Below, one piece after another: positions 1 to 64,000 of a DNA stretch of 64,000 bases. How positions within the stretch are numbered: position 1 is the stretch's first letter; each line of letters begins with the position of its first letter. Below the pieces are notes generated by a model. The model made no database searches. It saw only the letters and a list, made by a program, of their open reading frames with translations, and had not been told where the DNA came from. Source of the DNA: an uncultured Mucispirillum sp. Lineage in GTDB: Bacteria > Chrysiogenota > Deferribacteres > Deferribacterales > Mucispirillaceae. The stretch spans positions 1-64,000 of the forward strand of contig CALVEY010000011.1 of assembly GCA_944326705.1 (NCBI GenBank), given 5' to 3'. Position numbers and translations under genes: made by a program.

Positions 1-116
1 AATTCTAGTAAATATTTTATTTTAATTATTATATAGTTATTAGTATTATTGTAAAAAAATGGGGGTTAAGCAGTATAAAATTTCACTAGAATACAAGAAA
101 TTATGTGATTAAATTT

Positions 117-140
117 AAGCCCAGAGAAAACTCTGGGCTT
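117..140 (-). terminator. Hairpin terminator after cheR
   Basis: A perfect 10-bp inverted repeat (117-126 with 131-140) encloses a 4-nt loop, only 4 nt past the cheR stop codon. On the plus strand it is followed by a T-rich stretch, so it may act in both directions. It closes the minus-strand PP2C-STAS-HEAT-cheR operon. Confidence 0.8.
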
Positions 141-144
141 TATA

Positions 145-975
145 TTATTTTTTCTTCATATAGATTATACATGTACCTGCATTTTTCATTGTAAAATCTT
201 CTGAGATTTTATTCAATGTTTCTGAGTGTCCAAGACACAGATAGCCTGGTTCTGTAAGCATATTATAGAAGTTTTTAATAGTTCTTTGTTTGCCGTCCAT
301 ATCAAAATAAATAAGAACATTACGGCAGAAAATAACATCAACTTTGCCTATAAGGCTTGTAATAGCTGGAGTTGTAATATTGCCTGTGTTAAAACGAACA
401 TGCCTTTTTATATCTTCTTTAATAAAGTAGCTTTGACCTTGAACATCAAAGTTTCTCATAAAGTCAGCCGGCACACCTCTAAAAGATGCCTGCCTGTATT
501 CGCCTTTTTTAGCTAAAGCTACAACTTCTGAGTTAATATCTGTTGCAATAATATCTATTGATGCTTTATCAAATAATCCTGCATTTTTAAGCAGTATTGC
601 AATAGAATAAGGCTCTTCACCTGTGGAGCATGGTGCTGACCATATTTTTATACTTTTTTTACCAGCCTTAATTAAGTCAGGCACTATGTTTGATACAAGA
701 TAATCAAGCTGACCACGTTCCCTTAAGAAATATGTTTCATTAATAGTAACAAGGTTAATTAATGTATCAAGCTCCTGCCTTTTTTTAATATCATATTTTA
801 AATAATAAATATAATCTTTAAAAGTAGTAAAGTTAAGGTCTGCAAGTCTTTTTGAAAGCCTGTTTTCAAGCAGGTATTTTTTGTTTTCAGCAAACATTAT
901 ACCTGAATTTCTATAAATTATATCCTTTAACTCTACAAATTCTTGGTCGTTTATTTTAATTGAATTTAAAAGCAT
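145..975 (-). CDS. cheR: Chemotaxis protein methyltransferase CheR
   Basis: CheR uses S-adenosylmethionine to methylate glutamates on chemoreceptors in the cytoplasm, giving sensory adaptation with CheB. The 276-aa length is normal. The N-terminal helical CheR domain (about 1-80) precedes a Rossmann methyltransferase domain carrying the signature WSAPCSTGEEPYSIA and, later, CRNVLIYFD. I see no C-terminal extension such as TPR repeats. It is the last gene of a minus-strand operon behind a PP2C phosphatase, a STAS protein and a STAS-HEAT protein, starting 5 nt after the STAS-HEAT stop. This placement, apart from cheB about 12 kb upstream, suggests a link between the phosphatase switch and adaptation (inference). 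Confidence 0.95.
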   Translation of the reverse strand: MLLNSIKINDQEFVELKDIIYRNSGIMFAENKKYLLENRLSKRLADLNFTTFKDYIYYLKYDIKKRQELDTLINLVTINETYFLRERGQLDYLVSNIVPDLIKAGKKSIKIWSAPCSTGEEPYSIAILLKNAGLFDKASIDIIATDINSEVVALAKKGEYRQASFRGVPADFMRNFDVQGQSYFIKEDIKRHVRFNTGNITTPAITSLIGKVDVIFCRNVLIYFDMDGKQRTIKNFYNMLTEPGYLCLGHSETLNKISEDFTMKNAGTCIIYMKKK

Positions 976-980
976 AACAT

Positions 981-2399
981 CTACTCTCCAATCTCGCCTA
1001 TGATATGCTCAAGGATATATTTATTAGTTTCATCTTTAAGTCTAGCTCTCAATAAACTATCATAGCCCACTGGTTTTTGTTCAAGTATTATATTAACTGC
1101 TTTATACCTGACAAGCCAGCTTTCATCTGTATTATACAACTTCATAGCAGCTGTTAATGCAACAGGGCCATGCATAAGGCTTAAGGAATTTAATGCTTCT
1201 TTTCTTATATCCTCGTTTGCATCATCTAGTTTTGATAATAAAAACGAAGGGTCTACACCTTTACATTTTCCTAATACTTCTATGATTGCAAGCTTAACAT
1301 TCTGCTCTACTTTATCATAATAGCTTTCAATTTTTTTGATTATGTTTTCATCATCTATTCCAGCTAATGATTTAGCAGCAAAAAAGCCAACCCAGTTATC
1401 ACTGTCGCCAATTTTTTCAACAAGTGTTGATGTAAATTCACCACTGCCGCGTCTTGATAAACCGGAAGCTGCTGCCTCCCTTAACTGTATAGAATTATCA
1501 TCAAGTAAACCAAGTAATATTTTACCAACACGCTCATCTTTAAATAATGCTATTTTCTTAGCAAGCTGAACGCGGACAGCTTCTTCTTTTTCTTCTTTAA
1601 TTGCATTTGATAAATATTCAAAAGCTTTATCATCATTAATAAGGGATAAAGCATATATTGCAACAAGACGAATTCTCATATCACTGTCATGCAGATATTT
1701 AGCAAGTTTTTCAGAATCAGTGTCATCTGAAAGCAGTGCAATAGAAGCTGCTGCTGCTTCCGGCACACCTATCTCTTTACTTGTAAGGTAGCTGTAAAGC
1801 TGTTCTTTAGACTCAGTATCACCTATCCAGCCAAGCACTAATATAGCAGCTGATTTTACACTTGCTTCATTAGCTGCAAGAGCTTTCCTGTATATTTCTA
1901 TATTCTGATAATCCTGAGCTTTGCCCATAGTAAGTAAGGCATACTCAACAAGCAGAGGGTTACCGCCTTCTATGATTTCTATAAGTTTATTTTGTATTTT
2001 ATCATCATAGTTTGCAGCTAAATATTCTGAAACTGTGCCAGCTTTTTCTGTATCTAAAAATCTTTCAAAAAGAGCATCAAGTGGATATGACGCAAAATCA
2101 TCTTTAATTACAAACAATTTTTGAAGATTAGTAGACTGCAGCACCTGAGCTATCTGGTCACAAACATTTAAAAGCTCAATGTTTATTTTCCTAACCATAG
2201 CTAATTTTTTAACAGCCACAAGCCCTGCTAAAAATTTACTTTGTATATAGGAGCATTTATATAAATCAATACCTATCAATACAACTTCGCTGTGTTCTTC
2301 AACAATATTGCATACTTCTGAAATATCAGATAAGTCGTTATCAGGGTTTATATGAGCTTTAAATACTCCATTTTTAATTTCGTATTGTAACTCACCCAT
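981..2399 (-). CDS. STAS-like domain fused to HEAT repeats
   Basis: This 472-aa soluble protein has no signal peptide or membrane segment. Residues 1-105 resemble a STAS (anti-sigma antagonist) fold: beta strands, a segment around residues 43-60 matching the phosphorylated loop of STAS proteins, and the typical helix after it. The usual D-S-S-G-L loop is altered here (Ile-Gln-Ser54-Lys-Phe). Residues 120-472 are about ten helical HEAT-type repeats with recurring A-L-x-x-D/N-D motifs, a scaffold for protein binding. It starts 4 nt after the stop of the single-domain STAS gene and precedes cheR by 5 nt. Inference: a scaffold output of a partner switch controlled by the neighbouring phosphatase. 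The domain calls come from pattern recognition; the exact target is unknown. Confidence 0.8.
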   Translation of the reverse strand: MGELQYEIKNGVFKAHINPDNDLSDISEVCNIVEEHSEVVLIGIDLYKCSYIQSKFLAGLVAVKKLAMVRKINIELLNVCDQIAQVLQSTNLQKLFVIKDDFASYPLDALFERFLDTEKAGTVSEYLAANYDDKIQNKLIEIIEGGNPLLVEYALLTMGKAQDYQNIEIYRKALAANEASVKSAAILVLGWIGDTESKEQLYSYLTSKEIGVPEAAAASIALLSDDTDSEKLAKYLHDSDMRIRLVAIYALSLINDDKAFEYLSNAIKEEKEEAVRVQLAKKIALFKDERVGKILLGLLDDNSIQLREAAASGLSRRGSGEFTSTLVEKIGDSDNWVGFFAAKSLAGIDDENIIKKIESYYDKVEQNVKLAIIEVLGKCKGVDPSFLLSKLDDANEDIRKEALNSLSLMHGPVALTAAMKLYNTDESWLVRYKAVNIILEQKPVGYDSLLRARLKDETNKYILEHIIGEIGE

Positions 2400-2403
2400 A
2401 ATA

Positions 2404-2721
2404 TTAACCTAATGCAGCTGCTTCTGTATCGTAAATTTTAAATACTTTATCAAGCCCTGTAAAAGAGAACATTTCTCTAATATCTGAGTTCATATCGCAA
2501 AGAGATACTTCTTTTTTATTTTTGCTTGCTGTTTTAAATAAGTCTATGATTTCTCTTAAACCAGATGAGTTCATATATACTACACTTTTAAAAGATAAAA
2601 CAACTGCATTTCCTTTATCAAGCAGTGTATTAATTTCTGCTTTTACCTGCGCACCAGTTTGCGCATTAATTTCGCCTTCAAGGTAGGCTACGTTTTTGCC
2701 GTTTACATTTTTAATATTCAT
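2404..2721 (-). CDS. STAS-domain anti-sigma factor antagonist
   Basis: A 105-aa single STAS domain of the SpoIIAA/RsbV kind. Family members are phosphorylated on a serine or threonine by an anti-sigma kinase and dephosphorylated by a PP2C phosphatase, and so sequester or release a partner. The key loop reads MNSSGLREI, with candidate phosphoserines at 52 and 53, and the length is normal. It lies between the PP2C phosphatase (29 nt upstream) and the STAS-HEAT gene. The matching HATPase-type kinase is not in this window. The target may therefore be a distant anti-sigma factor or a chemotaxis component (inference). Confidence 0.9.
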   Translation of the reverse strand: MNIKNVNGKNVAYLEGEINAQTGAQVKAEINTLLDKGNAVVLSFKSVVYMNSSGLREIIDLFKTASKNKKEVSLCDMNSDIREMFSFTGLDKVFKIYDTEAAALG

Positions 2722-2750
2722 ATCATATCCTCCTAATATTATTAATATGA

Positions 2751-4349
2751 CTATTTATTTTCACTTTCTTTCTTATTTCTTTTGATTACAAGTATAGTAA
2801 TGTCATCTTCAAAAGGTGCTCCAGCTGTAAAATCTTTAACATCTTCCATAACTTCTTTTATAAGACGCTCTGCAGGATAGTCGCTGAACATCATAAGCTT
2901 TGATACAAGCCTGTCATATCCATACTGCTCACGCTGGCTGTTCATTGCTTCTACTAAGCCGTCTGTATACATAAAGAATATATCTCCCTCTTCTATATGC
3001 CATTTCTTTTCTTCAAAATTTAAGCCTTCAAATGTTCCTAAAAACATACCTGATGCTGTTATTTTTTTAACAATAAACTCTGATGAATCAAAGAAAAGCA
3101 CAGGGTTATGACCTGCTGATGCAAGGTTAAACATACCATTATTAGTATTTAACACTGCATAAAACATAGTAACAAAGTCTTTTGTATGTATATTATCGCA
3201 TAAAATATCATTAACCATAGTAAGAGCATCTGATGCAGAAATAACATCAAATGTATAGCTTCGCATAATAGCACGGGTAATTGCCATAATAACTGCTGCT
3301 GGTGTGCCATGCCCTGATACATCTGCTACAACAAAGCCCCAGTAGTTATTACTCATTTGTATACAGTCATAATAGTCGCCGCCTGCCTGCTCTGCTGGAA
3401 TATATGTTGCGCCAAAATCATACCCTGCAACCTGTGGAAGATTTTCAGGCAGTAAGCTTTCCTGAATATGACCAACCTGCCTTAATTCATCTTCTATTAA
3501 TGCCTGAACTGTTTTTAATTTTTCATTCATGCGTAAAAGGTCTGTATTCATAATAGACATTTGACGCTGCTTTTCTTTAATCTCTTCCTGACTTTCTCTA
3601 ATATCATCAATCAGTTTAATTTCTCTTGTAGTATCCCTTAAACTTTCAACGATATATTTATCAAATTTAGAAAACATAATTGTCATATGCTTATCATGCA
3701 TCTGCCTTAATGCTTTAATATTGCTTGTTTTAAAAGGACAGTCTTTGCATGGCTCTTCAAAGCCGTAAACATTATAGCATTTAATGTTTTCAATTTCTTT
3801 TCTGCCAAGCTGAGCAGTTTCTTTCAGCAGTTTATTAATAGTTTTAATGCTATATTCATCATCAACTATCATAATTCCCTGAGCCATATTATCAATAGCT
3901 TTTTCTAAAAATGTTATTTCGCTGTCTCTAATATTTCTTTCATGGGCTAATCTGAAATTATTTGCCTTAGATTCTTTACTTGAATGAGTTAATTCTAATC
4001 TTTCTCTTTCTATGTCTGTAATATCAATAAATGAAGATACATATAAATCATCAGATATGCGGGTAAATGCAGAGCGGGCAAAAATTCGCTCACCTTTATA
4101 TGTAACAATATCTTTTATAATAACTTTTGTACCTGTAAAATCTTTGTTTTCTGCAATAGGACAGTTTTTACATGGTTTATTATATCCATGAACAACATTA
4201 TAACACTTTTTATTAAGCATTTCATCAGGATGCTTTCCAGAAATTAATGACACTCTGCCGTTTGTAAATTTAATATTAAATTCACTGTCAACTGCTATAA
4301 TGTACGAATCAAGACCATCAAAAAGCCTTGTTAATGTGTTTAAGTCCAT
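2751..4349 (-). CDS. PAS-PAS-PP2C (SpoIIE/RsbU-type) serine phosphatase
   Basis: A 532-aa cytoplasmic phosphatase expected to dephosphorylate the STAS protein encoded next door. Two PAS-like sensor domains (about 5-110 and 145-245) are joined by a coiled coil (about 250-290) to a SpoIIE-type PP2C domain (about 300-525). The metal-binding motifs are visible: GGDYYD at 323-328, ADVSGHG from 342, YTDGLVEA, and EDDITILVI near the end. Each PAS domain carries a similar cysteine cluster: Cys49/60/63 and Cys191/201/204, both ending Cys-x-x-Cys-Pro. This may bind a metal or sense redox state (inference). It is the first gene of the operon ending in cheR, with GAGTGGG as a plausible ribosome site. Confidence 0.93.
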   Translation of the reverse strand: MDLNTLTRLFDGLDSYIIAVDSEFNIKFTNGRVSLISGKHPDEMLNKKCYNVVHGYNKPCKNCPIAENKDFTGTKVIIKDIVTYKGERIFARSAFTRISDDLYVSSFIDITDIERERLELTHSSKESKANNFRLAHERNIRDSEITFLEKAIDNMAQGIMIVDDEYSIKTINKLLKETAQLGRKEIENIKCYNVYGFEEPCKDCPFKTSNIKALRQMHDKHMTIMFSKFDKYIVESLRDTTREIKLIDDIRESQEEIKEKQRQMSIMNTDLLRMNEKLKTVQALIEDELRQVGHIQESLLPENLPQVAGYDFGATYIPAEQAGGDYYDCIQMSNNYWGFVVADVSGHGTPAAVIMAITRAIMRSYTFDVISASDALTMVNDILCDNIHTKDFVTMFYAVLNTNNGMFNLASAGHNPVLFFDSSEFIVKKITASGMFLGTFEGLNFEEKKWHIEEGDIFFMYTDGLVEAMNSQREQYGYDRLVSKLMMFSDYPAERLIKEVMEDVKDFTAGAPFEDDITILVIKRNKKESENK

Positions 4350-4540
4350 ATACCCACTCTGTAATATACTTCTTTTACTTATTTTATAGTTATTTGATTA
4401 TACAAAAAAGAATTTTATTTTACAATAGTAAGATTGAATTTTTTTTATTTTTTATAAACTAAAATGATATGTAATATAACTGTTTATAAGATATGACTTT
4501 ACTGTTTATTATATATTTAAGGAAATATAACTTATTACTG

Positions 4541-5515
4541 CTATCTTGTGAATTTTAATACAATCATTATAAATACAGCTGCTACACTAAATACTGCTGC
4601 ATACATAATCAATTTTAATGCAATTTTTTCAGAAGTAAACATTAAGTCTGATTTATAATTTGCTATTTCTTCATCTACATTATCAAGCTTGCTCATTATT
4701 TCTTCTATAACTTCTCTGTTTTTCTTTAAATCATCTTCTGCTTCATATTCAATAACATTACCAATGTATATTATGGTATATTCTATTAAAGAAAAAAGCG
4801 CATTTCTTAAATATACAAACTGGTATGTAAAAGTGTAGTATGGAGTTTTTAAAAGCTCAGGCAGTAAGTCATACTGTATTTTTTTAAGACGCTCTCTGGA
4901 TTGTGGCGGGATATCGTTAATATCTGGTATTCTGTCTATTTCATTCAATACTCTGCGTATAAGCTTATAATACTGGGATGCCAGCTCTGGAACAGCACTT
5001 GTTTTCAGCTTAATTTCACGCCTTGATACCTTGTTGGCTTTTAAGAAATTTTTAATTAATACCATAGCAGAAGGCACTTTTACTTTTTTACGCTTACGCA
5101 CTACCTTAATAGAGCGTTTCATATCTATGGCTATTAATGTTTCTACGATTTCATCTGTTCCGAAAACAAAGTGGTTAGAGCCTTCTAAAACATCTTTTTC
5201 TTCTGGACCCATTTGACCATTTGTAAAAAAGAAAAGACGGGTAACATTTTCATCATTCATTGTTCTAAGGACATCTGTTGTAATATAAGGGTCTAGTATT
5301 TCCCCCGGCTTTACAACTTCTATCCATACAACTGCTGCCTGGTCTTCACGGCTTTGATATGCCCATATTTCTATACGGCGTTTATTTTCTATATCTTTTA
5401 CAGTTCTATGAAGTGAATAATTAAAATCACCCATAACTTCACTGACAAAGTTATAAAATTCTGTAAGTTTAATATTATAAAGCTGCTCGTACCTAGCCTT
5501 GCGTTCTGAATCCAT
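4541..5515 (-). CDS. C-tail-anchored membrane protein with possible restriction-endonuclease-like domain
   Basis: I do not recognise this 324-aa family with certainty. Residues 1-130 alternate strands and helices in a way that resembles a restriction-endonuclease-like (Mrr-type) fold, with a V-V-W-I-E-V-V core near residues 60-70, but the catalytic D-E-x-K set is not clear. The middle is helical, residues about 265-295 look like coiled coil, and a single transmembrane helix lies near the C-terminus (about 297-320) with a short charged tail. The start overlaps the OmpA-like gene by 23 nt, indicating translational coupling. It is the last gene of the cheA-linked run. Function unknown; a link to envelope or motor positioning is only a guess. 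Confidence 0.8.
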   Translation of the reverse strand: MDSERKARYEQLYNIKLTEFYNFVSEVMGDFNYSLHRTVKDIENKRRIEIWAYQSREDQAAVVWIEVVKPGEILDPYITTDVLRTMNDENVTRLFFFTNGQMGPEEKDVLEGSNHFVFGTDEIVETLIAIDMKRSIKVVRKRKKVKVPSAMVLIKNFLKANKVSRREIKLKTSAVPELASQYYKLIRRVLNEIDRIPDINDIPPQSRERLKKIQYDLLPELLKTPYYTFTYQFVYLRNALFSLIEYTIIYIGNVIEYEAEDDLKKNREVIEEIMSKLDNVDEEIANYKSDLMFTSEKIALKLIMYAAVFSVAAVFIMIVLKFTR

Positions 5516-6281
5516 ATATCTCTACTCGTCTGTTTTTAAGGCTGCCTTTTTTACCGCTTTTTTCTAAAGGATAGCCTGTGCCTAAGCCTATTGTTTTTAT
5601 TTTATCGGCATTATATCCCTTTTCAATAAGCAGTTTTTTAATATGGTCTGCTCTTAAATATGATAACTCATAGTTATTACTGTATGTTGCGTTTTTACCT
5701 ACTGCAACATCATCTGCATTTCCAAAAAGCACATAATCTCTGTCTTTTGGCAGGCTGTCAAATAATTTTGATATTTCATCATCAAATATTGGTGCAACAT
5801 CGCCAAGCTGAAAATGGATTGTTAAGATTAACTCTAAATCTTTTGAGGTAGGAACAAGGTTTAAATTATCTGCCACATTTTTATTGCCGCTTTCTTTTGA
5901 TACAACCATACTTTTTTCTTTTACAGGCTCTTTTGCAGCAGGTATTTCTATAGCATCTTCAAGCTCAATTTTATTTGGGATTTCTGTTTTTATGTAATCA
6001 GTAGAAAGAGTATACTCATCTTTCACTCTTTCTTTTATCAGTTTTACACCAATAACAGTCCAGCCATTTAAAGCTACATTATCGTAAGCTTCCTGTTCTG
6101 TCATAGCCATTACTGTCATAGTTGTAATAACTTTTGACATATTATTTTCAATTTTCACTTCATATATATTCTGCTCCTCATAAGTAGCAGCATACAGGTT
6201 ATCTCCACCAATAATATGGTTTTTTTGGTATGTTGCGAGGAACAGGATTGTGAACAAGACTATTACTGTTATTTTCTTCAA
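5493..6281 (-). CDS. OmpA-like peptidoglycan-binding protein
   Basis: A 262-aa exported protein whose C-terminal 110 residues form an OmpA/MotB-type domain that binds peptidoglycan. Visible signatures include LFGNADD, the YELSYLRAD region and the final NRRVEIYGF. The start is TTG, chosen because AAAGGA sits about 8 nt upstream and the first 17 residues make a good signal peptide (MKKITVIVLFTILFLA). This start overlaps the preceding small gene by 83 nt in another frame. The N-terminal part contains a short A-x-x-N-x-x-L-N-G-W-T-V-I segment. There is no N-terminal membrane helix and no motA partner, so it is not a typical MotB. Likely a periplasmic or outer-membrane cell-wall anchor working with its overlapping neighbours (inference). 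Confidence 0.85.
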   Translation of the reverse strand: MKKITVIVLFTILFLATYQKNHIIGGDNLYAATYEEQNIYEVKIENNMSKVITTMTVMAMTEQEAYDNVALNGWTVIGVKLIKERVKDEYTLSTDYIKTEIPNKIELEDAIEIPAAKEPVKEKSMVVSKESGNKNVADNLNLVPTSKDLELILTIHFQLGDVAPIFDDEISKLFDSLPKDRDYVLFGNADDVAVGKNATYSNNYELSYLRADHIKKLLIEKGYNADKIKTIGLGTGYPLEKSGKKGSLKNRRVEIYGFRTQG

Positions 6282-6537
6282 GATTATAATCCTTTAATGC
6301 CTGAGCCATTTTTTCATCAGGATATGTGGCAATTACTTTAAGGTCATATATTACATCATAGCCGCCATTATAATACAAAAAAGCATCAGGCGGCAGTTTT
6401 GATGCAGTTTGAAAACGAGTTGCTGCAGTGGTTACTTCATATACATATACCCTTGCTGCAGCAACTTGAACTAATAATATTAATAATATTACAACAGTAA
6501 AACTAACCGTTGTTATTTTTTTGAGAGATAAGCTCAT
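6199..6537 (-). CDS. Small exported protein overlapping cheA and the OmpA-like gene
   Basis: A 112-aa protein starting MSLSLKKITTVSF, followed by a strong hydrophobic signal or anchor (about residues 9-26, ending VQVAAA). The rest is a short polar domain with Y-N-G-G-Y-D and a Pro/Trp-rich tail ending YYWWR. The family is not recognised. I chose the start at 6537 because it gives a clean signal peptide; a longer start at 6588 adds 17 residues, including a Cys-Cys-Trp run, before it. The gene overlaps the cheA stop by 35 nt and the next gene by 83 nt, so it is flanked by overlaps on both sides. The envelope signal, rather than conservation, is what supports it as real. Confidence 0.65.
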   Translation of the reverse strand: MSLSLKKITTVSFTVVILLILLVQVAAARVYVYEVTTAATRFQTASKLPPDAFLYYNGGYDVIYDLKVIATYPDEKMAQALKDYNLEENNSNSLVHNPVPRNIPKKPYYWWR

Positions 6538-8659
6538 CAATTTTATCCAGCAGCAGCTGCTGATTAATAGGTTTTTGAATAAATGCATTCATACCAGAAG
6601 CATTCATTTTTTTCCTGTCAGCAGGCTCCATTCTTGCAGACATTGCAATTATAGGTATATCGTAGCCTTTTTCTCTTATGCTGCGGGCAAGTCTGAATCC
6701 GTCCATATCAGGCATCATAATATCACTGATAATTAAATCAATACTGCTGTCTCTTTCAAGAAGGCTTAAAGCATCTTTACCAGATGGAGCTTCAACTGTT
6801 TCTATCCAGTCTTGAGATTCAAGAATTTTTTTAGTGATTTTTCTATCAGTTGAAGAGTCATCACATATTAATACTTTAACTGCATTTGTTTTCTTAGAAG
6901 CAGTCTGAACAGCAGCGCGTTTATTAGATGAAAGTTTTTTAGTGTTTCTGATTCTTCTAGGCATATTTTGTGCAACTTCAATTACACCTGCTACATCTAA
7001 AATTAATCTAACACGACCGTCACCAGTAATAGTTGCACCTGCAATACCAGGGTTGCCGCCTAAGTAATCGCCAAGAGATTTAATAACGATTTCTTCCTGA
7101 CCGATTAATTTATCAACAATAAATCCTAACTGTTTTTCAGCCAGTGCAACAACTACAACATATATTTCATCCTGCTCAAGTTCATCAAGAGCAAAAGCTT
7201 CATCAAGTCTGATAAGAGATAATACTCTGTCTCTTAATTTTAATACTTCCCTGCCTTCAAAAGAGTGGATTTCTTCATTTGTAATACGAACAGTTTCAAC
7301 AACTGATGCAAGAGGTATTGCAAATGTTTCACCTGCCACTTCAACAAGAAGTGCTTGAATAATAGCAAGTGTTAATGGAAGTTTTAAATAGAATGTTGAA
7401 CCTTCATCTATTTTAGAATCAATAGTAATAATACCATTTAATTTTTCAATATTTGTGCGGACAACGTCCATACCAACGCCACGGCCTGAAATATTAGTAA
7501 TTTTTTCAGCAGTAGAAAAGCCTGGTTTGAAAATAAGTGCAAATGCCTGTTTGTCATCCATACTGTTTGCTTCGTCAACAGTAATAACACCTTTTTCTAT
7601 AGCTTTGCGTTTTAATTTGTTAGGGTCCATACCAGCGCCGTCATCTTTGATTTCAATAACAACATGGTTACCTTCATGGTATGCTGATAAGTTTACAGTT
7701 CCCATTCTTGGTTTGCCTTTTGCAAGACGAACATCAGGAGTTTCTACACCATGGTCGCATGAGTTTCTAATCATGTGTAAAAGCGGGTCGCCGATAGATT
7801 CAATAACTTGTTTATCAAGCTCTGTTTCTTCACCTGATATAATCAACTCTATCTCTTTACCAGTATCTCTTGCAATATCACGAACAACCCTTGGGAATTT
7901 ATTAAATACTTTACCGATTGCAATCATTCTTGTTTTCATAATTGCAAGCTGTAATTCTGTAGTATTCATACCAATTGAGTTTGTAGCTACTAAAAGCTGC
8001 TCAACAAGATATTCATTTTCAAATTTATTTTCAAGCTCACCAGCAATCTGAGAAAGCATATTTCTACTTAAAACAAGCTCACCAACTAAGTTAACAAGTG
8101 AGTCTAAACGGCTAACATCAACACGGATTGTCTGCTCAACAGGAGTAGCCTGATGCACAACTTTTGGAGCTTCCTGTTTAGGTGCAGCCTGTGGTTTTGG
8201 TGCAGGGGCTGCTGCAGGCTGTGTTGCTTGAGCAGGCTGAGCTGCTGAAGTATTTTTTGTTTTTGAAGTAAGCTTGCCTTCGCTTGCAAGTTTTAAATCT
8301 TCAATAACAGAAGTGCAGTCTGTATTATCTGTTCCGTTTTCTATGTCACTGATAATCTGTTTTGTTTTATCTACGAACTCTAAAAGAGTGTCCATAATTT
8401 CACGGGTAACTACCATTTCACCTTTACGAAGTTTATTTAAGATATCTTCAGCATGGTGAGTTAATTCCGCTAATTTATTAAACCCAAGGAATGAAGATGA
8501 ACCTTTCATTGTATGGGCGCCACGGAAGATTTTGTTTAAAAGCTCCAAATCATTTTGGTTGCTTTCAAGCTCAACAAGGTCATGGTCTAAATTTTCAATT
8601 ATTTCATTAGTCTCAACTAAAAAGTCTTGGACTAATTCCTGCATATCATCATTATTCAT
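6503..8659 (-). CDS. cheA: Chemotaxis histidine kinase CheA with C-terminal receiver domain
   Basis: A 718-aa hybrid kinase that phosphorylates CheY and CheB in response to chemoreceptors. In order: an HPt domain with phospho-acceptor His49 (AHTMKGSSSF); a Pro/Ala/Gln-rich linker (about 135-170) in place of a clear CheY-binding P2 domain; the dimerisation helices (DSLVNLVGELVLSRN); a HATPase domain with N box (RNSCDHGVE), G1 (DDGAGMD) and G2 (GRGVGMDVV); a CheW-like domain; and a C-terminal receiver (about 590-715, with ISDIMMPDMDG). The receiver may act as a phosphate sink or feedback site (inference). No cheW is present in the window. It follows the cheZ-like gene by 17 nt. Confidence 0.97.
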   Translation of the reverse strand: MNNDDMQELVQDFLVETNEIIENLDHDLVELESNQNDLELLNKIFRGAHTMKGSSSFLGFNKLAELTHHAEDILNKLRKGEMVVTREIMDTLLEFVDKTKQIISDIENGTDNTDCTSVIEDLKLASEGKLTSKTKNTSAAQPAQATQPAAAPAPKPQAAPKQEAPKVVHQATPVEQTIRVDVSRLDSLVNLVGELVLSRNMLSQIAGELENKFENEYLVEQLLVATNSIGMNTTELQLAIMKTRMIAIGKVFNKFPRVVRDIARDTGKEIELIISGEETELDKQVIESIGDPLLHMIRNSCDHGVETPDVRLAKGKPRMGTVNLSAYHEGNHVVIEIKDDGAGMDPNKLKRKAIEKGVITVDEANSMDDKQAFALIFKPGFSTAEKITNISGRGVGMDVVRTNIEKLNGIITIDSKIDEGSTFYLKLPLTLAIIQALLVEVAGETFAIPLASVVETVRITNEEIHSFEGREVLKLRDRVLSLIRLDEAFALDELEQDEIYVVVVALAEKQLGFIVDKLIGQEEIVIKSLGDYLGGNPGIAGATITGDGRVRLILDVAGVIEVAQNMPRRIRNTKKLSSNKRAAVQTASKKTNAVKVLICDDSSTDRKITKKILESQDWIETVEAPSGKDALSLLERDSSIDLIISDIMMPDMDGFRLARSIREKGYDIPIIAMSARMEPADRKKMNASGMNAFIQKPINQQLLLDKIDELISQKNNNG

Positions 8660-8676
8660 ATATCCACCTGCTTTCC

Positions 8677-9309
8677 TTATACACCAAATTCTTTAAGGAG
8701 TTTATCAACTAAATCTTGGTCTTGCAATATTTCTTTAGTATCTTTAAATTTATCTAAAACATCAACATCTATAACATTCTGTTTTATACCAAGTTTGATT
8801 AAAACAGATGCTAATCTTTCTTCTAATGAATTTACAACTTTTATGCTTTCATTAATCTTTGCTTTAGTAACTTCTTTAAACTCTAATGAAGATACTATAT
8901 CACAGCATATATCTTGACCTTGAATGGCACACTCCGACAGTCTGTCAAGCATACCGCCGGCACGCGCATAATCCCCTGATGTTATAAACTGCCTTACAAG
9001 CTCAAGATTTTCTTTAATATCATCAATATTAAAGTTTATCTTATCTACAAATGCCAGAACATCTTCTGATGCACTTTTAGAATCATTAATTACACCGTTA
9101 AGCACTTTTTCAAAAGCAGGCAGGTCGCTGTAAGCTCCCTCTATAGCTGATGAAACAGTCTGTAATTTTTTTAATGAATCATTAAAATACTGAGCTATAT
9201 CATACAGCTCGCTTTCAGGCTCAACAGTAACATCTACAACATCATATTTACCTTCATTAATGTTGCGTGCTATGCTCAATAATTCATTCAGGTCTTTGAA
9301 TTCGCTCAT
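8677..9309 (-). CDS. cheZ: CheZ-like CheY-phosphate regulator with altered active site
   Basis: A 210-aa, largely helical protein between cheY (1 nt upstream) and cheA. Its last 14 residues (197-210, DQDLVDKLLKEFGV) match the CheY-binding tail of CheZ, and residues 140-170 align with the CheZ helix that reaches into the CheY active site. In Escherichia coli CheZ that helix carries Asp143 and the catalytic Gln147 in D-L-T-G-Q. Here the same spacing gives Glu146-Val-Thr-Lys-Ala150, so the catalytic glutamine is missing. It may be a degenerate phosphatase, use another residue, or act as a CheY-P binding or localisation factor. The alignment is by eye, so the gene symbol is tentative. Confidence 0.7.
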   Translation of the reverse strand: MSEFKDLNELLSIARNINEGKYDVVDVTVEPESELYDIAQYFNDSLKKLQTVSSAIEGAYSDLPAFEKVLNGVINDSKSASEDVLAFVDKINFNIDDIKENLELVRQFITSGDYARAGGMLDRLSECAIQGQDICCDIVSSLEFKEVTKAKINESIKVVNSLEERLASVLIKLGIKQNVIDVDVLDKFKDTKEILQDQDLVDKLLKEFGV

Positions 9310-9310
9310 T

Positions 9311-9688
9311 TTATAAATCCAGTAATTTAAATACCTTTTCTTGTAATGTTTCAGGGGTAAAAGGTTTTACAACATAGTTGTTTACACCGCTGCGTAATGC
9401 TGTTAAAATATCTTCTTTTGCAGCTTCTGTTGTAATCATTAAAATAGGTAAATCTTTATACTCATCTTTTGCTCTAACTGCCTTAACAAAAGTAAGTCCA
9501 TCCATTTCTGGCATATTCCAGTCTGTAACAATCATATCTACTTTATTTTTAGACATAACTTCCAGAGCTTCTACACCATTTCCTGCTTCAAGAATGGTTT
9601 CAAAACCAAGCTTTTGAAGAGTATTTTTAATAATTCTTCTCATAGTAGAAGAATCATCAACTGTTATAATTGAGTGTGCGTAACCCAT
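9311..9688 (-). CDS. cheY: Chemotaxis response regulator CheY
   Basis: A 125-aa single receiver domain that carries the chemotaxis signal from CheA to the flagellar motor. The key residues are all present: the acidic pair Asp11/Asp12, the phospho-acceptor Asp56 (TDWNMPEMDG), Thr86/Thr87 and Lys108 (VVKPFTPE). There is no output domain. It is preceded by the fliM-fliN pair (59 nt) and followed directly by the cheZ-like gene. Its target is probably the N-terminal peptide of FliM encoded just upstream. Confidence 0.96.
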   Translation of the reverse strand: MGYAHSIITVDDSSTMRRIIKNTLQKLGFETILEAGNGVEALEVMSKNKVDMIVTDWNMPEMDGLTFVKAVRAKDEYKDLPILMITTEAAKEDILTALRSGVNNYVVKPFTPETLQEKVFKLLDL

Positions 9689-9747
9689 TTAAACCTCCGC
9701 AAATATAGGTTAGTATCCTTTATATTTATTCATTATTTTTAAATATG

Positions 9748-10659
9748 TCAATCTTTTAATTTCCTAATACGCTCTGCTTTGCTGACAATCTCTTTAATTC
9801 TAAAGCCAAAATAGCCGTCAACAATAACAACTTCCCCTCTTGCAATGACTTTATCATTAATCGCAAGTTCAATAGGGTCATCAGCATTTTGCTCTAATTC
9901 TACAATATTACCAGGTCCAAGTCCTAAAATATCTTTTAAAAATAATTTAGCACTGCCCATTCTAACACTTATAGGTATATCAATATCTAAAAGCAAGTCA
10001 AGATTTTTAGGAGTATTGCCGCCGCTTTCTGCAGGCTCATCATCAAATGAAATGCCAGCATTGCCAAGCAGTGCTTCAATACTGCCGTCATCTACTAAAT
10101 TGTTGTCGTCCTGACCGCCAAGTTTTGCTTCTATATTTGTATCACATACAAATCTGAAATTTAATTCAGCACCGTCAACATCACCTTTTAAGTCTATACA
10201 GTAATATTCAGAGCAGTGAAAAAGAGCTGATGATGAATTTTTTATAACATCTTCACTTTTAAATGAAAACTTGTTACTAAATGCTTCTTCAAAAGGAACA
10301 TTTAAACTGCTGAGCAGCTGAGAAGTTAACTCCTGCACTGCATCTTTAGTATCATCATCTATTTCATCTTTACTTTCGCCGTCACCTGCAAGCATAAAAT
10401 CTGCAAGTTTCGTAATATCTCTTGTTCTAAAAAGCAGCCCTGTTTCATAACCGCCGTTATCTTCTTTTGCAACAACAAGTGTTTCATTTTCATAAGCAGT
10501 AAACAGTGTGTCTGCATCACATTTTACCATCTCATCAAGAGATAAATTTACTGTTCTAGAGCTTATGGCTGATAAAGAAGATGCAAATGTAGAAACAATA
10601 AGCCCGGAAAATTTTTCTAAGCTGGGACTGTTAATAAAATTAACCGTTTCTGTCATCAT
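9748..10659 (-). CDS. fliN: Flagellar motor switch protein FliN, FliY-type
   Basis: A 303-aa protein of the motor C-ring, longer than the roughly 130 aa of enteric FliN. The last 75 residues are the SpoA/FliN domain (SVRMGSAKLFLKDILGLGPG, then VIARGEVVIVDGYFGFRI). The N-terminal 170 residues resemble a CheC/FliY-type domain, which in other bacteria can dephosphorylate CheY-P; I see D-x-x-x-E-L-T-S-Q but not the full E-x3-N catalytic pair. The gene overlaps fliM by 20 nt, and two adjacent ATGs (10659 and 10656) are possible starts. It belongs with fliM as one transcription unit. Confidence 0.93.
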   Translation of the reverse strand: MMTETVNFINSPSLEKFSGLIVSTFASSLSAISSRTVNLSLDEMVKCDADTLFTAYENETLVVAKEDNGGYETGLLFRTRDITKLADFMLAGDGESKDEIDDDTKDAVQELTSQLLSSLNVPFEEAFSNKFSFKSEDVIKNSSSALFHCSEYYCIDLKGDVDGAELNFRFVCDTNIEAKLGGQDDNNLVDDGSIEALLGNAGISFDDEPAESGGNTPKNLDLLLDIDIPISVRMGSAKLFLKDILGLGPGNIVELEQNADDPIELAINDKVIARGEVVIVDGYFGFRIKEIVSKAERIRKLKD

Positions 10660-11668
10660 CCTGCTCCGTAGTTGCTCTTGTTATCTTGATAGCTTTTTTA
10701 ATACCAAGAATACCCAAAGCTCCAAAAAATTTATGTTTATTACTAATATATATGTTTAAAGGGCGTTTAGCTTTTTTACTGAGAATAACAGTATCGTTTT
10801 CTCTTAAATTAAGTATTTCCCCTATTTTTAATTTTGTTCTGCCAAGCTCTACAATTAATGGCACATTAATATTTTCAAGCAGCTCTAATATGCGGGATTC
10901 ATATTCACCAGACCTGCCTTTTTTTGCACCAATAAGCCAGTCCTGAGAGCTGATTTTATTAAGTATAGGCTCTAAAATAAGTGCAGGCAGACAAATATTC
11001 ATCATACCAGTAGCCTCACCAAACTTAACTTCAAATACAACAAGCACTACAACTTCATTTTGTGCAACAATTTGTATTACATGCGGGCTGTTTTCACTTA
11101 ATTCTTTTTTAAGCCTAACATTTGGAATAATCTGCTTCCACACATCTTCCAAATCTTTTAAAATAAGAGTAATAATACTGTCTATAATAGTCATTTCCAA
11201 CGGCGTAAGCTCACGCACATGGAAAAGAGGAAGCCCCTGACCGCCTAAAAGCTTATCTACAATAGGGAAGATAAGTGACGGGTTAATCTCTAAAACAGCA
11301 TTACCCTGTAAAGGTATCATAGAGATAATATTAAAGCTTGTTGGGTCTGGCAGTGACATAAGGAATTCTCCATAAGTCATCTGGTCAACACCTACAAGAG
11401 AAATATCTGTAATAGTTCTTAAGAAGCTTGATAAGTTAGAGCTGAAGTTTCTGGCAAACTTATCATGCAGGTTTCTAATAGAACGCAGCTGCTCTTTTGA
11501 AACCCTGTCTGGCCTTCTAAAATCATATACAGATATTTTTTTCGGGACAAAATCGGGCGCAAAGTCATCAAAATCATCACCATCACCGCCACTTCCGCTG
11601 CCTGTTGGGTCATCTGAAACAGTTGATAACAGGGCGTCAATTTCATCCTGACTTAATATATCAGCCAT
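10640..11668 (-). CDS. fliM: Flagellar motor switch protein FliM
   Basis: FliM is the C-ring protein that binds CheY-P and sets rotation direction. The 342-aa length is typical. The N-terminal CheY-binding peptide is clear (ILSQDEIDALLS), then an acidic Gly/Asp-rich linker, the CheC-like middle domain (residues about 55-245, with LHDKFARNFSSNLS and DQMTYGEFLMSLP), and a C-terminal FliN-like domain (about 255-335). The start has AAAGGTG about 6 nt upstream. It lies 150 nt after cheB, and that gap holds a small hairpin and possibly a promoter. Confidence 0.97.
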   Translation of the reverse strand: MADILSQDEIDALLSTVSDDPTGSGSGGDGDDFDDFAPDFVPKKISVYDFRRPDRVSKEQLRSIRNLHDKFARNFSSNLSSFLRTITDISLVGVDQMTYGEFLMSLPDPTSFNIISMIPLQGNAVLEINPSLIFPIVDKLLGGQGLPLFHVRELTPLEMTIIDSIITLILKDLEDVWKQIIPNVRLKKELSENSPHVIQIVAQNEVVVLVVFEVKFGEATGMMNICLPALILEPILNKISSQDWLIGAKKGRSGEYESRILELLENINVPLIVELGRTKLKIGEILNLRENDTVILSKKAKRPLNIYISNKHKFFGALGILGIKKAIKITRATTEQDDDRNG

Positions 11669-11688
11669 TAATCACCTTTATATATGTA

Positions 11689-11708
11689 CTAATTTACTTC
11701 TAAATTAG
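11689..11708 (-). promoter_or_regulatory. Inverted repeat in the fliM leader
   Basis: A perfect 8-bp inverted repeat (11689-11696 with 11701-11708, 4-nt loop) lies 20 nt upstream of the fliM start. It has no following T run for the minus strand, so it looks more like an operator or leader hairpin than a terminator. A weak sigma70-like pair (TTGTAA and TCTAAT, 16 nt apart) lies just upstream. Confidence 0.4.
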
Positions 11709-11818
11709 ATACTAGTGTCATTATATTACAATTATTTTATGCTAATAGTCAATTAAATATTTTATTTAGCAGTTTTATTTAACCTTATTAACAAATTTAT
11801 TTTGCTTTATTAATAAAC

Positions 11819-12958
11819 TTATTTAACATGATAAGCTATTCTTGCAGCTATTTCATCAAGTGGAACAATTTCATCTGCAATACCAGCTTCGACAACTGCC
11901 CGCGGCATACCATACACTATACATGATGGTTCATTCTGAGCTATAATTGTGCCGCCCATTCTTTTAAGGTTAGTTAAACCTTTGCAGCCGTCACTTCCCA
12001 TACCAGTCATAATTACGCCTAAACATTCTTTGCCGTATAATTCTGCAATAGAGTCAACCATTACATCAACACCAGGAATATTAAACACATTACTTGGCTC
12101 TGTTGAAAGCTCTGTATATACAGAAGGACCTACTTTTTTAAATTTTAAGTGATAGCCGCCTTTTGCAATGTATACTACATTTGGCTCTAATTTTTCTTTA
12201 CCTTGAGCTTCTACAACTTCTACTTTAGATAAAGTATTAAGTCTTGAAGCAAGTGACTGTGTAAAGTTTGGCGGCATGTGCTGAGTAACTACAACAGGCA
12301 CTCCTAAATCAGCAGGAAGTAATGGGATTACTCTCTGCAGTGACTGCGGGCCGCCAGTTGATGTACCTAATGCAACAACTCTTTTTATACCTGTTTTATT
12401 AATAACAACTCTTTTTGAGCCGTCAGTATTTCCTCCTTGTGCACCATGAGCAAATGGAGTAGAAACATGTGGAGCCTGAGTAGCAAATGTTCCAGATAAT
12501 TTATATGATGGAACCTGCTGAGACTGAGAAGGAGCAGAGTGAGTTAAAAGTCTAACAATGCTTTTATTTTTTGCGAATTTTCTGATTTTATCTTTCAACC
12601 CTCTTTCAATATCTGCGCCGCCAAATGACTGAGAATCTTTTGTCATAAAATCAACAGCACCTAAATCTAATGCTTTTAAAGTAGCATCTGCGCCCTCTTT
12701 TGTAAGTGAGCTTACCATGATTACAGGTGTTGGATTTTTTTTCATAATTAATTCTAAGGCTGTGATACCATCCATTGTAGGCATCTCTATATCCATGGTG
12801 ATAACATCTGGGTGAAACTGTTCTGCCATTTCCACACCTTCTTTACCATTTTTAGCAAGACCTACTATCTCAATATCTGGTTCTCCGGAAAGTAAAGATT
12901 CCAGTGCTTTTCTCATAAAAATAGAATCATCTACAATTAAGACTTTTATTTTATTCAT
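11819..12958 (-). CDS. cheB: Chemotaxis response regulator protein-glutamate methylesterase CheB
   Basis: CheB removes methyl groups from receptor glutamates (and deamidates glutamines) once CheA phosphorylates it. The 379-aa protein has a receiver domain (1-125, phospho-acceptor Asp56), a Ser/Gln/His-rich linker (about 138-185) and the methylesterase domain. The catalytic triad is visible: Ser200 in GTSTGGPQSL, His227 in QHMPPNFTQSLA and Asp323 in MTGMGSDG. Its start overlaps the fliA stop by 8 nt, so the two are probably co-translated. It is the last gene of the flhF-flhG-fliA-cheB run. Confidence 0.97.
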   Translation of the reverse strand: MNKIKVLIVDDSIFMRKALESLLSGEPDIEIVGLAKNGKEGVEMAEQFHPDVITMDIEMPTMDGITALELIMKKNPTPVIMVSSLTKEGADATLKALDLGAVDFMTKDSQSFGGADIERGLKDKIRKFAKNKSIVRLLTHSAPSQSQQVPSYKLSGTFATQAPHVSTPFAHGAQGGNTDGSKRVVINKTGIKRVVALGTSTGGPQSLQRVIPLLPADLGVPVVVTQHMPPNFTQSLASRLNTLSKVEVVEAQGKEKLEPNVVYIAKGGYHLKFKKVGPSVYTELSTEPSNVFNIPGVDVMVDSIAELYGKECLGVIMTGMGSDGCKGLTNLKRMGGTIIAQNEPSCIVYGMPRAVVEAGIADEIVPLDEIAARIAYHVK

Positions 12959-13664
12959 AAATATCTTTTAGCCTCCTTTTTAACTTCTGCATAGCTGATG
13001 TATGAATCTGTGATACTCTTGATTCTGTAATATCTAAAACTTCTGCAACCTCTTTCATAGTAAGCTCTTCATAATAATAAAGTGTTACTACCTGACGTTC
13101 TTTTTCAGAAAGTTTGTCTATTTCTTCTGCCATTCTTTCTGTAAGATTAGTTTTCATAACTTCATCTTCTGGAGTTAATCCTGTACTTCTTACAAAATCT
13201 ACAAGGCTTGTATCGTCCCCATCACCAACAGTTTCATCTAATGATAACATTTTTTCATTTTCTTGTAAACCCATAAGACGATAAATATCTTCTTCATTGT
13301 ATTCTGTATTGTCTATTATTTCCTGAACTGTTGGTTTTCGTCCAAGCTTGCCAGAAAGCTCATTAACAGCTGCATCAAGAGCTTTTAATCTTGTTCTAAC
13401 ATTTCTAGGCAGAAAATCAAGATTGCGTAAAGAATCTAATATAGCACCTTTTATACGCCTTTCTGCATAAGTGCTGAAACTAACATTACGGCTTTTATCA
13501 AACCTGTCCATTGATTCAATTAAACCAATAGATGCTGCAGAAAAAAGGTCATCAACATCAACACTGTCTGGCAGTGTGCCTTTAAGTCTGATTGTCCATG
13601 ACTTTATCTTAGGCAGAAATTCTGCTACAATATTCTGCTTTTCTTCTTCACTAAATTTTTCCAC
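12951..13664 (-). CDS. fliA: RNA polymerase sigma factor FliA (sigma-28)
   Basis: A 237-aa sigma70-family factor that directs transcription of late flagellar genes. Region 2 is seen in DLFSAASIGLIESMDRFD and FSTYAERRIKGAILDSLR; region 3 in the R-x-V-R-x-R-L-K-A-L segment; region 4 in LSEKERQVVTLYYYEELTMKEVAEVLDITESRVSQ (given here only as its landmark residues, about 185-220). The length and the flhF-flhG-fliA-cheB gene order fit FliA rather than a general stress sigma factor. I found no clear sigma-28 promoter in the intergenic regions of this window. Confidence 0.95.
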   Translation of the reverse strand: MEKFSEEEKQNIVAEFLPKIKSWTIRLKGTLPDSVDVDDLFSAASIGLIESMDRFDKSRNVSFSTYAERRIKGAILDSLRNLDFLPRNVRTRLKALDAAVNELSGKLGRKPTVQEIIDNTEYNEEDIYRLMGLQENEKMLSLDETVGDGDDTSLVDFVRSTGLTPEDEVMKTNLTERMAEEIDKLSEKERQVVTLYYYEELTMKEVAEVLDITESRVSQIHTSAMQKLKRRLKDIYE

Positions 13665-13679
13665 CTACTGCTCCCTGAA

Positions 13680-13886
13680 TTAAAGGATTTTCCAATAGTT
13701 TTTAAGTATTCTTGCAAGACTGTTTGTTAATACTTTTACAACATAGTATACTATAAAAAATAAAACAATATCTCTTGCAAAATATGTAACTTTTAAGTCT
13801 GGCACCAATAGTATTTTAAATAAAAAAGATGCCATCATAACAATAGATGCGATTAATATAGGATAATATTTAAGAGATGTAATCAT
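13680..13886 (-). CDS. Small two-helix membrane protein between flhG and fliA
   Basis: A 68-aa hypothetical protein with two predicted membrane helices (about 7-27 and 40-58) and a basic C-terminal tail. It begins with an ATGA overlap on the flhG stop and ends 15 nt before fliA, so it is embedded in the flagellar operon. A short gene often sits at this point in flagellar operons, but I cannot assign a family. It may be a membrane partner of FlhG or simply operon-specific (inference). Confidence 0.7.
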   Translation of the reverse strand: MITSLKYYPILIASIVMMASFLFKILLVPDLKVTYFARDIVLFFIVYYVVKVLTNSLARILKNYWKIL

Positions 13887-14740
13887 TTAAATACTCCTTT
13901 AAATAAATCATATACATTGGCACTTTTTTGTTTTTCTACAGGCGCTCCAATAAAGCGTCTTGCACAGTCTTGTATATCTCTTGAAAATGCTGTTTTCGGG
14001 TCTAATATACTTACAGGTTTTTGAGCCCTGATAGCTTTACGCACATTTTTATCATCACGAAGATGACCTAAAAGTCGTAAATCCATATTTAAAAATTTAG
14101 ATGCAACATTTTTAAGGCTTGCAAATACATTATCAGAGTTTTGTATATCATCTACCCTGTTAAAAACAACATTAACAAGTTTAATATCATAAGTCTGTTT
14201 GATTACTTTCATAAAGGCGTAAGCATCAGTTATAGCAGTAGGCTCTGGCTGAGTTACAACAATTATTGTATCTGAAATTGAGCTGAATCTGACAACAGAA
14301 TCAGAAATACCTGCACCAGTATCAAATATAATAAAATCATATCTGTCATCAAGAGTAATGAAAATATTAAATATTTTATCAAAATCTTCATCAGATAAAT
14401 GAGCAAGCTCCATAAAACCGCTTGATGCAGGAAAAACATCAAAGCCGTAAATATCTTTTTTCAAAATATCATCAATAGTTGCTCTGCCCTCTAAATATTT
14501 TTTTATTGTAGCAGTCACTGATAAAGACAACATAATATCCACATTGGCAAGACCTAAGTCTGCATCAAATACTAAAACTTTCTTGCCAAGATTTGCCAGC
14601 TGGCACGCAAAGTTAACTGTAAAGTTAGTTTTACCAACGCCACCTTTTCCACTGGATACAGAAATATAATGGCTGTTTCTGTTAGCTTCCCATGCTCTTC
14701 TTCTTAAAGTAAATGCCTGATCTGTCATTTGTCGCTCCAT
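13883..14740 (-). CDS. flhG: MinD-like ATPase FlhG (YlxH), flagellar number regulator
   Basis: A 285-aa P-loop ATPase of the MinD/ParA family that limits flagellar number and stimulates the FlhF GTPase. The deviant Walker A motif is GKGGVGKTN (from residue 31), and VFDADLGLANVD follows. The N-terminus carries DQAFTLR at 7-13, the D-Q-A-x-x-L-R element that activates FlhF in characterised homologues. The gene overlaps the flhF stop by 16 nt, which supports this start. The C-terminal amphipathic stretch may bind membrane. Confidence 0.96.
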   Translation of the reverse strand: MERQMTDQAFTLRRRAWEANRNSHYISVSSGKGGVGKTNFTVNFACQLANLGKKVLVFDADLGLANVDIMLSLSVTATIKKYLEGRATIDDILKKDIYGFDVFPASSGFMELAHLSDEDFDKIFNIFITLDDRYDFIIFDTGAGISDSVVRFSSISDTIIVVTQPEPTAITDAYAFMKVIKQTYDIKLVNVVFNRVDDIQNSDNVFASLKNVASKFLNMDLRLLGHLRDDKNVRKAIRAQKPVSILDPKTAFSRDIQDCARRFIGAPVEKQKSANVYDLFKGVFK

Positions 14741-16323
14741 AAAGTAGGTATTTCCTGTAACATTCTCTTAGCAATTTTCTTGCCATCTGGTATTTCCATA
14801 TCATCAGGTACATTCTGCCCTGTTGTAACAAGTAAAAGCGGCAGCTTCTTTTTTACAGGAATATTTATAAGCGGTCCAAAATATTTCGTTTCGTCCAGCT
14901 TTGTAAAAATAAGATAATCTGGCTCTAAAACCTCATATCTTTCAAATGTATCATAAAGCTCCATATGGTTTGATGCCATAGAAAGCACTAATGCAGTAGT
15001 TATACGGGAATCAACCTTAAAAAAATCTCTGATACCTGCAATCTGGCTTGTATCAAACTGGCCGCGTCCCATAGAATCTATTAACACACAGTCATATTTA
15101 TCTTTTACCTTAGTAACAACACGCAGAAGCTCTTCAGGACTTGTGGCTACATAAAGCGGCAGATTAACTATTTCTGCATAAGTTTTTAACTGTTCAACAG
15201 CGCCTATTCTAAAATTATCAACAGTAATAAGGCATACTTTTTTGCCATATTTTAATGTCATAGTTGCTGCGATTTTTGCAATAGTAGTAGTTTTGCCAAC
15301 ACCTGTAGGTCCTGCAAGAGCTACTACTTTATTCATCATAACATCATAGTAGCTTTTTTCTACAGGTATAAGCTCTGCAAGTTTATCTATTGCTATACTT
15401 TTTATCTGGGCAGATGTTGCTTCCTTGCCCTCTATTCTTGATTCTATATCTTTTAACAGCCTGTAAGATATTATATCATCTACACCATTTTTAAGAAACA
15501 GTGCATGGTAGTCTTTTAATTTTGCAGGCAAATCTATAACTATATTATCGGATATATTGCTCTGCATATTAGCAAGCTGTTTTTTAATATCTCCGATATC
15601 TTCAAGTAAATCAGTAAATTTATCAAGCCCTACAGCTTTAATTACCGCAGCCATTCTTTCTGCATTTAATTCTGCCTGAGTTTTAGCCTGCTCCTGCTGT
15701 TTTTTTATATCCTGCTCATCATCTTCATACTTATGATGCTTTGTATGCTTTTTAGGTGCAGGTGCTTTATACTCTTCTTCCTCTTCAACAGGCGGCATAT
15801 ATGCTGCAGGTATATCATCTTCTATAACCTGCCTTTTTCTAACAGGCGGCGCATAAAATGATTCATCATCTGTAATACCTGCTTCTGCCATTGCTTCTGC
15901 TAAATAATCATCATGCATATCATAAGTGTTTTTATACTTCTGATGTGCATAAGGACCATAAGATGCACTTGCTGCTGACGGCTGTTTTTTTACAGGCTGC
16001 ACTGGTACCTGCTGCTGTTCTGTATATACAGGGCGTTTAACTGGCTGTTTTTTAACTGTTTTAGTAGTGTATGCTGATGGATAGCTTTCATAACCATACC
16101 CACTGCCGCTGCTGCTTTGTGCTGATGGTCTCTGCTTATTAAGGGGAATACCATCATACTCTACTGCTGCAGTAACCTCTAAAACAGGGCGGGCAAATAG
16201 TCCAAAATTATTGCTTTTCATTACCTTGCGTGTAGATAAAATAACAGCATCAGGACCTAAATCCTCTTTTATCATACGCAGTGCTTCTTTCATATCTGAT
16301 ACTTCATATTTTTTTATCTTCAT
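14725..16323 (-). CDS. flhF: Flagellar biosynthesis GTPase FlhF
   Basis: An SRP-type GTPase that marks the site of flagellar assembly. The 532-aa protein has the FlhF N-terminal B domain (1-60), a long low-complexity Gln/Pro/Lys/Glu insert (about 65-215), an N domain, and an SRP54-type G domain (from about 330). G1 is GPTGVGKTTT at 338-347 and G4 is TKLDE at 474-478. The G3 motif reads Asp-Ser-Met-Gly-Arg (416-420) instead of the usual Asp-Thr-Ala-Gly-Arg. The insert is unusually long. It is the first gene of the minus-strand flagellar run; a 181-nt AT-rich gap separates it from rarD. Confidence 0.95.
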   Translation of the reverse strand: MKIKKYEVSDMKEALRMIKEDLGPDAVILSTRKVMKSNNFGLFARPVLEVTAAVEYDGIPLNKQRPSAQSSSGSGYGYESYPSAYTTKTVKKQPVKRPVYTEQQQVPVQPVKKQPSAASASYGPYAHQKYKNTYDMHDDYLAEAMAEAGITDDESFYAPPVRKRQVIEDDIPAAYMPPVEEEEEYKAPAPKKHTKHHKYEDDEQDIKKQQEQAKTQAELNAERMAAVIKAVGLDKFTDLLEDIGDIKKQLANMQSNISDNIVIDLPAKLKDYHALFLKNGVDDIISYRLLKDIESRIEGKEATSAQIKSIAIDKLAELIPVEKSYYDVMMNKVVALAGPTGVGKTTTIAKIAATMTLKYGKKVCLITVDNFRIGAVEQLKTYAEIVNLPLYVATSPEELLRVVTKVKDKYDCVLIDSMGRGQFDTSQIAGIRDFFKVDSRITTALVLSMASNHMELYDTFERYEVLEPDYLIFTKLDETKYFGPLINIPVKKKLPLLLVTTGQNVPDDMEIPDGKKIAKRMLQEIPTLWSDK

Positions 16324-16504
16324 ATAAAGATAAAGCTCCTTTTTAGGATGCTTCCGCCCCTTTTATACAATACTTCAACATATAGTATAGATTAATATAT
16401 TAAGAAATGCAACAGTTAGAAATGATTTTTATAAAATTTCTTTCCTGAAAATCACTTGCACTTTAATCATAAATACAATAAGCATTTAAAGGTTATTTAT
16501 AAAA

Positions 16505-17404
16505 TCAGCCTTTATGTGTATTTTTTTTAGATTTTTTAAGCTGTATTATACCATCAGTAGAATAAATAATAAGACCTGCCCATATTAATATAAATGTAAG
16601 AAGCATATTTGCACTGAAATATTCATGATACACAAATACGCCCAGTAAAAAACCTATTGTTGGTGTAATATACTGCAGAATACCAAGAGTGCTTAAATGC
16701 AGAATTTTTGCACTGTATGAAAAGCCAAGAAGTGGAAGAGTTGTTACAACACCACCGCATACAAGCAGAAATGTAATAAATGAATCACCCCTTAAAACTG
16801 CACTTTCCCCAGTGGATATAAGATATAATACATAAATTACAGAAGGCACTGATATAATTAGTGTTTCTACAAAAAGCCCTGTAATAGCACTTGCAGGCAC
16901 AAGCTTTTTAATAATGCCGTATGTGCAGAAAGTAACCGCAAAAAATAATGCGATATATGGCACTTTACCATATATTATAATCATATATATAACGCCAGAA
17001 AATGCTAAAAGAACTGATAATTTTTGATATTTATTTAATGCAACCTTAAATATAACAGCTGATGCTGCCACATTTAAAAGTGGTGTAATATAGTTACCCA
17101 TACTGCTTTCTAATATTTTATCATGAGCAACTGCCCATATAAAAAGCCCCCAGTTACAGGCAATTAATATACTTGATAATATTAATGGCAGTATATTTTT
17201 AGGATTTTTTAATATGCGTATTACTTCCCCTGCCTTTTTAGTAACAAGCACTAATACAGCAGTTAAAACTAAACTCCATACAGCACGGTGAGCCACCACT
17301 TCTAAAGGATTAACACTTGAGAGCTGGTGCCAGTATATAACTAATGCACCCCATATTACAAATGAGAAAAAAGCTACTATAAATGCAAATGTTTTTTTAT
17401 CCAT
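16505..17404 (-). CDS. rarD: RarD-like EamA-family permease
   Basis: A 299-aa inner-membrane protein with about ten hydrophobic helices, matching the EamA/DMT transporter family and its RarD branch. The N-terminus (FVIWGALVIYWHQLSSVNPLE region, then VAHRAVWSL) and the C-terminal LGILQYITPTIGFLLGVF segment are typical of RarD. The cargo of this branch is generally unknown. It stands alone on the minus strand, with AT-rich gaps on both sides and a Lys-rich C-terminal tail. Confidence 0.88.
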   Translation of the reverse strand: MDKKTFAFIVAFFSFVIWGALVIYWHQLSSVNPLEVVAHRAVWSLVLTAVLVLVTKKAGEVIRILKNPKNILPLILSSILIACNWGLFIWAVAHDKILESSMGNYITPLLNVAASAVIFKVALNKYQKLSVLLAFSGVIYMIIIYGKVPYIALFFAVTFCTYGIIKKLVPASAITGLFVETLIISVPSVIYVLYLISTGESAVLRGDSFITFLLVCGGVVTTLPLLGFSYSAKILHLSTLGILQYITPTIGFLLGVFVYHEYFSANMLLTFILIWAGLIIYSTDGIIQLKKSKKNTHKG

Positions 17405-17532
17405 AAAAATATATAACCTGTTTAAAACTTAATAATATCAACTTTTGAATATTATTATAACTATTTATTATATTTAGCAAGTGTTTTATGGTGGCACCAA
17501 TAGTTTTATTGATTATTTTAAAACTGGTATAT

Positions 17533-18216
17533 TTATTTTCGCTTCATTTGTTTTACAAGTTCTTTATCTTCCTTTGATACTCGTAAAGACTCTCTTATTT
17601 TCTGCAGTGCCTTATTATATGTAAAATCATCAAGGCTGTTATTATTAAGGTATGCCAGTGTATACTCTCTGTGTTTTACAAACATTACAGAGATAAGCCA
17701 TGCTGCTGCCATCTGCGTATAATATTTATCAAAATTTTCAGTCTCAAGTATTTCCTTTATTTTATCAAGATATTCTTCCTTTATAAAGTTAAAAAGCATA
17801 ACTATCATAAATCTTGTTTCATACTCATTTTTAGAATATCTATATTTCATTATAAAATCATATACTTTCTTTAACTCTTCATCTGAGCATTTAAAAGTTG
17901 ATATAACAATATCGCAGCCTGACCAGTCATAAATTTCCGGCACATATTTTTCAAGATAAATAAGTTTTTCTTCCAAAGAAAGTTTAGATGAAAATATTAC
18001 AATACCTTTTAAAAGAAATTCTTCATGGGTTTCTATATTATAATTATCAAGAAAATCTTTTACATCACCTTTTACAATTTCCTTTGCCAGCTTTCTTAAA
18101 TAAGGCACACGCACACCAGTTACATTTTTAGCCTGTGGTGAAATTTTTAAAAAAAATGCTGCATTATTTTCATCATAAGCAGCCTGCAGTTTACTTTTTA
18201 TTTCAGTTAATTCCAT
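17533..18216 (-). CDS. AlkD-like DNA alkylation repair protein
   Basis: A 227-aa all-helical HEAT-like protein of the DNA alkylation repair (AlkD) superfamily. The core features are visible: the VPYLRKLAKEI region near residue 40, YDWSGCD around 95-100, the FMIVMLFNFI helix, and the C-terminal NKALQKIRESLRVS segment typical of this branch. Characterised AlkD enzymes excise cationic alkylated bases by stacking around the DNA; this branch is less well studied, so activity is inferred. It is a single gene upstream of the bidirectional hairpin at 18234. Confidence 0.85.
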   Translation of the reverse strand: MELTEIKSKLQAAYDENNAAFFLKISPQAKNVTGVRVPYLRKLAKEIVKGDVKDFLDNYNIETHEEFLLKGIVIFSSKLSLEEKLIYLEKYVPEIYDWSGCDIVISTFKCSDEELKKVYDFIMKYRYSKNEYETRFMIVMLFNFIKEEYLDKIKEILETENFDKYYTQMAAAWLISVMFVKHREYTLAYLNNNSLDDFTYNKALQKIRESLRVSKEDKELVKQMKRK

Positions 18217-18233
18217 AAATTAAGCCATTAAAA

Positions 18234-18260
18234 AAGCGGTATAAGTAACCTATACCGCTT
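18234..18260 (-). terminator. Terminator after the fumarase operon
   Basis: A perfect 10-bp stem (18234-18243 with 18251-18260) and 7-nt loop lie 15 nt past the fumarase beta stop. On the minus strand the stem is followed by a T run. It separates the fumarase genes from the AlkD-like gene. Confidence 0.85.
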
Positions 18261-18275
18261 AAAGTTTTATTATTT

Positions 18276-18857
18276 TTATTTGCCAAGCAGTTCTTTATAA
18301 ACCTTGCCGCTTTCTTCTAATATGTTTGCATGAAGGCTGTTACCGTGAGCATCCATTGTAACAATTACAGGGAAATCTTCCACATCAATTACCCAGAATG
18401 CTTCTGGCGTGCCAAACTCTTCCATCATGAAAACTTTTTCTACTTTTTTAACCCTTGATGCAGTTAAAGAGCCGGAACCGCCTATTGCATGCAGATAAAC
18501 TGCACCATGTTCTTTTAAGCCTGCAAGAGTTTTAGGTCCCATGCCACCTTTACCAATTACTGCACGAACTCCATATTCGCCAATAACTGTGCTTTGGTAT
18601 GGTTCTTCTCTTGATGAAGTTGTTGGACCTGCAGATACAAATGACCATTCACCTTTTGCGTCCTGCTTAACAACAGGGCCGCAGTGATAAATTACTCCAT
18701 CTTTTAAATACTCTCTAATAAAATCAGGTTTTTCTTCCACCATTAATTTATGAGCAGCATCTCTTGCTGTAACTATTCTGCCTGAAAGTAATACAGAATC
18801 ACCTACTTTTAATGATTTTATAGTTTCTTCTGATATTGGAGTAGTAATTTTAAGCAT
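18276..18857 (-). CDS. Fumarate hydratase class I, beta (C-terminal) subunit
   Basis: The 193-aa C-terminal subunit of the two-chain iron-sulfur fumarase, interconverting fumarate and malate. It carries the class I landmark GPTTSSRE (near residues 77-84) and GKGGMGPKTLAGL, plus the C-terminal EAFWVIDVEDFPVIVTMDAHG block. Its start overlaps the alpha-subunit stop by 8 nt. The paired tartrate dehydratase (TtdB) has similar sequence, but the neighbouring malate dehydrogenase favours fumarase. With mdh it forms adjacent TCA-cycle steps. Confidence 0.92.
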   Translation of the reverse strand: MLKITTPISEETIKSLKVGDSVLLSGRIVTARDAAHKLMVEEKPDFIREYLKDGVIYHCGPVVKQDAKGEWSFVSAGPTTSSREEPYQSTVIGEYGVRAVIGKGGMGPKTLAGLKEHGAVYLHAIGGSGSLTASRVKKVEKVFMMEEFGTPEAFWVIDVEDFPVIVTMDAHGNSLHANILEESGKVYKELLGK

Positions 18858-19716
18858 AAGTCACCTCGCCGTCTTTAATAGTCATCATTTTTCTTCTATT
18901 TGCCCAGCACATATAAGCAATAGAAACATAGAATGTAGCAGGGTGACGGTGCTGATAACCAATAAACACTTCAAGCGCTGTAGTTTTGCCCCCAAAACCC
19001 ATAGGACCTATACCTAATTTATTAATATCTTTTAATACATTTTCTTCCAAAGCTGCAATTTCAGGGTCAATATTTCTTTCGCCCATTTTTCTAAAAAGCT
19101 GCTCTTTTGCAAGAATATGCGATAATGCTCTGTCGCCGCCTATACCAACACCAATAATACCAGGTGCACAGCCTTGACCCTGCGCATTATAGATTGCATC
19201 AATAATACATTTTCTTACGCCTTTTAAATCTCTGCCTGCTCCAAGAGTAATATCTGGCAGTCTGTATTGTGTACCGCAGTTTTCACAGCCGCCGCCTTTC
19301 TGCATAAAGCGTATGCGTGTATAATCTTTATCCCACTGATGAAAGTGGATATATGGTGCATTTGTACCAGTATTATTACCACTATTTTTACCAGTAACAG
19401 GGTCAACTGCATTTGGACGAAGATATTGTTTAGCAGTAGCTTCTTTAACAGCTTCTCCAATAGCTTCAATATATACTTTTTCTTCTCCGCCAGCTTTATA
19501 GTCTACATAAAATATTAATGCACCAGTATCCTGACATATTGGTGTAGACTGCTGCCTTGCAAGCTTAATGTTTTCAATAATTGTATTTAAAGCATTTTTT
19601 GCAGGGCTGCCTTCATCTTCTTTTTCTGCAGCATCAACTATTGCTTTTTCTACATCTGCAGAAAGATTTGTAGATGATAAGCGAATCATTTCTAAAATCT
19701 GTGTTTTCAGCTCCAT
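18850..19716 (-). CDS. Fumarate hydratase class I, alpha (N-terminal) subunit
   Basis: The 288-aa N-terminal subunit of the class I fumarase, which carries the oxygen-sensitive 4Fe-4S cluster. Candidate cluster cysteines are visible in STPICQDTG (near residue 60) and in the KGGGCENCGTQ and GCAPGIIGVGIGGDRA regions. The split into two overlapping genes resembles archaeal and anaerobe enzymes rather than the fused enteric FumA/B. It is transcribed away from mdh across a 291-bp AT-rich gap that must hold both promoters; I could not identify either promoter with confidence. Confidence 0.93.
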   Translation of the reverse strand: MELKTQILEMIRLSSTNLSADVEKAIVDAAEKEDEGSPAKNALNTIIENIKLARQQSTPICQDTGALIFYVDYKAGGEEKVYIEAIGEAVKEATAKQYLRPNAVDPVTGKNSGNNTGTNAPYIHFHQWDKDYTRIRFMQKGGGCENCGTQYRLPDITLGAGRDLKGVRKCIIDAIYNAQGQGCAPGIIGVGIGGDRALSHILAKEQLFRKMGERNIDPEIAALEENVLKDINKLGIGPMGFGGKTTALEVFIGYQHRHPATFYVSIAYMCWANRRKMMTIKDGEVTYA

Positions 19717-19992
19717 ATATCCCTCTCTATATTTATTGCTTTATTTTATTAATTATAACACTAATTTATTATTTATTCAAGCACCTTTAATAAATTATAC
19801 TGAAAATATCTGCTTTTGTAAGTCCTAGTAAATATGTATTTTAAATGAATTATCAATAATTTCTTTAATATAAAAAAAATTATTTTGATTTTTTTGAATT
19901 TTTTATTAGACTATTTCATTAAGTTGGATTAATATAGAAGTTGCAATAAGAAAATATTTCTAAAATAAAATTGCATTATATTAAAAGTCTAA

Positions 19993-20982
<990 letters not shown>

Positions 20983-20989
20983 TATTTTT

Positions 20990-21015
20990 GCAGCTGTCTT
21001 TTATAAGGCAGCTGC
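20990..21015 (+). terminator. Terminator after mdh
   Basis: An 11-bp stem with one G-T pair (20990-21000 with 21005-21015) and a 4-nt loop, followed by TTTATT, 7 nt past the mdh stop. Confidence 0.88.
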
Positions 21016-21068
21016 TTTATTAGAAAAGCAGTATATCAAAAATATTTCTTAATTATATCTATACACTT

Positions 21069-21602
21069 CTATAAATCACCGCAGTTATAAGCTTTTATTA
21101 ACAATACAATCCCAAAAGCTGATGCAAATAAAAAATAAACAAAAGCATGCATTATTTTTTCTTTAATTTTTTTATGATACATATATATGATATATGTACC
21201 TGCAAAAGTAAAATAACCTGCACTTACTGGAAGAACTGTATAAAAAAGTACTCCAAGCAGATAATTTTCTCCACCGCATATGTGAGCTGCTGCTTCTATA
21301 ATTTTAAACAGGGGATAACCAGCAAGAATAAAAACTGGAAGAAAAAGAAAAGAGCCTATAAAAAGAGAAGTCTTTTCCATTGCTTTCTTCTTATAAAGAT
21401 ATACACTTAAAATAATCAAAAGAATAATAAAAACAGGATAAAAATATATATTATATACAACTGAAGCTGTATAAACTGATAAGTGAATAAAAATACTTAG
21501 CGCAGCAGCAGGAATTGAAATACAAGAGGAAACAACTGCAAAAATAACTACTGATGCTAAAGTATTAATCATATGGTTTAAAAAAGTTAATTTCTTTTTC
21601 AT
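21069..21602 (-). CDS. Hypothetical multi-pass membrane protein
   Basis: A 177-aa protein with about five hydrophobic helices, short loops and a basic start (MKKKLTF). Cysteines occur in the loops (Ser-Ser-Cys, His-Ile-Cys-Gly-Gly and Asn-Cys-Gly). I do not recognise a family. It lies on the minus strand after the symporter gene, separated from it by a strong terminator at 21614, so it is probably transcribed independently. An RNA hairpin between the genes argues against a functional pair. Confidence 0.7.
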   Translation of the reverse strand: MKKKLTFLNHMINTLASVVIFAVVSSCISIPAAALSIFIHLSVYTASVVYNIYFYPVFIILLIILSVYLYKKKAMEKTSLFIGSFLFLPVFILAGYPLFKIIEAAAHICGGENYLLGVLFYTVLPVSAGYFTFAGTYIIYMYHKKIKEKIMHAFVYFLFASAFGIVLLIKAYNCGDL

Positions 21603-21613
21603 TTCTGCAGCAA

Positions 21614-21639
21614 AAAATCCCTGCTTATGCAGGGATTTT
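21614..21639 (-). terminator. Terminator after the symporter gene
   Basis: A perfect 11-bp stem (21614-21624 with 21629-21639) with a TTAT-type loop, 7 nt past the symporter stop and followed on the minus strand by a T run. Confidence 0.9.
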
Positions 21640-21646
21640 ATATATA

Positions 21647-22885
21647 TTAAGCTTCAGTTTCATCTTCTGTAATATGATGGTCATGTTTATATATTTTATC
21701 AAGAATTACTGCAATTGCACCATCGCCTGTAACATTTGCTGCTGTGCCAAAGCTGTCCATAACAATATATAATGCTATCATTAACGCATTTGTTTCCTGA
21801 GAAAAACCAAGCACTGCTGATAATGGAGCAAGAGCTGTCATAATAGCACCACCAGGAACGCCTGGAGCTGCAACCATTGTAACTGCTAATGTAAATATAA
21901 ATGCAGAATACTGAGAAAATGATATTTCCATACCAGTTGTATAAATAACTGCCAACGAACATGCTACTATCTTTAACATAGAGCCGGGCATATTAATTGT
22001 AGCACAAAGTGGAATAACAAAGCTGGCAATTGAAGTTTTTACCCCATTTGATAAAGTAGACTCATACGTAACAGGTATTGTTGCTGCTGAAGATGAAGTG
22101 CCAAGAGCTGTAATATAAGCAGGCATCATTCTTTTAAGGAGAGTAAGTGGATTTTTCTTTGCTACAATACCAGCAATGCTGAAAAATATTAAAAGCAGTA
22201 TTACTGTTAACACAAATATTAAAATAATAATTTTAATAAATACTACAAGCACTTTACTGATTTCACCAACATAAGTTATGCTCATAAAAATAGTTAAAAT
22301 ATAAAGTGGAAGTAATGGAATAATAACTGATGAAATAATTTTATTTATAATTATTCTTAAATCATCAACTACATCCATAATTCTTTCTGTTTTTGTAACA
22401 GCTAAACCAAAGCCTAAAACAAATGCAAATATTAATGCTGATGTAACAGACATTATTGGCGGCATATCTATTGTAAAGTATGGTTTAATAGCACCTGATA
22501 CATCTGCATCTGGAGAAATAAGTGCTGCACCATCAAGCATAAATGGATAAAGTAAAGATGTTACGCCATAAGTAGAAAAACCAGAAAAAAGCGTAAAAGC
22601 ATAAGCCATTGCAATAGTAATCAATAAAAGTTTACCTGCATCTCTGCCAAGATGACCAATACCAGGTGCTACAAGCCCTACGATTAAAAGCGGAATAATA
22701 AAACTGAGAAAATTGCTAAAAATAGAATTAAAAATCATTAATATTTTTGCAATAACAATACCGCCTGAAAAAAGGCTTAATATAAGCCCCAGTGCAATAC
22801 CGATAATAATTGCAATAATAATTTTAATAAGTAATTCTGCCTGAAATTTTACAGGCTTTTGAGTGGATTGAATTTCTAAACTCAT
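21647..22885 (-). CDS. Dicarboxylate/amino acid:cation symporter (DAACS family)
   Basis: A 412-aa secondary transporter that couples uptake of dicarboxylates or acidic amino acids to sodium or protons. About eight membrane helices are evident. The family landmarks are the serine-rich hairpin ALGTSSSAATIP, the FVIPLCATINMPG region (equivalent to the NMDGT loop) and DSFGTAANVTGDG near the end. I chose the ATG at 22885, with AGGAAA upstream, over a start 13 codons earlier that lacks a ribosome site. Proximity to fumarase and mdh makes a C4-dicarboxylate substrate plausible (inference). Confidence 0.92.
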   Translation of the reverse strand: MSLEIQSTQKPVKFQAELLIKIIIAIIIGIALGLILSLFSGGIVIAKILMIFNSIFSNFLSFIIPLLIVGLVAPGIGHLGRDAGKLLLITIAMAYAFTLFSGFSTYGVTSLLYPFMLDGAALISPDADVSGAIKPYFTIDMPPIMSVTSALIFAFVLGFGLAVTKTERIMDVVDDLRIIINKIISSVIIPLLPLYILTIFMSITYVGEISKVLVVFIKIIILIFVLTVILLLIFFSIAGIVAKKNPLTLLKRMMPAYITALGTSSSAATIPVTYESTLSNGVKTSIASFVIPLCATINMPGSMLKIVACSLAVIYTTGMEISFSQYSAFIFTLAVTMVAAPGVPGGAIMTALAPLSAVLGFSQETNALMIALYIVMDSFGTAANVTGDGAIAVILDKIYKHDHHITEDETEA

Positions 22886-23119
22886 AGTATTTCCTATTAA
22901 TAATTTATTTGCATGCAAGCACACCTAAAAATATTAAACTAATAATTAATATTTGTAAATAATTAATTAAAATGTCCAACTATAAAATATGTTTTTAAAA
23001 TTTTTGAAATAAAACAATCATACCGTTATTGTGCAAATAATCAGGCTGAAATAATTAATATTCTTGCATTTATTCTAATATCATAGTAAAATAATTAATA
23101 ATATGTTTTAAGGTGTTTA

Positions 23120-24001
23120 ATGAAAAATATTCTCAAAAAAGCAGCATATATTATTATAATTCTTTTAATTATATTTATTTTACTTTCTATATTTTTATAC
23201 TTTTTTACAAGACATCATCTTGATTTTCAGCCAGCAGATAAAGATATTGAAAAAGTTGTTATATATGGCGATGTTCGCTCTGGGTATATAACACATATAA
23301 AAATTGCTGATATGGTTTATCAAGAAAAACCAGATATGGTTATTTTTACAGGAGATATAGCTTCAAACAGCAGAAATTACATTCATTATCTGCAGCATAC
23401 TATATTTGAAAAAAAATTATGGGATAATGCAGAATATTATCCAGTCAGGGGCAATCATGAATCTACATACTGGCTTTATGATGCCTTTTTTGATTTGCCA
23501 AATGATAAGTCATATTATTCATTTGACAGAATGGGTATGCATTTTATTGTGCTTGACTGCTGGAATGTATATAAACCGCTGGAAAAAACTCAGCTTGAAT
23601 GGCTTAAAAAAGATTTAGAAGCAAATAAAGGCAGACCTATATCTGTAGCTATGCATGTTCCTCTTTTTACTTCAGGCAAATATGAGCCTTATAATGAGCC
23701 TGATTTATTAGAACTTTTTGATAAATATAATGTAATGTTTGTATTTTCTGCCCATGTTCATTCTTATGAACGCTCATTATATAAAGGCACTAACTATATT
23801 GTTACTGCCGGCGGCGGTGCGCCACTTTACCCTGTTACAAGAGATAACCCGTATATGCAGGTAAGAAAAAATGTGCACCATTATACAGTGCTTACAAAAG
23901 ATAATAATACATATACTTTAAAGGCTGTAGATATAAACGGCAATGTTATAGATACGGTAAGCTCTTCATTAGAAGATGTAATAAAAAATAAAGGAAATTA
24001 A
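23120..24001 (+). CDS. Membrane-anchored purple-acid-phosphatase-like metallophosphoesterase (copy 1)
   Basis: A 293-aa protein with one N-terminal membrane helix (about 6-28) and an extracytoplasmic calcineurin-like phosphoesterase domain. Metal-binding motifs: GDVR (50-53), TGDIAS (77-82), RGNHES (110-115), His179 in MHVPLF, and AHVHSYERS (from 211). The last is typical of purple acid phosphatase relatives. The first motif has Arg in the place where many family members have His. It is the first of two tandem homologues separated by 1 nt, followed by an LtaS-like gene. AAGGTG lies 8 nt before the ATG. The substrate is unknown; a cell-surface phosphoester is likely (inference). Confidence 0.9.
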   Translation: MKNILKKAAYIIIILLIIFILLSIFLYFFTRHHLDFQPADKDIEKVVIYGDVRSGYITHIKIADMVYQEKPDMVIFTGDIASNSRNYIHYLQHTIFEKKLWDNAEYYPVRGNHESTYWLYDAFFDLPNDKSYYSFDRMGMHFIVLDCWNVYKPLEKTQLEWLKKDLEANKGRPISVAMHVPLFTSGKYEPYNEPDLLELFDKYNVMFVFSAHVHSYERSLYKGTNYIVTAGGGAPLYPVTRDNPYMQVRKNVHHYTVLTKDNNTYTLKAVDINGNVIDTVSSSLEDVIKNKGN

Positions 24002-24002
24002 T

Positions 24003-24881
24003 ATGATTTTAGATATTTTATTTGTTGCATTATTTATCCTTTGTGCTGTCATTGGATTAATTTTAGTTGTTTACTTTCTTGTTCGCCATAGACTTAAATT
24101 CGACCCTGCTGATAAAGATATTAATAAAATAGTTATATACGGCGATGTGCGCTCAAGCTATAAAATGCACAACCATATTGCAAATATGATAAGCAGAGAA
24201 AACCCTGATATGATACTTTTTACTGGCGATATAGCTTCTAACAGCCATAACTTTTTACACTATTTAATATTCAGTATCATAGAAAACAAGCTGTGGAAAA
24301 AATGCGAATACTACCCAATAAGGGGTAACCATGAATCAGAAATATACCATTATCAAATATTTTTAGATTTACCAAAAAATAAAACTTACTATTCTTTTGA
24401 TAGAATGGGTATGCACTTTATTGTACTTGATGTTATTGATGAAAGCATACATACAGAACTTGTTACATGGCTTAAAGATGATTTAGAAAAAAATAAAACT
24501 AAAAATATAAGCGTAGGGCTGCACTACCCGCTTTTTACATCCGGCAAGTATTACCCATACCACGCCCCATATTTACTGGAGCTTTTTGAAGCATATAATG
24601 TAATATTTGTATTTTCTGCCCATGTGCACTCATACGAACGCTCAATATATAAAGGCACAAATTACATAGTAACAGCTGGCGGTGGTGCGCCCCTTTATCC
24701 TGCAACTATTGAAAATAAATATAAAGTATGCAGAGTAAATGACCACCATTACTGCGTTATGACTAGAAATAATGAAGATGAATATACTATAAAAGTAATA
24801 GATAAAGACGGCAATCAAATAGATGAAGTAACATCTTCTAAAGCTGAAATGATAGCAGGCAACTTATGCACAGATATTTAA
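24003..24881 (+). CDS. Membrane-anchored purple-acid-phosphatase-like metallophosphoesterase (copy 2)
   Basis: A 292-aa tandem paralogue of the preceding gene with the same layout: one N-terminal membrane helix, GDVR, TGDIAS, RGNHES, HYPLF and AHVHSYERS. Identity persists at the DNA level in the C-terminal half, pointing to a local duplication that has since diverged. It ends inside the next gene (16-nt overlap). The two proteins may have partitioned substrates or expression (inference). Confidence 0.9.
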   Translation: MILDILFVALFILCAVIGLILVVYFLVRHRLKFDPADKDINKIVIYGDVRSSYKMHNHIANMISRENPDMILFTGDIASNSHNFLHYLIFSIIENKLWKKCEYYPIRGNHESEIYHYQIFLDLPKNKTYYSFDRMGMHFIVLDVIDESIHTELVTWLKDDLEKNKTKNISVGLHYPLFTSGKYYPYHAPYLLELFEAYNVIFVFSAHVHSYERSIYKGTNYIVTAGGGAPLYPATIENKYKVCRVNDHHYCVMTRNNEDEYTIKVIDKDGNQIDEVTSSKAEMIAGNLCTDI

Positions 24882-26734
24882 AACTTCTTTATGCAGTTTT
24901 AACAGGGCTTGCAATATTTACAGCAGTCAGGCTGATAATATTTACAGCTTATTTTGATTTATTTAAAGAAAGCAGCGCATGGAGCATATTTTTAGCAATT
25001 CTTCACGGTATACGCTTTGATGCATCTATCTTTTTAACAATTATTTCTCCCTTTATTGTGCTTCTGCTGATACCTGTTAACTCTCAGAAATATCAAAAAG
25101 TAATATACTGGCTTATGTTTCCAGTATATGCAGTAATCACTATATATCTTATTATTGATGCAGTATATTTTGGATATGTTTCAAGACATTTAGCAGGTGA
25201 GTTTGCTACATTAGGCAATGATTACGAATTTATATATACAATGGCAAAAACTTACTTTTATTTAGTATTTATTGTATTAGCAGTTATTGCAGTATGCGGC
25301 TTTTTCTGGAAAAAATTTGTTGATATTAAAGTAAAAGATATAGACACATCTAAAAAAGGCTTAATAAAATCGGCTCTTTATTTTCTGCTTATAGGTGGTA
25401 TAGTATTTATATTTATCAGGGGCAGTTTTGATATTAAGCCTATAAGCACAATTAATGCATTTGTAAGCGGCAATAATGCTCTTGCAAACCTTACATTAAA
25501 CGGCTTATTTACATCTCTTAGATATATGACTGAAAATGAAGCAGTATCAAAAGATATTTACTCATTTTATGATGATAACCAGACACATGATTTTATACTT
25601 TCATTAAAACATAAAGAATGTTCTCACCCTTTTACTGAAATTAAAAAACCTAATATAGTTTTTATTCTCCTTGAAAGCTGGAGCAGCTATTATGTAGATA
25701 CCTTTTCCGGCTCAAATATGCAGCTTACACCTAACTTTAACAGGCTTGCTTCTGAAGGAATAATGTTTATGAACCATTATTCACCTGAAAGACGAAGTAT
25801 ATCTGCTATTCAGGCTGTTTTATTAGGTATTCCCCCAATGGATAATATCCCAAAACTAGGCTTTGGGCTTGAAACTATTGCAGGAAGCGGCAACCTTGCA
25901 TCAAGCCTCAGCAAAAATGGATATGACACTATTTTTATACAGTCTTCAAAAAGAAACTCTTTTTACCTTGATGTTATTGCAAAATCAATAGGCTTTAAAG
26001 AATATTATGGTATGGAAGATATTAAGCAGATACTAGACTATCCAGACTATAAAGCATCACAGTTTGGCTGGGATTATGAAACATATATGAAGCTTGCTGA
26101 TGCTCTTAAAAATAAAGGAAAAAATAACCCGTTTTTTGCATTTTTATTTACAGGCACAACACATATACCATATGCTGAACCTAATCAAATAAATGTAAAA
26201 TTTCCCCATGATATAAACAGTGAAAACGGGTTTAAAAATACACTTGTATATGCTGACTGGAGTTTAGGCGAATTTATTAAAAAAATAGAAAATGAAGAAT
26301 ATTTTAAAAATACTATATTTATTTTTACAGCAGACCATGTTCTTGGCAAGTTTGAAAAACAGGAATTTCCAAATGACTTTAAAGTGCCTCTTTTAATATG
26401 GTCCCCAGTTTTTAAAGATAATAAGAAAATTACAGCAACAACTAACCATGTAGATTTACCACCTACTATATTAGGGCTTGCAGGGCTAAATAACAATTTA
26501 TCTGAATATATTGGCGAAGATATATTCTGCAAAGATAATGGAAGCTACAGTGTAATACACACATGGGGCTCTGCTGCAATTATTAGAAATAATGAATGGC
26601 TTAAACATTCATTTAAATATATGCTTGAAAGCAGCCCAAAAGATATGGCACAAAAAGAAAAAGAATATCTTTCTAAAATACTTCTTTCCTATTATCAGGA
26701 AAGTTATAATATAATGACAAAGGGGAATAAATAA
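24866..26734 (+). CDS. LtaS-like membrane phosphotransferase/sulfatase-family protein
   Basis: A 622-aa protein with five N-terminal membrane helices (about 5-190) and an extracytoplasmic alkaline-phosphatase-fold domain (about 260-560) of the COG1368 family, which includes lipoteichoic acid synthase and phosphoglycerol transferases. Metal and nucleophile positions: Glu270 (VFILLESWS), Ser311 in E-R-R-S-I-S-A in place of the usual Thr, and Asp-His in FTADHVLG. In Gram-negative-type cells such enzymes modify periplasmic glycans or LPS with phosphoglycerol or phosphoethanolamine. It overlaps the phosphoesterase by 16 nt and abuts thpR, indicating one operon. Confidence 0.88.
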   Translation: MHRYLKLLYAVLTGLAIFTAVRLIIFTAYFDLFKESSAWSIFLAILHGIRFDASIFLTIISPFIVLLLIPVNSQKYQKVIYWLMFPVYAVITIYLIIDAVYFGYVSRHLAGEFATLGNDYEFIYTMAKTYFYLVFIVLAVIAVCGFFWKKFVDIKVKDIDTSKKGLIKSALYFLLIGGIVFIFIRGSFDIKPISTINAFVSGNNALANLTLNGLFTSLRYMTENEAVSKDIYSFYDDNQTHDFILSLKHKECSHPFTEIKKPNIVFILLESWSSYYVDTFSGSNMQLTPNFNRLASEGIMFMNHYSPERRSISAIQAVLLGIPPMDNIPKLGFGLETIAGSGNLASSLSKNGYDTIFIQSSKRNSFYLDVIAKSIGFKEYYGMEDIKQILDYPDYKASQFGWDYETYMKLADALKNKGKNNPFFAFLFTGTTHIPYAEPNQINVKFPHDINSENGFKNTLVYADWSLGEFIKKIENEEYFKNTIFIFTADHVLGKFEKQEFPNDFKVPLLIWSPVFKDNKKITATTNHVDLPPTILGLAGLNNNLSEYIGEDIFCKDNGSYSVIHTWGSAAIIRNNEWLKHSFKYMLESSPKDMAQKEKEYLSKILLSYYQESYNIMTKGNK

Positions 26735-27315
26735 TGCGCGCTTTTATAGGGCTGGATATACCAGAAAATATTAGAGAATTTTATGCTTCATCATGCAAAT
26801 CACTGCGCCGCAGTGCAGAAATGTCTTTTATGCGGCTTGATAAAATGCATATAACTCTTGCTTTTTTCCCTGATTTGCCAGAAATATATATAAAAAATAT
26901 TGAAGATATTCTTACAGACTTAAAAAGAGAGCAGTTTGAAATAAAATGCGAAAACATTGGACTTTTTAAAAGAAAAGGTATACCATCAACTGTATTTATT
27001 AAAATTATTTCTGATGAACTGAATAATTATAAGGAACAGCTTTATCAAAAATTAAGAGAGTTAAATATATCTTTTGATGATAGAAAACCATATACACCAC
27101 ATATCACTCTTGCAAGAATAAAAGATGTAAAAAGTGAGCAGGATTTTAGCAGAAGCTATAGATATATTGCTCAGAATTTTAAATCATCATCTTTTATGGT
27201 GGAAAATATCCATTTATACAGCAGTGATATGATAAATTATAAAAAAGAAGCAAGCCAAGACTTTATTAAACTATATACAGAAGAAAGTGATGATGAAAAT
27301 ACATGTGAAAACTAA
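26734..27315 (+). CDS. thpR: RNA 2',3'-cyclic phosphodiesterase (2H family)
   Basis: A 193-aa soluble enzyme of the 2H phosphoesterase superfamily (LigT/ThpR), which opens 2',3'-cyclic phosphates on RNA. Two H-x-T motifs are present: HITLAFFP near residue 41 and HITLARIK near residue 129, spaced as expected. The start codon shares one base with the preceding stop (TAATG). It is joined to a membrane-phosphate operon with no obvious RNA role, so the physiological substrate is open. Confidence 0.92.
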   Translation: MRAFIGLDIPENIREFYASSCKSLRRSAEMSFMRLDKMHITLAFFPDLPEIYIKNIEDILTDLKREQFEIKCENIGLFKRKGIPSTVFIKIISDELNNYKEQLYQKLRELNISFDDRKPYTPHITLARIKDVKSEQDFSRSYRYIAQNFKSSSFMVENIHLYSSDMINYKKEASQDFIKLYTEESDDENTCEN

Positions 27316-28255
27316 AAAATACACTATTATTGTATTTTCTTTATTAATTATTGTAACTGCAGTATTCTATTTTATTCTTAATATGTTTTATAATATTGCT
27401 TTATCATCTAAAACAAATAAAGATGCAGTATTTGAAAGCAGCCATAATGCTCCTACAAAAAATTTTGATATGACTGATATTCTAAATGACAATGATATAT
27501 TCAAAAACAAGTCTCAGATTGTAAAAATCAAATCTTTTGATAACCTTACACTTACTGCCTATAAACTTTCTCATAAAGAACCTTATGATAAATGGGTTAT
27601 CATCAGCCACGGATATATGCAGCAGCCTTATCAGCTGGGGCATGCAGGCTTAAAATTTTTTACAAATGGCTATAATGTACTTCTTCCCCATATGCGTGGC
27701 CATGGTGACAGTGAAGGCTCATATATTGGTATGGGGTTTCATGACAGTAAAGATATTGCAAAATGGATTGATTATATTTTATCATTAAATCATCGTGCTG
27801 AAATTGTAATCTATGGAGTATCTATGGGGGCAGCAGCCACAATGATTACAAGCGGTATGAATATGCCAGATAATGTGAAATGCTTTATAGAAGACTGCGG
27901 CTATACTTCTGCATGGGATGAATTTGCATATCAGCTTAAGAAAATATACGGTCTGCCCTCATTTCCTATTATGAATGGTGTAAATATGCTTGCTAAAATC
28001 CGTGCAGGCTATGACTTAAAAGATGCTGCACCAATAAATTATATACAAAAATGCACAAAACCTATGCTTTTTATCCATGGGGATAAAGACAGCTTTGTTC
28101 CTTTCCAAATGGCAGAAAAATTATATGCTGCAGCATCATGCCCTGAAAAAGAGCTGTTTATCACCCGCAATGCAGGGCATGCAGAATCATTTAAGTTATA
28201 TGAAGATATCTACTGGCAGAAAGTTTTAGATTTTGCAGATAAGTATACTAAATAA
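27293..28255 (+). CDS. Membrane-anchored alpha/beta hydrolase
   Basis: A 320-aa serine hydrolase with an N-terminal membrane helix (about 9-30) and an alpha/beta-hydrolase domain. The nucleophile elbow is GVSMGA, the acid is in HGDKDSFVP and the histidine in NAGHAES; an HGY oxyanion-type segment (SHGYMQQP) occurs earlier. I chose the third of three in-frame starts (GTG 27287, ATG 27290, ATG 27293), as it gives the best spacing from AGAAAG. It overlaps thpR by 23 nt. Its stop is one nucleotide from the stop of the oppositely transcribed Maf gene, so no terminator separates them. Substrate unknown. Confidence 0.9.
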   Translation: MKIHVKTKKYTIIVFSLLIIVTAVFYFILNMFYNIALSSKTNKDAVFESSHNAPTKNFDMTDILNDNDIFKNKSQIVKIKSFDNLTLTAYKLSHKEPYDKWVIISHGYMQQPYQLGHAGLKFFTNGYNVLLPHMRGHGDSEGSYIGMGFHDSKDIAKWIDYILSLNHRAEIVIYGVSMGAAATMITSGMNMPDNVKCFIEDCGYTSAWDEFAYQLKKIYGLPSFPIMNGVNMLAKIRAGYDLKDAAPINYIQKCTKPMLFIHGDKDSFVPFQMAEKLYAAASCPEKELFITRNAGHAESFKLYEDIYWQKVLDFADKYTK

Positions 28256-28256
28256 C

Positions 28257-30152
28257 CTATTTTTCTTTTCTTGCTGCAAAGTCTACTTTAAATTTTTCCA
28301 TAATCTCAATAGATACATCAAATTCTTCTATCAGTTTTCTTATTAAGCTGCTTAATACAGAATAAAGTTCTTTATATTTTAATAGAAGTAAAACATCTCT
28401 TTCTGGTCCGTCATCCTGTTTATATTTAATGCTGTTTATATCCTGAAGTATTTTTATATAGATTGACTGTACATAATGCATTAAAATTAAATAAAAGTCT
28501 TTTGTAGCAAATTTACTTACAGTATCTTCTATTATTTTCATATTTGCTTTATATGTAGTGTAATCATCACCTGCTGGTGCTACATCTGTGCGTCTAAGAA
28601 TTTCTTCTACTATGGCACATTTTTCTAAACCTTCATTACATATACCAATAGTTTTATTGCAGAATTCTTTTGCATTATACAGTTTTTTTAATGTTTCTTT
28701 TATCTGTCTTTCTTTTTCCTTACTTTTTACCTGTTTTAAATGTTTTTTAATTACAGCAGTAGTATTAATATCTTCTTTTATATATTTATCAATCGCTTCC
28801 TGAAATGTCATAATCTGAGTGCCGTGTATTTTTGCTCCACCTTCTGTTGCATTTATTGCAGTGCCTTTATATGTGGCTATATCTCTTTCATAGTGAAGCA
28901 GGAACTGTTTATATACTGGTCTTGTTTTAACTTTTGGCTGATAATTACCTTCAACTTCAATAACCCCACTAGCACTTGTTTTTGCATTACCATAGTGGAA
29001 ACCGGCTGCATGCGAAACTAAATCATCAGTAATAGCTAAATCCTGCCCTATCATAATAATAGGGTCACAGCCTAAATATTCTAATATTTTAAAAGCCATA
29101 TTACCAGCTGATGGTCCAATATCTAATATACCTTTTTTAATATCAAGCCATTCAAATGTTGCAAAATTACGATAAACTATAATTTTTTCACCAGGGAAAT
29201 TTGCATAAGTTTCTGGAACTACTACAGGACATGCAGCTAAATAAGAATCTTTTATATCTTCTTCTGTTAAGCCTTCAAAAAGATATGAAGTTTCTATAAC
29301 ACGCTCTAAACTTGTAACAAGGTGAGCAGGCGGCAGGTTATGGTGTTTTAAGATTTTCACACTTCCATCTGCTGCGCATATTACAGCCTTTTCTCTAAGC
29401 CCTTCTAATAATTTAACATTTTTATCAAGAGATGGGCCAGATGCTACAACAATACCTGGTTTTCCTTTAAATACATCTTTTAAATCAGCAATACCTGGAT
29501 AATCAATAATAGTAGGAATATTTCTTAAAGTAAATTTAATACCTAAAAGACTGTCATAAGGGTCATTACCATAAAGCAGAAGAACCTGATTTATGGCTTC
29601 TTTCACCATTTTTAAAGAATTTAAATAATATTCTTTATTTGCACCAAAAGAAACAGGCTGCTCTATAACATTTATAGCTTTTAAAAAATACATATTAGCT
29701 GTCATATTAAAAAAGTTAAATATAACAGGATAAGATAATCTTATATCTTCGCAGCCTGCAAAATAAACATTAGGGCTGTTAATTAAGTCTAAACAGTTTA
29801 TGCTGCTGAATGTTGTTTTTAAAAGCTCAGGGTCTCTTTCAATAATTAATAACCTTGCTCTAGGACACTGTCTTATATATTCATGAGCCTCATAAGAAAG
29901 CCCAAAACCTAAAAATACTGCCACATCAGGAACATTTAATTTTCTTGATTTTATATCCTGCTCAGCAACACGGTATGGGTCTATATTATTATAAAAATTT
30001 TTATTAAATTTTACATCAACTATAGAAGGAAGTTTATCTTTTCTTTGAGATGGTGCAATTACATACCTGCCTGTTAATTTGGTATTATCAACAATTTGAG
30101 CAAGTCGTGGGTTGCGTTTTGCAAGTGCTTCTATATTTTTCTTATAAGGCAT
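28257..30152 (-). CDS. Maf-like flagellin glycosyltransferase (DUF115)
   Basis: A 631-aa protein of the motility accessory factor/MptE-like (DUF115) family. The core is visible around residues 225-430: GKPGIVVASGPSLDKN, CAADGSVKILK, HLVTSLER, and the GPSAGNMAFKILEYLGCDPIIMIGQDLA region (about 350-375). Maf proteins in other flagellates transfer pseudaminic or legionaminic acid to flagellin. Here it is the last gene of the pseudaminic-acid run, 10 nt after pseI, which strongly supports that role (inference from family and context). No flagellin gene lies in the window. The C-terminal 150 residues are helical. Confidence 0.88.
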   Translation of the reverse strand: MPYKKNIEALAKRNPRLAQIVDNTKLTGRYVIAPSQRKDKLPSIVDVKFNKNFYNNIDPYRVAEQDIKSRKLNVPDVAVFLGFGLSYEAHEYIRQCPRARLLIIERDPELLKTTFSSINCLDLINSPNVYFAGCEDIRLSYPVIFNFFNMTANMYFLKAINVIEQPVSFGANKEYYLNSLKMVKEAINQVLLLYGNDPYDSLLGIKFTLRNIPTIIDYPGIADLKDVFKGKPGIVVASGPSLDKNVKLLEGLREKAVICAADGSVKILKHHNLPPAHLVTSLERVIETSYLFEGLTEEDIKDSYLAACPVVVPETYANFPGEKIIVYRNFATFEWLDIKKGILDIGPSAGNMAFKILEYLGCDPIIMIGQDLAITDDLVSHAAGFHYGNAKTSASGVIEVEGNYQPKVKTRPVYKQFLLHYERDIATYKGTAINATEGGAKIHGTQIMTFQEAIDKYIKEDINTTAVIKKHLKQVKSKEKERQIKETLKKLYNAKEFCNKTIGICNEGLEKCAIVEEILRRTDVAPAGDDYTTYKANMKIIEDTVSKFATKDFYLILMHYVQSIYIKILQDINSIKYKQDDGPERDVLLLLKYKELYSVLSSLIRKLIEEFDVSIEIMEKFKVDFAARKEK

Positions 30153-30162
30153 ATTATTCTCC

Positions 30163-31200
30163 TTAATCTATTAATTCTTTTTTTAATGGTGTATTTGCTT
30201 TTATATCTTTTACTGCTTTTCTGCCTAATATTTCATTATAATATTTTGGACTTATTCCTAAATTTGGACGATATGAGCCAATATTTTCAGCAGTAAAAAT
30301 ATCACCTTTTTTCATATCTTTTGTAACATAAAGGCTGCGCATAAAGTGTCTGTTTTTCTGCCCTGCTAGGCTTATTTTATAATCTATTTTTCCAAGAGCT
30401 TTTTCAACTGTTCTAATATCATCTACAAGCTGCTTAAATTCTTTTTCATCAAGAGAAAATGCAGCATCTGGAGAATTTATTGATTTATCAAGTATAAAAT
30501 GCTTTTCAATAACTTTTGCTCCAAGTGCGACAGATGTTACTGCTGTAATATTAGAAAGTGTATGGTCAGAAAGACCAGTGATACAGTTAAAATCTTCACT
30601 CATCTTTTTTATCATTAAAAGATTTGCTTCTTCTATAGGGGCAGGATAACTGCTTGTGCATTTTAAAAGTATAATATCATTATTTCCTACATTTCTGCAT
30701 ACATTAACTGCATCTTCTATTTCATTAAAATCTGCCACACCTGTTGAAATAATAACAGGTTTATTTTTTTTAGCAGCATATTCTATTAAAGGCAAATCAT
30801 TTATTTCAAAAGATGCTATTTTATATGCTGGCATATTTAATTCTTCTAAAAAATCTACTGCCTCTTTATCAAAAGGGGAAGAAAAAAGTATAAGCCCTAA
30901 TTTATCAGCAGTTTCTTTTAATATTTTATGCCACTGCCATGGAGTATATGCTTTATCATAAAGCTGATAATATGTTAAGCCGTCCCATAAAGAACCGCCT
31001 TTTATAATAAAGTTTTTATTATCAGAATTAAGGGTAATAGTATCTGCACGGTATGTCTGCAACTTTACAGCATCTGCTCCAGCACGAGCTGCCGCCTCTA
31101 TAGTTTTAACAGCTAAATCAAGGCTGCCGTTATGGTTTGCAGAAAGCTCTGCTACAATAAATGTTTTTTCTTTTCCTATTTCAAAATCTGCTATTTTCAT
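30163..31200 (-). CDS. pseI: Pseudaminic acid synthase PseI
   Basis: A 345-aa NeuB-family enzyme that condenses a 2,4-diacylamido-trideoxy-hexose with phosphoenolpyruvate to give pseudaminic acid. The TIM-barrel N-terminus (VAELSANHNGSLDLA) and a C-terminal SAF antifreeze-like domain (about 285-345) are clear. The segment SINSPDAAFSLDEKEF near residue 240 is characteristic of PseI over sialic acid or legionaminic acid synthases. It overlaps the formyltransferase by 4 nt. All genes of this locus are on the minus strand. Confidence 0.92.
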   Translation of the reverse strand: MKIADFEIGKEKTFIVAELSANHNGSLDLAVKTIEAAARAGADAVKLQTYRADTITLNSDNKNFIIKGGSLWDGLTYYQLYDKAYTPWQWHKILKETADKLGLILFSSPFDKEAVDFLEELNMPAYKIASFEINDLPLIEYAAKKNKPVIISTGVADFNEIEDAVNVCRNVGNNDIILLKCTSSYPAPIEEANLLMIKKMSEDFNCITGLSDHTLSNITAVTSVALGAKVIEKHFILDKSINSPDAAFSLDEKEFKQLVDDIRTVEKALGKIDYKISLAGQKNRHFMRSLYVTKDMKKGDIFTAENIGSYRPNLGISPKYYNEILGRKAVKDIKANTPLKKELID

Positions 31201-31766
31201 ATTAACGCTTTTCCTGCTAAATCTTTTACAGGCGTATCATATCCTGATTTTTCAAGCAAATATATATATTTTTCTTTATCTTTTAAATAATGCAGCGAAC
31301 CTAAGCCCTGCTGCTTATGTGCTTTTATTTTATTATTTAAAATATTTTCTGCATTATCTGTAAAAAGTTTTACAATCTCAACTATAAGCCTGTCATAGCT
31401 TGTTTTAAGTGTATCATTTACATTATCCTGCACTTCTTTCTGCAGAATAATATCGCCAGTATCAAGCCCTTTATCTATTTTATGGATTGTAACACCTTTT
31501 GGGCTGTTTTCTAAATAGCTCCATAAGTTAGGGTCTGCACCTTTATTATATGGAAGCAGTGAAATATGCATATTTATAATTTTATTAGGAAATAAGTCAA
31601 TAATTTCCTGCTTTATAATATGCCTGTAACCAAAACTGATAATAAAATCATAACCTGATACATTTTCTTCATTTAATTTATCAGTAAATATATATGTATC
31701 ATGACCAAGTGATACTAGATAATCATTTATTAAACTGCATTTTTCACCTAAAAGCAGTATATTCAT
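31197..31766 (-). CDS. Sugar formyltransferase-like protein in the Pse locus
   Basis: A 189-aa enzyme of the formyl_transf_N fold, much shorter than methionyl-tRNA formyltransferase. The catalytic triad is present: Asn and His in INMHISLLPYNKGADPNLW and Asp in KGLDTGDI. Related small enzymes put a formyl group from N10-formyl-tetrahydrofolate onto amino sugars. It occupies the place where an acetyltransferase (PseH) would be expected, between pseF and pseI with 4-nt overlaps. So the product may be an N-formyl rather than N-acetyl pseudaminic acid (inference). Confidence 0.85.
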   Translation of the reverse strand: MNILLLGEKCSLINDYLVSLGHDTYIFTDKLNEENVSGYDFIISFGYRHIIKQEIIDLFPNKIINMHISLLPYNKGADPNLWSYLENSPKGVTIHKIDKGLDTGDIILQKEVQDNVNDTLKTSYDRLIVEIVKLFTDNAENILNNKIKAHKQQGLGSLHYLKDKEKYIYLLEKSGYDTPVKDLAGKALI

Positions 31767-32578
31767 TTATTATCCTCTATTATTTTTTTTGCATTATACA
31801 TACTATTTAACTCTAAAAGCTTAACTGCTTCTGCAAGCTCTTCTTCTCTGTTTTTAAATACATATTTCTGATATATATTATTATTTAACATTTTAAGCCA
31901 TGGGTTTTTCTCAAAAAGGTTAACTATATCTTTATAATTAAAATCATCGCCCAGCATAAAATAGATTAAGTTCATTAAAGCATAATCTTCATAGGTATCA
32001 ACAGTTATGCGGATATCTGAATAATTATGCCCATTTTTTTCAAGCACATCTATTTTACTGTAGCTGTCATTTCTTCTTGCATGCCATGTTACATGCTCCC
32101 TGACTTTTATATCTTTTTCTTCCCTGTCTATTCTTTTTAATGCTTCAAAAGTTATAACTTCAGTATCAAGCCCATGGGGGAAAGTCCGTTTTTCCACATT
32201 AGATACATAATCAACAGATGAATTTTCATGAATATTTATACATTCTTTTATTACTTCATCATCAATACATGGGCAGTCTGCTGTTATGCGGACAACTCTG
32301 TCTATTCCAAATTTTTCACATGCTTTAATATACCGCATAAGCACATCATCAAGGCTGCCCCTGTATACATTTGCCCCATATTTTAAAGCTTCCTGCTCTG
32401 TTAAATCATCATCTTCATGGTCACTTGTAGCAAGAATAACCATATCACATGCTTTTTTAGCCCGCTTAATAACTCTTCCAAGCATAGATATGCCGCTTCC
32501 TGCAGGAAGTTCCATTAATATTTTATCTTTCAGTCTTGTAGATGAACGCCTTGCCTGAATAACTATACCTGTTTTCAT
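31763..32578 (-). CDS. pseF: SpsF/PseF-like cytidylyltransferase
   Basis: A 271-aa nucleotidyltransferase that activates the nonulosonic acid as a CMP-sugar. The N-terminal QARRSSTRLKDK signature binds CTP, and DRVVRITADCPCID is the second family motif. It belongs to the SpsF (COG1861) branch, as found with Pse genes in some bacteria. The gene overlaps its neighbours on both sides by 1-4 nt, in line with tight operon coupling. Confidence 0.85.
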   Translation of the reverse strand: MKTGIVIQARRSSTRLKDKILMELPAGSGISMLGRVIKRAKKACDMVILATSDHEDDDLTEQEALKYGANVYRGSLDDVLMRYIKACEKFGIDRVVRITADCPCIDDEVIKECINIHENSSVDYVSNVEKRTFPHGLDTEVITFEALKRIDREEKDIKVREHVTWHARRNDSYSKIDVLEKNGHNYSDIRITVDTYEDYALMNLIYFMLGDDFNYKDIVNLFEKNPWLKMLNNNIYQKYVFKNREEELAEAVKLLELNSMYNAKKIIEDNK

Positions 32579-33717
32579 TACAGCGCCTTTAATACATTAT
32601 TTATTTTATCTATTACAAAATAAACTTCTTCATTTGTTAAAAGTGGATAAACTGGCAGAGAAAGCTCACATCTGTAAAAATCATAAGCAAGTGGTGTATC
32701 TTTGTAATTATACCCTAAAGCTTCATAGTATGGGTGCTTGTTTACAGGCATATAATGGATTTGAGTAAATATATTACTTTCTTTTAAGTAATAAAAGACT
32801 TTATCTCTTAAATCATTACTTTCAAAAACTACTGAAAATAAATGGTGAGAATTAAGCCTGTCACCGTATTTTTTCTGCAGTTTTATTTTAGAGCTGTTTT
32901 TAAATGCTTCATAATATATATCTGCAATCTCTAATCTTCTTTTTACAAAGCTTTCTATTTTTTTAAGCTGGCTGATACCAAGAGCAGCTTGAATATCTGT
33001 CATTCTGTAATTATAGCCTAAAAGCTGCATTTCATGGTATGCGGGGCTGTCTGGTGTATTTTTAAAATTAACTTTTTCCATACCATGACTGCGGTATAAT
33101 AAACATTTTTTATAAACTTCTTCATCATTTGTAAGAACTGCTCCACCTTCTGCAGTAGTTATATGCTTTACAGGGTGAAAGCTGAAAACTGCTGCATCAG
33201 AATATTCACAGCTTCCAGTTTTGCTGTTTTTATAATAGCTTCCCAGTGCATGGCAGGCATCTTCTACTATTTTAATATTATGATTTTTTGCAGTTTTATT
33301 TATTTCTTCCATATTACAGGTAAGCCCTGCATAATGAATAGGTGTGATTATTTTTGTATTTTTTGTAATAAGTGGATTTATTTTATTCTCATCTATTAAA
33401 AAATCATCTGCATTTATATCTGCAAACTTAGGTTTAGCATTTAAATAAAGTGCTGCGTTGCTTGTTGCTGCAAAAGTATTAGGGCATGTAATTATTTCAT
33501 CATTTTCTTTTAATCCAAGAGCAGCATAAACTGTATGCAGTGCAGCAGTGCCTGAAGATACAGCAACAGCATATTTTGCACCAGTATACTCTTTCAACGC
33601 ATCTTCAAATGCCGGCACATATTCTCCCTGAGTAATAGTTGGCGATTTTAATGCTTTTATAACTTCATCTATATCATCTTGATTAATAGTCTGTCTGCCG
33701 TAAGTAATTTTATTCAT
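32578..33717 (-). CDS. pseC: UDP-4-keto-sugar aminotransferase PseC
   Basis: A 379-aa PLP-dependent DegT/DnrJ-family aminotransferase that makes the 4-amino sugar in the pseudaminic pathway. The PLP lysine is Lys184 in FSFHPVKHITTAEGG, and SSGTAALH (54-61) and VEDACHALGS (151-160) are further cofactor-binding landmarks. The sequence starts MNKITYGRQTINQDD, typical of PseC. It begins 1 nt after pseB ends. Confidence 0.94.
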   Translation of the reverse strand: MNKITYGRQTINQDDIDEVIKALKSPTITQGEYVPAFEDALKEYTGAKYAVAVSSGTAALHTVYAALGLKENDEIITCPNTFAATSNAALYLNAKPKFADINADDFLIDENKINPLITKNTKIITPIHYAGLTCNMEEINKTAKNHNIKIVEDACHALGSYYKNSKTGSCEYSDAAVFSFHPVKHITTAEGGAVLTNDEEVYKKCLLYRSHGMEKVNFKNTPDSPAYHEMQLLGYNYRMTDIQAALGISQLKKIESFVKRRLEIADIYYEAFKNSSKIKLQKKYGDRLNSHHLFSVVFESNDLRDKVFYYLKESNIFTQIHYMPVNKHPYYEALGYNYKDTPLAYDFYRCELSLPVYPLLTNEEVYFVIDKINNVLKAL

Positions 33718-33718
33718 C

Positions 33719-34720
33719 TTACTTTGCCATTTCGTTAATTTTTTCCTGCACTTCCTCTGCCATTTTGCGCAAAAAATCAGGGTTTATTTTTTCAGGGTTA
33801 TTATCACTTGAATAGCAGAAACCTTCTGGCAGAACTTTGCCATTAAATCGTTTTGAAGAATTTTCCCAGTTTCTAAATTCAGGCATAATTCTATAATGGT
33901 CATCAAATTCTAATGTATGGCGTGCATCATCGCTTGGTATCATTACTTCATGCATTTTTTCACCAGGTCTTATACCTATATCTTCTATTTTACATTCTGG
34001 AGCAATAATTGTTGCAAATTCTTCCATAGTGGCAGATGGAATTTTAGGAACAAATATTTCGCCCCCTTCCATTTCATGAAATGCTTTTATAACAAGCTCA
34101 ATAGCCTGCTCTATAGTTATCCAAAATCTTGTCATCTGTCTGTTAGTTATGGTGATAACACCTTTTTTCTTCTGCTCTAAAAATAATGGCAGAACAGAAC
34201 CGCGGCTGCCAAGTACATTACCATATCTAACAACGCTGAATCTTGTAACTCTGCCGCCTGCATAAGCATTACCTGCCACAAAAAGTTTATCACTTGCAAG
34301 TTTTGTAGCACCATATAAGTTAATAGGGTTTGCAGCTTTATCAGTAGATAATGCCACTACCTTTTTAACACCAGCATCAATAGCTGCTTCTATAACATTT
34401 TCTGCACCTAGAATATTTGTTTTTATAGCTTCAAAAGGGTTATATTCTGCTGCTACTACCTGCTTAGACGCTGCTGCATGAACTACATAATCTACACCAT
34501 AAAATGCACGATTTAATCTGTCCCTGTCCCTTACATCACCTATAAAAAAACGGAGATTGCCTATATTTCTAAATTTTCTCTCCATTTCATACTGTTTAAA
34601 TTCATCTCTGGAAAAAATAATAATTTTATTTGGTTTATATTTTTCAGCAACATATTTGACAAACTGTTTGCCAAAAGTACCTGTGCCGCCTGTAATTAAA
34701 ATATTTTTTCCATTAAACAT
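33719..34720 (-). CDS. pseB: UDP-N-acetylglucosamine 4,6-dehydratase (inverting) PseB
   Basis: A 333-aa extended short-chain dehydrogenase that converts UDP-GlcNAc to the 4-keto-6-deoxy sugar, the first step of pseudaminic acid synthesis. The NADP-binding site is ITGGTGTFGK (9-18) and the catalytic Tyr136-x3-Lys140 sits in NPINLYGATK, with STDK just before it. The length is normal for PseB. It follows the RelA/SpoT gene by 17 nt and leads the Pse genes. Confidence 0.96.
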   Translation of the reverse strand: MFNGKNILITGGTGTFGKQFVKYVAEKYKPNKIIIFSRDEFKQYEMERKFRNIGNLRFFIGDVRDRDRLNRAFYGVDYVVHAAASKQVVAAEYNPFEAIKTNILGAENVIEAAIDAGVKKVVALSTDKAANPINLYGATKLASDKLFVAGNAYAGGRVTRFSVVRYGNVLGSRGSVLPLFLEQKKKGVITITNRQMTRFWITIEQAIELVIKAFHEMEGGEIFVPKIPSATMEEFATIIAPECKIEDIGIRPGEKMHEVMIPSDDARHTLEFDDHYRIMPEFRNWENSSKRFNGKVLPEGFCYSSDNNPEKINPDFLRKMAEEVQEKINEMAK

Positions 34721-34737
34721 ATATATTCTCCAAATAA

Positions 34738-36876
34738 TTAGCTTTGTTTAACTGAAATAACATGCTTATTACTGCATATTTTTTCAGAAAGCATATCCGA
34801 CTGCTGTTTATTTGTAACCATAACAACAAATTCCATTTTTGCTGTGCCGTCACCATAATTTTTTATATTCATTTCATAAATATTTAAGCCCATATCTTTT
34901 ATAATAGTGGATATTTCAACAAATACCCCAGGCATATCTTCAAGTATTGCTTTATATTTAACAGGCATACTTAATTTATTAGAATTATCCCACTCAACAT
35001 CCACTATCCTGTCTTTATTTTCTTCTAATTTTGCAATATTTGGACAGTCTGCCTTATGGACAATTATCCCTCTGCCTGTTGAAACATAGCCTTTAATAGC
35101 ATCTCCCGGCAGCGGCGAGCAGCATTTAGCAGTTTTAATCATCATATTATCTACACCGCTGATTTTAAAGGGCTCTGCCTTCCTGCTGGAAGCCTGTTTC
35201 ACTTCTATTTCTTCTTCTTTTACATCAGGTAAAAAAAGATGTAGCAATTTTCTTGCCGAAATTTGACCAAAACCTACATGAGTAATCAATTCTTCAAGAC
35301 TATGCATTGAAAATTTATCAAGAGCTTTTTTCAAATTCTGTTCATCTGAAATTATTTCATCAAAATCAAGGTTTGAATGTTTAAACTCTTTATTTAAAAG
35401 CTCCCTGCCTGTTAATATTGCTTTTTCTGCATCTTTTTTACGTAAAAATGCACTTATTCTTGAATGAGCTCTGTTAGTTTTTACAATATTCAGCCAGTCT
35501 TTTCTAGGCTCTTGAGTCTGTGATGTTAAAATCTCTACTTTATCACCGCTGTTTAATTTTGCCTTTAATGGTGCAATCCTGCCGTTAATTTTTGCCCCAA
35601 CACATGTATGACCAACTTGAGAGTGGATAGCGTATGCAAAATCAATAGGTGTAGAGCCAACAGGAAGTTCTACCACATGACCATGGGGTGTAAATACAAA
35701 TATCTGTTCCTGAAATACGTCTTCTTTAATAGCATTTACAAATTCAGTAGGTGGTTTTTCTTTATTATCATCTTCTAAAGCACGCCTAAGCCATACAAAC
35801 TGCTTATCTTCTTTTGGGTTAAATATTCGCCCCTCTTTATATGCCCAGTGAGCTGCAACCCCTTCTTCTGCTATTTTATGCATTTCTTTTGTGCGTATTT
35901 GAAATTCTACCATCATGCCGCCAGGTCCCATAACAGTAGTATGTATGGACTGATACATATTAGCTTTTGGATTTGCAATATAGTCTTTTATTCTGTGCGG
36001 TATTGGTGTCCATAAAGAGTGAATAATACCAAGGGCAGAATAACAGTCTGATTTTGTATTAACAATAACGCGAAGAGCAAGTAAATCAAAAATATCTTCA
36101 AAAGATGTGCCTTTTTTTATCATTTTAGAATATATGCTGTAAAAATGCTTTGGTCTGCCTGATATTTCTCCTTCAATATTTGCTTTCTGCAAAGCAAGAG
36201 AAATAATATCTTTAACTTCGCTTAAATATTCTTCTCGCTCGCCACGTTTCATTTTCACTTTCTGGTGTATTTCATAATACATTTCTGGGTTTAATACGCG
36301 GAACGCCCTGTCTTCAAGCTCCCATTTTATCCAGGCAATACCAAGCCTGTCTGCAAGTGGAGCATAAATATCCATAGTTTCTCTTGCTATGCGTTTCTGC
36401 TTATCTTCCCTTAAGCTTTCAATAGTGCGCATATTGTGTAATCTGTCTGCAAGCTTAATAATGATAACTCTTATATCATCACTCATTGATATAAGCATTT
36501 TTCTAAAAGATTCTGCCTGTTTTTCTTCTTTTGACTGGAAAGGTATTTTACTGATTTTTGAAACTGCATCTACTAAAAACGCAACTGATAAGCCAAACAT
36601 TTCTTCTATCACTTCATAAGTAGTATCAGTATCTTCAATAGTGTCATGTAAAAGCCCTGCAATAATACAGTCCACATCCATTTTCATTTCAGCAAGAATA
36701 TAAGCAACATTTAATGGGTGAGAAAGGTATGCCTCCCCACTCTGCCTAATCTGCCCTCTGTGCTGCTGGGCTGCATAAACATAAGCAATATTTAATTTAT
36801 CTATCTGGGCTTCAGGATTATTACTTAAAACTTTATCCTGAATATCCATAAGTCTGATTGTTTTTTGAATACTCAT
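34738..36876 (-). CDS. spoT: Bifunctional (p)ppGpp synthetase/hydrolase (RelA/SpoT)
   Basis: A 712-aa long RSH enzyme controlling the alarmone (p)ppGpp. In order: an HD hydrolase domain (about 45-170, with LLHDTIEDT), the synthetase domain (about 230-360, with RIKDYIANPKANMYQS), TGS (about 400-460, VFTPHGHVVELP), a zinc-finger-like region (TAKCCSPLPGD) and a C-terminal ACT domain. The intact HD and synthetase motifs point to a bifunctional enzyme. I prefer the ATG at 36876 to the TTG two codons earlier. It is co-oriented between recJ and pseB. Confidence 0.95.
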   Translation of the reverse strand: MSIQKTIRLMDIQDKVLSNNPEAQIDKLNIAYVYAAQQHRGQIRQSGEAYLSHPLNVAYILAEMKMDVDCIIAGLLHDTIEDTDTTYEVIEEMFGLSVAFLVDAVSKISKIPFQSKEEKQAESFRKMLISMSDDIRVIIIKLADRLHNMRTIESLREDKQKRIARETMDIYAPLADRLGIAWIKWELEDRAFRVLNPEMYYEIHQKVKMKRGEREEYLSEVKDIISLALQKANIEGEISGRPKHFYSIYSKMIKKGTSFEDIFDLLALRVIVNTKSDCYSALGIIHSLWTPIPHRIKDYIANPKANMYQSIHTTVMGPGGMMVEFQIRTKEMHKIAEEGVAAHWAYKEGRIFNPKEDKQFVWLRRALEDDNKEKPPTEFVNAIKEDVFQEQIFVFTPHGHVVELPVGSTPIDFAYAIHSQVGHTCVGAKINGRIAPLKAKLNSGDKVEILTSQTQEPRKDWLNIVKTNRAHSRISAFLRKKDAEKAILTGRELLNKEFKHSNLDFDEIISDEQNLKKALDKFSMHSLEELITHVGFGQISARKLLHLFLPDVKEEEIEVKQASSRKAEPFKISGVDNMMIKTAKCCSPLPGDAIKGYVSTGRGIIVHKADCPNIAKLEENKDRIVDVEWDNSNKLSMPVKYKAILEDMPGVFVEISTIIKDMGLNIYEMNIKNYGDGTAKMEFVVMVTNKQQSDMLSEKICSNKHVISVKQS

Positions 36877-36945
36877 AAGCAAATACCATAAAAATTAATA
36901 TGTATTATAAAATGGAATGATAGAAGTATCAAGTAATTTTAAAAA

Positions 36946-38706
36946 TTAATCAGCTTTTTTTATGTCTTTTAAGTTAAGCTGTATAGTTTTTGTATTTTTC
37001 CAAGTGTTATGAACAAGAGAAAAAAGGATATCAAACTTATCATTTTCTGCTATTAATGACTTATATTCTTTCATATTAAATCCAATAGCATCAAAAATAA
37101 GCCCATTTTTTTCAAAAAAGCATTTTAAATGGTTTAAATCTTTACCAACAAAAGATTCTACCTGATATTTAAAAACATTTCTCATAAAAAATACAGGCTC
37201 TTTATTTCCCTGGCCATAGGGCTCTAATTTTTCAAGCCACTGCATTATTTCATTTGTAATGTCTTTTGAATCTATTTCTGCATCTATATATATTTCTGGA
37301 ATAAAGTCTTCTTCTTTTAAGGAAGATTTTACTACTTCATCAAACCTGTTTCTAAATTCTTCCAGGTTTTTCTTTTCAAGTTTCACACCTGCCGCATATT
37401 TATGGCCGCCAAAAGATATTAATATATCTGATAAACTGTTTAAGCCGTCATATAAATGAAAACCAGGAATACTTCTTGCAGAGCCTTTATACACTCCATT
37501 ATCTTCTGTTAAGATAACTGTAGGTTTAAAGTATTTGTCAACCACTCTTGATGCAACAATACCGATAACTCCAGGATGCCAGTTATCTGAAGCTATTACA
37601 AGCCCAGACATAAGCTCTGCATAGCGGTTTTTCTCTATTAAATCATAAGTCTGCTGCAGAATATCCCGCTCTATCATCTGCCTGTATTTATTTTCATTAT
37701 CAAGCTCTAATGCAAGCTGTTTAGCTTCGCTTCTGTTTTGAGTAACAAGCAGTTTTAAACTTTTATCTGAGCTTGCCATTCTGCCCATAGCATTTATTCG
37801 CGGAGCAAGCTGAAAGCCAATATTTGATGTTTTCATTTTTTTAGATGCTGCTAAACTTTCCACTGTTTTTTTAAGCTCATCTATTCCTATGCGCACATTT
37901 TCGCCGCTCATAAGCTCTAAACCATGACGGACAAATATTCTGTTTTCATCAACAAGAGGCATAACATCTGCTATTGTTCCAAGAGTAACAATATCTAAAA
38001 GGTTGCGAATATTTGGCACTTCCTGTTTAAAAAAATCATACTTTTTAAGCACAAACCTAAGAGCCATAACAGTTTTAAATGCTACCCCCACACCTGCTAA
38101 TGTTTTATTTGGATATGTATCATCTTCACGCATAGGATTTACTATTGCATAAGCTGCAACAGGCAGTTCTTTTGAGGGCTGGTGGTGGTCTGTAATAATT
38201 ATATCCATGCCTAGCATAGATGCTTCAAGTACCTCTTCAATAGCACTTATACCGCAGTCTACTGTAATAATAAGATTTGTTTTTCTATCGGCTATTTCTT
38301 TTATAGCTTCTTTATTAAGTCCATAGCCTTCTTCTAATCTGTTTGGAATATAGTAAGATACATTTGCACCGCACTGCATTAAAAATATATACATTAAAGC
38401 TGTTGCTGTAACACCGTCCACATCGTAATCACCATAAATACATATACTTTCATGGTCCATAACAGCTTTTGCAATACGCTCTGCAGCTTTTTCCATATCG
38501 CTGATTTCAAAAGGATTTCTTAAAGATTTTAATGAACCGTTAAAAAAAGTTTCAATATCATCTGGAGATGATATACCTTTTTTAAGCATTAATTCAGCAA
38601 CAGGCTTAGGCATATTATGTCTGTATGCTGTTTCTTCCAGCAGGTTTTTATCAACAGGATTATATATCCATTTGTATTTTATGCTTCTAAAATCATTATT
38701 ATTCAT
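36946..38706 (-). CDS. recJ: Single-stranded-DNA-specific exonuclease RecJ
   Basis: A 586-aa DHH-family 5'-3' exonuclease for recombination and mismatch repair. Motifs: YGDYDVDGVTA (metal site), VDCGISA, ITDHHQPSKELP (the DHH triad), and SFGGHKYAAG in the DHHA1 domain. Length and motif order are normal. I chose the ATG at 38706; one six codons earlier (38724) is possible, and neither has a good ribosome site. It is divergent from the biotin operon across a 190-bp gap containing the BirA operator. Confidence 0.94.
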   Translation of the reverse strand: MNNNDFRSIKYKWIYNPVDKNLLEETAYRHNMPKPVAELMLKKGISSPDDIETFFNGSLKSLRNPFEISDMEKAAERIAKAVMDHESICIYGDYDVDGVTATALMYIFLMQCGANVSYYIPNRLEEGYGLNKEAIKEIADRKTNLIITVDCGISAIEEVLEASMLGMDIIITDHHQPSKELPVAAYAIVNPMREDDTYPNKTLAGVGVAFKTVMALRFVLKKYDFFKQEVPNIRNLLDIVTLGTIADVMPLVDENRIFVRHGLELMSGENVRIGIDELKKTVESLAASKKMKTSNIGFQLAPRINAMGRMASSDKSLKLLVTQNRSEAKQLALELDNENKYRQMIERDILQQTYDLIEKNRYAELMSGLVIASDNWHPGVIGIVASRVVDKYFKPTVILTEDNGVYKGSARSIPGFHLYDGLNSLSDILISFGGHKYAAGVKLEKKNLEEFRNRFDEVVKSSLKEEDFIPEIYIDAEIDSKDITNEIMQWLEKLEPYGQGNKEPVFFMRNVFKYQVESFVGKDLNHLKCFFEKNGLIFDAIGFNMKEYKSLIAENDKFDILFSLVHNTWKNTKTIQLNLKDIKKAD

Positions 38707-38826
38707 TTTGATATAATATATCATTTTTATAAAAATATACAGTATAATTTATTGATTTATCAATATTTTTTCAAAATTGAATATTAAACCTGTATTTTGT
38801 TTTATTATTTCATAAAGAACGTTCTA

Positions 38827-38858
38827 TTGTCAACCACTAACACAAAATAAGTTGACAA
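38827..38858 (+). promoter_or_regulatory. BirA operator (bioO)
   Basis: A perfect inverted repeat, TTGTCAAC (38827-38834) and GTTGACAA (38851-38858), separated by 16 nt. This matches the BirA operator layout (TTGT-AACC, about 15 nt, GGTT-ACAA). It sits 40 nt before birA, whose product has the DNA-binding domain needed to read it. Confidence 0.9.
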
Positions 38859-38879
38859 TAAGATTTTTATGTGTATTAT
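38852..38879 (+). promoter_or_regulatory. Promoter of the biotin operon
   Basis: A consensus -35 box TTGACA (38852-38857) and a -10 box TATTAT (38874-38879) are 16 nt apart. The -35 box is contained in the right half of the BirA operator, so BirA-biotinyl-AMP binding should block RNA polymerase directly. The predicted leader is only about 12 nt. Confidence 0.7.
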
Positions 38880-38897
38880 TATTTAAATGGTGGAAAA

Positions 38898-39863
38898 ATG
38901 AAATTAAAGGAAAAAATACTTAACCTTTTAAATAAAAAAGAAACAGAATTTATTTCTGGGCAGTATTTAGCAGAAGTTTTTAATGTAAGCCGTAATGCTG
39001 TTTGGAAAGCAGTAAACAGTCTTAGGCAGGATGGTTACAATATTTATGCTGTGCAGAATAAAGGCTATACATTAGACGGCAGCGGTATATTTACTGGCGA
39101 AATTATTAAATCATATATGCAGTCCCCTGTAAAAATAGAATATATTCCTACTGTTACTTCTACAAATGATATTATTATGGAATACGGTAAAAATGGCAGA
39201 GAAGAGTTTACTGCAGTTGTAGCAGACAGCCAAAGTCACGGCAGAGGCAGAAAGGGCAGAATATTTTATTCGCCAGATAATGCAGGCACTTATTTCTCCA
39301 TACTTTTAAGGCCAAATCTTCATTTTTCTGAAAGCTTATATATTACAACGGCAGCAGCTGCAGCTGTTACAGAAGCTATTAAGCAGCTTTATAATATAGA
39401 TACTGAAATAAAATGGGTAAACGATGTATATTATAAAGGTAAAAAAATATGCGGCATATTAACAGAAGCTCATATTGATATGGAAAGCGGCACAATTGAT
39501 TATGCAGCTCTTGGCATCGGTATAAATATATTTGAGCCGGAAAAAAATTATCATAAAGATATAAAAAATATTGCAGGTGCAGCTTTCTGCAGAGATATGT
39601 TTGATAATAAAATAAGATGTGAGATTACTGCAAAGGTAATAGATATATTTTATGATTATTATAAAAATTTATCCAGCATGACATTTCTAAATACATATAA
39701 ATCGCGGTCATTTCTAACAGGTAAAAATGTAATGATTGAAAAGGACGGCATTATGCAGAAAGCCTTTGTAAAAGGTATTGATGATAAATGCAGACTTTCT
39801 GTTCTGCTTGAAAACGGCATAGAAGAAAATCTAAATTCTTGCGAGGTAAGTTTAAATTTATGA
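38898..39863 (+). CDS. birA: Bifunctional biotin ligase/biotin operon repressor BirA
   Basis: A 321-aa class II biotin protein ligase. The N-terminal winged helix (about 10-60, with SRNAVWKAVNSLRQDGY) binds the operator just upstream. The catalytic domain carries GRGRKGR for ATP/biotin binding (a Phe follows where Trp is common) and KWVNDVYY. The ATG at 38898 is chosen over one nine codons earlier because GGTGG precedes it and the protein then starts MKLKEKIL. It autoregulates its own operon, linking biotin supply to uptake and synthesis (inference from the site). Confidence 0.95.
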   Translation: MKLKEKILNLLNKKETEFISGQYLAEVFNVSRNAVWKAVNSLRQDGYNIYAVQNKGYTLDGSGIFTGEIIKSYMQSPVKIEYIPTVTSTNDIIMEYGKNGREEFTAVVADSQSHGRGRKGRIFYSPDNAGTYFSILLRPNLHFSESLYITTAAAAAVTEAIKQLYNIDTEIKWVNDVYYKGKKICGILTEAHIDMESGTIDYAALGIGINIFEPEKNYHKDIKNIAGAAFCRDMFDNKIRCEITAKVIDIFYDYYKNLSSMTFLNTYKSRSFLTGKNVMIEKDGIMQKAFVKGIDDKCRLSVLLENGIEENLNSCEVSLNL

Positions 39864-40420
39864 CACAAAATAACACTAGGTATGCAGCTTATACTGGTCT
39901 TTTTACTACATTGATTATACTTGGAGCATTTATTAAAATCCCTGTTCCAGTGATACCATTTACACTGCAGTTTTTATTTGTTTCTCTTGCAGGACTTTTA
40001 CTTGGTGCAAAATACGGCGGATTAAGTGTGCTGCTTTATGCTGCTCTTGGGCTTATCGGGCTTCCTGTTTTTACTGCTGGAGGTGGTATTACTTATGTTT
40101 TATTTCCTACTTTTGGTTATATTATTGGTTTTATTTTAGCTGCTTTTTTAACAGGGCTTATTTCTTCTAGAATGCAGCCTAATACAAAAAACTATATGCT
40201 TGCTGCATTCTGCGGACTAATGATTTTACATATTATAGGTATCCCTTATTATTATATAATCTCTCACTATGTAATACAAAATACATTAACTTTTAAGGAA
40301 ATTTTCCTTTTCTGTTTTGTATATACTGTGCCTGGTGATTTGCTGTTATGCCTTTTATCTGCCCGTATTGCTTTAAAATTAAAACCTGTTATGAATAAGG
40401 ATAGTCAAAATGATAAATAA
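39860..40420 (+). CDS. bioY: Biotin transporter substrate-binding protein BioY
   Basis: A 186-aa membrane S component of the ECF-type biotin importer, with six predicted helices. The family landmarks are PFTLQFLFVSLAGLLLG and YLIGLPVF-type segments (here LIGLPVFTAGGG) and FPTFGYIIGF. The ATG at 39860 overlaps the birA stop (ATGA) and has GAGGTAAG upstream, better than the TTG seven codons before. The ECF energising module (EcfA/EcfT) is not in the window, though BioY can work alone in some organisms. Confidence 0.93.
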   Translation: MTQNNTRYAAYTGLFTTLIILGAFIKIPVPVIPFTLQFLFVSLAGLLLGAKYGGLSVLLYAALGLIGLPVFTAGGGITYVLFPTFGYIIGFILAAFLTGLISSRMQPNTKNYMLAAFCGLMILHIIGIPYYYIISHYVIQNTLTFKEIFLFCFVYTVPGDLLLCLLSARIALKLKPVMNKDSQNDK

Positions 40421-41372
40421 GATAAAAGATAAAATTATATCTGGTGAAAAAATAACTTACAATGAAGCTCTTTTATTAACAGATGCTCCATTAAAGGAAC
40501 TTTTAAAAGCAGCAGATGAAATTAGAAAGCATTTTTGCAGCAATATTTTTGATGTATGCTCTATTATTAATGCAAAAAGCGGAAAATGCAGTGAAAACTG
40601 TAAATTTTGTGCTCAGTCTGCCCATTATCAAACAAATATTAATGAATATCCACTGCTTGATAAAGATACTATTGTAAAAAATGCTTTATATATGGCAGAA
40701 AAAGGTGTGCTGCGTTTTTCTATTGTTACTTCCGGCAAAGCATTAACAGATAAAGATGTGGAAATACTTGCAGAAACTATAAAAGAGATTAAATCAAAAT
40801 CAAATATTTCAATATGTGCTTCCCTTGGACTGCTGACTGATGAAAATTTTAAAAAGTTAAAAGATGCAGGGCTTGAAAGAGTGCATAACAATCTTGAAGC
40901 ATCTAAAAACTTTTTCCCTGATGTATGCACAACCCACACTTTTGATGACAAAGTAAATGCTTTAAAAGCTGCATTAAAATCAGGTCTTTCTGTATGCAGC
41001 GGCGGTATTATTGGGCTTGGTGAAAGTATGCAGGACAGGATTGATTTAGCTTTTTCTTTAAAAGAATTAGGTATTAAATCTGTGCCTGTAAATATTTTAT
41101 CCCCTGTAAAAGGCACCCCTTATGAAAATAATAAGCCATTAAGCGAAGAAGAAATATTAAAAACAATAGCCATATTTCGCTTTATTCTACCAGATGCTTT
41201 TATACGCCTTGCTGGCGGCAGAACACATTTATCAGATAAAGGTAAAAAAGCATTTCTATCTGGAGCAAATGCTGCAATCACTGGTGATATGCTTACAACT
41301 TACGGCATATCTGTAGATACTGATATGCAGATTATAAAAGAAACAGGCTATATTGTGGAGCTGATAAATTGA
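40410..41372 (+). CDS. bioB: Biotin synthase BioB
   Basis: A 320-aa radical SAM enzyme that inserts sulfur into dethiobiotin, the last step of biotin synthesis. The SAM-cluster cysteines are Cys60, Cys64 and Cys67 (CSENCKFC), and the conserved SVPVNILSPVKGTP block is near residue 225. The gene overlaps bioY by 11 nt and bioD by 4 nt, so translation is coupled. Confidence 0.96.
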   Translation: MINKIKDKIISGEKITYNEALLLTDAPLKELLKAADEIRKHFCSNIFDVCSIINAKSGKCSENCKFCAQSAHYQTNINEYPLLDKDTIVKNALYMAEKGVLRFSIVTSGKALTDKDVEILAETIKEIKSKSNISICASLGLLTDENFKKLKDAGLERVHNNLEASKNFFPDVCTTHTFDDKVNALKAALKSGLSVCSGGIIGLGESMQDRIDLAFSLKELGIKSVPVNILSPVKGTPYENNKPLSEEEILKTIAIFRFILPDAFIRLAGGRTHLSDKGKKAFLSGANAAITGDMLTTYGISVDTDMQIIKETGYIVELIN

Positions 41373-42040
41373 GTAAATCTATATTTGTTACAGGAACAGG
41401 CACAGATATAGGCAAAACTTATGTTTCTGCCTTAATTATGAAAAAAATGGTAAGTGAAAATATAAACGCCTGCTATTTTAAGCCTGTTTTAAGCGGTGCT
41501 GAAAATAAAGATGGTCAAATTTATGCAGGTGATATTGAATATGTAAAAAAAATAAGCGGCTTAAATGAAGATACTAAAAATATGGGTTCTTTTATTTATG
41601 AATACCCTGCTTCGCCTCATCTTTCTGCAAAACTTGAAAATAAACCATTTAATATGGAAAAAGTAGTGCAGGATTATAAAAAACTTTCAGAAAAATATGA
41701 ATATATTTTAATAGAAGGTGCTGGCGGTATATTCTGCCCCTTTACTGATGATTTTGAGCCAGTATATACAAAAGAAATTATAAAATCACTTGATACATCA
41801 TGTATTTTAGTTGCAAATACAACTCTTGGAGCAATAAATAATGTTATGCTTTCCATATACTATATGAGAGATAAGCAGATAGATATAAAAGGCATAATAT
41901 TTAATGATTATAAAGACAGCCTTATAGAACAGGAAAATATAAAATTTATTATAAAACATTCAAGACTTAAGCTGCTTTCAGTAGTAAATCATAAAGACAG
42001 CAGTATAAATATTGATTTAAAAAGCATATTCGGAGAATAA
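41369..42040 (+). CDS. bioD: Dethiobiotin synthetase BioD
   Basis: A 223-aa P-loop enzyme that closes the ureido ring of dethiobiotin using ATP and CO2. The Walker A motif is GTGTDIGKTYVS (from residue 7) and the substrate loop ILIEGAGGIFCPF is near residue 110. The start codon is TTG inside the bioB stop (TTGA overlap); no nearer ATG gives the Walker motif its normal distance from the N-terminus. Confidence 0.94.
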   Translation: MSKSIFVTGTGTDIGKTYVSALIMKKMVSENINACYFKPVLSGAENKDGQIYAGDIEYVKKISGLNEDTKNMGSFIYEYPASPHLSAKLENKPFNMEKVVQDYKKLSEKYEYILIEGAGGIFCPFTDDFEPVYTKEIIKSLDTSCILVANTTLGAINNVMLSIYYMRDKQIDIKGIIFNDYKDSLIEQENIKFIIKHSRLKLLSVVNHKDSSINIDLKSIFGE

Positions 42041-42041
42041 A

Positions 42042-43397
42042 ATGGCAGAAAATATTACACTGGAAGAAAAAGACTTAAAATATATCTGGCACCCCTGCTC
42101 ACAAATGAAAGACTATGAAAGCCTTGCCCCTATGATTATAGAAAAAGGAAAAGGTATATATTTATATGATATATACGGCAAAGAATATATTGATATAATA
42201 AGCTCCTGGTGGTGCAACCTTCTAGGGCACTGTAATGAAAAAATAAGCAGTGCAGTAAAAGAACAGCTTGATAAATTAGAGCATGTAATATTTGCTAATT
42301 TTTCTCACACTGGTGCAATTAATTTAAGCGAAAAATTAGTTAAGATTGCACCAAAAGGCTTAAATAAGTGTAATTTCTCTGATAATGGCTCAGCTGCTGT
42401 TGAAAGTGCATTAAAAATGAGCTTTCAATACCAGTACCAAAGCGGCCACCCAGAAAAAAGAAGATTTATGTGTTTAAGTGAAGGCTACCACGGGGAAACA
42501 ATAGGAGCATTATCTGTTGGTGCTCTTGATTTATATGCTAAAATTTATGAGCCTATTTTAATAGATTCTATAAGAGTAACTGCGCCAGACTGCTACAGAT
42601 GCCCTTTTAATAAACACAGAGATACATGCAGCACAGAATGTTTTATATATGCAGAAGCCGCTTTTGAAAAATACGGCAGAGAAACATGTGCTATTATATT
42701 AGAGCCTCTTTTGCAGGGCAGTGCTGGTATGCGAATATATCCAAAAGAGTATCTTATCAAATTAAGAGAAATTTGCAATAAATACGGCGTTATTTTAATA
42801 GCTGATGAGATTGCAACAGGCTTTGGCAGAACTGGCAAAATGTTTGCCTTTGACCATGCTGGTGTCAGCCCAGATATAATGTGTATATCAAAAGGTTTAA
42901 CAGGCGGCTATATGCCTATGTCTATCACCATGACAACTGATGAAATATATTATGCTTTTTATGATGATTATAATAAGGGCAAAGCATTTATGCACTCTCA
43001 TACATACAGCGGAAACCCATTAGGCTGTGCTGCAGCAAATGCAGTGCTTGATATTTTAGAGCATGATAAAATAATAGAAAAAGCACAAATAACAGCAGAA
43101 TATCTACACAAAAGAATGACAGAAAGATTTGCAGACCACAAAAATATTGGCGAAATCCGCCATATAGGGCTTATAAATGCTATGGAGCTTGTGGAAGATA
43201 AAAATAATAAAACACCTTTTAGTGCCGATAAGAGAATGGGATACCAGATATATAAAAAAGCACTTGAAAATGGATTAATATTAAGACCACTTGGAAATGT
43301 GCTTTACTTTAACCCTGCATTAATCATTACAAAAGAACAGCTGGATACTGCTGTAGATATTGCATATAATGCTTTAGTAAGCGTTCTTGGAGAGTAA
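42042..43397 (+). CDS. bioA: Adenosylmethionine-8-amino-7-oxononanoate aminotransferase BioA
   Basis: A 451-aa PLP aminotransferase making 7,8-diaminopelargonate from KAPA. It starts with the DAPA-specific WHPCSQMKDY motif, and the PLP lysine is Lys284 in CISKGLTGGY. A cysteine cluster (Cys184, 187, 196, 200, in the DCYRCPF region) is present, as in some other anaerobe BioA proteins. No bioF, bioC or bioH gene is in the window, so the early steps are encoded elsewhere or replaced by uptake through BioY. Confidence 0.95.
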   Translation: MAENITLEEKDLKYIWHPCSQMKDYESLAPMIIEKGKGIYLYDIYGKEYIDIISSWWCNLLGHCNEKISSAVKEQLDKLEHVIFANFSHTGAINLSEKLVKIAPKGLNKCNFSDNGSAAVESALKMSFQYQYQSGHPEKRRFMCLSEGYHGETIGALSVGALDLYAKIYEPILIDSIRVTAPDCYRCPFNKHRDTCSTECFIYAEAAFEKYGRETCAIILEPLLQGSAGMRIYPKEYLIKLREICNKYGVILIADEIATGFGRTGKMFAFDHAGVSPDIMCISKGLTGGYMPMSITMTTDEIYYAFYDDYNKGKAFMHSHTYSGNPLGCAAANAVLDILEHDKIIEKAQITAEYLHKRMTERFADHKNIGEIRHIGLINAMELVEDKNNKTPFSADKRMGYQIYKKALENGLILRPLGNVLYFNPALIITKEQLDTAVDIAYNALVSVLGE

Positions 43398-43398
43398 A

Positions 43399-43560
43399 AT
43401 GCAAAAATGCAGTAACAATGCAGATAAGAAAACAGATAAAAATAAGGAGAAAAAACAAGATAAAACAGTAGTTTGTAATGGTTTTTCCTGTAAAGTGATA
43501 AACGATGATAAAAATATAAAAAGTAATAAAAAAATAATGGTGGATTTAAATATTAAATAA
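43399..43560 (+). CDS. Small Lys-rich cysteine-containing ORF at the end of the bio operon
   Basis: A 53-codon ORF starts 1 nt after the bioA stop, with GGAGAG as ribosome site overlapping that stop. The peptide begins MQKCSNNADKK, is about 30 percent lysine, and has Cys4, Cys26 and Cys31 (the last two in VVCNGFSCKV). It ends 12 nt before a terminator hairpin, so it lies entirely inside the biotin transcript. No family is recognised. The tight spacing and good ribosome site support translation; protein-level evidence is lacking. Confidence 0.6.
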   Translation: MQKCSNNADKKTDKNKEKKQDKTVVCNGFSCKVINDDKNIKSNKKIMVDLNIK

Positions 43561-43572
43561 AACTGCAAATAA

Positions 43573-43605
43573 AAAACTGGTAAAATTCTACATTCTACCA
43601 GTTTT
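43573..43605 (+). terminator. Terminator of the biotin operon
   Basis: A perfect 10-bp stem (43573-43582 with 43596-43605) with a 13-nt loop; the right arm ends in TTTT. It follows the 53-codon ORF and ends the plus-strand transcript before the convergent kor genes. Confidence 0.75.
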
Positions 43606-43633
43606 ATATAATAATTATTCAATATCACTTAAC

Positions 43634-43731
43634 TTATATATTTGTAGTTTTATTATCAGCTTTTACTTTTTCAAAGCTTATTCTAATTTTAAAACTGTCC
43701 TTACTTCAAGTTTATCTGCAGCCGTTTTTTT
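43634..43731 (-). pseudogene. Possible frameshifted coding remnant
   Basis: On the minus strand, one frame reads KTAADKLEVRTVLKLE-stop and a second overlapping frame reads FKIRISFEKVKADNKTTNI-stop; joined by one frameshift they make a smooth, gene-like sequence. There is no start codon, and an A8 run lies just upstream. It could be the decayed end of an old gene, or chance. Confidence 0.25.
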
Positions 43732-43741
43732 TGAATATATG

Positions 43742-44038
43742 CTATATTATTGCTTCACCTTTTGCCTGTAATTCTTTTGCATATGCTTCTATTTCTTTGC
43801 ATATTTCATAATCATATAAATCTTTTAAATCTTCAGCTGATTTTGTTCCCATTATTAAATCAAACATATCATTATCATACATTTTTGTAAGCAGTTCATT
43901 TAGTCTGATTAGTTTTTCATCGCTGTAGTTATCTTTTACCTTTTCAGCTATAAATTTTTTCATTAACACTTCATTTTCAAGAATAGCCCTTCTTGCACAC
44001 TGGAAATATGCTTTTTTATAAAGTGGATTTTCACTCAT
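43742..44038 (-). CDS. SdhE-like (FAD assembly factor family) small protein
   Basis: A 98-aa helical protein just after korC (5 nt). The pattern resembles the SdhE/Sdh5 family, which helps attach FAD to succinate dehydrogenase or fumarate reductase flavoproteins: an N-terminal R-R-A-I-L-E-N-E in place of R-G-x-x-E, then L-L-x-x-x-x-x-x-D and a short acidic helix. The conserved Gly of R-G-x-x-E is Ala here. No sdh or frd genes are in the window. The family call is by eye and weak; the gene itself is well supported. Confidence 0.55.
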   Translation of the reverse strand: MSENPLYKKAYFQCARRAILENEVLMKKFIAEKVKDNYSDEKLIRLNELLTKMYDNDMFDLIMGTKSAEDLKDLYDYEICKEIEAYAKELQAKGEAII

Positions 44039-44043
44039 TTATA

Positions 44044-44589
44044 TTATTCTCCTAATGCTTTTTTGGCAAGCTCTATGCCTATACTGTATGCTTTTTTATT
44101 ATTTTCAGCAGCACGAGCAGGAAAGTTATTAACAATAACATCTAAAAGCCATTCATGTTTTACAATAGAGCATATTTCATTAACTGCACCAAGTATTGCA
44201 ATATTTGCAGATACTGCACTTCCTAACTCTTTTGATACTGCACCAATTACTGGCACATCATAAGTTTTATGTTTTTTATTATCATATTCATGCACCATTG
44301 TGGTATCTACAATCACTACCGCATCATCTTTTAAATCTACTGCATATTTATTATAAGCTTCCTGTGTTAATGATATTACAATATCAGGGCTTACAATTTT
44401 CGGATAATTTATTTCATCATCGCTGATAATTACTTCTGCTTTACTGGCTCCGCCCCTTGCTTCTGGACCGTATGACTGGCTCTGCACTGCATTTTTTCCG
44501 CCTTTTATTGCTGCAGCCTGAGCTAATAATATACCTGCTGTAATAATACCCTGACCGCCAGAGCCTGAAAATCTTATATCGTATCTCAT
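44044..44589 (-). CDS. korC: 2-oxoacid:ferredoxin oxidoreductase, gamma subunit
   Basis: The 181-aa gamma subunit of a four-part 2-oxoacid:ferredoxin oxidoreductase. It shows GSGGQGIITAGILLAQAA at the start and SYGPEARGGASKAEVI near residue 40, both family hallmarks. It binds the CoA side of the reaction. Its start codon abuts the korB stop (1-nt overlap). The gene order D-A-B-C is that of 2-oxoglutarate:ferredoxin oxidoreductase. Confidence 0.93.
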   Translation of the reverse strand: MRYDIRFSGSGGQGIITAGILLAQAAAIKGGKNAVQSQSYGPEARGGASKAEVIISDDEINYPKIVSPDIVISLTQEAYNKYAVDLKDDAVVIVDTTMVHEYDNKKHKTYDVPVIGAVSKELGSAVSANIAILGAVNEICSIVKHEWLLDVIVNNFPARAAENNKKAYSIGIELAKKALGE

Positions 44590-45416
44590 TATTTACCTCC
44601 CTGCTCCAGCGTAAAACCAGTAACTTTATCATAATTTTCTACATATTCATTTTTACTTGTATCTTGATGCAGAATACCTGTAACAAATTTACCTTCTAAT
44701 TCTTCTGCACTCATTTTTTCTGCCATTTTCTGTGTCACTGCATGGTCTTTCTGCCATAAAAGCATACTGGCAGGTGTTTTTTGATTATTTTTTCTGCCAA
44801 AGCCTGTTGGGCAGCCTGTAATAATTTCCACAACAGAAAGACCTTTATGAGAAAATGCTTCTTTAAAAAGTTTTTCCATAGGCAGTGCATGATAAGATGT
44901 GCTTCTGCCAACAAATGTTGCTCCTGCTGCAATTGCAAGCTTACATAAATCAAAATCAGGCTCAAGCATACCAAAAGGTGCTGTTGTTGCTTTTGCTCCT
45001 GCTGGAGTAGTTGGGGAATACTGGCCCCCTGTCATACCATAAATATTATTGTTAAATATAATAACTGTCATATCAATATTTCTTCTGCAGGCATGTATAA
45101 AATGGTTGCCGCCAATAGCACTCATATCGCCATCGCCGCCAAGAGCAACTATTTTTAATGCAGGGTTTGCAAGTTTTATACCTGTTGCAAAAGCTAAACT
45201 TCTACCGTGAGTTGTATGCAGTGTATTAAAATCAAGATAACCTGGCAGACGGCTTGCACACCCTATACCTGAAGCAATAACTGTTTCATCTTTGCTCCAG
45301 CCCATATCTGCTATTGCCCTAATCATAGATTTCATAATTATTCCATAGCCGCAGCCTGGGCACCATATATGTGGAAGTCTGCCTTTTCTAATATATTCTT
45401 CATAATTATAAGCCAT
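44589..45416 (-). CDS. korB: 2-oxoacid:ferredoxin oxidoreductase, beta subunit (thiamine-diphosphate)
   Basis: A 275-aa subunit holding thiamine diphosphate and part of the electron path. Landmarks are WCPGCGYGI near residue 18, the TPP motif GGDGDMSAIGGNHF with following NNNIYGMTGGQ, and TTHGRSLAFATGIK. The first Cys-x-x-Cys and other cysteines fit a 4Fe-4S site. It overlaps both neighbours by 1 nt. Confidence 0.95.
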   Translation of the reverse strand: MAYNYEEYIRKGRLPHIWCPGCGYGIIMKSMIRAIADMGWSKDETVIASGIGCASRLPGYLDFNTLHTTHGRSLAFATGIKLANPALKIVALGGDGDMSAIGGNHFIHACRRNIDMTVIIFNNNIYGMTGGQYSPTTPAGAKATTAPFGMLEPDFDLCKLAIAAGATFVGRSTSYHALPMEKLFKEAFSHKGLSVVEIITGCPTGFGRKNNQKTPASMLLWQKDHAVTQKMAEKMSAEELEGKFVTGILHQDTSKNEYVENYDKVTGFTLEQGGK

Positions 45417-46543
45417 TACATCGCCTCCACTGCTTTTTCTATTTGTGCAGGTGAGATAGGCTCACTATCTACCCTGTATATATGCTCTACCTTACATCTG
45501 CCGCCAACTGCCCTGCTTACTTCCCTTACAGTCTGGCCAAGACTTAATTCAGGCACTAAAAATCCTTTTACTTTTCCTGCATATTTAAGTATATCTTTAT
45601 CTGGGAAAGGCCAAATAGTCAGTGGTTTTAAAAGCCCTGCCTTTATACCTTTTTTTCTTAGATTAAGCACTGCATCTTTTGAAGCTCTTGCAGAACTGCC
45701 AAAAGCAAAAATAATATATTCTGCATCGTCGCAGTGAAAATGTTCTGTTAATACTATATCATCATAGTTTTCTTCTACTTTTGCTAAAAGCCTTTCTTCC
45801 TGCAGACCTATTAATCTAGAGCTGTTTGTTGGAAAGCCGTATTCATCATGGTTAAGACCTGTTACATGATAACGATAGCCTGCACCAAATGGAGCAAGTG
45901 GAGAAACAAGCTGACTGTTATCATAAGGCTTATAGTCTTCTGCACTGCATGCAGGCATCATTCTATCTATTACTTCTAATTCCCCTTTTGCAGGGATTTC
46001 TATTGCTTCTCTCATATGACCTATAATTTCATCTGATAATATAATTACCGGCATACGGTATTTTTCTGCTAAATTAAATGCTCTAACTGTCTGGCTGAAC
46101 TGCTCATATACTGTAGATGGAGTAAGAGCAATACAAGGATGGTCACCATGAGTGCCCCAGCGAGCCTGCATAATATCAGACTGACCTGGACCTGTTGGAG
46201 TCCCAGTTGAAGGACCGCCGCGCATAACATTTAAAATAACACATGGCACTTCTGCCATATAGCCGTAACCTAAATTTTCTAATTTTAATGACATTCCAGG
46301 GCCGCTTGTGGCAGTAAGTGACTTAGCACCAGCAAGAGAAGCACCAATTACTGCTGCCATTGCACTGATTTCATCTTCCATTTGTATAAACCTGCCACCA
46401 TGAGAAGGAAGCCAGGCAGCAAGACGCTCTGCAACTTCTGTTGACGGGGTAATAGGATAGCCTGCAAAAAATTTACAGCCTGCATATAACGCACCTAATG
46501 CAACGGCATCGTTGCCTTGTAAAAACTTACGCTCTCTTTCCAT
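45416..46543 (-). CDS. korA: 2-oxoacid:ferredoxin oxidoreductase, alpha subunit
   Basis: A 375-aa catalytic subunit. The KOR/POR alpha pattern is visible: GNDAVALGALYAGCKFFAGYPITPSTE (about 9-35), SGPGMSLKLENLGY and the GGPSTGTPTGPGQSD block (about 110-125). The gene context and short length (no fused gamma domain) suit 2-oxoglutarate as substrate, but pyruvate or other acids cannot be excluded. With fumarase and malate dehydrogenase this allows a reductive or anaerobic TCA route. Confidence 0.94.
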   Translation of the reverse strand: MERERKFLQGNDAVALGALYAGCKFFAGYPITPSTEVAERLAAWLPSHGGRFIQMEDEISAMAAVIGASLAGAKSLTATSGPGMSLKLENLGYGYMAEVPCVILNVMRGGPSTGTPTGPGQSDIMQARWGTHGDHPCIALTPSTVYEQFSQTVRAFNLAEKYRMPVIILSDEIIGHMREAIEIPAKGELEVIDRMMPACSAEDYKPYDNSQLVSPLAPFGAGYRYHVTGLNHDEYGFPTNSSRLIGLQEERLLAKVEENYDDIVLTEHFHCDDAEYIIFAFGSSARASKDAVLNLRKKGIKAGLLKPLTIWPFPDKDILKYAGKVKGFLVPELSLGQTVREVSRAVGGRCKVEHIYRVDSEPISPAQIEKAVEAM

Positions 46544-46544
46544 A

Positions 46545-46736
46545 CTATAACCTCGTTACTTCTATTGCAAAATCAGGACATCTTAACTCGCACTGCATAC
46601 AGGCTGTGCATTTTTCTATATCTGCAACATGTACTTTAAAATCCTGCATATCAAGTACCTGTGCAGGACAAAGCACAACACATATTTCGCAGCCTTTGCA
46701 CCTTTCTTTATTTATTTTTATTTCACTTTTTGCCAT
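46545..46736 (-). CDS. korD: 2-oxoacid:ferredoxin oxidoreductase, delta subunit (ferredoxin)
   Basis: A 63-aa two-cluster ferredoxin-like subunit with two C-x2-C-x2-C-x3-C-P type motifs: CKGCEICVVLCP and CTACMQCELRCP. It passes electrons from the thiamine site to ferredoxin. It is the first gene of the kor set, 1 nt before korA. The 126-nt AT-rich gap to modD must contain the promoter; I could not place it. Confidence 0.94.
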   Translation of the reverse strand: MAKSEIKINKERCKGCEICVVLCPAQVLDMQDFKVHVADIEKCTACMQCELRCPDFAIEVTRL

Positions 46737-46862
46737 AGCACAACCTCATATTTTAAATATAAATATGCTTATCTGCTATTATAGTCTTTTTTTAATTTTT
46801 GTAAAGTAAGTAGTGGAGAAAAAACAACAAAAAACACTTATTTATTACATAAATATAAATTA

Positions 46863-47711
46863 CTATTCTTTCTCTATTACAGCTTTAATATCAAGGGGTT
46901 TTGCATGAAAAAAAGCTGATGATACTATCACATCAGGCATAGCTTTGGCATATTCTTTAATGTTGCCTTTATTTATACCACCAGCTGCAAGTATAAGTAT
47001 TTTTGGGTTAATTTTATTTTTTTCTGTTACTATATTTTTTATTTCATCAGGTGATAATTTATCAAGCTGCAGACCGTCAATAAAATCATAATGAAGTGCT
47101 TTTAAACTGTCCTGTATATTTTCTGTTTCTAATATTATCTTTTTTTCTACCATTTTATGATTTGATGATTTTATTACTTTTTCTAAATTATCAAGCCCGC
47201 CAATAAACTCTAAATGCTGCTTAAATATAAGCACTGTTTCAGAAAGCCCTAATCTGTGAGCAGCAACACCGCCTGCCTGAAATGCTAATGTTACAAGCTC
47301 TCTTGAAAGTGGCATAGATTTCCTTGTAGCTGCAAGGACTACATTTTTATTAACTGAATGGGCAGCATCTGCCATTTCCCTGCATAAAGATGCAATACCT
47401 GAAAGATATTCTAAGGTATTTAATGATACTTTCCAGCCAGTATGCAGTGCACAGGCTTTTCCTTTTGCCTGTAAAATAAGACTATCTGTAGAAAGTTTTT
47501 CTCCACTCTCTACTTTTGATAATACTTCGCAGCCTAATTTCGTGAAAATTTTTCCTGCAATTTCTGCACCAGCTATCACACCTTCACTTCTTGTATAAAA
47601 TGAAATAATACCTTTTTCTTCTCCAATACCCAGCATTTCTGTTGTAATATCAGAATAAGGCATATCTTCTTTTATAATTTTATCTATTATTTCATCAGTT
47701 ATATATATCAT
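46863..47711 (-). CDS. modD: ModD-like pyridine-nucleotide phosphoribosyltransferase homologue
   Basis: A 282-aa protein of the NadC fold. The N-terminus (MPYSDITTEMLGIGEEKG), the ATRKSMPLSRE loop and AAHRLGLSETVLIFKQH fit the ModD branch, which is linked to molybdenum use, better than NadC itself. The true reaction of ModD is not settled. No molybdate transporter is beside it. It is a single gene, divergent from a small plus-strand gene with a palindrome between them. Confidence 0.75.
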   Translation of the reverse strand: MIYITDEIIDKIIKEDMPYSDITTEMLGIGEEKGIISFYTRSEGVIAGAEIAGKIFTKLGCEVLSKVESGEKLSTDSLILQAKGKACALHTGWKVSLNTLEYLSGIASLCREMADAAHSVNKNVVLAATRKSMPLSRELVTLAFQAGGVAAHRLGLSETVLIFKQHLEFIGGLDNLEKVIKSSNHKMVEKKIILETENIQDSLKALHYDFIDGLQLDKLSPDEIKNIVTEKNKINPKILILAAGGINKGNIKEYAKAMPDVIVSSAFFHAKPLDIKAVIEKE

Positions 47712-47799
47712 AATCTGCTCCTTAATATATGCTACAGCAAAAAAATAATATTTTTTACAATCATATATAAAAATATTTAATAATTCAATTAAGAAAAAA

Positions 47800-47820
47800 A
47801 CATATTATCCGATAATATGT
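47800..47820 (+). promoter_or_regulatory. Perfect palindrome upstream of a small gene
   Basis: Ten-bp arms ACATATTATC (47800-47809) and GATAATATGT (47811-47820) flank a single central base. It lies directly before the GGAGG ribosome site of the following gene and between divergent genes. It could be an operator for a dimeric regulator, or form a short leader hairpin. Confidence 0.6.
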
Positions 47821-47835
47821 ATGGAGGATAATACT

Positions 47836-48069
47836 ATGAGTAATTTGGCACGACATTTGCAAGATAATCTTCATGATGAAACCATTATGGAGCGAGCTAT
47901 GAATGAAATTATGAGAAAAGAATATAATATTTCAAACGATATAGAAATATCTCATACACTTATTAATACAGCACAGCAAACACTTTCAGATTTAGATAAA
48001 TCTATTGATGAGCTTTCTATGCTTGTAGAAAACCTTCGTCATCAGTCATTAAAACTAAGCAAAGACTAA
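47836..48069 (+). CDS. Small helical protein of unknown function
   Basis: A 77-aa, highly charged and probably all-helical protein; the C-terminal half (about 37-75) has a heptad-like pattern of Leu/Ile suggesting a coiled coil. There is no signal peptide or membrane segment. The ATG at 47836 is chosen because GGAGG lies 8 nt upstream; an ATG at 47821 would place the ribosome site inside the gene. It is bounded by a palindrome and a terminator, so it is probably monocistronic and individually regulated. No family recognised. Confidence 0.75.
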   Translation: MSNLARHLQDNLHDETIMERAMNEIMRKEYNISNDIEISHTLINTAQQTLSDLDKSIDELSMLVENLRHQSLKLSKD

Positions 48070-48071
48070 TG

Positions 48072-48095
48072 TGCAGGCAGATATTTTTGCCTGCA
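48072..48095 (+). terminator. Terminator after the small helical protein gene
   Basis: A perfect 8-bp stem (48072-48079 with 48088-48095) and 8-nt loop lie 2 nt after the stop, followed by an AT-rich stretch with TCTTTT. Confidence 0.7.
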
Positions 48096-48131
48096 TAAAT
48101 AATCTTTTCATATTTCTATGATTATAATTTC

Positions 48132-48159
48132 TTGAGCATAAGAAAAATCATTATATACT
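48132..48159 (+). promoter_or_regulatory. Putative sigma70-type promoter of the next gene
   Basis: TTGAGC (48132-48137) and TATACT (48154-48159) with 16-nt spacing, about 70 nt before the following start codon. Identified by eye only. Confidence 0.4.
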
Positions 48160-48236
48160 CAGTGTCTAGTTTTTTATTTACTTTTTACAAGCTTTAATAT
48201 AAAAATAATTAATAAATTTATATGGTATGGTGTATT

Positions 48237-49133
48237 ATGGCTTTAAGCAGAAAGAAAATAATTATATTTGTAGTATCTATTATAATATTTTTAGTAATTA
48301 TTGCTCCTATAGCAGCTTATCTTATTGCAAATGCCAATGCAAAATCAAAAGTGGCAGAATTTACAAAATCTATGCAGGGGACATGTTCTATTAAGTATGG
48401 CGGTGTTTCATATAATATTTTAAACAGGCACTTAAAAATATCAGATATTCTTATTTCATGCTATGAAGAAAAGGCTTTCTTTATTAAAGAAGCAGAGTTT
48501 AACCATATTGTATCAGGCACACCCGTTCCTCTAAATGTGCAGGCAGATTTAAAAGGCGGCACAGCTTATACAGGTGCAAAAATATTTAATGAGTATGGAG
48601 AATATGCTTCTAAATTAGGATATGATAATATAAACTTTCAGGGCCGTATTACATATACATTAGGTAAAGTATCTAAAGATTTTAAAATAGTAACATTTAA
48701 TATAAATGCTGATAATATTGGGCTTTTTCAAGGTCAAATGAAAGTGCCAAATGTTTATGATAATGACACAAAAGTTATATATAACAATATATTCAACAGC
48801 AGACCAGCATCATTTACCCTTGATTTTAGTGATAAAGGATTAAAAAACACTGTAATATCAAAATTTATGCAGATTGCTGAGCTTGATAATAATACAATTA
48901 ATGATAAAATAAAAAATGCTGTTTATAAAAGAGCAGTAGATGAAGATAACAGAACGAAAGAAAACTATAACCAGCTTGAAAAATTTCTTTTAAGCGGCAA
49001 TACTATATCTATGAGTTTATTAGAAAAAGATAATAAATCATTATCTGAAACTATTAACTCTTTTGATATTACAGGCTATAGAAAAATGCTTAACTCTATA
49101 AAAAATGCAGAAGTAGAATTAATAACAAAATAA
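48237..49133 (+). CDS. Hypothetical membrane-anchored extracytoplasmic protein
   Basis: A 298-aa protein with one N-terminal membrane helix (about 7-29) and a large outer domain rich in Asn, Lys and beta-type segments. There is a Cys pair in the N-terminal third (Gly-Thr-Cys and Ser-Cys-Tyr). The pattern recalls DUF945/AsmA-like envelope proteins, but I cannot confirm either. The ATG at 48237 follows GGTATGGTG; an ATG five codons earlier is less likely. It stands alone between a promoter-like site and a strong terminator. Confidence 0.75.
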   Translation: MALSRKKIIIFVVSIIIFLVIIAPIAAYLIANANAKSKVAEFTKSMQGTCSIKYGGVSYNILNRHLKISDILISCYEEKAFFIKEAEFNHIVSGTPVPLNVQADLKGGTAYTGAKIFNEYGEYASKLGYDNINFQGRITYTLGKVSKDFKIVTFNINADNIGLFQGQMKVPNVYDNDTKVIYNNIFNSRPASFTLDFSDKGLKNTVISKFMQIAELDNNTINDKIKNAVYKRAVDEDNRTKENYNQLEKFLLSGNTISMSLLEKDNKSLSETINSFDITGYRKMLNSIKNAEVELITK

Positions 49134-49154
49134 ATATATAAATACTTTATTTAT

Positions 49155-49182
49155 AACTGCACTTAATCACTTAGGTGCAGTT
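49155..49182 (+). terminator. Terminator after the hypothetical envelope protein gene
   Basis: A 12-bp stem with one G-T pair (49155-49166 with 49171-49182), 4-nt loop, and a following T run. Confidence 0.9.
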
Positions 49183-49353
49183 TTTTATTAAAAAATATAT
49201 TGCTATATTTTACTGCATAATATTCATTTCCAAAGGTTTATGTTTATAATAAAGCATATATCATAACACAAATCTATAAATAAAAACATATATCTACTAT
49301 AAAATAAACATACATTTATTACTGCATATTATTAAAAAATATAGCTGCATAAA

Positions 49354-49385
49354 AAAGGCTGCATACTTATAAATATGCAGCCTTT
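49354..49385 (-). terminator. Terminator after the chemoreceptor gene
   Basis: A perfect 12-bp stem (49354-49365 with 49374-49385) with 8-nt loop lies 28 nt past the chemoreceptor stop; the minus strand continues in a T run. Confidence 0.9.
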
Positions 49386-49413
49386 AATAACTTTTATAAA
49401 CTTAATTTAAATT

Positions 49414-51381
49414 TTATGATTTAAATTGTCTTACAATATTTTTAAGCTGTTCTGCTCTTTCCTGCAGATGGCTGACAGTTAATGCTACTTCAGATACTGC
49501 AGAGTTACTTTCTTCTACACCTGAAGCTACAATCTGTGTTTTATCATCTATATCTTGAATAAGGCAGTTTTGCTCACTTACACCCATAACTACATTATTT
49601 GTGTTGCTTACTGCTCTATCCACACCATTTACAACATGTTCAAATGCTTTTGATGTTTCTTCAATCACTTCAACACCTCGAATAACTGCTTCCCCAGATG
49701 CTCTCATTTCATTAGATGCTTTTTCTGATTCCTGCTGCAGTGTAGTAATAATAGTTTCTATTTCGCTTGTTGCTTTAGTAGTTCTTTCTGCAAGTTTTCT
49801 AACTTCATCAGCAACAACTGCAAAACCGCGTCCTGCTTCCCCAGCACGAGCTGCTTCAATAGCTGCATTAAGTGCTAAAAGGTTAGTTTGGTTAGCTATA
49901 TCATTAATAACAACTAATATTTCACCAATCTGTTTTGAACTTTCAGAAAGTTCATCAATAGTTCTTGAAAGATTATCAGATTTTTCATGTATTTCCATAA
50001 TAGAATTTTTTACAACTGAAAGCTGTTCCTGACCATGATTTGTCTGCTCTGCTGATTCATGCATAATATCAAGAACTTCGGAAAGATTTGAAGAAGATTC
50101 TTTTGATGACTGGCTGATAGTCTGCATATCATTAACTATACTTGAAATCTGCTCTGCCTGAGAATTAAATGTTGTAGCAAGCTCTTCCATAGTTGCAGCA
50201 AGCTGGTTGTTACCACTTGCAACATCATCTGACGCTTCTTTAACTTCCTGCACAATCTGCTGAACATTAGCAATAAATCTATTAAAGTTTTCTGCCAGCT
50301 CATTAAGTTCATCTTTATGGGCAGCTTTTATACGGACAGTTAAATCACCTTCACCAGAAGTTAAATTACCAACACTAACTATAAATTTGCGCAATTCTCT
50401 TATTACACTTATCTGCAGGTAAAAAATAGCAAATACTGCAACTACTACCATAATTAAGAAAAATACTACTATAACCACATTAGCCTGCTGCAAGGCAACA
50501 TTTACTTTTCTAGCTTCTCTTTCCACACTGCCTGTAATATAGCCGCCAAATTTTGTGTTTTCATCTCTTGCAAGTGCTGCATAAGTGAAACGATTTTTCT
50601 CAACTTCTACAACATCGGTATAGATTTTTATAATTTCGCCTATATTTTTATTTGCACTAATAAAGTTTTTTTCAATATTGTCTACTTCTGTTACAAGCAC
50701 TCTTGGTCTGTCAAGAGTCTGCAGATAGGCAAGATTTCTTTTTAAATCATCATCAACTGATGTAATATTTTTCAATAAAGAAAGGTTTCTAGTCATAATA
50801 ATTTCTTTAATACCGCTTTTTACACTTAATGTGATTGTGTTTATATTATTTAATGAGCTGATTACATCAAGATATTCTTCATTATTATTAACTGCTTCAA
50901 GTGCTTTATCTACTGAAGATACCATATTATCAGTATCTTTATTAAAGTTTTCTTCAAAAACAGATGCCTGTTTCAAAAGCTGAGTATTTCTATCTACTAT
51001 TGTTAAATAATCCAGCATATCTTTTTTATACTGAGCAAATTCTGCAACTGTTTTAGGTGAGTGAGTTTTTGTTTTAGGAAGCTTTACATATTTTTCATAT
51101 GTATCTAAGTCTTTTTTAATCTCATCTATTAATTTATATATAGTATCATATCTTTCTTGAGTCGCCATCATTGTATAACCTAATATTGTATACTGAAGAT
51201 ACATATTATTAAAGTTAATACGTGACATGATAGTATTAGCCTGAGCTAAATCTGTGGCAACCACTTCTGCTCCATTAGCCGATTTAGTGGTAGTATATAC
51301 TGCATATGCTCCATTAATAAATGAAAATACTAATATACCTGCAATAGATAAAAATATTTTCTGTGCAATAGTAAGGTTCAT
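49414..51381 (-). CDS. Methyl-accepting chemotaxis protein
   Basis: A 655-aa chemoreceptor. A first membrane helix (about 8-28) leads into a periplasmic helical ligand domain of about 270 residues; a second helix (about 300-325) is followed by a HAMP domain ([11 protein letters not shown] near 345) and a long signalling coiled coil. The hairpin tip EIANQ-type segment reads [20 protein letters not shown]. There is no C-terminal CheR-docking pentapeptide. The ATG at 51381 is chosen over a GTG three codons earlier because GGGGGTG is then at normal distance. The ligand is unknown. It should signal to the CheA encoded 40 kb away. Confidence 0.95.
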
Positions 51382-51431
51382 ATTACACACCCCCGCAATT
51401 ATATAATAATATTATTAATATTACTAATTCA

Positions 51432-51459
51432 ATTATAACCACATTTTACATAAATGCAA
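51432..51459 (-). promoter_or_regulatory. Putative promoter of the chemoreceptor gene
   Basis: On the minus strand a perfect -10 box TATAAT (51432-51437) lies 16 nt from a weak -35 TTGCAT (51454-51459). It is of the housekeeping type; no sigma-28 pattern is seen here. Confidence 0.4.
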
Positions 51460-51499
51460 GAAAATAATTGTAACAAACAGGTATTAAATTATAACAAAG

Positions 51500-51808
51500 T
51501 TATACAGTCATGTCGAATCTTCTAGCAGCCTGCGCCATAGCAGAATATGCACTGCCTATTTTTAATGACTTATGATAAGTAAGGTTTGGCTCAGGTGACC
51601 ACTGGCCGTTTTTATTAAGCCTGTTAACTGCTGCTATTGTTTCAGATTCCATTTCTATTCTTTTATTTACAGCCATTTGAGAAAGTTTAAGACTTTCACC
51701 AAAATAATCTCTGCGTGCTTTTGCAACAGCTATATTTTTATTAACATAATCTCTTGGACGAGGGTCAGTAGTAATGACAGCTCTAAGCCCGATTGTTTCG
51801 ATACTCAT
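51500..51808 (-). CDS. Small hypothetical protein
   Basis: A 102-aa soluble protein starting MSIETIGLRAVITTDPRPRD, without membrane segment or signal peptide and with a mixed helical pattern. TAGGAG lies about 7 nt before the ATG, which supports translation. It is upstream of and co-oriented with the chemoreceptor gene, but a 118-nt gap with its own promoter-like site separates them. No family recognised. Confidence 0.7.
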   Translation of the reverse strand: MSIETIGLRAVITTDPRPRDYVNKNIAVAKARRDYFGESLKLSQMAVNKRIEMESETIAAVNRLNKNGQWSPEPNLTYHKSLKIGSAYSAMAQAARRFDMTV

Positions 51809-51883
51809 ATTTCGCTCCTAATATGATTTTAAAAAATATGCACAAATATACCGCCGTTTTCCTGCTGGTATACATGCTATTGG

Positions 51884-51915
51884 ATAAGATAATCTTCGCG
51901 CAAAAATCATCTTAT
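51884..51915. promoter_or_regulatory. Imperfect inverted repeat in a divergent intergenic region
   Basis: Arms of 10 bp (51884-51893 and 51906-51915) match at nine positions around a 12-nt GC-rich centre. It lies between the divergent 102-aa protein gene and the ankyrin gene and may be an operator or a hairpin. Confidence 0.35.
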
Positions 51916-52053
51916 ATATAGTTAATGTATATTAATTATTAATTTTATACAAGTAGTTCTTGAATTTTATATAAGATTTTACTAGAATTATTAAAATTCA
52001 TATAATGGCATATTTCTTGCTTTGCTATATTTATATTATTCAGTAAGGAGCTT

Positions 52054-54051
52054 ATGAGCATGCGCAGAATATTAATTATAGTTACAATAATCTTAACAGC
52101 TTTAGGCTGTGCCAATAAAAACAATATATTTAAAGACCCTTCTACTCAAAAAGGTGCATCTAAAGAAACTTTTTTATATAAAGTAAATAAAAAAGAAGTA
52201 AATCTGCCTGTATTTTTCAGACTTCCGCAGAATAAGAAAAATATTTCACTAACTTTTGAAAAAATAGGCTCATCTTCTGTGCCTGTTATACTGAATAATG
52301 ATATTAACGGCTGGAATGCTTTCAGCAGTAAGCCCCTTTCTGCAAATGGTGCTGATTTTGGTTTAATTATAGATTTTGCAGGGGGCGGTGTATATGAAAT
52401 GCCACAGGATGATGTAAGAACATATTTAAGTAAATTTGCTCCACAAGATGCTTTCATTTTAAAAGAACTGCTTCCAGGAAAAAATAATAAAGGCTTTACT
52501 AAAATGATAGCAGTAGATGCCTCAGCTTTATATAATAAGGAAGAGTTAAACCACCTTGTACTGCTTAATGACTTAGATTTAGCTAACCAGTCACAAAATA
52601 TGTATTCTTATCAGTCTGAAATACAAGACACACCAAAAGTTGAAGGCGATAAAACATTTAATAAAATCAATAAAAACGCTGTTGTTTTAGACAGACCATT
52701 AATTACAGCAGCCACAAACGGACAATACGACAGGCTTTTAAAGCTTTTAGATAATAATGCAAATATTAATGAACTAAACCCAGAAACTTTAGATAATGCA
52801 TTAATTGCAGCTATTGGAAATGGTGATGAAGATATTGCAAACCTGCTGCTTGATAAAGGAATAAATGCAAAACATAAAAACAAAAATAATCAGTCTGCAC
52901 TGCATATTGCTTCAAACTACGGGCTTTATGATACAGTAGACAGGCTTTTAAAAGCAGGGCTTCCTGTAAATGACAGAGATAACGGCGGCAATACTCCATT
53001 AATGTATGCAGCTGCTTCACCTAATACTTATGTTACAGATTTATTAATAGATAACGGTGCAAAATTAGAAGACAGAAACAGTGACGGTGAAACACCTCTT
53101 TTAATAGCAGCAAGAACAGGCAATACAAAAACAGTTGAAAATTTAATGAAAAAAGGTGCAAATCCTGCAGTAGTTGATAATAAAGGCGATGGCGCTGTTA
53201 TGAAAGCTGCTGTAGAAAATAATAAATATACACTGCAAAACCTTTTATCAAAAGGATTAAACCCTGATGTAAAAAATAAAAAAGGCTACACTCCCATTAT
53301 GATGACAGTGCAGCAGGGAAATACAGATATTACAAATGATTTAATAAAAGCAGGGGCAGATATTAATGCAAAAGACCCTATGGGTAATACTCCACTGATG
53401 ACTGCTACATTATCAGGGGATACTCCAATGGTCAGGGAGCTTTTAAAACATAAGCCGGATATCCAGATTAAAAATAAAGAAGATAAAAATGCCTTTGATT
53501 TAGCCCGCGATAATGGATTTGCTCAGCTCCAAAGGATTTTAGGGCAGAATATGAAAACTTTTGATGATGCCTCTATTGCATTATTTGAAAAAGCTGCCAA
53601 AAATGATACAGATGGTGCAGTAAATGCCATTAAAATGGGTGCTAACCCTAATGCAAGAGATAAAAATACTGGCAACACTCCACTTTTTACTGCTGTTGCT
53701 AATAATTACCTTTATTTAACACAAAGCTTAATTGCAAATGGTGCTGATGTAAATATTAGAAATAATCTTGGCAATATTCCATTAATTATTGCAGTAACTT
53801 CAGCAGATGCAGCAATGGTTGATACATTATTAAAAGCAAAATCAGAAGTAAATGCAGCCAATAAAAATGGAGATACTGCTCTTATATGGGCTGTTAAATT
53901 AAAAAATATTGATATGGTTCGTCTGCTTTTAACTGCAGGAGCTGACCCAAACAGAAAAAATAATGACGGCGTTTCTCCTTATTTAATAGCATATAACGAA
54001 GGCTCTGATGATATTTTAGGTCTTTTACAGGCTGCAGGCGGCTACAAATAA
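52054..54051 (+). CDS. Ankyrin-repeat lipoprotein
   Basis: A 665-aa probable lipoprotein: a short hydrophobic signal ending LTALGC (an imperfect lipobox) is followed by a unique domain of about 190 residues. After this come at least eleven ankyrin repeats in two blocks (about 215-495 and 515-660), recognisable by G-x-T-P-L-x-x-A and A-x-x-x-N-x-x-L-L. The outer location of an ankyrin protein suggests a protein-binding role in the periplasm or at the surface. AAGGAG precedes; ATG at 52060 is equally possible. The gene is single, between divergent and convergent neighbours. Confidence 0.9.
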   Translation: MSMRRILIIVTIILTALGCANKNNIFKDPSTQKGASKETFLYKVNKKEVNLPVFFRLPQNKKNISLTFEKIGSSSVPVILNNDINGWNAFSSKPLSANGADFGLIIDFAGGGVYEMPQDDVRTYLSKFAPQDAFILKELLPGKNNKGFTKMIAVDASALYNKEELNHLVLLNDLDLANQSQNMYSYQSEIQDTPKVEGDKTFNKINKNAVVLDRPLITAATNGQYDRLLKLLDNNANINELNPETLDNALIAAIGNGDEDIANLLLDKGINAKHKNKNNQSALHIASNYGLYDTVDRLLKAGLPVNDRDNGGNTPLMYAAASPNTYVTDLLIDNGAKLEDRNSDGETPLLIAARTGNTKTVENLMKKGANPAVVDNKGDGAVMKAAVENNKYTLQNLLSKGLNPDVKNKKGYTPIMMTVQQGNTDITNDLIKAGADINAKDPMGNTPLMTATLSGDTPMVRELLKHKPDIQIKNKEDKNAFDLARDNGFAQLQRILGQNMKTFDDASIALFEKAAKNDTDGAVNAIKMGANPNARDKNTGNTPLFTAVANNYLYLTQSLIANGADVNIRNNLGNIPLIIAVTSADAAMVDTLLKAKSEVNAANKNGDTALIWAVKLKNIDMVRLLLTAGADPNRKNNDGVSPYLIAYNEGSDDILGLLQAAGGYK

Positions 54052-54073
54052 AAAAGTATTATAATCATAAACT

Positions 54074-54102
54074 GTTCTGCTCTATTATATTTTGAGCAGA
54101 AC
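54074..54102 (+). terminator. Possible weak terminator after the ankyrin gene
   Basis: A perfect 9-bp stem (54074-54082 with 54094-54102), 11-nt loop, but no immediate T run. It lies 22 nt past the stop. Confidence 0.45.
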
Positions 54103-54250
54103 ACCCATTCTAAACTTATTTTTTATTTCTTTACTATCAGTATATTACATTTAATACTTTCATTTTTTTTATTTACTTTATATTTTTATGATTACAAATC
54201 AAAAAACTTATGCTATATATTCAACATACATACAAAAGGAGCATTTTTCA

Positions 54251-54664
54251 TTGTTTAGGGGATTATTTAATTTCAGAGCAAAACGACTTGGACATATTCC
54301 ATTAAAAACAAAAATGTGCGTTTTACCACTTATTTCTTACGATGATAAAACAGAAACTTTAGACTATGGTCAGTGTTTTACTATTGATGTTGTAAGTATG
54401 TCTGTAAACTCTATGACTGTGCGCCATCATGATGTACTAAAAAAGGGCGATATTTTAGAGTTTAGAACAAAACACGCCCTTGAAGATAGAGAATGTCTTA
54501 AATGTATGAGCTTTAAATCACTGCCTGAAACACCATCATTCAGCTCTTTTATAGGCAAAATAATATGGCGCAGCAATGAAGAAGCAGGCGTTAATATTAT
54601 TATGATGAGAGAGCAGGATAAAACTGCCATTTTAAGAATGATGGCAAATAAATCTAAAAAATAA
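54251..54664 (+). CDS. PilZ-like domain protein (tentative)
   Basis: A 137-aa soluble protein, mostly beta strands. The pattern resembles a PilZ-type c-di-GMP-binding barrel (FTIDVVSMSVNSMTVRH, then FIGKIIWRSNEEAGVNII), but the defining R-x3-R and D/N-x-S-x-x-G motifs are not intact, so nucleotide binding is doubtful. I chose TTG at 54251 because AAAAGGAG lies 9 nt upstream; the ATG 21 codons earlier has no ribosome site. It is convergent with the next gene, 6 nt apart. Confidence 0.6.
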   Translation: MFRGLFNFRAKRLGHIPLKTKMCVLPLISYDDKTETLDYGQCFTIDVVSMSVNSMTVRHHDVLKKGDILEFRTKHALEDRECLKCMSFKSLPETPSFSSFIGKIIWRSNEEAGVNIIMMREQDKTAILRMMANKSKK

Positions 54665-54670
54665 CTTATA

Positions 54671-54970
54671 CTACCCTATACTTTTCATTATAAATGAGAA
54701 TATAAGCATAATAAGTAATACAAACCCCATAAATGCTGCTTTATATGCCTTTTTAAACAAATAGCCTGTAATAAAAAGCAGTGCCCATAAAAATGGGGAA
54801 ATACATACAAGCAAAGCAGATATAAAGAAAAGCCGCTCACTTTTAACTGATATAAGCCTTACATCAAAATATTCAAGTATATTTACACAAAAAGACAGCA
54901 GTATCATAAAAAGTATAAAGTAAAACATATACTTCATACAAAGTGCTACAATATTTCTAACCTCAGTCAA
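54671..54970 (-). CDS. Small membrane protein paired with the TauE/SafE permease (DUF1634-like)
   Basis: A 99-aa protein with three predicted membrane helices (about 12-34, 45-68, 73-96). The region SERLFFISALLVCISPF resembles DUF1634 proteins, which are commonly encoded beside TauE/SafE permeases. It overlaps the permease stop by 8 nt, so the two are translationally coupled and may form a complex (inference). Confidence 0.6.
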   Translation of the reverse strand: MTEVRNIVALCMKYMFYFILFMILLSFCVNILEYFDVRLISVKSERLFFISALLVCISPFLWALLFITGYLFKKAYKAAFMGFVLLIMLIFSFIMKSIG

Positions 54971-55796
54971 GTAAACTTACTCCCTCATAAAGCATTTGAA
55001 AAGCTACTAATAAAAGCAGAGCTATCAAAAGATATGATACTTTTTTATCAGTTATTTTTGAAAAATAACGCATACTTATTGTTGTACCTGCATATATGCC
55101 TAATATTATAGAGCATACAACTTTTACATCAACATATCCTGCCTGCATATATACAATACTGCCTGCTGCAGCAGTAAAGCCAATAATAAAAGAGCTTGTT
55201 GCAGTTGCAGCTTTAATTGGAATATCAGAAATTAAATTCATTCCAGGTATAATCATAGCGCCGCCGCCTGCACCACTAAGCCCAGAAAATACGCCGGAAA
55301 AAGCACTGAATAAAAAGTTATAACCAGTTTTTACAGGGTTGTATTTAACCACCTCTCCTGTTGCCTTATCTTTATATTCGCCATAGAAAAAATTTTTTTT
55401 GCTGATATTTGCTCCGCTGTGATTTTTAGAGCCCTTTTTCATTTTAATATATGTAAGGTATGCCATAATAAACTGTATAACACCAAGTATTATCATTACT
55501 GTGCTTTGTGGCAGATGAACTGCAGTTTTGCTGCCTATTAAAGCTCCCGCAACTGATGCAATAGATAATGCGATACCTAAATTTAAGTTGGCTGTGCCTG
55601 TTTTTAAATAAACTGCTGATGTGGACATACTGTTTGCAGTAATAACTACTAACGATACAGCTATTGCATTATGCACAGGCATATCAAATAAAAATGTAAG
55701 AACAGGCACCATAACTATACCGCCGCCTATTCCTAAAATAGCCCCTAATATACCAACAATAACTCCAAGCAGAAGTAAAAGAAGTGTTGTTATCAT
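54963..55796 (-). CDS. TauE/SafE-family sulfite/organic anion permease
   Basis: A 277-aa membrane protein with about eight helices and two copies of the family motif: GAILGIGGGIVMVP near the start and SGLSGAGGGAMIIPG near residue 168. Members export sulfite, sulfoacetate or other anions. A cytoplasmic loop (about 118-150) is Lys-rich. It starts 1 nt after the pta stop and runs into the small membrane gene. The pta partner may hint at a sulfonate or acetyl-group anion, but the substrate is not determined. Confidence 0.9.
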   Translation of the reverse strand: MITTLLLLLLGVIVGILGAILGIGGGIVMVPVLTFLFDMPVHNAIAVSLVVITANSMSTSAVYLKTGTANLNLGIALSIASVAGALIGSKTAVHLPQSTVMIILGVIQFIMAYLTYIKMKKGSKNHSGANISKKNFFYGEYKDKATGEVVKYNPVKTGYNFLFSAFSGVFSGLSGAGGGAMIIPGMNLISDIPIKAATATSSFIIGFTAAAGSIVYMQAGYVDVKVVCSIILGIYAGTTISMRYFSKITDKKVSYLLIALLLLVAFQMLYEGVSLLD

Positions 55797-56795
55797 CTAG
55801 TTATTCTCTGACTGAAATATTGTTACAAGGGCAGTATTAACTATATCCATATAAGAACAGCCTCTTGATAAATCATTCATAGGTTTTGCAAGCCCCTGCA
55901 ATATAGGACCTGTTGCAGTTGCACCTTTACACATTCTTTCTGTAATTTTATAGCCAATATTACCAGCATCTAAGTTAGGGAAAATAAATACATTAGCTTT
56001 GCCTGCCACTTTGCTTTCAGGGGCTTTTCGTTTACCTACTTCATAGATTAATGCTGCATCAAACTGCATTTCACCGTCAATTAAAATATCAGGACGGTTT
56101 TCTTTTACTATTTTTAATGCTTCTCTTACTTTATCAACACTTTCGCCCTCTGCACTGCCAAGTGTAGAAAAAGAAAGAAGTGCAACACGGGCTTCATCTT
56201 CTGTTAATAATTTATAAGAATCTGCAGTAGATACTGCAATATCTGCTAAAGTTATACTGTCAGGATATGGGTTAATAGCAATATCTGCCATAAAAAATGT
56301 GCCGTCTGTGCCGTATTCTTTTAAAGGAGTTTCAAGAATAATAAATGATGATATTTTAGACATACCCTTTTTCATACCTATGCCCCTTAAAGCACCACGA
56401 AGCACTTCAGCACTTGAAGAAAGAGAGCCTGCTACACATCCGTCAAAAAGAGAGCAGTCAACAGCCACAGCACCAAAATAACATGGACGCTTAACAGCTT
56501 CTAATGCACTCTCCATTGTTTCCCCTTTTGATTTGCGCTTTTCATAATAATGAGCGGCAAGTTTTTCTGTATATGATTTGTCGTTTATATCAATAATATC
56601 TAAATCACTTTCTGGGTTTAGTTTAGAATATATTGGCATTATATATTCTCTATCCCCTATTAATGATGGTCTGCAGAGTTTATTTGATATAAGCTCATAA
56701 GCTGCTTTTATTGTTCTTTCATCATTACCATCTGAAAAAATAATAGATTTATTTTTTTTACCTGCATTAATACGCAGTTTTTCTATAATAGACAT
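55797..56795 (-). CDS. pta: Phosphate acetyltransferase Pta
   Basis: A 332-aa enzyme interconverting acetyl-CoA and acetyl phosphate. It shows the short, single-domain Pta form: SDGNDERTIKAA near residue 21, FLADIAINPYP-type segment (here FFMADIAINPYPD), GKANVFIFPNLDAGNIGYK and the C-terminal GPILQGLAKPMNDLSRG. No acetate kinase gene is beside it; instead it leads a TauE/SafE permease operon. In sulfonate-degrading bacteria Pta often sits next to such permeases, which makes this combination notable (inference). Confidence 0.93.
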   Translation of the reverse strand: MSIIEKLRINAGKKNKSIIFSDGNDERTIKAAYELISNKLCRPSLIGDREYIMPIYSKLNPESDLDIIDINDKSYTEKLAAHYYEKRKSKGETMESALEAVKRPCYFGAVAVDCSLFDGCVAGSLSSSAEVLRGALRGIGMKKGMSKISSFIILETPLKEYGTDGTFFMADIAINPYPDSITLADIAVSTADSYKLLTEDEARVALLSFSTLGSAEGESVDKVREALKIVKENRPDILIDGEMQFDAALIYEVGKRKAPESKVAGKANVFIFPNLDAGNIGYKITERMCKGATATGPILQGLAKPMNDLSRGCSYMDIVNTALVTIFQSENN

Positions 56796-56943
56796 ATACC
56801 CCTTCCCTATATTTATTTGCTTATATTAAACAAAAAATTTTTGCTAATATCAAGTAAATTTTTTAAAATATTATTTATAAAAACTTGAAATTAATAAAAT
56901 AATATAAAATTAATGGTTATAAGCATTTTACATTATTTTTTTC

Positions 56944-56971
56944 TTGATAAATTATTATCTTAATATATAAT
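56944..56971 (+). promoter_or_regulatory. Strong promoter of fmt, apparently leaderless
   Basis: TTGATA (56944-56949) and a perfect TATAAT (56966-56971), 16 nt apart. Only 8 nt separate the -10 box from the fmt ATG, so transcription should begin at or next to the start codon. No ribosome site is present. Confidence 0.7.
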
Positions 56972-56979
56972 CTTAATTT

Positions 56980-57906
56980 ATGAAAAAGATTATATTTATG
57001 GGGACGCCTGAGATTGCTGTCCCGTCATTAAAAGCATTAGTTGAAAATGGATTTGATATTCCATTAGTTATTACTCAGCCAGATAAACCAAAAGGCAGAG
57101 GTCAGGCGGTGCAGTATCCGCCTGTAAAAGAGTATGCATTAACTGCTGGTTTAGAAGTGTATCAGCCTGAAAAAATCAAAAATAATACTGAAGTTATGGA
57201 GAAACTTAAAAGTATATCACCAGATTTTTTCGCTGTTGCTGCTTATGGTAAAATACTTCCACAGGAAGTGCTGGATATTCCTAAAATCGCTCCAGTTAAT
57301 GTGCATTTTTCACTTCTTCCAAAATACAGAGGTCCAGCCCCTGTTAACTGGGCAATTATGAATGGCGAAGAAGAAACTGGTGTGGATACTATGCTTATGG
57401 ATGCAGGTATGGATACCGGCGATATTCTTTTAACAGCTAAAACTCCAATTCTTAAAAAGAATGCAGGGGAGCTTGCCGATGAACTTGCTGTTACTGGTGC
57501 AGAACTGCTTATTAAAACATTAAATGAATTTGAAAGTATTACACCAATCAAACAGGATAACGATAAGGCTACAAAAGCACCTATGATGAATAAAGAAATG
57601 GGGCTTATCAACTGGTCGCAGGACGCTTTCCAGATAGAAAGAATGATTAGAGCATTTACGCCATGGCCTGCAAGCTATTCTATGCTTGATAATAAAAAAA
57701 TAAAAATATTTAAAAGTGATGTGGCAGAAATTAACCATAATGCAGCTGCAGGCACTATTATAGATGTAGACAAAGACAGCATAACTGTTGCATGCGGCAA
57801 TAATGCTTTAAAAATATTTGAACTGCAGCTTGAAGGCAAAAAAAGAATGGATACAAAAAGCTTTTTAGCTGGTTACAAATTAGAAAAAGGCTCATTGCTA
57901 GGTTAA
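56980..57906 (+). CDS. fmt: Methionyl-tRNA formyltransferase
   Basis: A 308-aa enzyme that formylates initiator methionyl-tRNA. The formyl-THF/catalytic block is PVNVHFSLLPKYRGPAPVNW (about 107-126), with Asp in GMDTGDILL; a C-terminal tRNA-binding domain follows (about 205-300). Length is normal. The ATG lies 8 nt after a perfect -10 box and has no Shine-Dalgarno sequence, so the mRNA looks leaderless. It shares its transcript with the nucleotidase gene, 7 nt downstream. Confidence 0.97.
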   Translation: MKKIIFMGTPEIAVPSLKALVENGFDIPLVITQPDKPKGRGQAVQYPPVKEYALTAGLEVYQPEKIKNNTEVMEKLKSISPDFFAVAAYGKILPQEVLDIPKIAPVNVHFSLLPKYRGPAPVNWAIMNGEEETGVDTMLMDAGMDTGDILLTAKTPILKKNAGELADELAVTGAELLIKTLNEFESITPIKQDNDKATKAPMMNKEMGLINWSQDAFQIERMIRAFTPWPASYSMLDNKKIKIFKSDVAEINHNAAAGTIIDVDKDSITVACGNNALKIFELQLEGKKRMDTKSFLAGYKLEKGSLLG

Positions 57907-57913
57907 ATCTTAT

Positions 57914-59587
57914 ATGAAGAAATTATTATATACAGTATTTATTTTATTAATTTTTAGCTGCAGCTGCAGTCAGAATAGTAATGATAATTTATCATTACAG
58001 ATTCTTCATTTTAATGATATTCATTCATCTGAAACATTTAATATGCAAATAACTGCTGCTGATAATAATACGGCAGCAGCATCTTTTGGCGGCTGGCCTA
58101 GGCTTATACAGGCAGTATCTTCTACAGATGCTTATCCATATAAAGAAATAATATTTGCAGGGGATATTTTTCAGCAGGGCTATCCACTTTTTACATATAC
58201 TAATGGCAGATATGATTATGATATGCTCTGCAGAGTATCGCCAACTATTATAACTCTTGGAAACCATGAGCTTTACGAAACAGATACTGGTGTTTTAAAC
58301 TCATTTTTTGATTATATTATACAGGGAAAAGATAACTGCTCTTTTGATATAGTGCTTGCAAATGTTAAATTTGATAATGAAACAATCCAGAATGAAATAA
58401 AGCCATACATCATAAAAGATTACGGCAGTAATAAAGCTGCATATTTTGGGCTTACTACAAATGAATCAGGCATGAATAACATAAAAGGTATGCAGATATA
58501 TGACCCTTATGAAACAGCAAAAGATATAATAGATAAGTTAAAAAGTGCAGGAATAAATAAGATTATTGCAGTTACTCACTTAGGTATAGAGCAGGATAAA
58601 AAGCTTGCTGAAATGTTCCCTGATATAGATTTAATAATTGGCGGCCACAGTCATACAGTATTAGGGGATTATTCTGCATTAAATATTCCAAGCTATGATA
58701 AAAATTATCCAGTAAAAGTAAATAATGGCGCATCATATATTGTTACAGCAGGCTATCAAGGGCTTATTTTAGGAAATATTAATGTATCCTTTAATAAAGA
58801 AGGACAAATTTCTTTAAATGAAAGCCGTCCTAAAATGCTTTTAAATCCTTTTGATAATTCATCTTTAAATGAAGAAATAAAAAAATATAACAGTTTTCTT
58901 TTAATAGAAGAAAATAAAGAAGCACTTACAGAAATTGAAAATATATACAGCTCTATTTCTTTAGATATGAATAAACCTGTTGGCGAAACTCTTGATACAT
59001 TATACACACTAAAAGCTAACCCAAATTATGATTATAATGACCATTATGCTTCATCACTTGGCACAGTTTTTTCAAAAGCATTATATGTGGCTGCTGCAAA
59101 CCAAAATTATAATGCTGATTTAGCACTTATTAATACAGGTGCTTTAAGGATAAACATACAAAAAGGCAGTATTACTTACGGTATGCTTAATCAGGCTGCC
59201 CCTTATGCGAATGATTTATATGTTATAGAGATTAAAGGCAGTGCAATAAATGAGTTTATTCAGTTTTCTGTTTATAATTTTATCAATTCAAATAATGTAA
59301 ATTCATTTCCATGTCTATATGGTGCAAAATTTAAATACGATGCAGATAATAATATTTTAACTGAAAAGAAAATATTAAACGGCAGTGAATACATAAATAT
59401 TGATGATAATAAAATATATAAAGTGGTGCTTTCTTCTTATGTATATCAAAATGAAGAAATTATAAATAATAATGCTGTTTCTGCCGTTAAAATTGATATG
59501 ACAGATAAACAGGCATATACTGATTATATTATAAAATATTCCCCGCTTGAAAAGATAGCTGACCCAATTATTATTTATAAGCAGTAA
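57914..59587 (+). CDS. 5'-nucleotidase-family lipoprotein
   Basis: A 557-aa extracytoplasmic enzyme of the UshA/5'-nucleotidase family. A lipoprotein signal (MKKLLYTVFILLIFSCSC, cysteine at about 16 or 18) is followed by the metallophosphatase domain with HFNDIHSS, FAGDIFQQG, TLGNHELYE, VTHLGIEQD and GGHSHTV. The C-terminal domain (about 350-545) is the nucleotide-binding 5_nucleotid_C fold with ALINTGALRINIQKGSI. It likely scavenges nucleotides or other phosphoesters. It is translated from the fmt transcript; the biological link is unclear. Confidence 0.92.
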   Translation: MKKLLYTVFILLIFSCSCSQNSNDNLSLQILHFNDIHSSETFNMQITAADNNTAAASFGGWPRLIQAVSSTDAYPYKEIIFAGDIFQQGYPLFTYTNGRYDYDMLCRVSPTIITLGNHELYETDTGVLNSFFDYIIQGKDNCSFDIVLANVKFDNETIQNEIKPYIIKDYGSNKAAYFGLTTNESGMNNIKGMQIYDPYETAKDIIDKLKSAGINKIIAVTHLGIEQDKKLAEMFPDIDLIIGGHSHTVLGDYSALNIPSYDKNYPVKVNNGASYIVTAGYQGLILGNINVSFNKEGQISLNESRPKMLLNPFDNSSLNEEIKKYNSFLLIEENKEALTEIENIYSSISLDMNKPVGETLDTLYTLKANPNYDYNDHYASSLGTVFSKALYVAAANQNYNADLALINTGALRINIQKGSITYGMLNQAAPYANDLYVIEIKGSAINEFIQFSVYNFINSNNVNSFPCLYGAKFKYDADNNILTEKKILNGSEYINIDDNKIYKVVLSSYVYQNEEIINNNAVSAVKIDMTDKQAYTDYIIKYSPLEKIADPIIIYKQ

Positions 59588-59603
59588 TTGTTGATTATAT
59601 CAT

Positions 59604-59625
59604 ATTTTTACATTTTTGTAAAAAT
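59604..59625 (+). terminator. Possible AT-rich terminator after the nucleotidase gene
   Basis: A 9-bp AT-rich stem (59604-59612 with 59617-59625) with a TTTT loop, 16 nt past the stop. Stability is low, so the call is weak. Confidence 0.35.
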
Positions 59626-59736
59626 TATGTATGATGCTTTAAAAAATATTGCATATAAAAATTTATTCAATATATTTGTAGCTATATTAAAATTTATTTA
59701 CACTTATAAAGATATTAAAAATATAAAGGGTATAAA

Positions 59737-60621
59737 ATGACAACAGTGAACACTTTAAAAACAGTTTTCTTAATTACCTTAATGACTGTATTATTAGTAT
59801 TCATAGGTAATTTAATTGGCGGCAAAACAGGTATGATTATAGCTCTTATTTTTGCTGTAGGTATGAACTTTTTCTCATACTGGTTTAGTGACAAAATTGT
59901 CCTTAAAATGTATAAAGCTGAAGAAGTTAATGAAGCAACTAATCCTAGATTATACAGCATTGTTAGAAACCTTGCTACTCGTGCCGGACTTCCTATGCCA
60001 AAAGTGTATATTATTATGAGCGGCACTCCTAACGCATTTGCTACAGGCAGAAATAAAAACCATGCAGCAGTTGCTGTTACAAATACATTAATGGATATGC
60101 TTGATGATGATGAATTAGCAGGGGTTATAGGCCATGAGCTTGCACATATTTATGGTAAAGATATTTTAATAGGTACAATTGTTGCAATGATGGCAGGTAC
60201 TATTATGACTATTGTTGATATTTTCCAATGGTCTATGATATTAGGCGGCGGTAGCAGTGATGATGAAGAAGGCGGCAACCCACTTGGCTTTATCGGCTCT
60301 ATTGCTATGATAATCCTTGCTCCACTTGCTGCCACATTAATACAAATGGCAGTTTCACGCTCAAGGGAATATATTGCAGACCAGCGTGGTGCACAGTTCT
60401 GCGGCAACCCAAGAGCACTTGCATCAGCTTTACATAAAATAGCTTATGGAATACAAATGCACCCAATGAATGAAGCAAAACCAGCTACAGCCCATATGTT
60501 TATAGAAAGCCCATTTTCTGGTCAGAAAATGATGAGCTTATTTTCTACTCACCCTGCAGTAGATGACAGAATTGAAAAACTTATGGCTATGGCAAACTCA
60601 AGAAGCGGCAGAGCATACTAA
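59737..60621 (+). CDS. htpX: Membrane protease HtpX homologue
   Basis: A 294-aa zinc metalloprotease of the M48B family that degrades misfolded membrane proteins. Two N-terminal membrane helices (about 5-45) precede the zinc motif HELAH in GVIGHELAHIYG (about 130-141), and two further hydrophobic stretches follow. The later SREYIADQRGAQFCGNP segment supplies the third zinc ligand. The gene has AAAGGG upstream and its own terminator. Confidence 0.95.
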   Translation: MTTVNTLKTVFLITLMTVLLVFIGNLIGGKTGMIIALIFAVGMNFFSYWFSDKIVLKMYKAEEVNEATNPRLYSIVRNLATRAGLPMPKVYIIMSGTPNAFATGRNKNHAAVAVTNTLMDMLDDDELAGVIGHELAHIYGKDILIGTIVAMMAGTIMTIVDIFQWSMILGGGSSDDEEGGNPLGFIGSIAMIILAPLAATLIQMAVSRSREYIADQRGAQFCGNPRALASALHKIAYGIQMHPMNEAKPATAHMFIESPFSGQKMMSLFSTHPAVDDRIEKLMAMANSRSGRAY

Positions 60622-60643
60622 AAATATTTTATTTATATATAAC

Positions 60644-60664
60644 GGCGGGCTTATTTAGTCCGCC
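60644..60664 (+). terminator. Terminator after htpX
   Basis: A 7-bp GC-rich stem (60644-60650 with 60658-60664) with one G-T pair and a 7-nt loop, followed by TTTTTTATTTT. Confidence 0.9.
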
Positions 60665-60765
60665 TTTTTTATTTTCTTTTATAAACTTATTAAATATATA
60701 TAACTTTTTCTATCTTTTATCTTATTATGTTTTGCTGTAAATATGTATTAAATTTGTATTGATGC

Positions 60766-60793
60766 TTGAATATTCTATTAATTTTATTATAAT
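60766..60793 (+). promoter_or_regulatory. Promoter of the M30-like peptidase gene
   Basis: TTGAAT (60766-60771) and a perfect TATAAT (60788-60793) with 16-nt spacing, 24 nt before the start codon. Confidence 0.6.
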
Positions 60794-60817
60794 ATTTATA
60801 TTTCATTGGAGTATTAT

Positions 60818-62323
60818 ATGAAAAAATTATTTATTATACCAATATTTCTTATTTTATTAAGCTGTGCAGATGACAGCAGTAGTTCCATAAACAATAAAAA
60901 TATCAGCACATCAGACTTTACTACGCCACTTGTTTCAGAAAATGCTCTCATATTAGGGGTTAATCAAGTAAATTATGATAAAAATAAAACTTTTACTACA
61001 CTAATTTATCAGGCACAGGAGCCTGCAAACAGCAGCTACTTTATAAGAAACAGCTACAGTATATCGGCAAATATGCAGCAGCAGGAAACAGTCACACAAA
61101 ATGCTGTTTCGCCTAAAAAATTTAGTGTGGAAAAAGGTGCAAAAGAAAACCTAATTGATATTAATAAATATATGCAGCAGTATGCTCTTGCTAATAATAT
61201 TAATCCAATAGATAAAAACAGCAGTAGTTTATACAGAACTATACCTCAGACTGTAGAAATTGGCACAAAATGGGAAAATGTTTACCTGTTAGATATTAAT
61301 AGTAATAAATATTCTATAATTAATGCAACATGCATTGCTGTATCAGAAAAAGCTTATTTTTTCCTGCAGGATGGACTTGCCGATTTAACTGATGAGCAGA
61401 TTACTGAAATTACAACATCTTTTGATAAAGATTATAATATAGTACATCAATATTATGGAGAAGAAACAGATACTGACGGCAACGGAAAAGTATCATTTTT
61501 AATTGCAAATTTCTCTCAAGGTTTATTCGGTTTTTTTACTTCTCTTGATAAATATGCTCCACAGGATATTCCAGCTATGTATAAAACTAATGAAGCAGAT
61601 GTACTTTATGTAAACTACTATTATTTTAAAAATGACTGGGAAAAATATCAGACAGATTTAAAAGCTACACTTATACATGAATTTCAACACATGGTGCTTT
61701 TTGACTCTAGAAGCAGGCTTGGTTTAAACCCCAATGTTAATGTTTGGTTAAACGAAGGCCTTTCTATGCTTTCAGAATATTATGGCGGCTATGCTGCACC
61801 ACACTATCGTTATATAGGTGGTTATTTTGAAGTAAATCAGGGAATATCATTAATAACTGATAGTTCATCTCAAGATTACGGCTTAAGTTATCTTTTTGTT
61901 AGATATCTGCAAATCAGATTTGGAGATGATATTATTAAAAAATTATATACTTCACAGTATACTGACATTAGAGCAGTAGAAGAAGCTGTTAATATGGATT
62001 TTAATGAACTATTTTTAGATTTTACTAAAATGATTTTAGTTACTGGCAGGAATGTTACAACTGATACAAGGTATAATATAGAAGAATTTAATTATCCTGA
62101 AGGAAGTGAAGGATATAATAGAAATGGATTTAACCTTGCTTCTGTTATTGATGAAGTATATTCTCTTTACAGCAGGAACAATTATTTTATCACTTCTACA
62201 GGTTATAATAATAAATCTCTTGAAATGTATGGGTTTACAATAACTAAATGGAATGGAAATATTGATAACATTACATTATCATCAAGCAGTAAGGGCATTG
62301 CTGGTATGTATGCTTCATGGTAA
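60818..62323 (+). CDS. M30 (hyicolysin)-like zinc metallopeptidase lipoprotein
   Basis: A 501-aa secreted lipoprotein: signal peptide with lipobox LLSC (cysteine at about 16). The catalytic H-E-F-Q-H lies in LIHEFQHMVLFDSR (about residue 290), and a glutamate follows in NVWLNEGLSMLSEYYGG, as in M30-type gluzincins. Upstream, DTDGNGKVSFLIANF (about 225) is an EF-hand-like calcium loop. The ATG at 60818 gives the signal peptide and has TTGGAG upstream; the earlier TTG adds four residues. Likely a surface or periplasmic protease; substrate unknown. Confidence 0.85.
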   Translation: MKKLFIIPIFLILLSCADDSSSSINNKNISTSDFTTPLVSENALILGVNQVNYDKNKTFTTLIYQAQEPANSSYFIRNSYSISANMQQQETVTQNAVSPKKFSVEKGAKENLIDINKYMQQYALANNINPIDKNSSSLYRTIPQTVEIGTKWENVYLLDINSNKYSIINATCIAVSEKAYFFLQDGLADLTDEQITEITTSFDKDYNIVHQYYGEETDTDGNGKVSFLIANFSQGLFGFFTSLDKYAPQDIPAMYKTNEADVLYVNYYYFKNDWEKYQTDLKATLIHEFQHMVLFDSRSRLGLNPNVNVWLNEGLSMLSEYYGGYAAPHYRYIGGYFEVNQGISLITDSSSQDYGLSYLFVRYLQIRFGDDIIKKLYTSQYTDIRAVEEAVNMDFNELFLDFTKMILVTGRNVTTDTRYNIEEFNYPEGSEGYNRNGFNLASVIDEVYSLYSRNNYFITSTGYNNKSLEMYGFTITKWNGNIDNITLSSSSKGIAGMYASW

Positions 62324-62345
62324 AAAATATTATAATATAACATAA

Positions 62346-62379
62346 AAAGCAGGTCTGTATTTAGATACAAACCTGCTTT
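62346..62379 (+). terminator. Terminator after the peptidase gene
   Basis: A 9-bp stem (62346-62354 with 62371-62379) extended by a further 5-bp helix beyond a single mismatch, 22 nt past the stop; the right arm ends in TTT. Confidence 0.8.
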
Positions 62380-62479
62380 AATATATACTTATTTTTAAAT
62401 TATCTTAATTACGCAAAGCATATAAAGTTATTCTGCTTTTTATACTCCCTATTGTATAAGCATTTTTATAATAAAAAAA

Positions 62480-62499
62480 CAGGCTCTATAAAAAGCCTG
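62480..62499 (-). terminator. Terminator after dnaB
   Basis: A 6-bp stem (62480-62485 with 62494-62499) with an 8-nt loop, followed on the minus strand by a run of seven T. It lies 23 nt past the dnaB stop. Confidence 0.75.
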
Positions 62500-62522
62500 C
62501 TGATTATAAATAATGGTTTAAA

Positions 62523-63971
62523 TTATTCTAACACTTCCCCATCATCAGAAATTTTACTGCTGCCTGCTCTTTTAGATGTGGTTGTTTTTGCTTTTTTTAT
62601 TGTTGAGCGGGCTAAAGCTTCCATTTCTTTCTGGTCTACTGGTATATTTTTATCAAAATGGGTATAAGCTGCATTAAATTCCGCATAGGCTGTGCCCTGC
62701 TCACCATTCCTGTGTTTTTCTATAATTATTTCTGCCACATTTTTATAAGCTGTATCTGGATTATATACTTTATCCCTGTATAAAAACATAATAATATCTG
62801 CATCCTGCTCTATTGCTCCAGACTCCCTTAAATCAGAAAGTCTTGGTCTTTTATTATCAGATTTTTCCACATTTCTGTTAACCTGTGCAAGAGCAATAAC
62901 AGGCACATTAAATTCCTTTGCCATGCCTTTTAATGAGCGGGAAATTTCAGATATCTGCTGCTCTCTGTTCTGCAGATTTTTAGCATATCCCATAATCTGT
63001 AAGTAATCTACAAATATAATATCAAGAGTACCAGCATTATAAAGCTTTCTGCATTTTGCTTTAATCTGGTTAACTGTGATTGCTGGTGTATCATCAAGAT
63101 AAATAGGCAGTTTTTCAAGTACATTATTAGCTTCTAAATATCTTTCTATTTCATCACTTGTAAAATTACCTGTTCTTAAAGTTTTCTGCCCTATATGAGC
63201 TATTGCCGAAATAAGCCTTTTAACAAGCTGTTCTGAACTCATTTCAAGAGAGAAAAATACACAAGTTTTGCCTGCCATTGCTGCATTTAAAAGCACACTT
63301 AAACCAAAAGCAGTCTTACCCATACCAGGTCTTCCTGCTGTAACAATAAGGTCTGATTTTTGAAAACCATTTGTAAGCTTATCTAATGCTTCAAAGCCGG
63401 AAGGAACACCAGTAATATCTTTACTACCAAACTGGTTTTCTTCCTGTATTTTATTTAACTGTTCCTGATGTCTTTCAAGTACATTACTGATAGGCTCAAC
63501 AAAGCGTCTTAAACTTGCCGCTTCCCCTAAGTTTGATGTAATATCCTGAGCTTTATCTATTAATGTTTCCACATCTTCTGACACTTCATAACCTAAGCTT
63601 GATATAGAACCGCCTGCACTTATTAAATTACGAAGTATTGCCTTCTCTTTTAATATTTCTATATATTTATCAGCATTTGCAGCATTAGGCACATTATTTA
63701 CAAGCGCTGAAATATATTCAATTCCGCCTGCTTTTTCAATGTTATTTTCATCTGTTAGCTGGCTGAAAAGAGTTACTAAATCAAGTGCCTGTCCTTTTTT
63801 AGCTAAGTTTTGCAGTGCTGCAAGTACCACCTTATGGGCAGGCTGATAAAAATCATCTGGATTTAAATGGCTTATAATCTCTTCTGCAACTGTATTATCA
63901 ATAAGCATAGAAGCAAGAACTGCCTGTTCTGCTTCAAGGCTGTTAGGCATAACTTTATTGTCAGAATTCAT
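62523..63971 (-). CDS. dnaB: Replicative DNA helicase DnaB
   Basis: A 482-aa hexameric helicase that unwinds DNA at the replication fork. The N-terminal domain starts MPNSLEAEQAVLASMLID; the RecA-like domain has Walker A in GRPGMGKTAFG (about 215-225) and FVDYLQIMG as Walker B. SDLRESGAIEQDADIIMFLYR is the conserved DnaB block (given as landmarks near residues 385-405). No intein interrupts it. The ATG at 63971 has GAGGTGA upstream; a GTG three codons earlier would overlap that site. The C-terminal tail is Ser/Lys-rich. Confidence 0.97.
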   Translation of the reverse strand: MNSDNKVMPNSLEAEQAVLASMLIDNTVAEEIISHLNPDDFYQPAHKVVLAALQNLAKKGQALDLVTLFSQLTDENNIEKAGGIEYISALVNNVPNAANADKYIEILKEKAILRNLISAGGSISSLGYEVSEDVETLIDKAQDITSNLGEAASLRRFVEPISNVLERHQEQLNKIQEENQFGSKDITGVPSGFEALDKLTNGFQKSDLIVTAGRPGMGKTAFGLSVLLNAAMAGKTCVFFSLEMSSEQLVKRLISAIAHIGQKTLRTGNFTSDEIERYLEANNVLEKLPIYLDDTPAITVNQIKAKCRKLYNAGTLDIIFVDYLQIMGYAKNLQNREQQISEISRSLKGMAKEFNVPVIALAQVNRNVEKSDNKRPRLSDLRESGAIEQDADIIMFLYRDKVYNPDTAYKNVAEIIIEKHRNGEQGTAYAEFNAAYTHFDKNIPVDQKEMEALARSTIKKAKTTTSKRAGSSKISDDGEVLE

Positions 63972-64000
63972 AACTTTCACCTCATAATATAAATTGTAAA

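Follow-up and report, generated by a model that had tools for sequence, protein, structure and literature searches.

Partner switches are mainly known as regulators of sigma factors, and the genomic evidence presented here suggests that one of them acts on a chemotaxis enzyme complex. In Pseudomonas, unphosphorylated HsbA binds FlgM (PMC6482189). The HEAT-repeat proteins of chemosensory clusters have been noted singly: Cpc7 of Myxococcus binds CheY7 (PMC11514114), and OE2401F of Halobacterium, placed between the Che proteins and the archaellum, is required for taxis and binds CheD and OE2402F (PMC2666748). No theme common to such proteins was found in the searchable open literature, and only stressosome work and reviews were found to unite STAS, PP2C and chemotaxis. 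The HEAT–CheR linkage described below offers HEAT proteins of chemosensory clusters a candidate function that is concrete.

The four-gene unit and its surroundings

The window, the whole 64,000-nucleotide stretch of DNA that was analysed, belongs to the genome of the gut bacterium Mucispirillum (Deferribacterota) and carries genes for a PP2C, a STAS protein, a STAS-HEAT protein and CheR inside a flagellar and chemotaxis locus. The features are as follows.

117–140, 10-bp hairpin 3′ of cheR, with a T-run on the plus strand
145–975, minus strand, CheR receptor methyltransferase, 276 aa (Pfam)
981–2399, minus strand, STAS-HEAT fusion, 472 aa (Pfam, TIGR00377, AlphaFold model)
about 990–2081, minus strand, HEAT solenoid of STAS-HEAT, residues about 107–470
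about 2100–2399, minus strand, STAS part of STAS-HEAT, residues about 1–100
2404–2721, minus strand, single-domain STAS protein, 105 aa (Pfam)
2751–4349, minus strand, PP2C/SpoIIE phosphatase, 532 aa, two PAS-like domains at the N-terminus (Pfam and motifs)
4541–5515, minus strand, conserved 324-aa protein of unknown family, next upstream of PP2C
6503–8659, minus strand, CheA (Hpt-dimer-HATPase-CheW-receiver), upstream
8677–16323, minus strand, CheZ, CheY, FliY/N-type, FliM, CheB, FliA, FlhG and FlhF, upstream (CheZ named via Pfam, the others from sequence)

The preliminary description had placed four genes on one strand 4–29 nt apart; open reading frames are indeed present at these coordinates on the minus strand, with gaps of 29, 4 and 5 nt in order from PP2C to cheR. 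The first gene encodes a PP2C of the SpoIIE type with metal-binding motifs, as in partner switching (E = 2.6e-48); its catalytic motifs GGDYYD, DVSGHG, YTDG and DDIT are intact. The two PAS sensors ascribed to it were also recovered, one passing the Pfam cut-off and the other weak, and each PAS-like domain carries a Cx(n)PCxxCP motif. CheR (1.4e-53) is the sole CheR found in the Mucispirillum genome. The same description had the operon closed by one terminator. The hairpin exists; however, its T-run lies on the plus strand, so it is no clear terminator for a minus-strand operon, and in relatives more genes follow close behind cheR, making its assignment as the terminator of this operon doubtful. 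On the other side, the gene for the 324-aa protein abuts or overlaps PP2C in several relatives.

The single-domain STAS protein (Pfam STAS, 3.3e-16) has a phosphorylatable serine of the kind used in partner switching: Ser-52, in YMNSSGL, aligns with what we take to be the phosphoserine of SpoIIAA/TM1442. This first serine is kept in 39 of 41 homologues, and the two that lose it are the Flexistipes-type genomes, both without this PP2C. The statement that no anti-sigma kinase is nearby holds locally but not genome-wide, as one clear RsbW-type kinase is encoded elsewhere (pseudo-receiver plus HATPase, G000:C16:5142-5945, 66 bits), the only one above the Pfam cut-off in the Mucispirillum genome, with conserved N-box-like EHGN and G-box. 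Since it is unlinked to the four genes and the genomes with it have other PP2C and STAS proteins, this kinase may serve several pathways. In a Chrysiogenes-like group (f10, G048–G050), the RsbW-type kinase adjoins CheW.

In STAS-HEAT, the HEAT repeats are clear (HEAT_2, 2.5e-32). The STAS part of the Mucispirillum protein scores low with Pfam (STAS_2, E = 0.037), the anti-anti-sigma model TIGR00377 matches residues 4–100 (E = 1.4e-4), and the STAS part of relatives clears the Pfam cut-off. The AlphaFold model shows a STAS-like beta/alpha order in residues 1–100, followed by the HEAT solenoid. A lost phosphosite was our first expectation for this STAS domain, which had to be corrected: Ser-54, the first serine, is present in nearly all homologues with residues there, the lone exception being L078, a distant, HEAT-only match. 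The Ser-Gly after Ser-54 is replaced by Lys, Arg or other residues in Deferribacteres, and the Chrysiogenes-like group retains NSSG. The conservation of Ser-54 could also reflect a helix cap and is therefore no proof of a phosphosite.

Gene order in the phylum and the HEAT–CheR pairing

The possibility, raised in the preliminary description, that the gene order is confined to one genome was not borne out. The order PP2C-STAS-(STAS-HEAT)-CheR is conserved across Deferribacterota, including the distant Chrysiogenes-like group, and neighbours lie no more than 60 nt apart for PP2C and STAS in 37 of 39 cases, for STAS and STAS-HEAT in 36 of 37 and for STAS-HEAT and CheR in 35 of 36, the last pair overlapping by 4 nt in 22/36. 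This adjacency is far beyond chance. In the Chrysiogenes-like group the upstream genes differ (FliD and others) and the four genes are retained, with STAS-HEAT and CheR present though no CheY or FliM gene was seen close upstream. As the order is kept across the phylum even with different upstream genes, it is no local accident. No full-length STAS-HEAT was found outside the phylum, and a single contig scan matched Mucispirillum relatives only.

The search for STAS-HEAT fusions across genomes that had been proposed places them beside PP2C and cheR throughout the phylum, except in two lineages. PP2C, STAS, CheR and the kinase are all present in the sister genus g2, represented by four genomes. 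The three with an intact junction show a 639–674-nt gap without an open frame in place of STAS-HEAT, and no other site with STAS-HEAT was found in these three or in the fourth. Flexistipes is non-motile and lacks cheR (PMC3236037). It has lost this PP2C, CheR and the STAS serine (NSSG to DKEG), and retains STAS and STAS-HEAT.

Beyond the phylum, 72 CheR loci of other families were compared, and in 21 of them a HEAT-repeat gene lies immediately upstream of CheR, each a Pfam HEAT_2 match. The remaining ORFs of these loci include 3 HEAT matches (Fisher p = 1.6e-11), one of them L197, in which CheR is fused to HEAT. Mucispirillum, with a HEAT gene directly 5′ of cheR on the same strand, has such a HEAT–CheR pair, a class defined in this analysis. 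The HEAT-linked CheRs occupy one part of the CheR tree, in a group of 39 rows that includes the Mucispirillum CheR and has moderate support (90/86), and the HEAT label requires 4 changes on the tree, whereas none of 200 shuffles needed fewer than 17. A strict single clade was rejected (AU test, p = 0.0036), which is consistent with a few losses. Pairing with the scaffold emerges as the mark of a CheR lineage that is both old and widespread.

Switch genes were also seen with such pairs elsewhere. In L130 and L132, from one other family, HEAT-CheR-CheB operons also contain a relative of the kinase and a STAS gene, and in L134, a third lineage, PP2C-RsbW-STAS-HEAT-(2 RR)-CheR form a single run. 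As general companions of HEAT–CheR, switch genes were rejected: most such loci are without them, and none was detected within about 10 kb of CheR in 20 HEAT-clade loci, against at least STAS or PP2C in 6 of 20 control CheR loci, using local HMMs from few seeds that distant members may escape.

Proposed output of the module and competing readings

The genes for the PAS-bearing PP2C, STAS, STAS-HEAT and CheR make up a conserved unit in which neighbours often overlap, and we rate at about even the chance that partner switching has here been added to a HEAT–CheR chemotaxis adaptation unit. The kinase would phosphorylate STAS Ser-52, and the cysteine-rich PAS domains of PP2C would sense a redox or similar cue, upon which PP2C would dephosphorylate STAS. 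Unphosphorylated STAS would then move between two partners, the kinase and the STAS domain carried by STAS-HEAT, thereby freeing or occupying the HEAT scaffold, which in turn may bind CheR and set its access to receptors and hence the adaptation state. An output at the scaffold or CheR, as first suggested, gains support because the order is phylum-wide with frequent 4-nt overlap of STAS-HEAT and cheR, because HEAT–CheR recurs in many unrelated families and because operons elsewhere unite kinase, STAS, HEAT and CheR. From this genomic evidence, which is strong, we infer that the output is best read as the HEAT scaffold of CheR, either instead of a sigma factor or alongside one; the suggestion is qualified by the unlinked kinase, the encoded FlgM and the two lineages that partly uncouple the genes. 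The non-motile, cheR-less Flexistipes, having lost PP2C and the STAS serine, would count for the module, as would the kinase next to CheW in the Chrysiogenes-like group, and g2 without STAS-HEAT, Flexistipes STAS and STAS-HEAT without CheR, the 0/20 HEAT-clade loci and the unlinked kinase would count against it. More tentatively, and at somewhat less than even chances, a large and old CheR branch may work as two-protein units with a HEAT scaffold, to which partner switching (RsbW-type kinases phosphorylating serine, PP2C reversing it) was attached several times independently, gating adaptation through a second phospho-switch; in Deferribacterota the attachment would have taken the form of the STAS-HEAT fusion. 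The gene arrangements suggest that some bacteria may gate chemotaxis adaptation via protein serine phosphorylation.

An ordinary anti-sigma switch acting on FlgM/FliA or another kinase-bound sigma factor, with STAS-HEAT and CheR separate and merely co-transcribed, is unlikely in our view. The FliA gene lies in the same run, FlgM is encoded in the Mucispirillum genome and 5 of 6 others tested and is absent from non-motile Flexistipes, g2 retains PP2C-STAS without STAS-HEAT, and the kinase is unlinked. The nearest solved PP2Cs include the response-regulator phosphatases 3eq2/3es2, presumably HsbR-type, and the binding of HsbA to FlgM also counts for this reading; because FlgM is encoded, the switch may act on sigma-28. 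However, a second locus is closer to the HsbR pattern (a receiver-PP2C with a weak C-terminal HATPase match, adjoined by a 100-aa protein), and an anti-sigma switch would not account for a HEAT protein with its own STAS domain or for the operons of other families that unite kinase, STAS, HEAT and CheR. A role for STAS-HEAT like that of Cpc7 or OE2401F, in which it would connect the switch with CheY or the flagellar motor and not with CheR, appears distinctly improbable: the contacts reported for these two proteins and the CheY, CheZ, FliM and CheA genes just upstream speak for it, but HEAT immediately precedes CheR elsewhere (21/72) and is fused to it once, and the Chrysiogenes-like group keeps the pair with no CheY or FliM gene seen close upstream. 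We give very little credence to shared flagellar-time expression alone, free of any biochemical link. The entire region is a flagellar and chemotaxis gene run from which g2 and Flexistipes drop parts separately, yet the four genes remain together while their surroundings change, STAS-HEAT and CheR overlap in most pairs, and the HEAT–CheR pairing recurs across unrelated families.

Comparison with described systems

Cpc7 of the Myxococcus xanthus Che7 system is, like STAS-HEAT, a HEAT protein of a chemosensory cluster, and its gene is presumably MXAN_6961. CheR7 is MXAN_6960 and Mcp7 is MXAN_6962, leaving 6961 in between (PMC3945109). Cpc7 differs from STAS-HEAT as a reported CheY7 binder for which no report of a STAS domain or PP2C/STAS partners was found. 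OE2401F of Halobacterium salinarum is likewise a taxis-essential, CheD-binding HEAT protein of a che region (PMC2666748), but is archaeal, has HEAT repeats alone and lies next to CheF (DUF439). CheR-TPR fusions, typical of alternative-function pathways (PMC3447774), join a solenoid repeat to CheR and are comparable to L197, with TPR there and HEAT here.

In the HsbR-HsbA-FlgM system of Pseudomonas aeruginosa, as here, PP2C and STAS are tied to flagellar regulation and FlgM is present. HsbR combines receiver, PP2C and HATPase in one protein, whereas this PP2C is PAS-PAS-PP2C only, without a receiver or kinase domain, and the separate receiver-PP2C resembles HsbR more. Stressosome RsbR/RsbS proteins have an N-terminal sensor and a C-terminal STAS domain, in contrast to the N-terminal STAS and C-terminal HEAT found here. 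With Rsb/SpoII-type switches the unit shares a SpoIIE-family phosphatase, a STAS protein with a conserved serine and a genome-encoded RsbW-type kinase; unlike them, it has neither a linked kinase nor a dedicated sigma-B/F-type sigma gene, and instead carries a STAS domain fused to a HEAT solenoid and cheR as its last gene.

The four genes and their surroundings

The PP2C, STAS, STAS-HEAT and CheR genes are arranged as follows.

2751-4349, minus strand: PP2C, ORF with Pfam SpoIIE and PAS domains
2404-2721, minus strand: STAS, ORF with a Pfam STAS domain
981-2399, minus strand: STAS-HEAT, ORF with Pfam HEAT_2
145-975, minus strand: CheR, ORF with a Pfam CheR domain

The gaps are 29, 4 and 5 nt, and the four ORFs, strand and spacing of the preliminary description are borne out by these coordinates, as are its domain families by Pfam. 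The STAS half of STAS-HEAT is weak in Mucispirillum alone, but a TIGR00377 match (E=1.4e-4), relatives that exceed the Pfam cut-off and an AlphaFold model all support it. In that model (mean pLDDT 86), STAS strands and helices are predicted in residues 1-100 and HEAT helices from 107, the nearest solved folds being HEAT-type alphaRep proteins and the PP2A scaffold subunit. CheR is the sole CheR of the genome and therefore presumably serves every receptor that uses methylation. The PAS domains of PP2C carry the cysteine motifs CYxVxHGYxxPCxxCP and CYNVYGFxxPCxxCP, the second kept in most relatives; the conserved Cx(n)PCxxCP motif could bind metal or sense redox.

Upstream on the same strand are a 324-aa unknown protein, an OmpA-like protein, CheA, CheZ, CheY, a FliY/N-type protein, FliM, CheB, FliA, FlhG and FlhF, several named from sequence. 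The 324-aa protein (4541-5515, minus strand), conserved between CheA/OmpA and PP2C, has a C-terminal membrane segment by eye and zero Pfam or NCBIfam matches. The contig ends at the window start, so the region 3' of cheR lies outside the window. In a 97% relative, cheR is followed by 182 nt and then by genes for a 98-aa protein, a 257-aa protein, a DUF6115 protein and a 343-aa protein; in other relatives the next gene is as close as 3 nt (locus L064). The operon had been described as closed by one terminator; the hairpin is present (117-140), but its role as operon terminator is insecure because its T-run is on the plus strand.

Conservation and natural losses within the phylum

The PP2C-STAS-STAS-HEAT-CheR order is nearly universal in the phylum, with pairs within 60 nt in 37/39 (PP2C-STAS), 36/37 (STAS-STAS-HEAT) and 35/36 (STAS-HEAT-CheR) cases; the refuting case named earlier, an order confined to this genome, did not arise. 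Of the 36 STAS-HEAT-CheR pairs, 22 overlap by 4 nt. The order also holds in group f10 (G048-G050), which we take to be probably Chrysiogenes/Desulfurispirillum, with a FliD gene upstream in place of CheA in G048.

Flexistipes sinusarabici is non-motile and lacks cheB, cheR, cheV and cheW (PMC3236037). In two genomes treated as Flexistipes-type (G016 and G023), CheR and this PP2C are absent, one unrelated 1074-aa PP2C is left, and STAS and STAS-HEAT are still side by side, with the STAS motif changed from YMNSSGL to YLDKEGL. Because the phosphatase and its expected target serine were lost together, these sequences support PP2C acting on STAS Ser52. Two copies of one 439-aa ORF, likely an insertion element, flank the Flexistipes pair (L062:3461-4780 and 11731-13050); their first 120 residues are identical as printed.

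The sister genus g2 (G010, G012-G014) keeps PP2C, STAS, CheR and the kinase, but no STAS-HEAT was found elsewhere in the four genomes. The STAS-HEAT site of G014 is split across contigs; in the other three genomes the junction is intact and holds 639-674 nt that lack an open frame and show no detectable similarity:

L109:7952-8590, AT-rich, without open frame
L110:7237-7905, AT-rich, without open frame
L111:7315-7988, AT-rich, without open frame

STAS-HEAT is therefore inessential for keeping the other three genes. Within this replacement, the three species share a conserved short stretch around ATATAGATTTTTTTAAAAACTATCTATATGATA.

HEAT and switch genes beside cheR in other bacteria

Outside the phylum, no STAS-HEAT matching from residue 1 was among the matches listed in a profile search of 385 genomes (at most four candidates scored per genome); elsewhere only the HEAT part matched. 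Of 14 HEAT-only loci fetched, most with chemotaxis genes had the HEAT gene immediately before cheR. A second sample, free of that selection, took the top-scoring CheR at 72 loci, nearly all of them representing different families outside the phylum; HEAT was directly upstream of CheR in 21. This fraction is no census, as the sampling leaned towards CheRs with high scores and took one per family. Of three more HEAT ORFs, one lay downstream, one lay two genes upstream and one was a HEAT-CheR fusion; all 22 HEAT ORFs scanned matched Pfam HEAT_2. In the maximum-likelihood CheR tree, HEAT-linked and Deferribacterota CheRs fall within one group of 39 rows with moderate support (90/86), none of the 43 CheRs outside it has a HEAT neighbour, and the HEAT label requires 4 changes versus at least 17 in 200 shuffles. 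The natural HEAT-CheR fusion noted above belongs to an unrelated family (L197:3118-5133, plus strand; 671 aa, HEAT from about 119, CheR 394-652).

L130 and L132, genomes from the same family, encode CheA-CheW-HEAT-CheR-CheB-kinase-STAS, the kinase having the pseudo-receiver and RsbW build of the Mucispirillum kinase, and one genome (L134) encodes PP2C-RsbW-STAS-HEAT-RR-RR-CheR-CheY-CheY-CheZ-CheA. Switch genes lie within about 10 kb of 0/20 other HEAT-clade CheR loci; at least STAS or PP2C does so at 6/20 control CheR loci. On this pattern, the HEAT-CheR pair looks like an old core to which the switch was added more than once. In another, unrelated genome (L254:10463-13374), a non-HEAT cheR overlaps at its end with a STAS gene, after which comes a PP2C-HATPase protein, a further putative switch beside CheR.

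The kinase, the output and known systems

The genome encodes a single protein above the HATPase_c_2 cut-off (268 aa, G000:C16:5142-5945), with a C-terminal RsbW-type ATPase and an N-terminal pseudo-receiver, the latter recognised by eye and through a weak hit in a relative. Apart from incomplete MAGs, almost all of the Deferribacterales searched have a full-length relative, and the reduced f9 genomes lack one; in G049 and G050 a relative adjoins cheW. The kinase may be shared among pathways, since it is also present in genomes with other PP2C and STAS proteins.

With PP2C and STAS assigned the roles of their families, gene order, overlap, fusion and lineage suggest that the output would be the HEAT scaffold and CheR. 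The main rival would be output through FlgM/FliA: FlgM is encoded in the Mucispirillum genome, and HsbA provides a precedent (PMC6482189).

Among openly available papers, none was found on STAS-HEAT or a general HEAT-CheR lineage, and the general pairing may be new. What is already known comprises partner switches, CheR and individual HEAT proteins of che clusters, such as Cpc7 (PMC11514114) and OE2401F (PMC2666748). Elsewhere in the genome, a receiver-PP2C protein with a weak HATPase end and an adjacent 100-aa protein (G000:C29:14955-15521; L116:5142-7152) resemble HsbR/HsbA.
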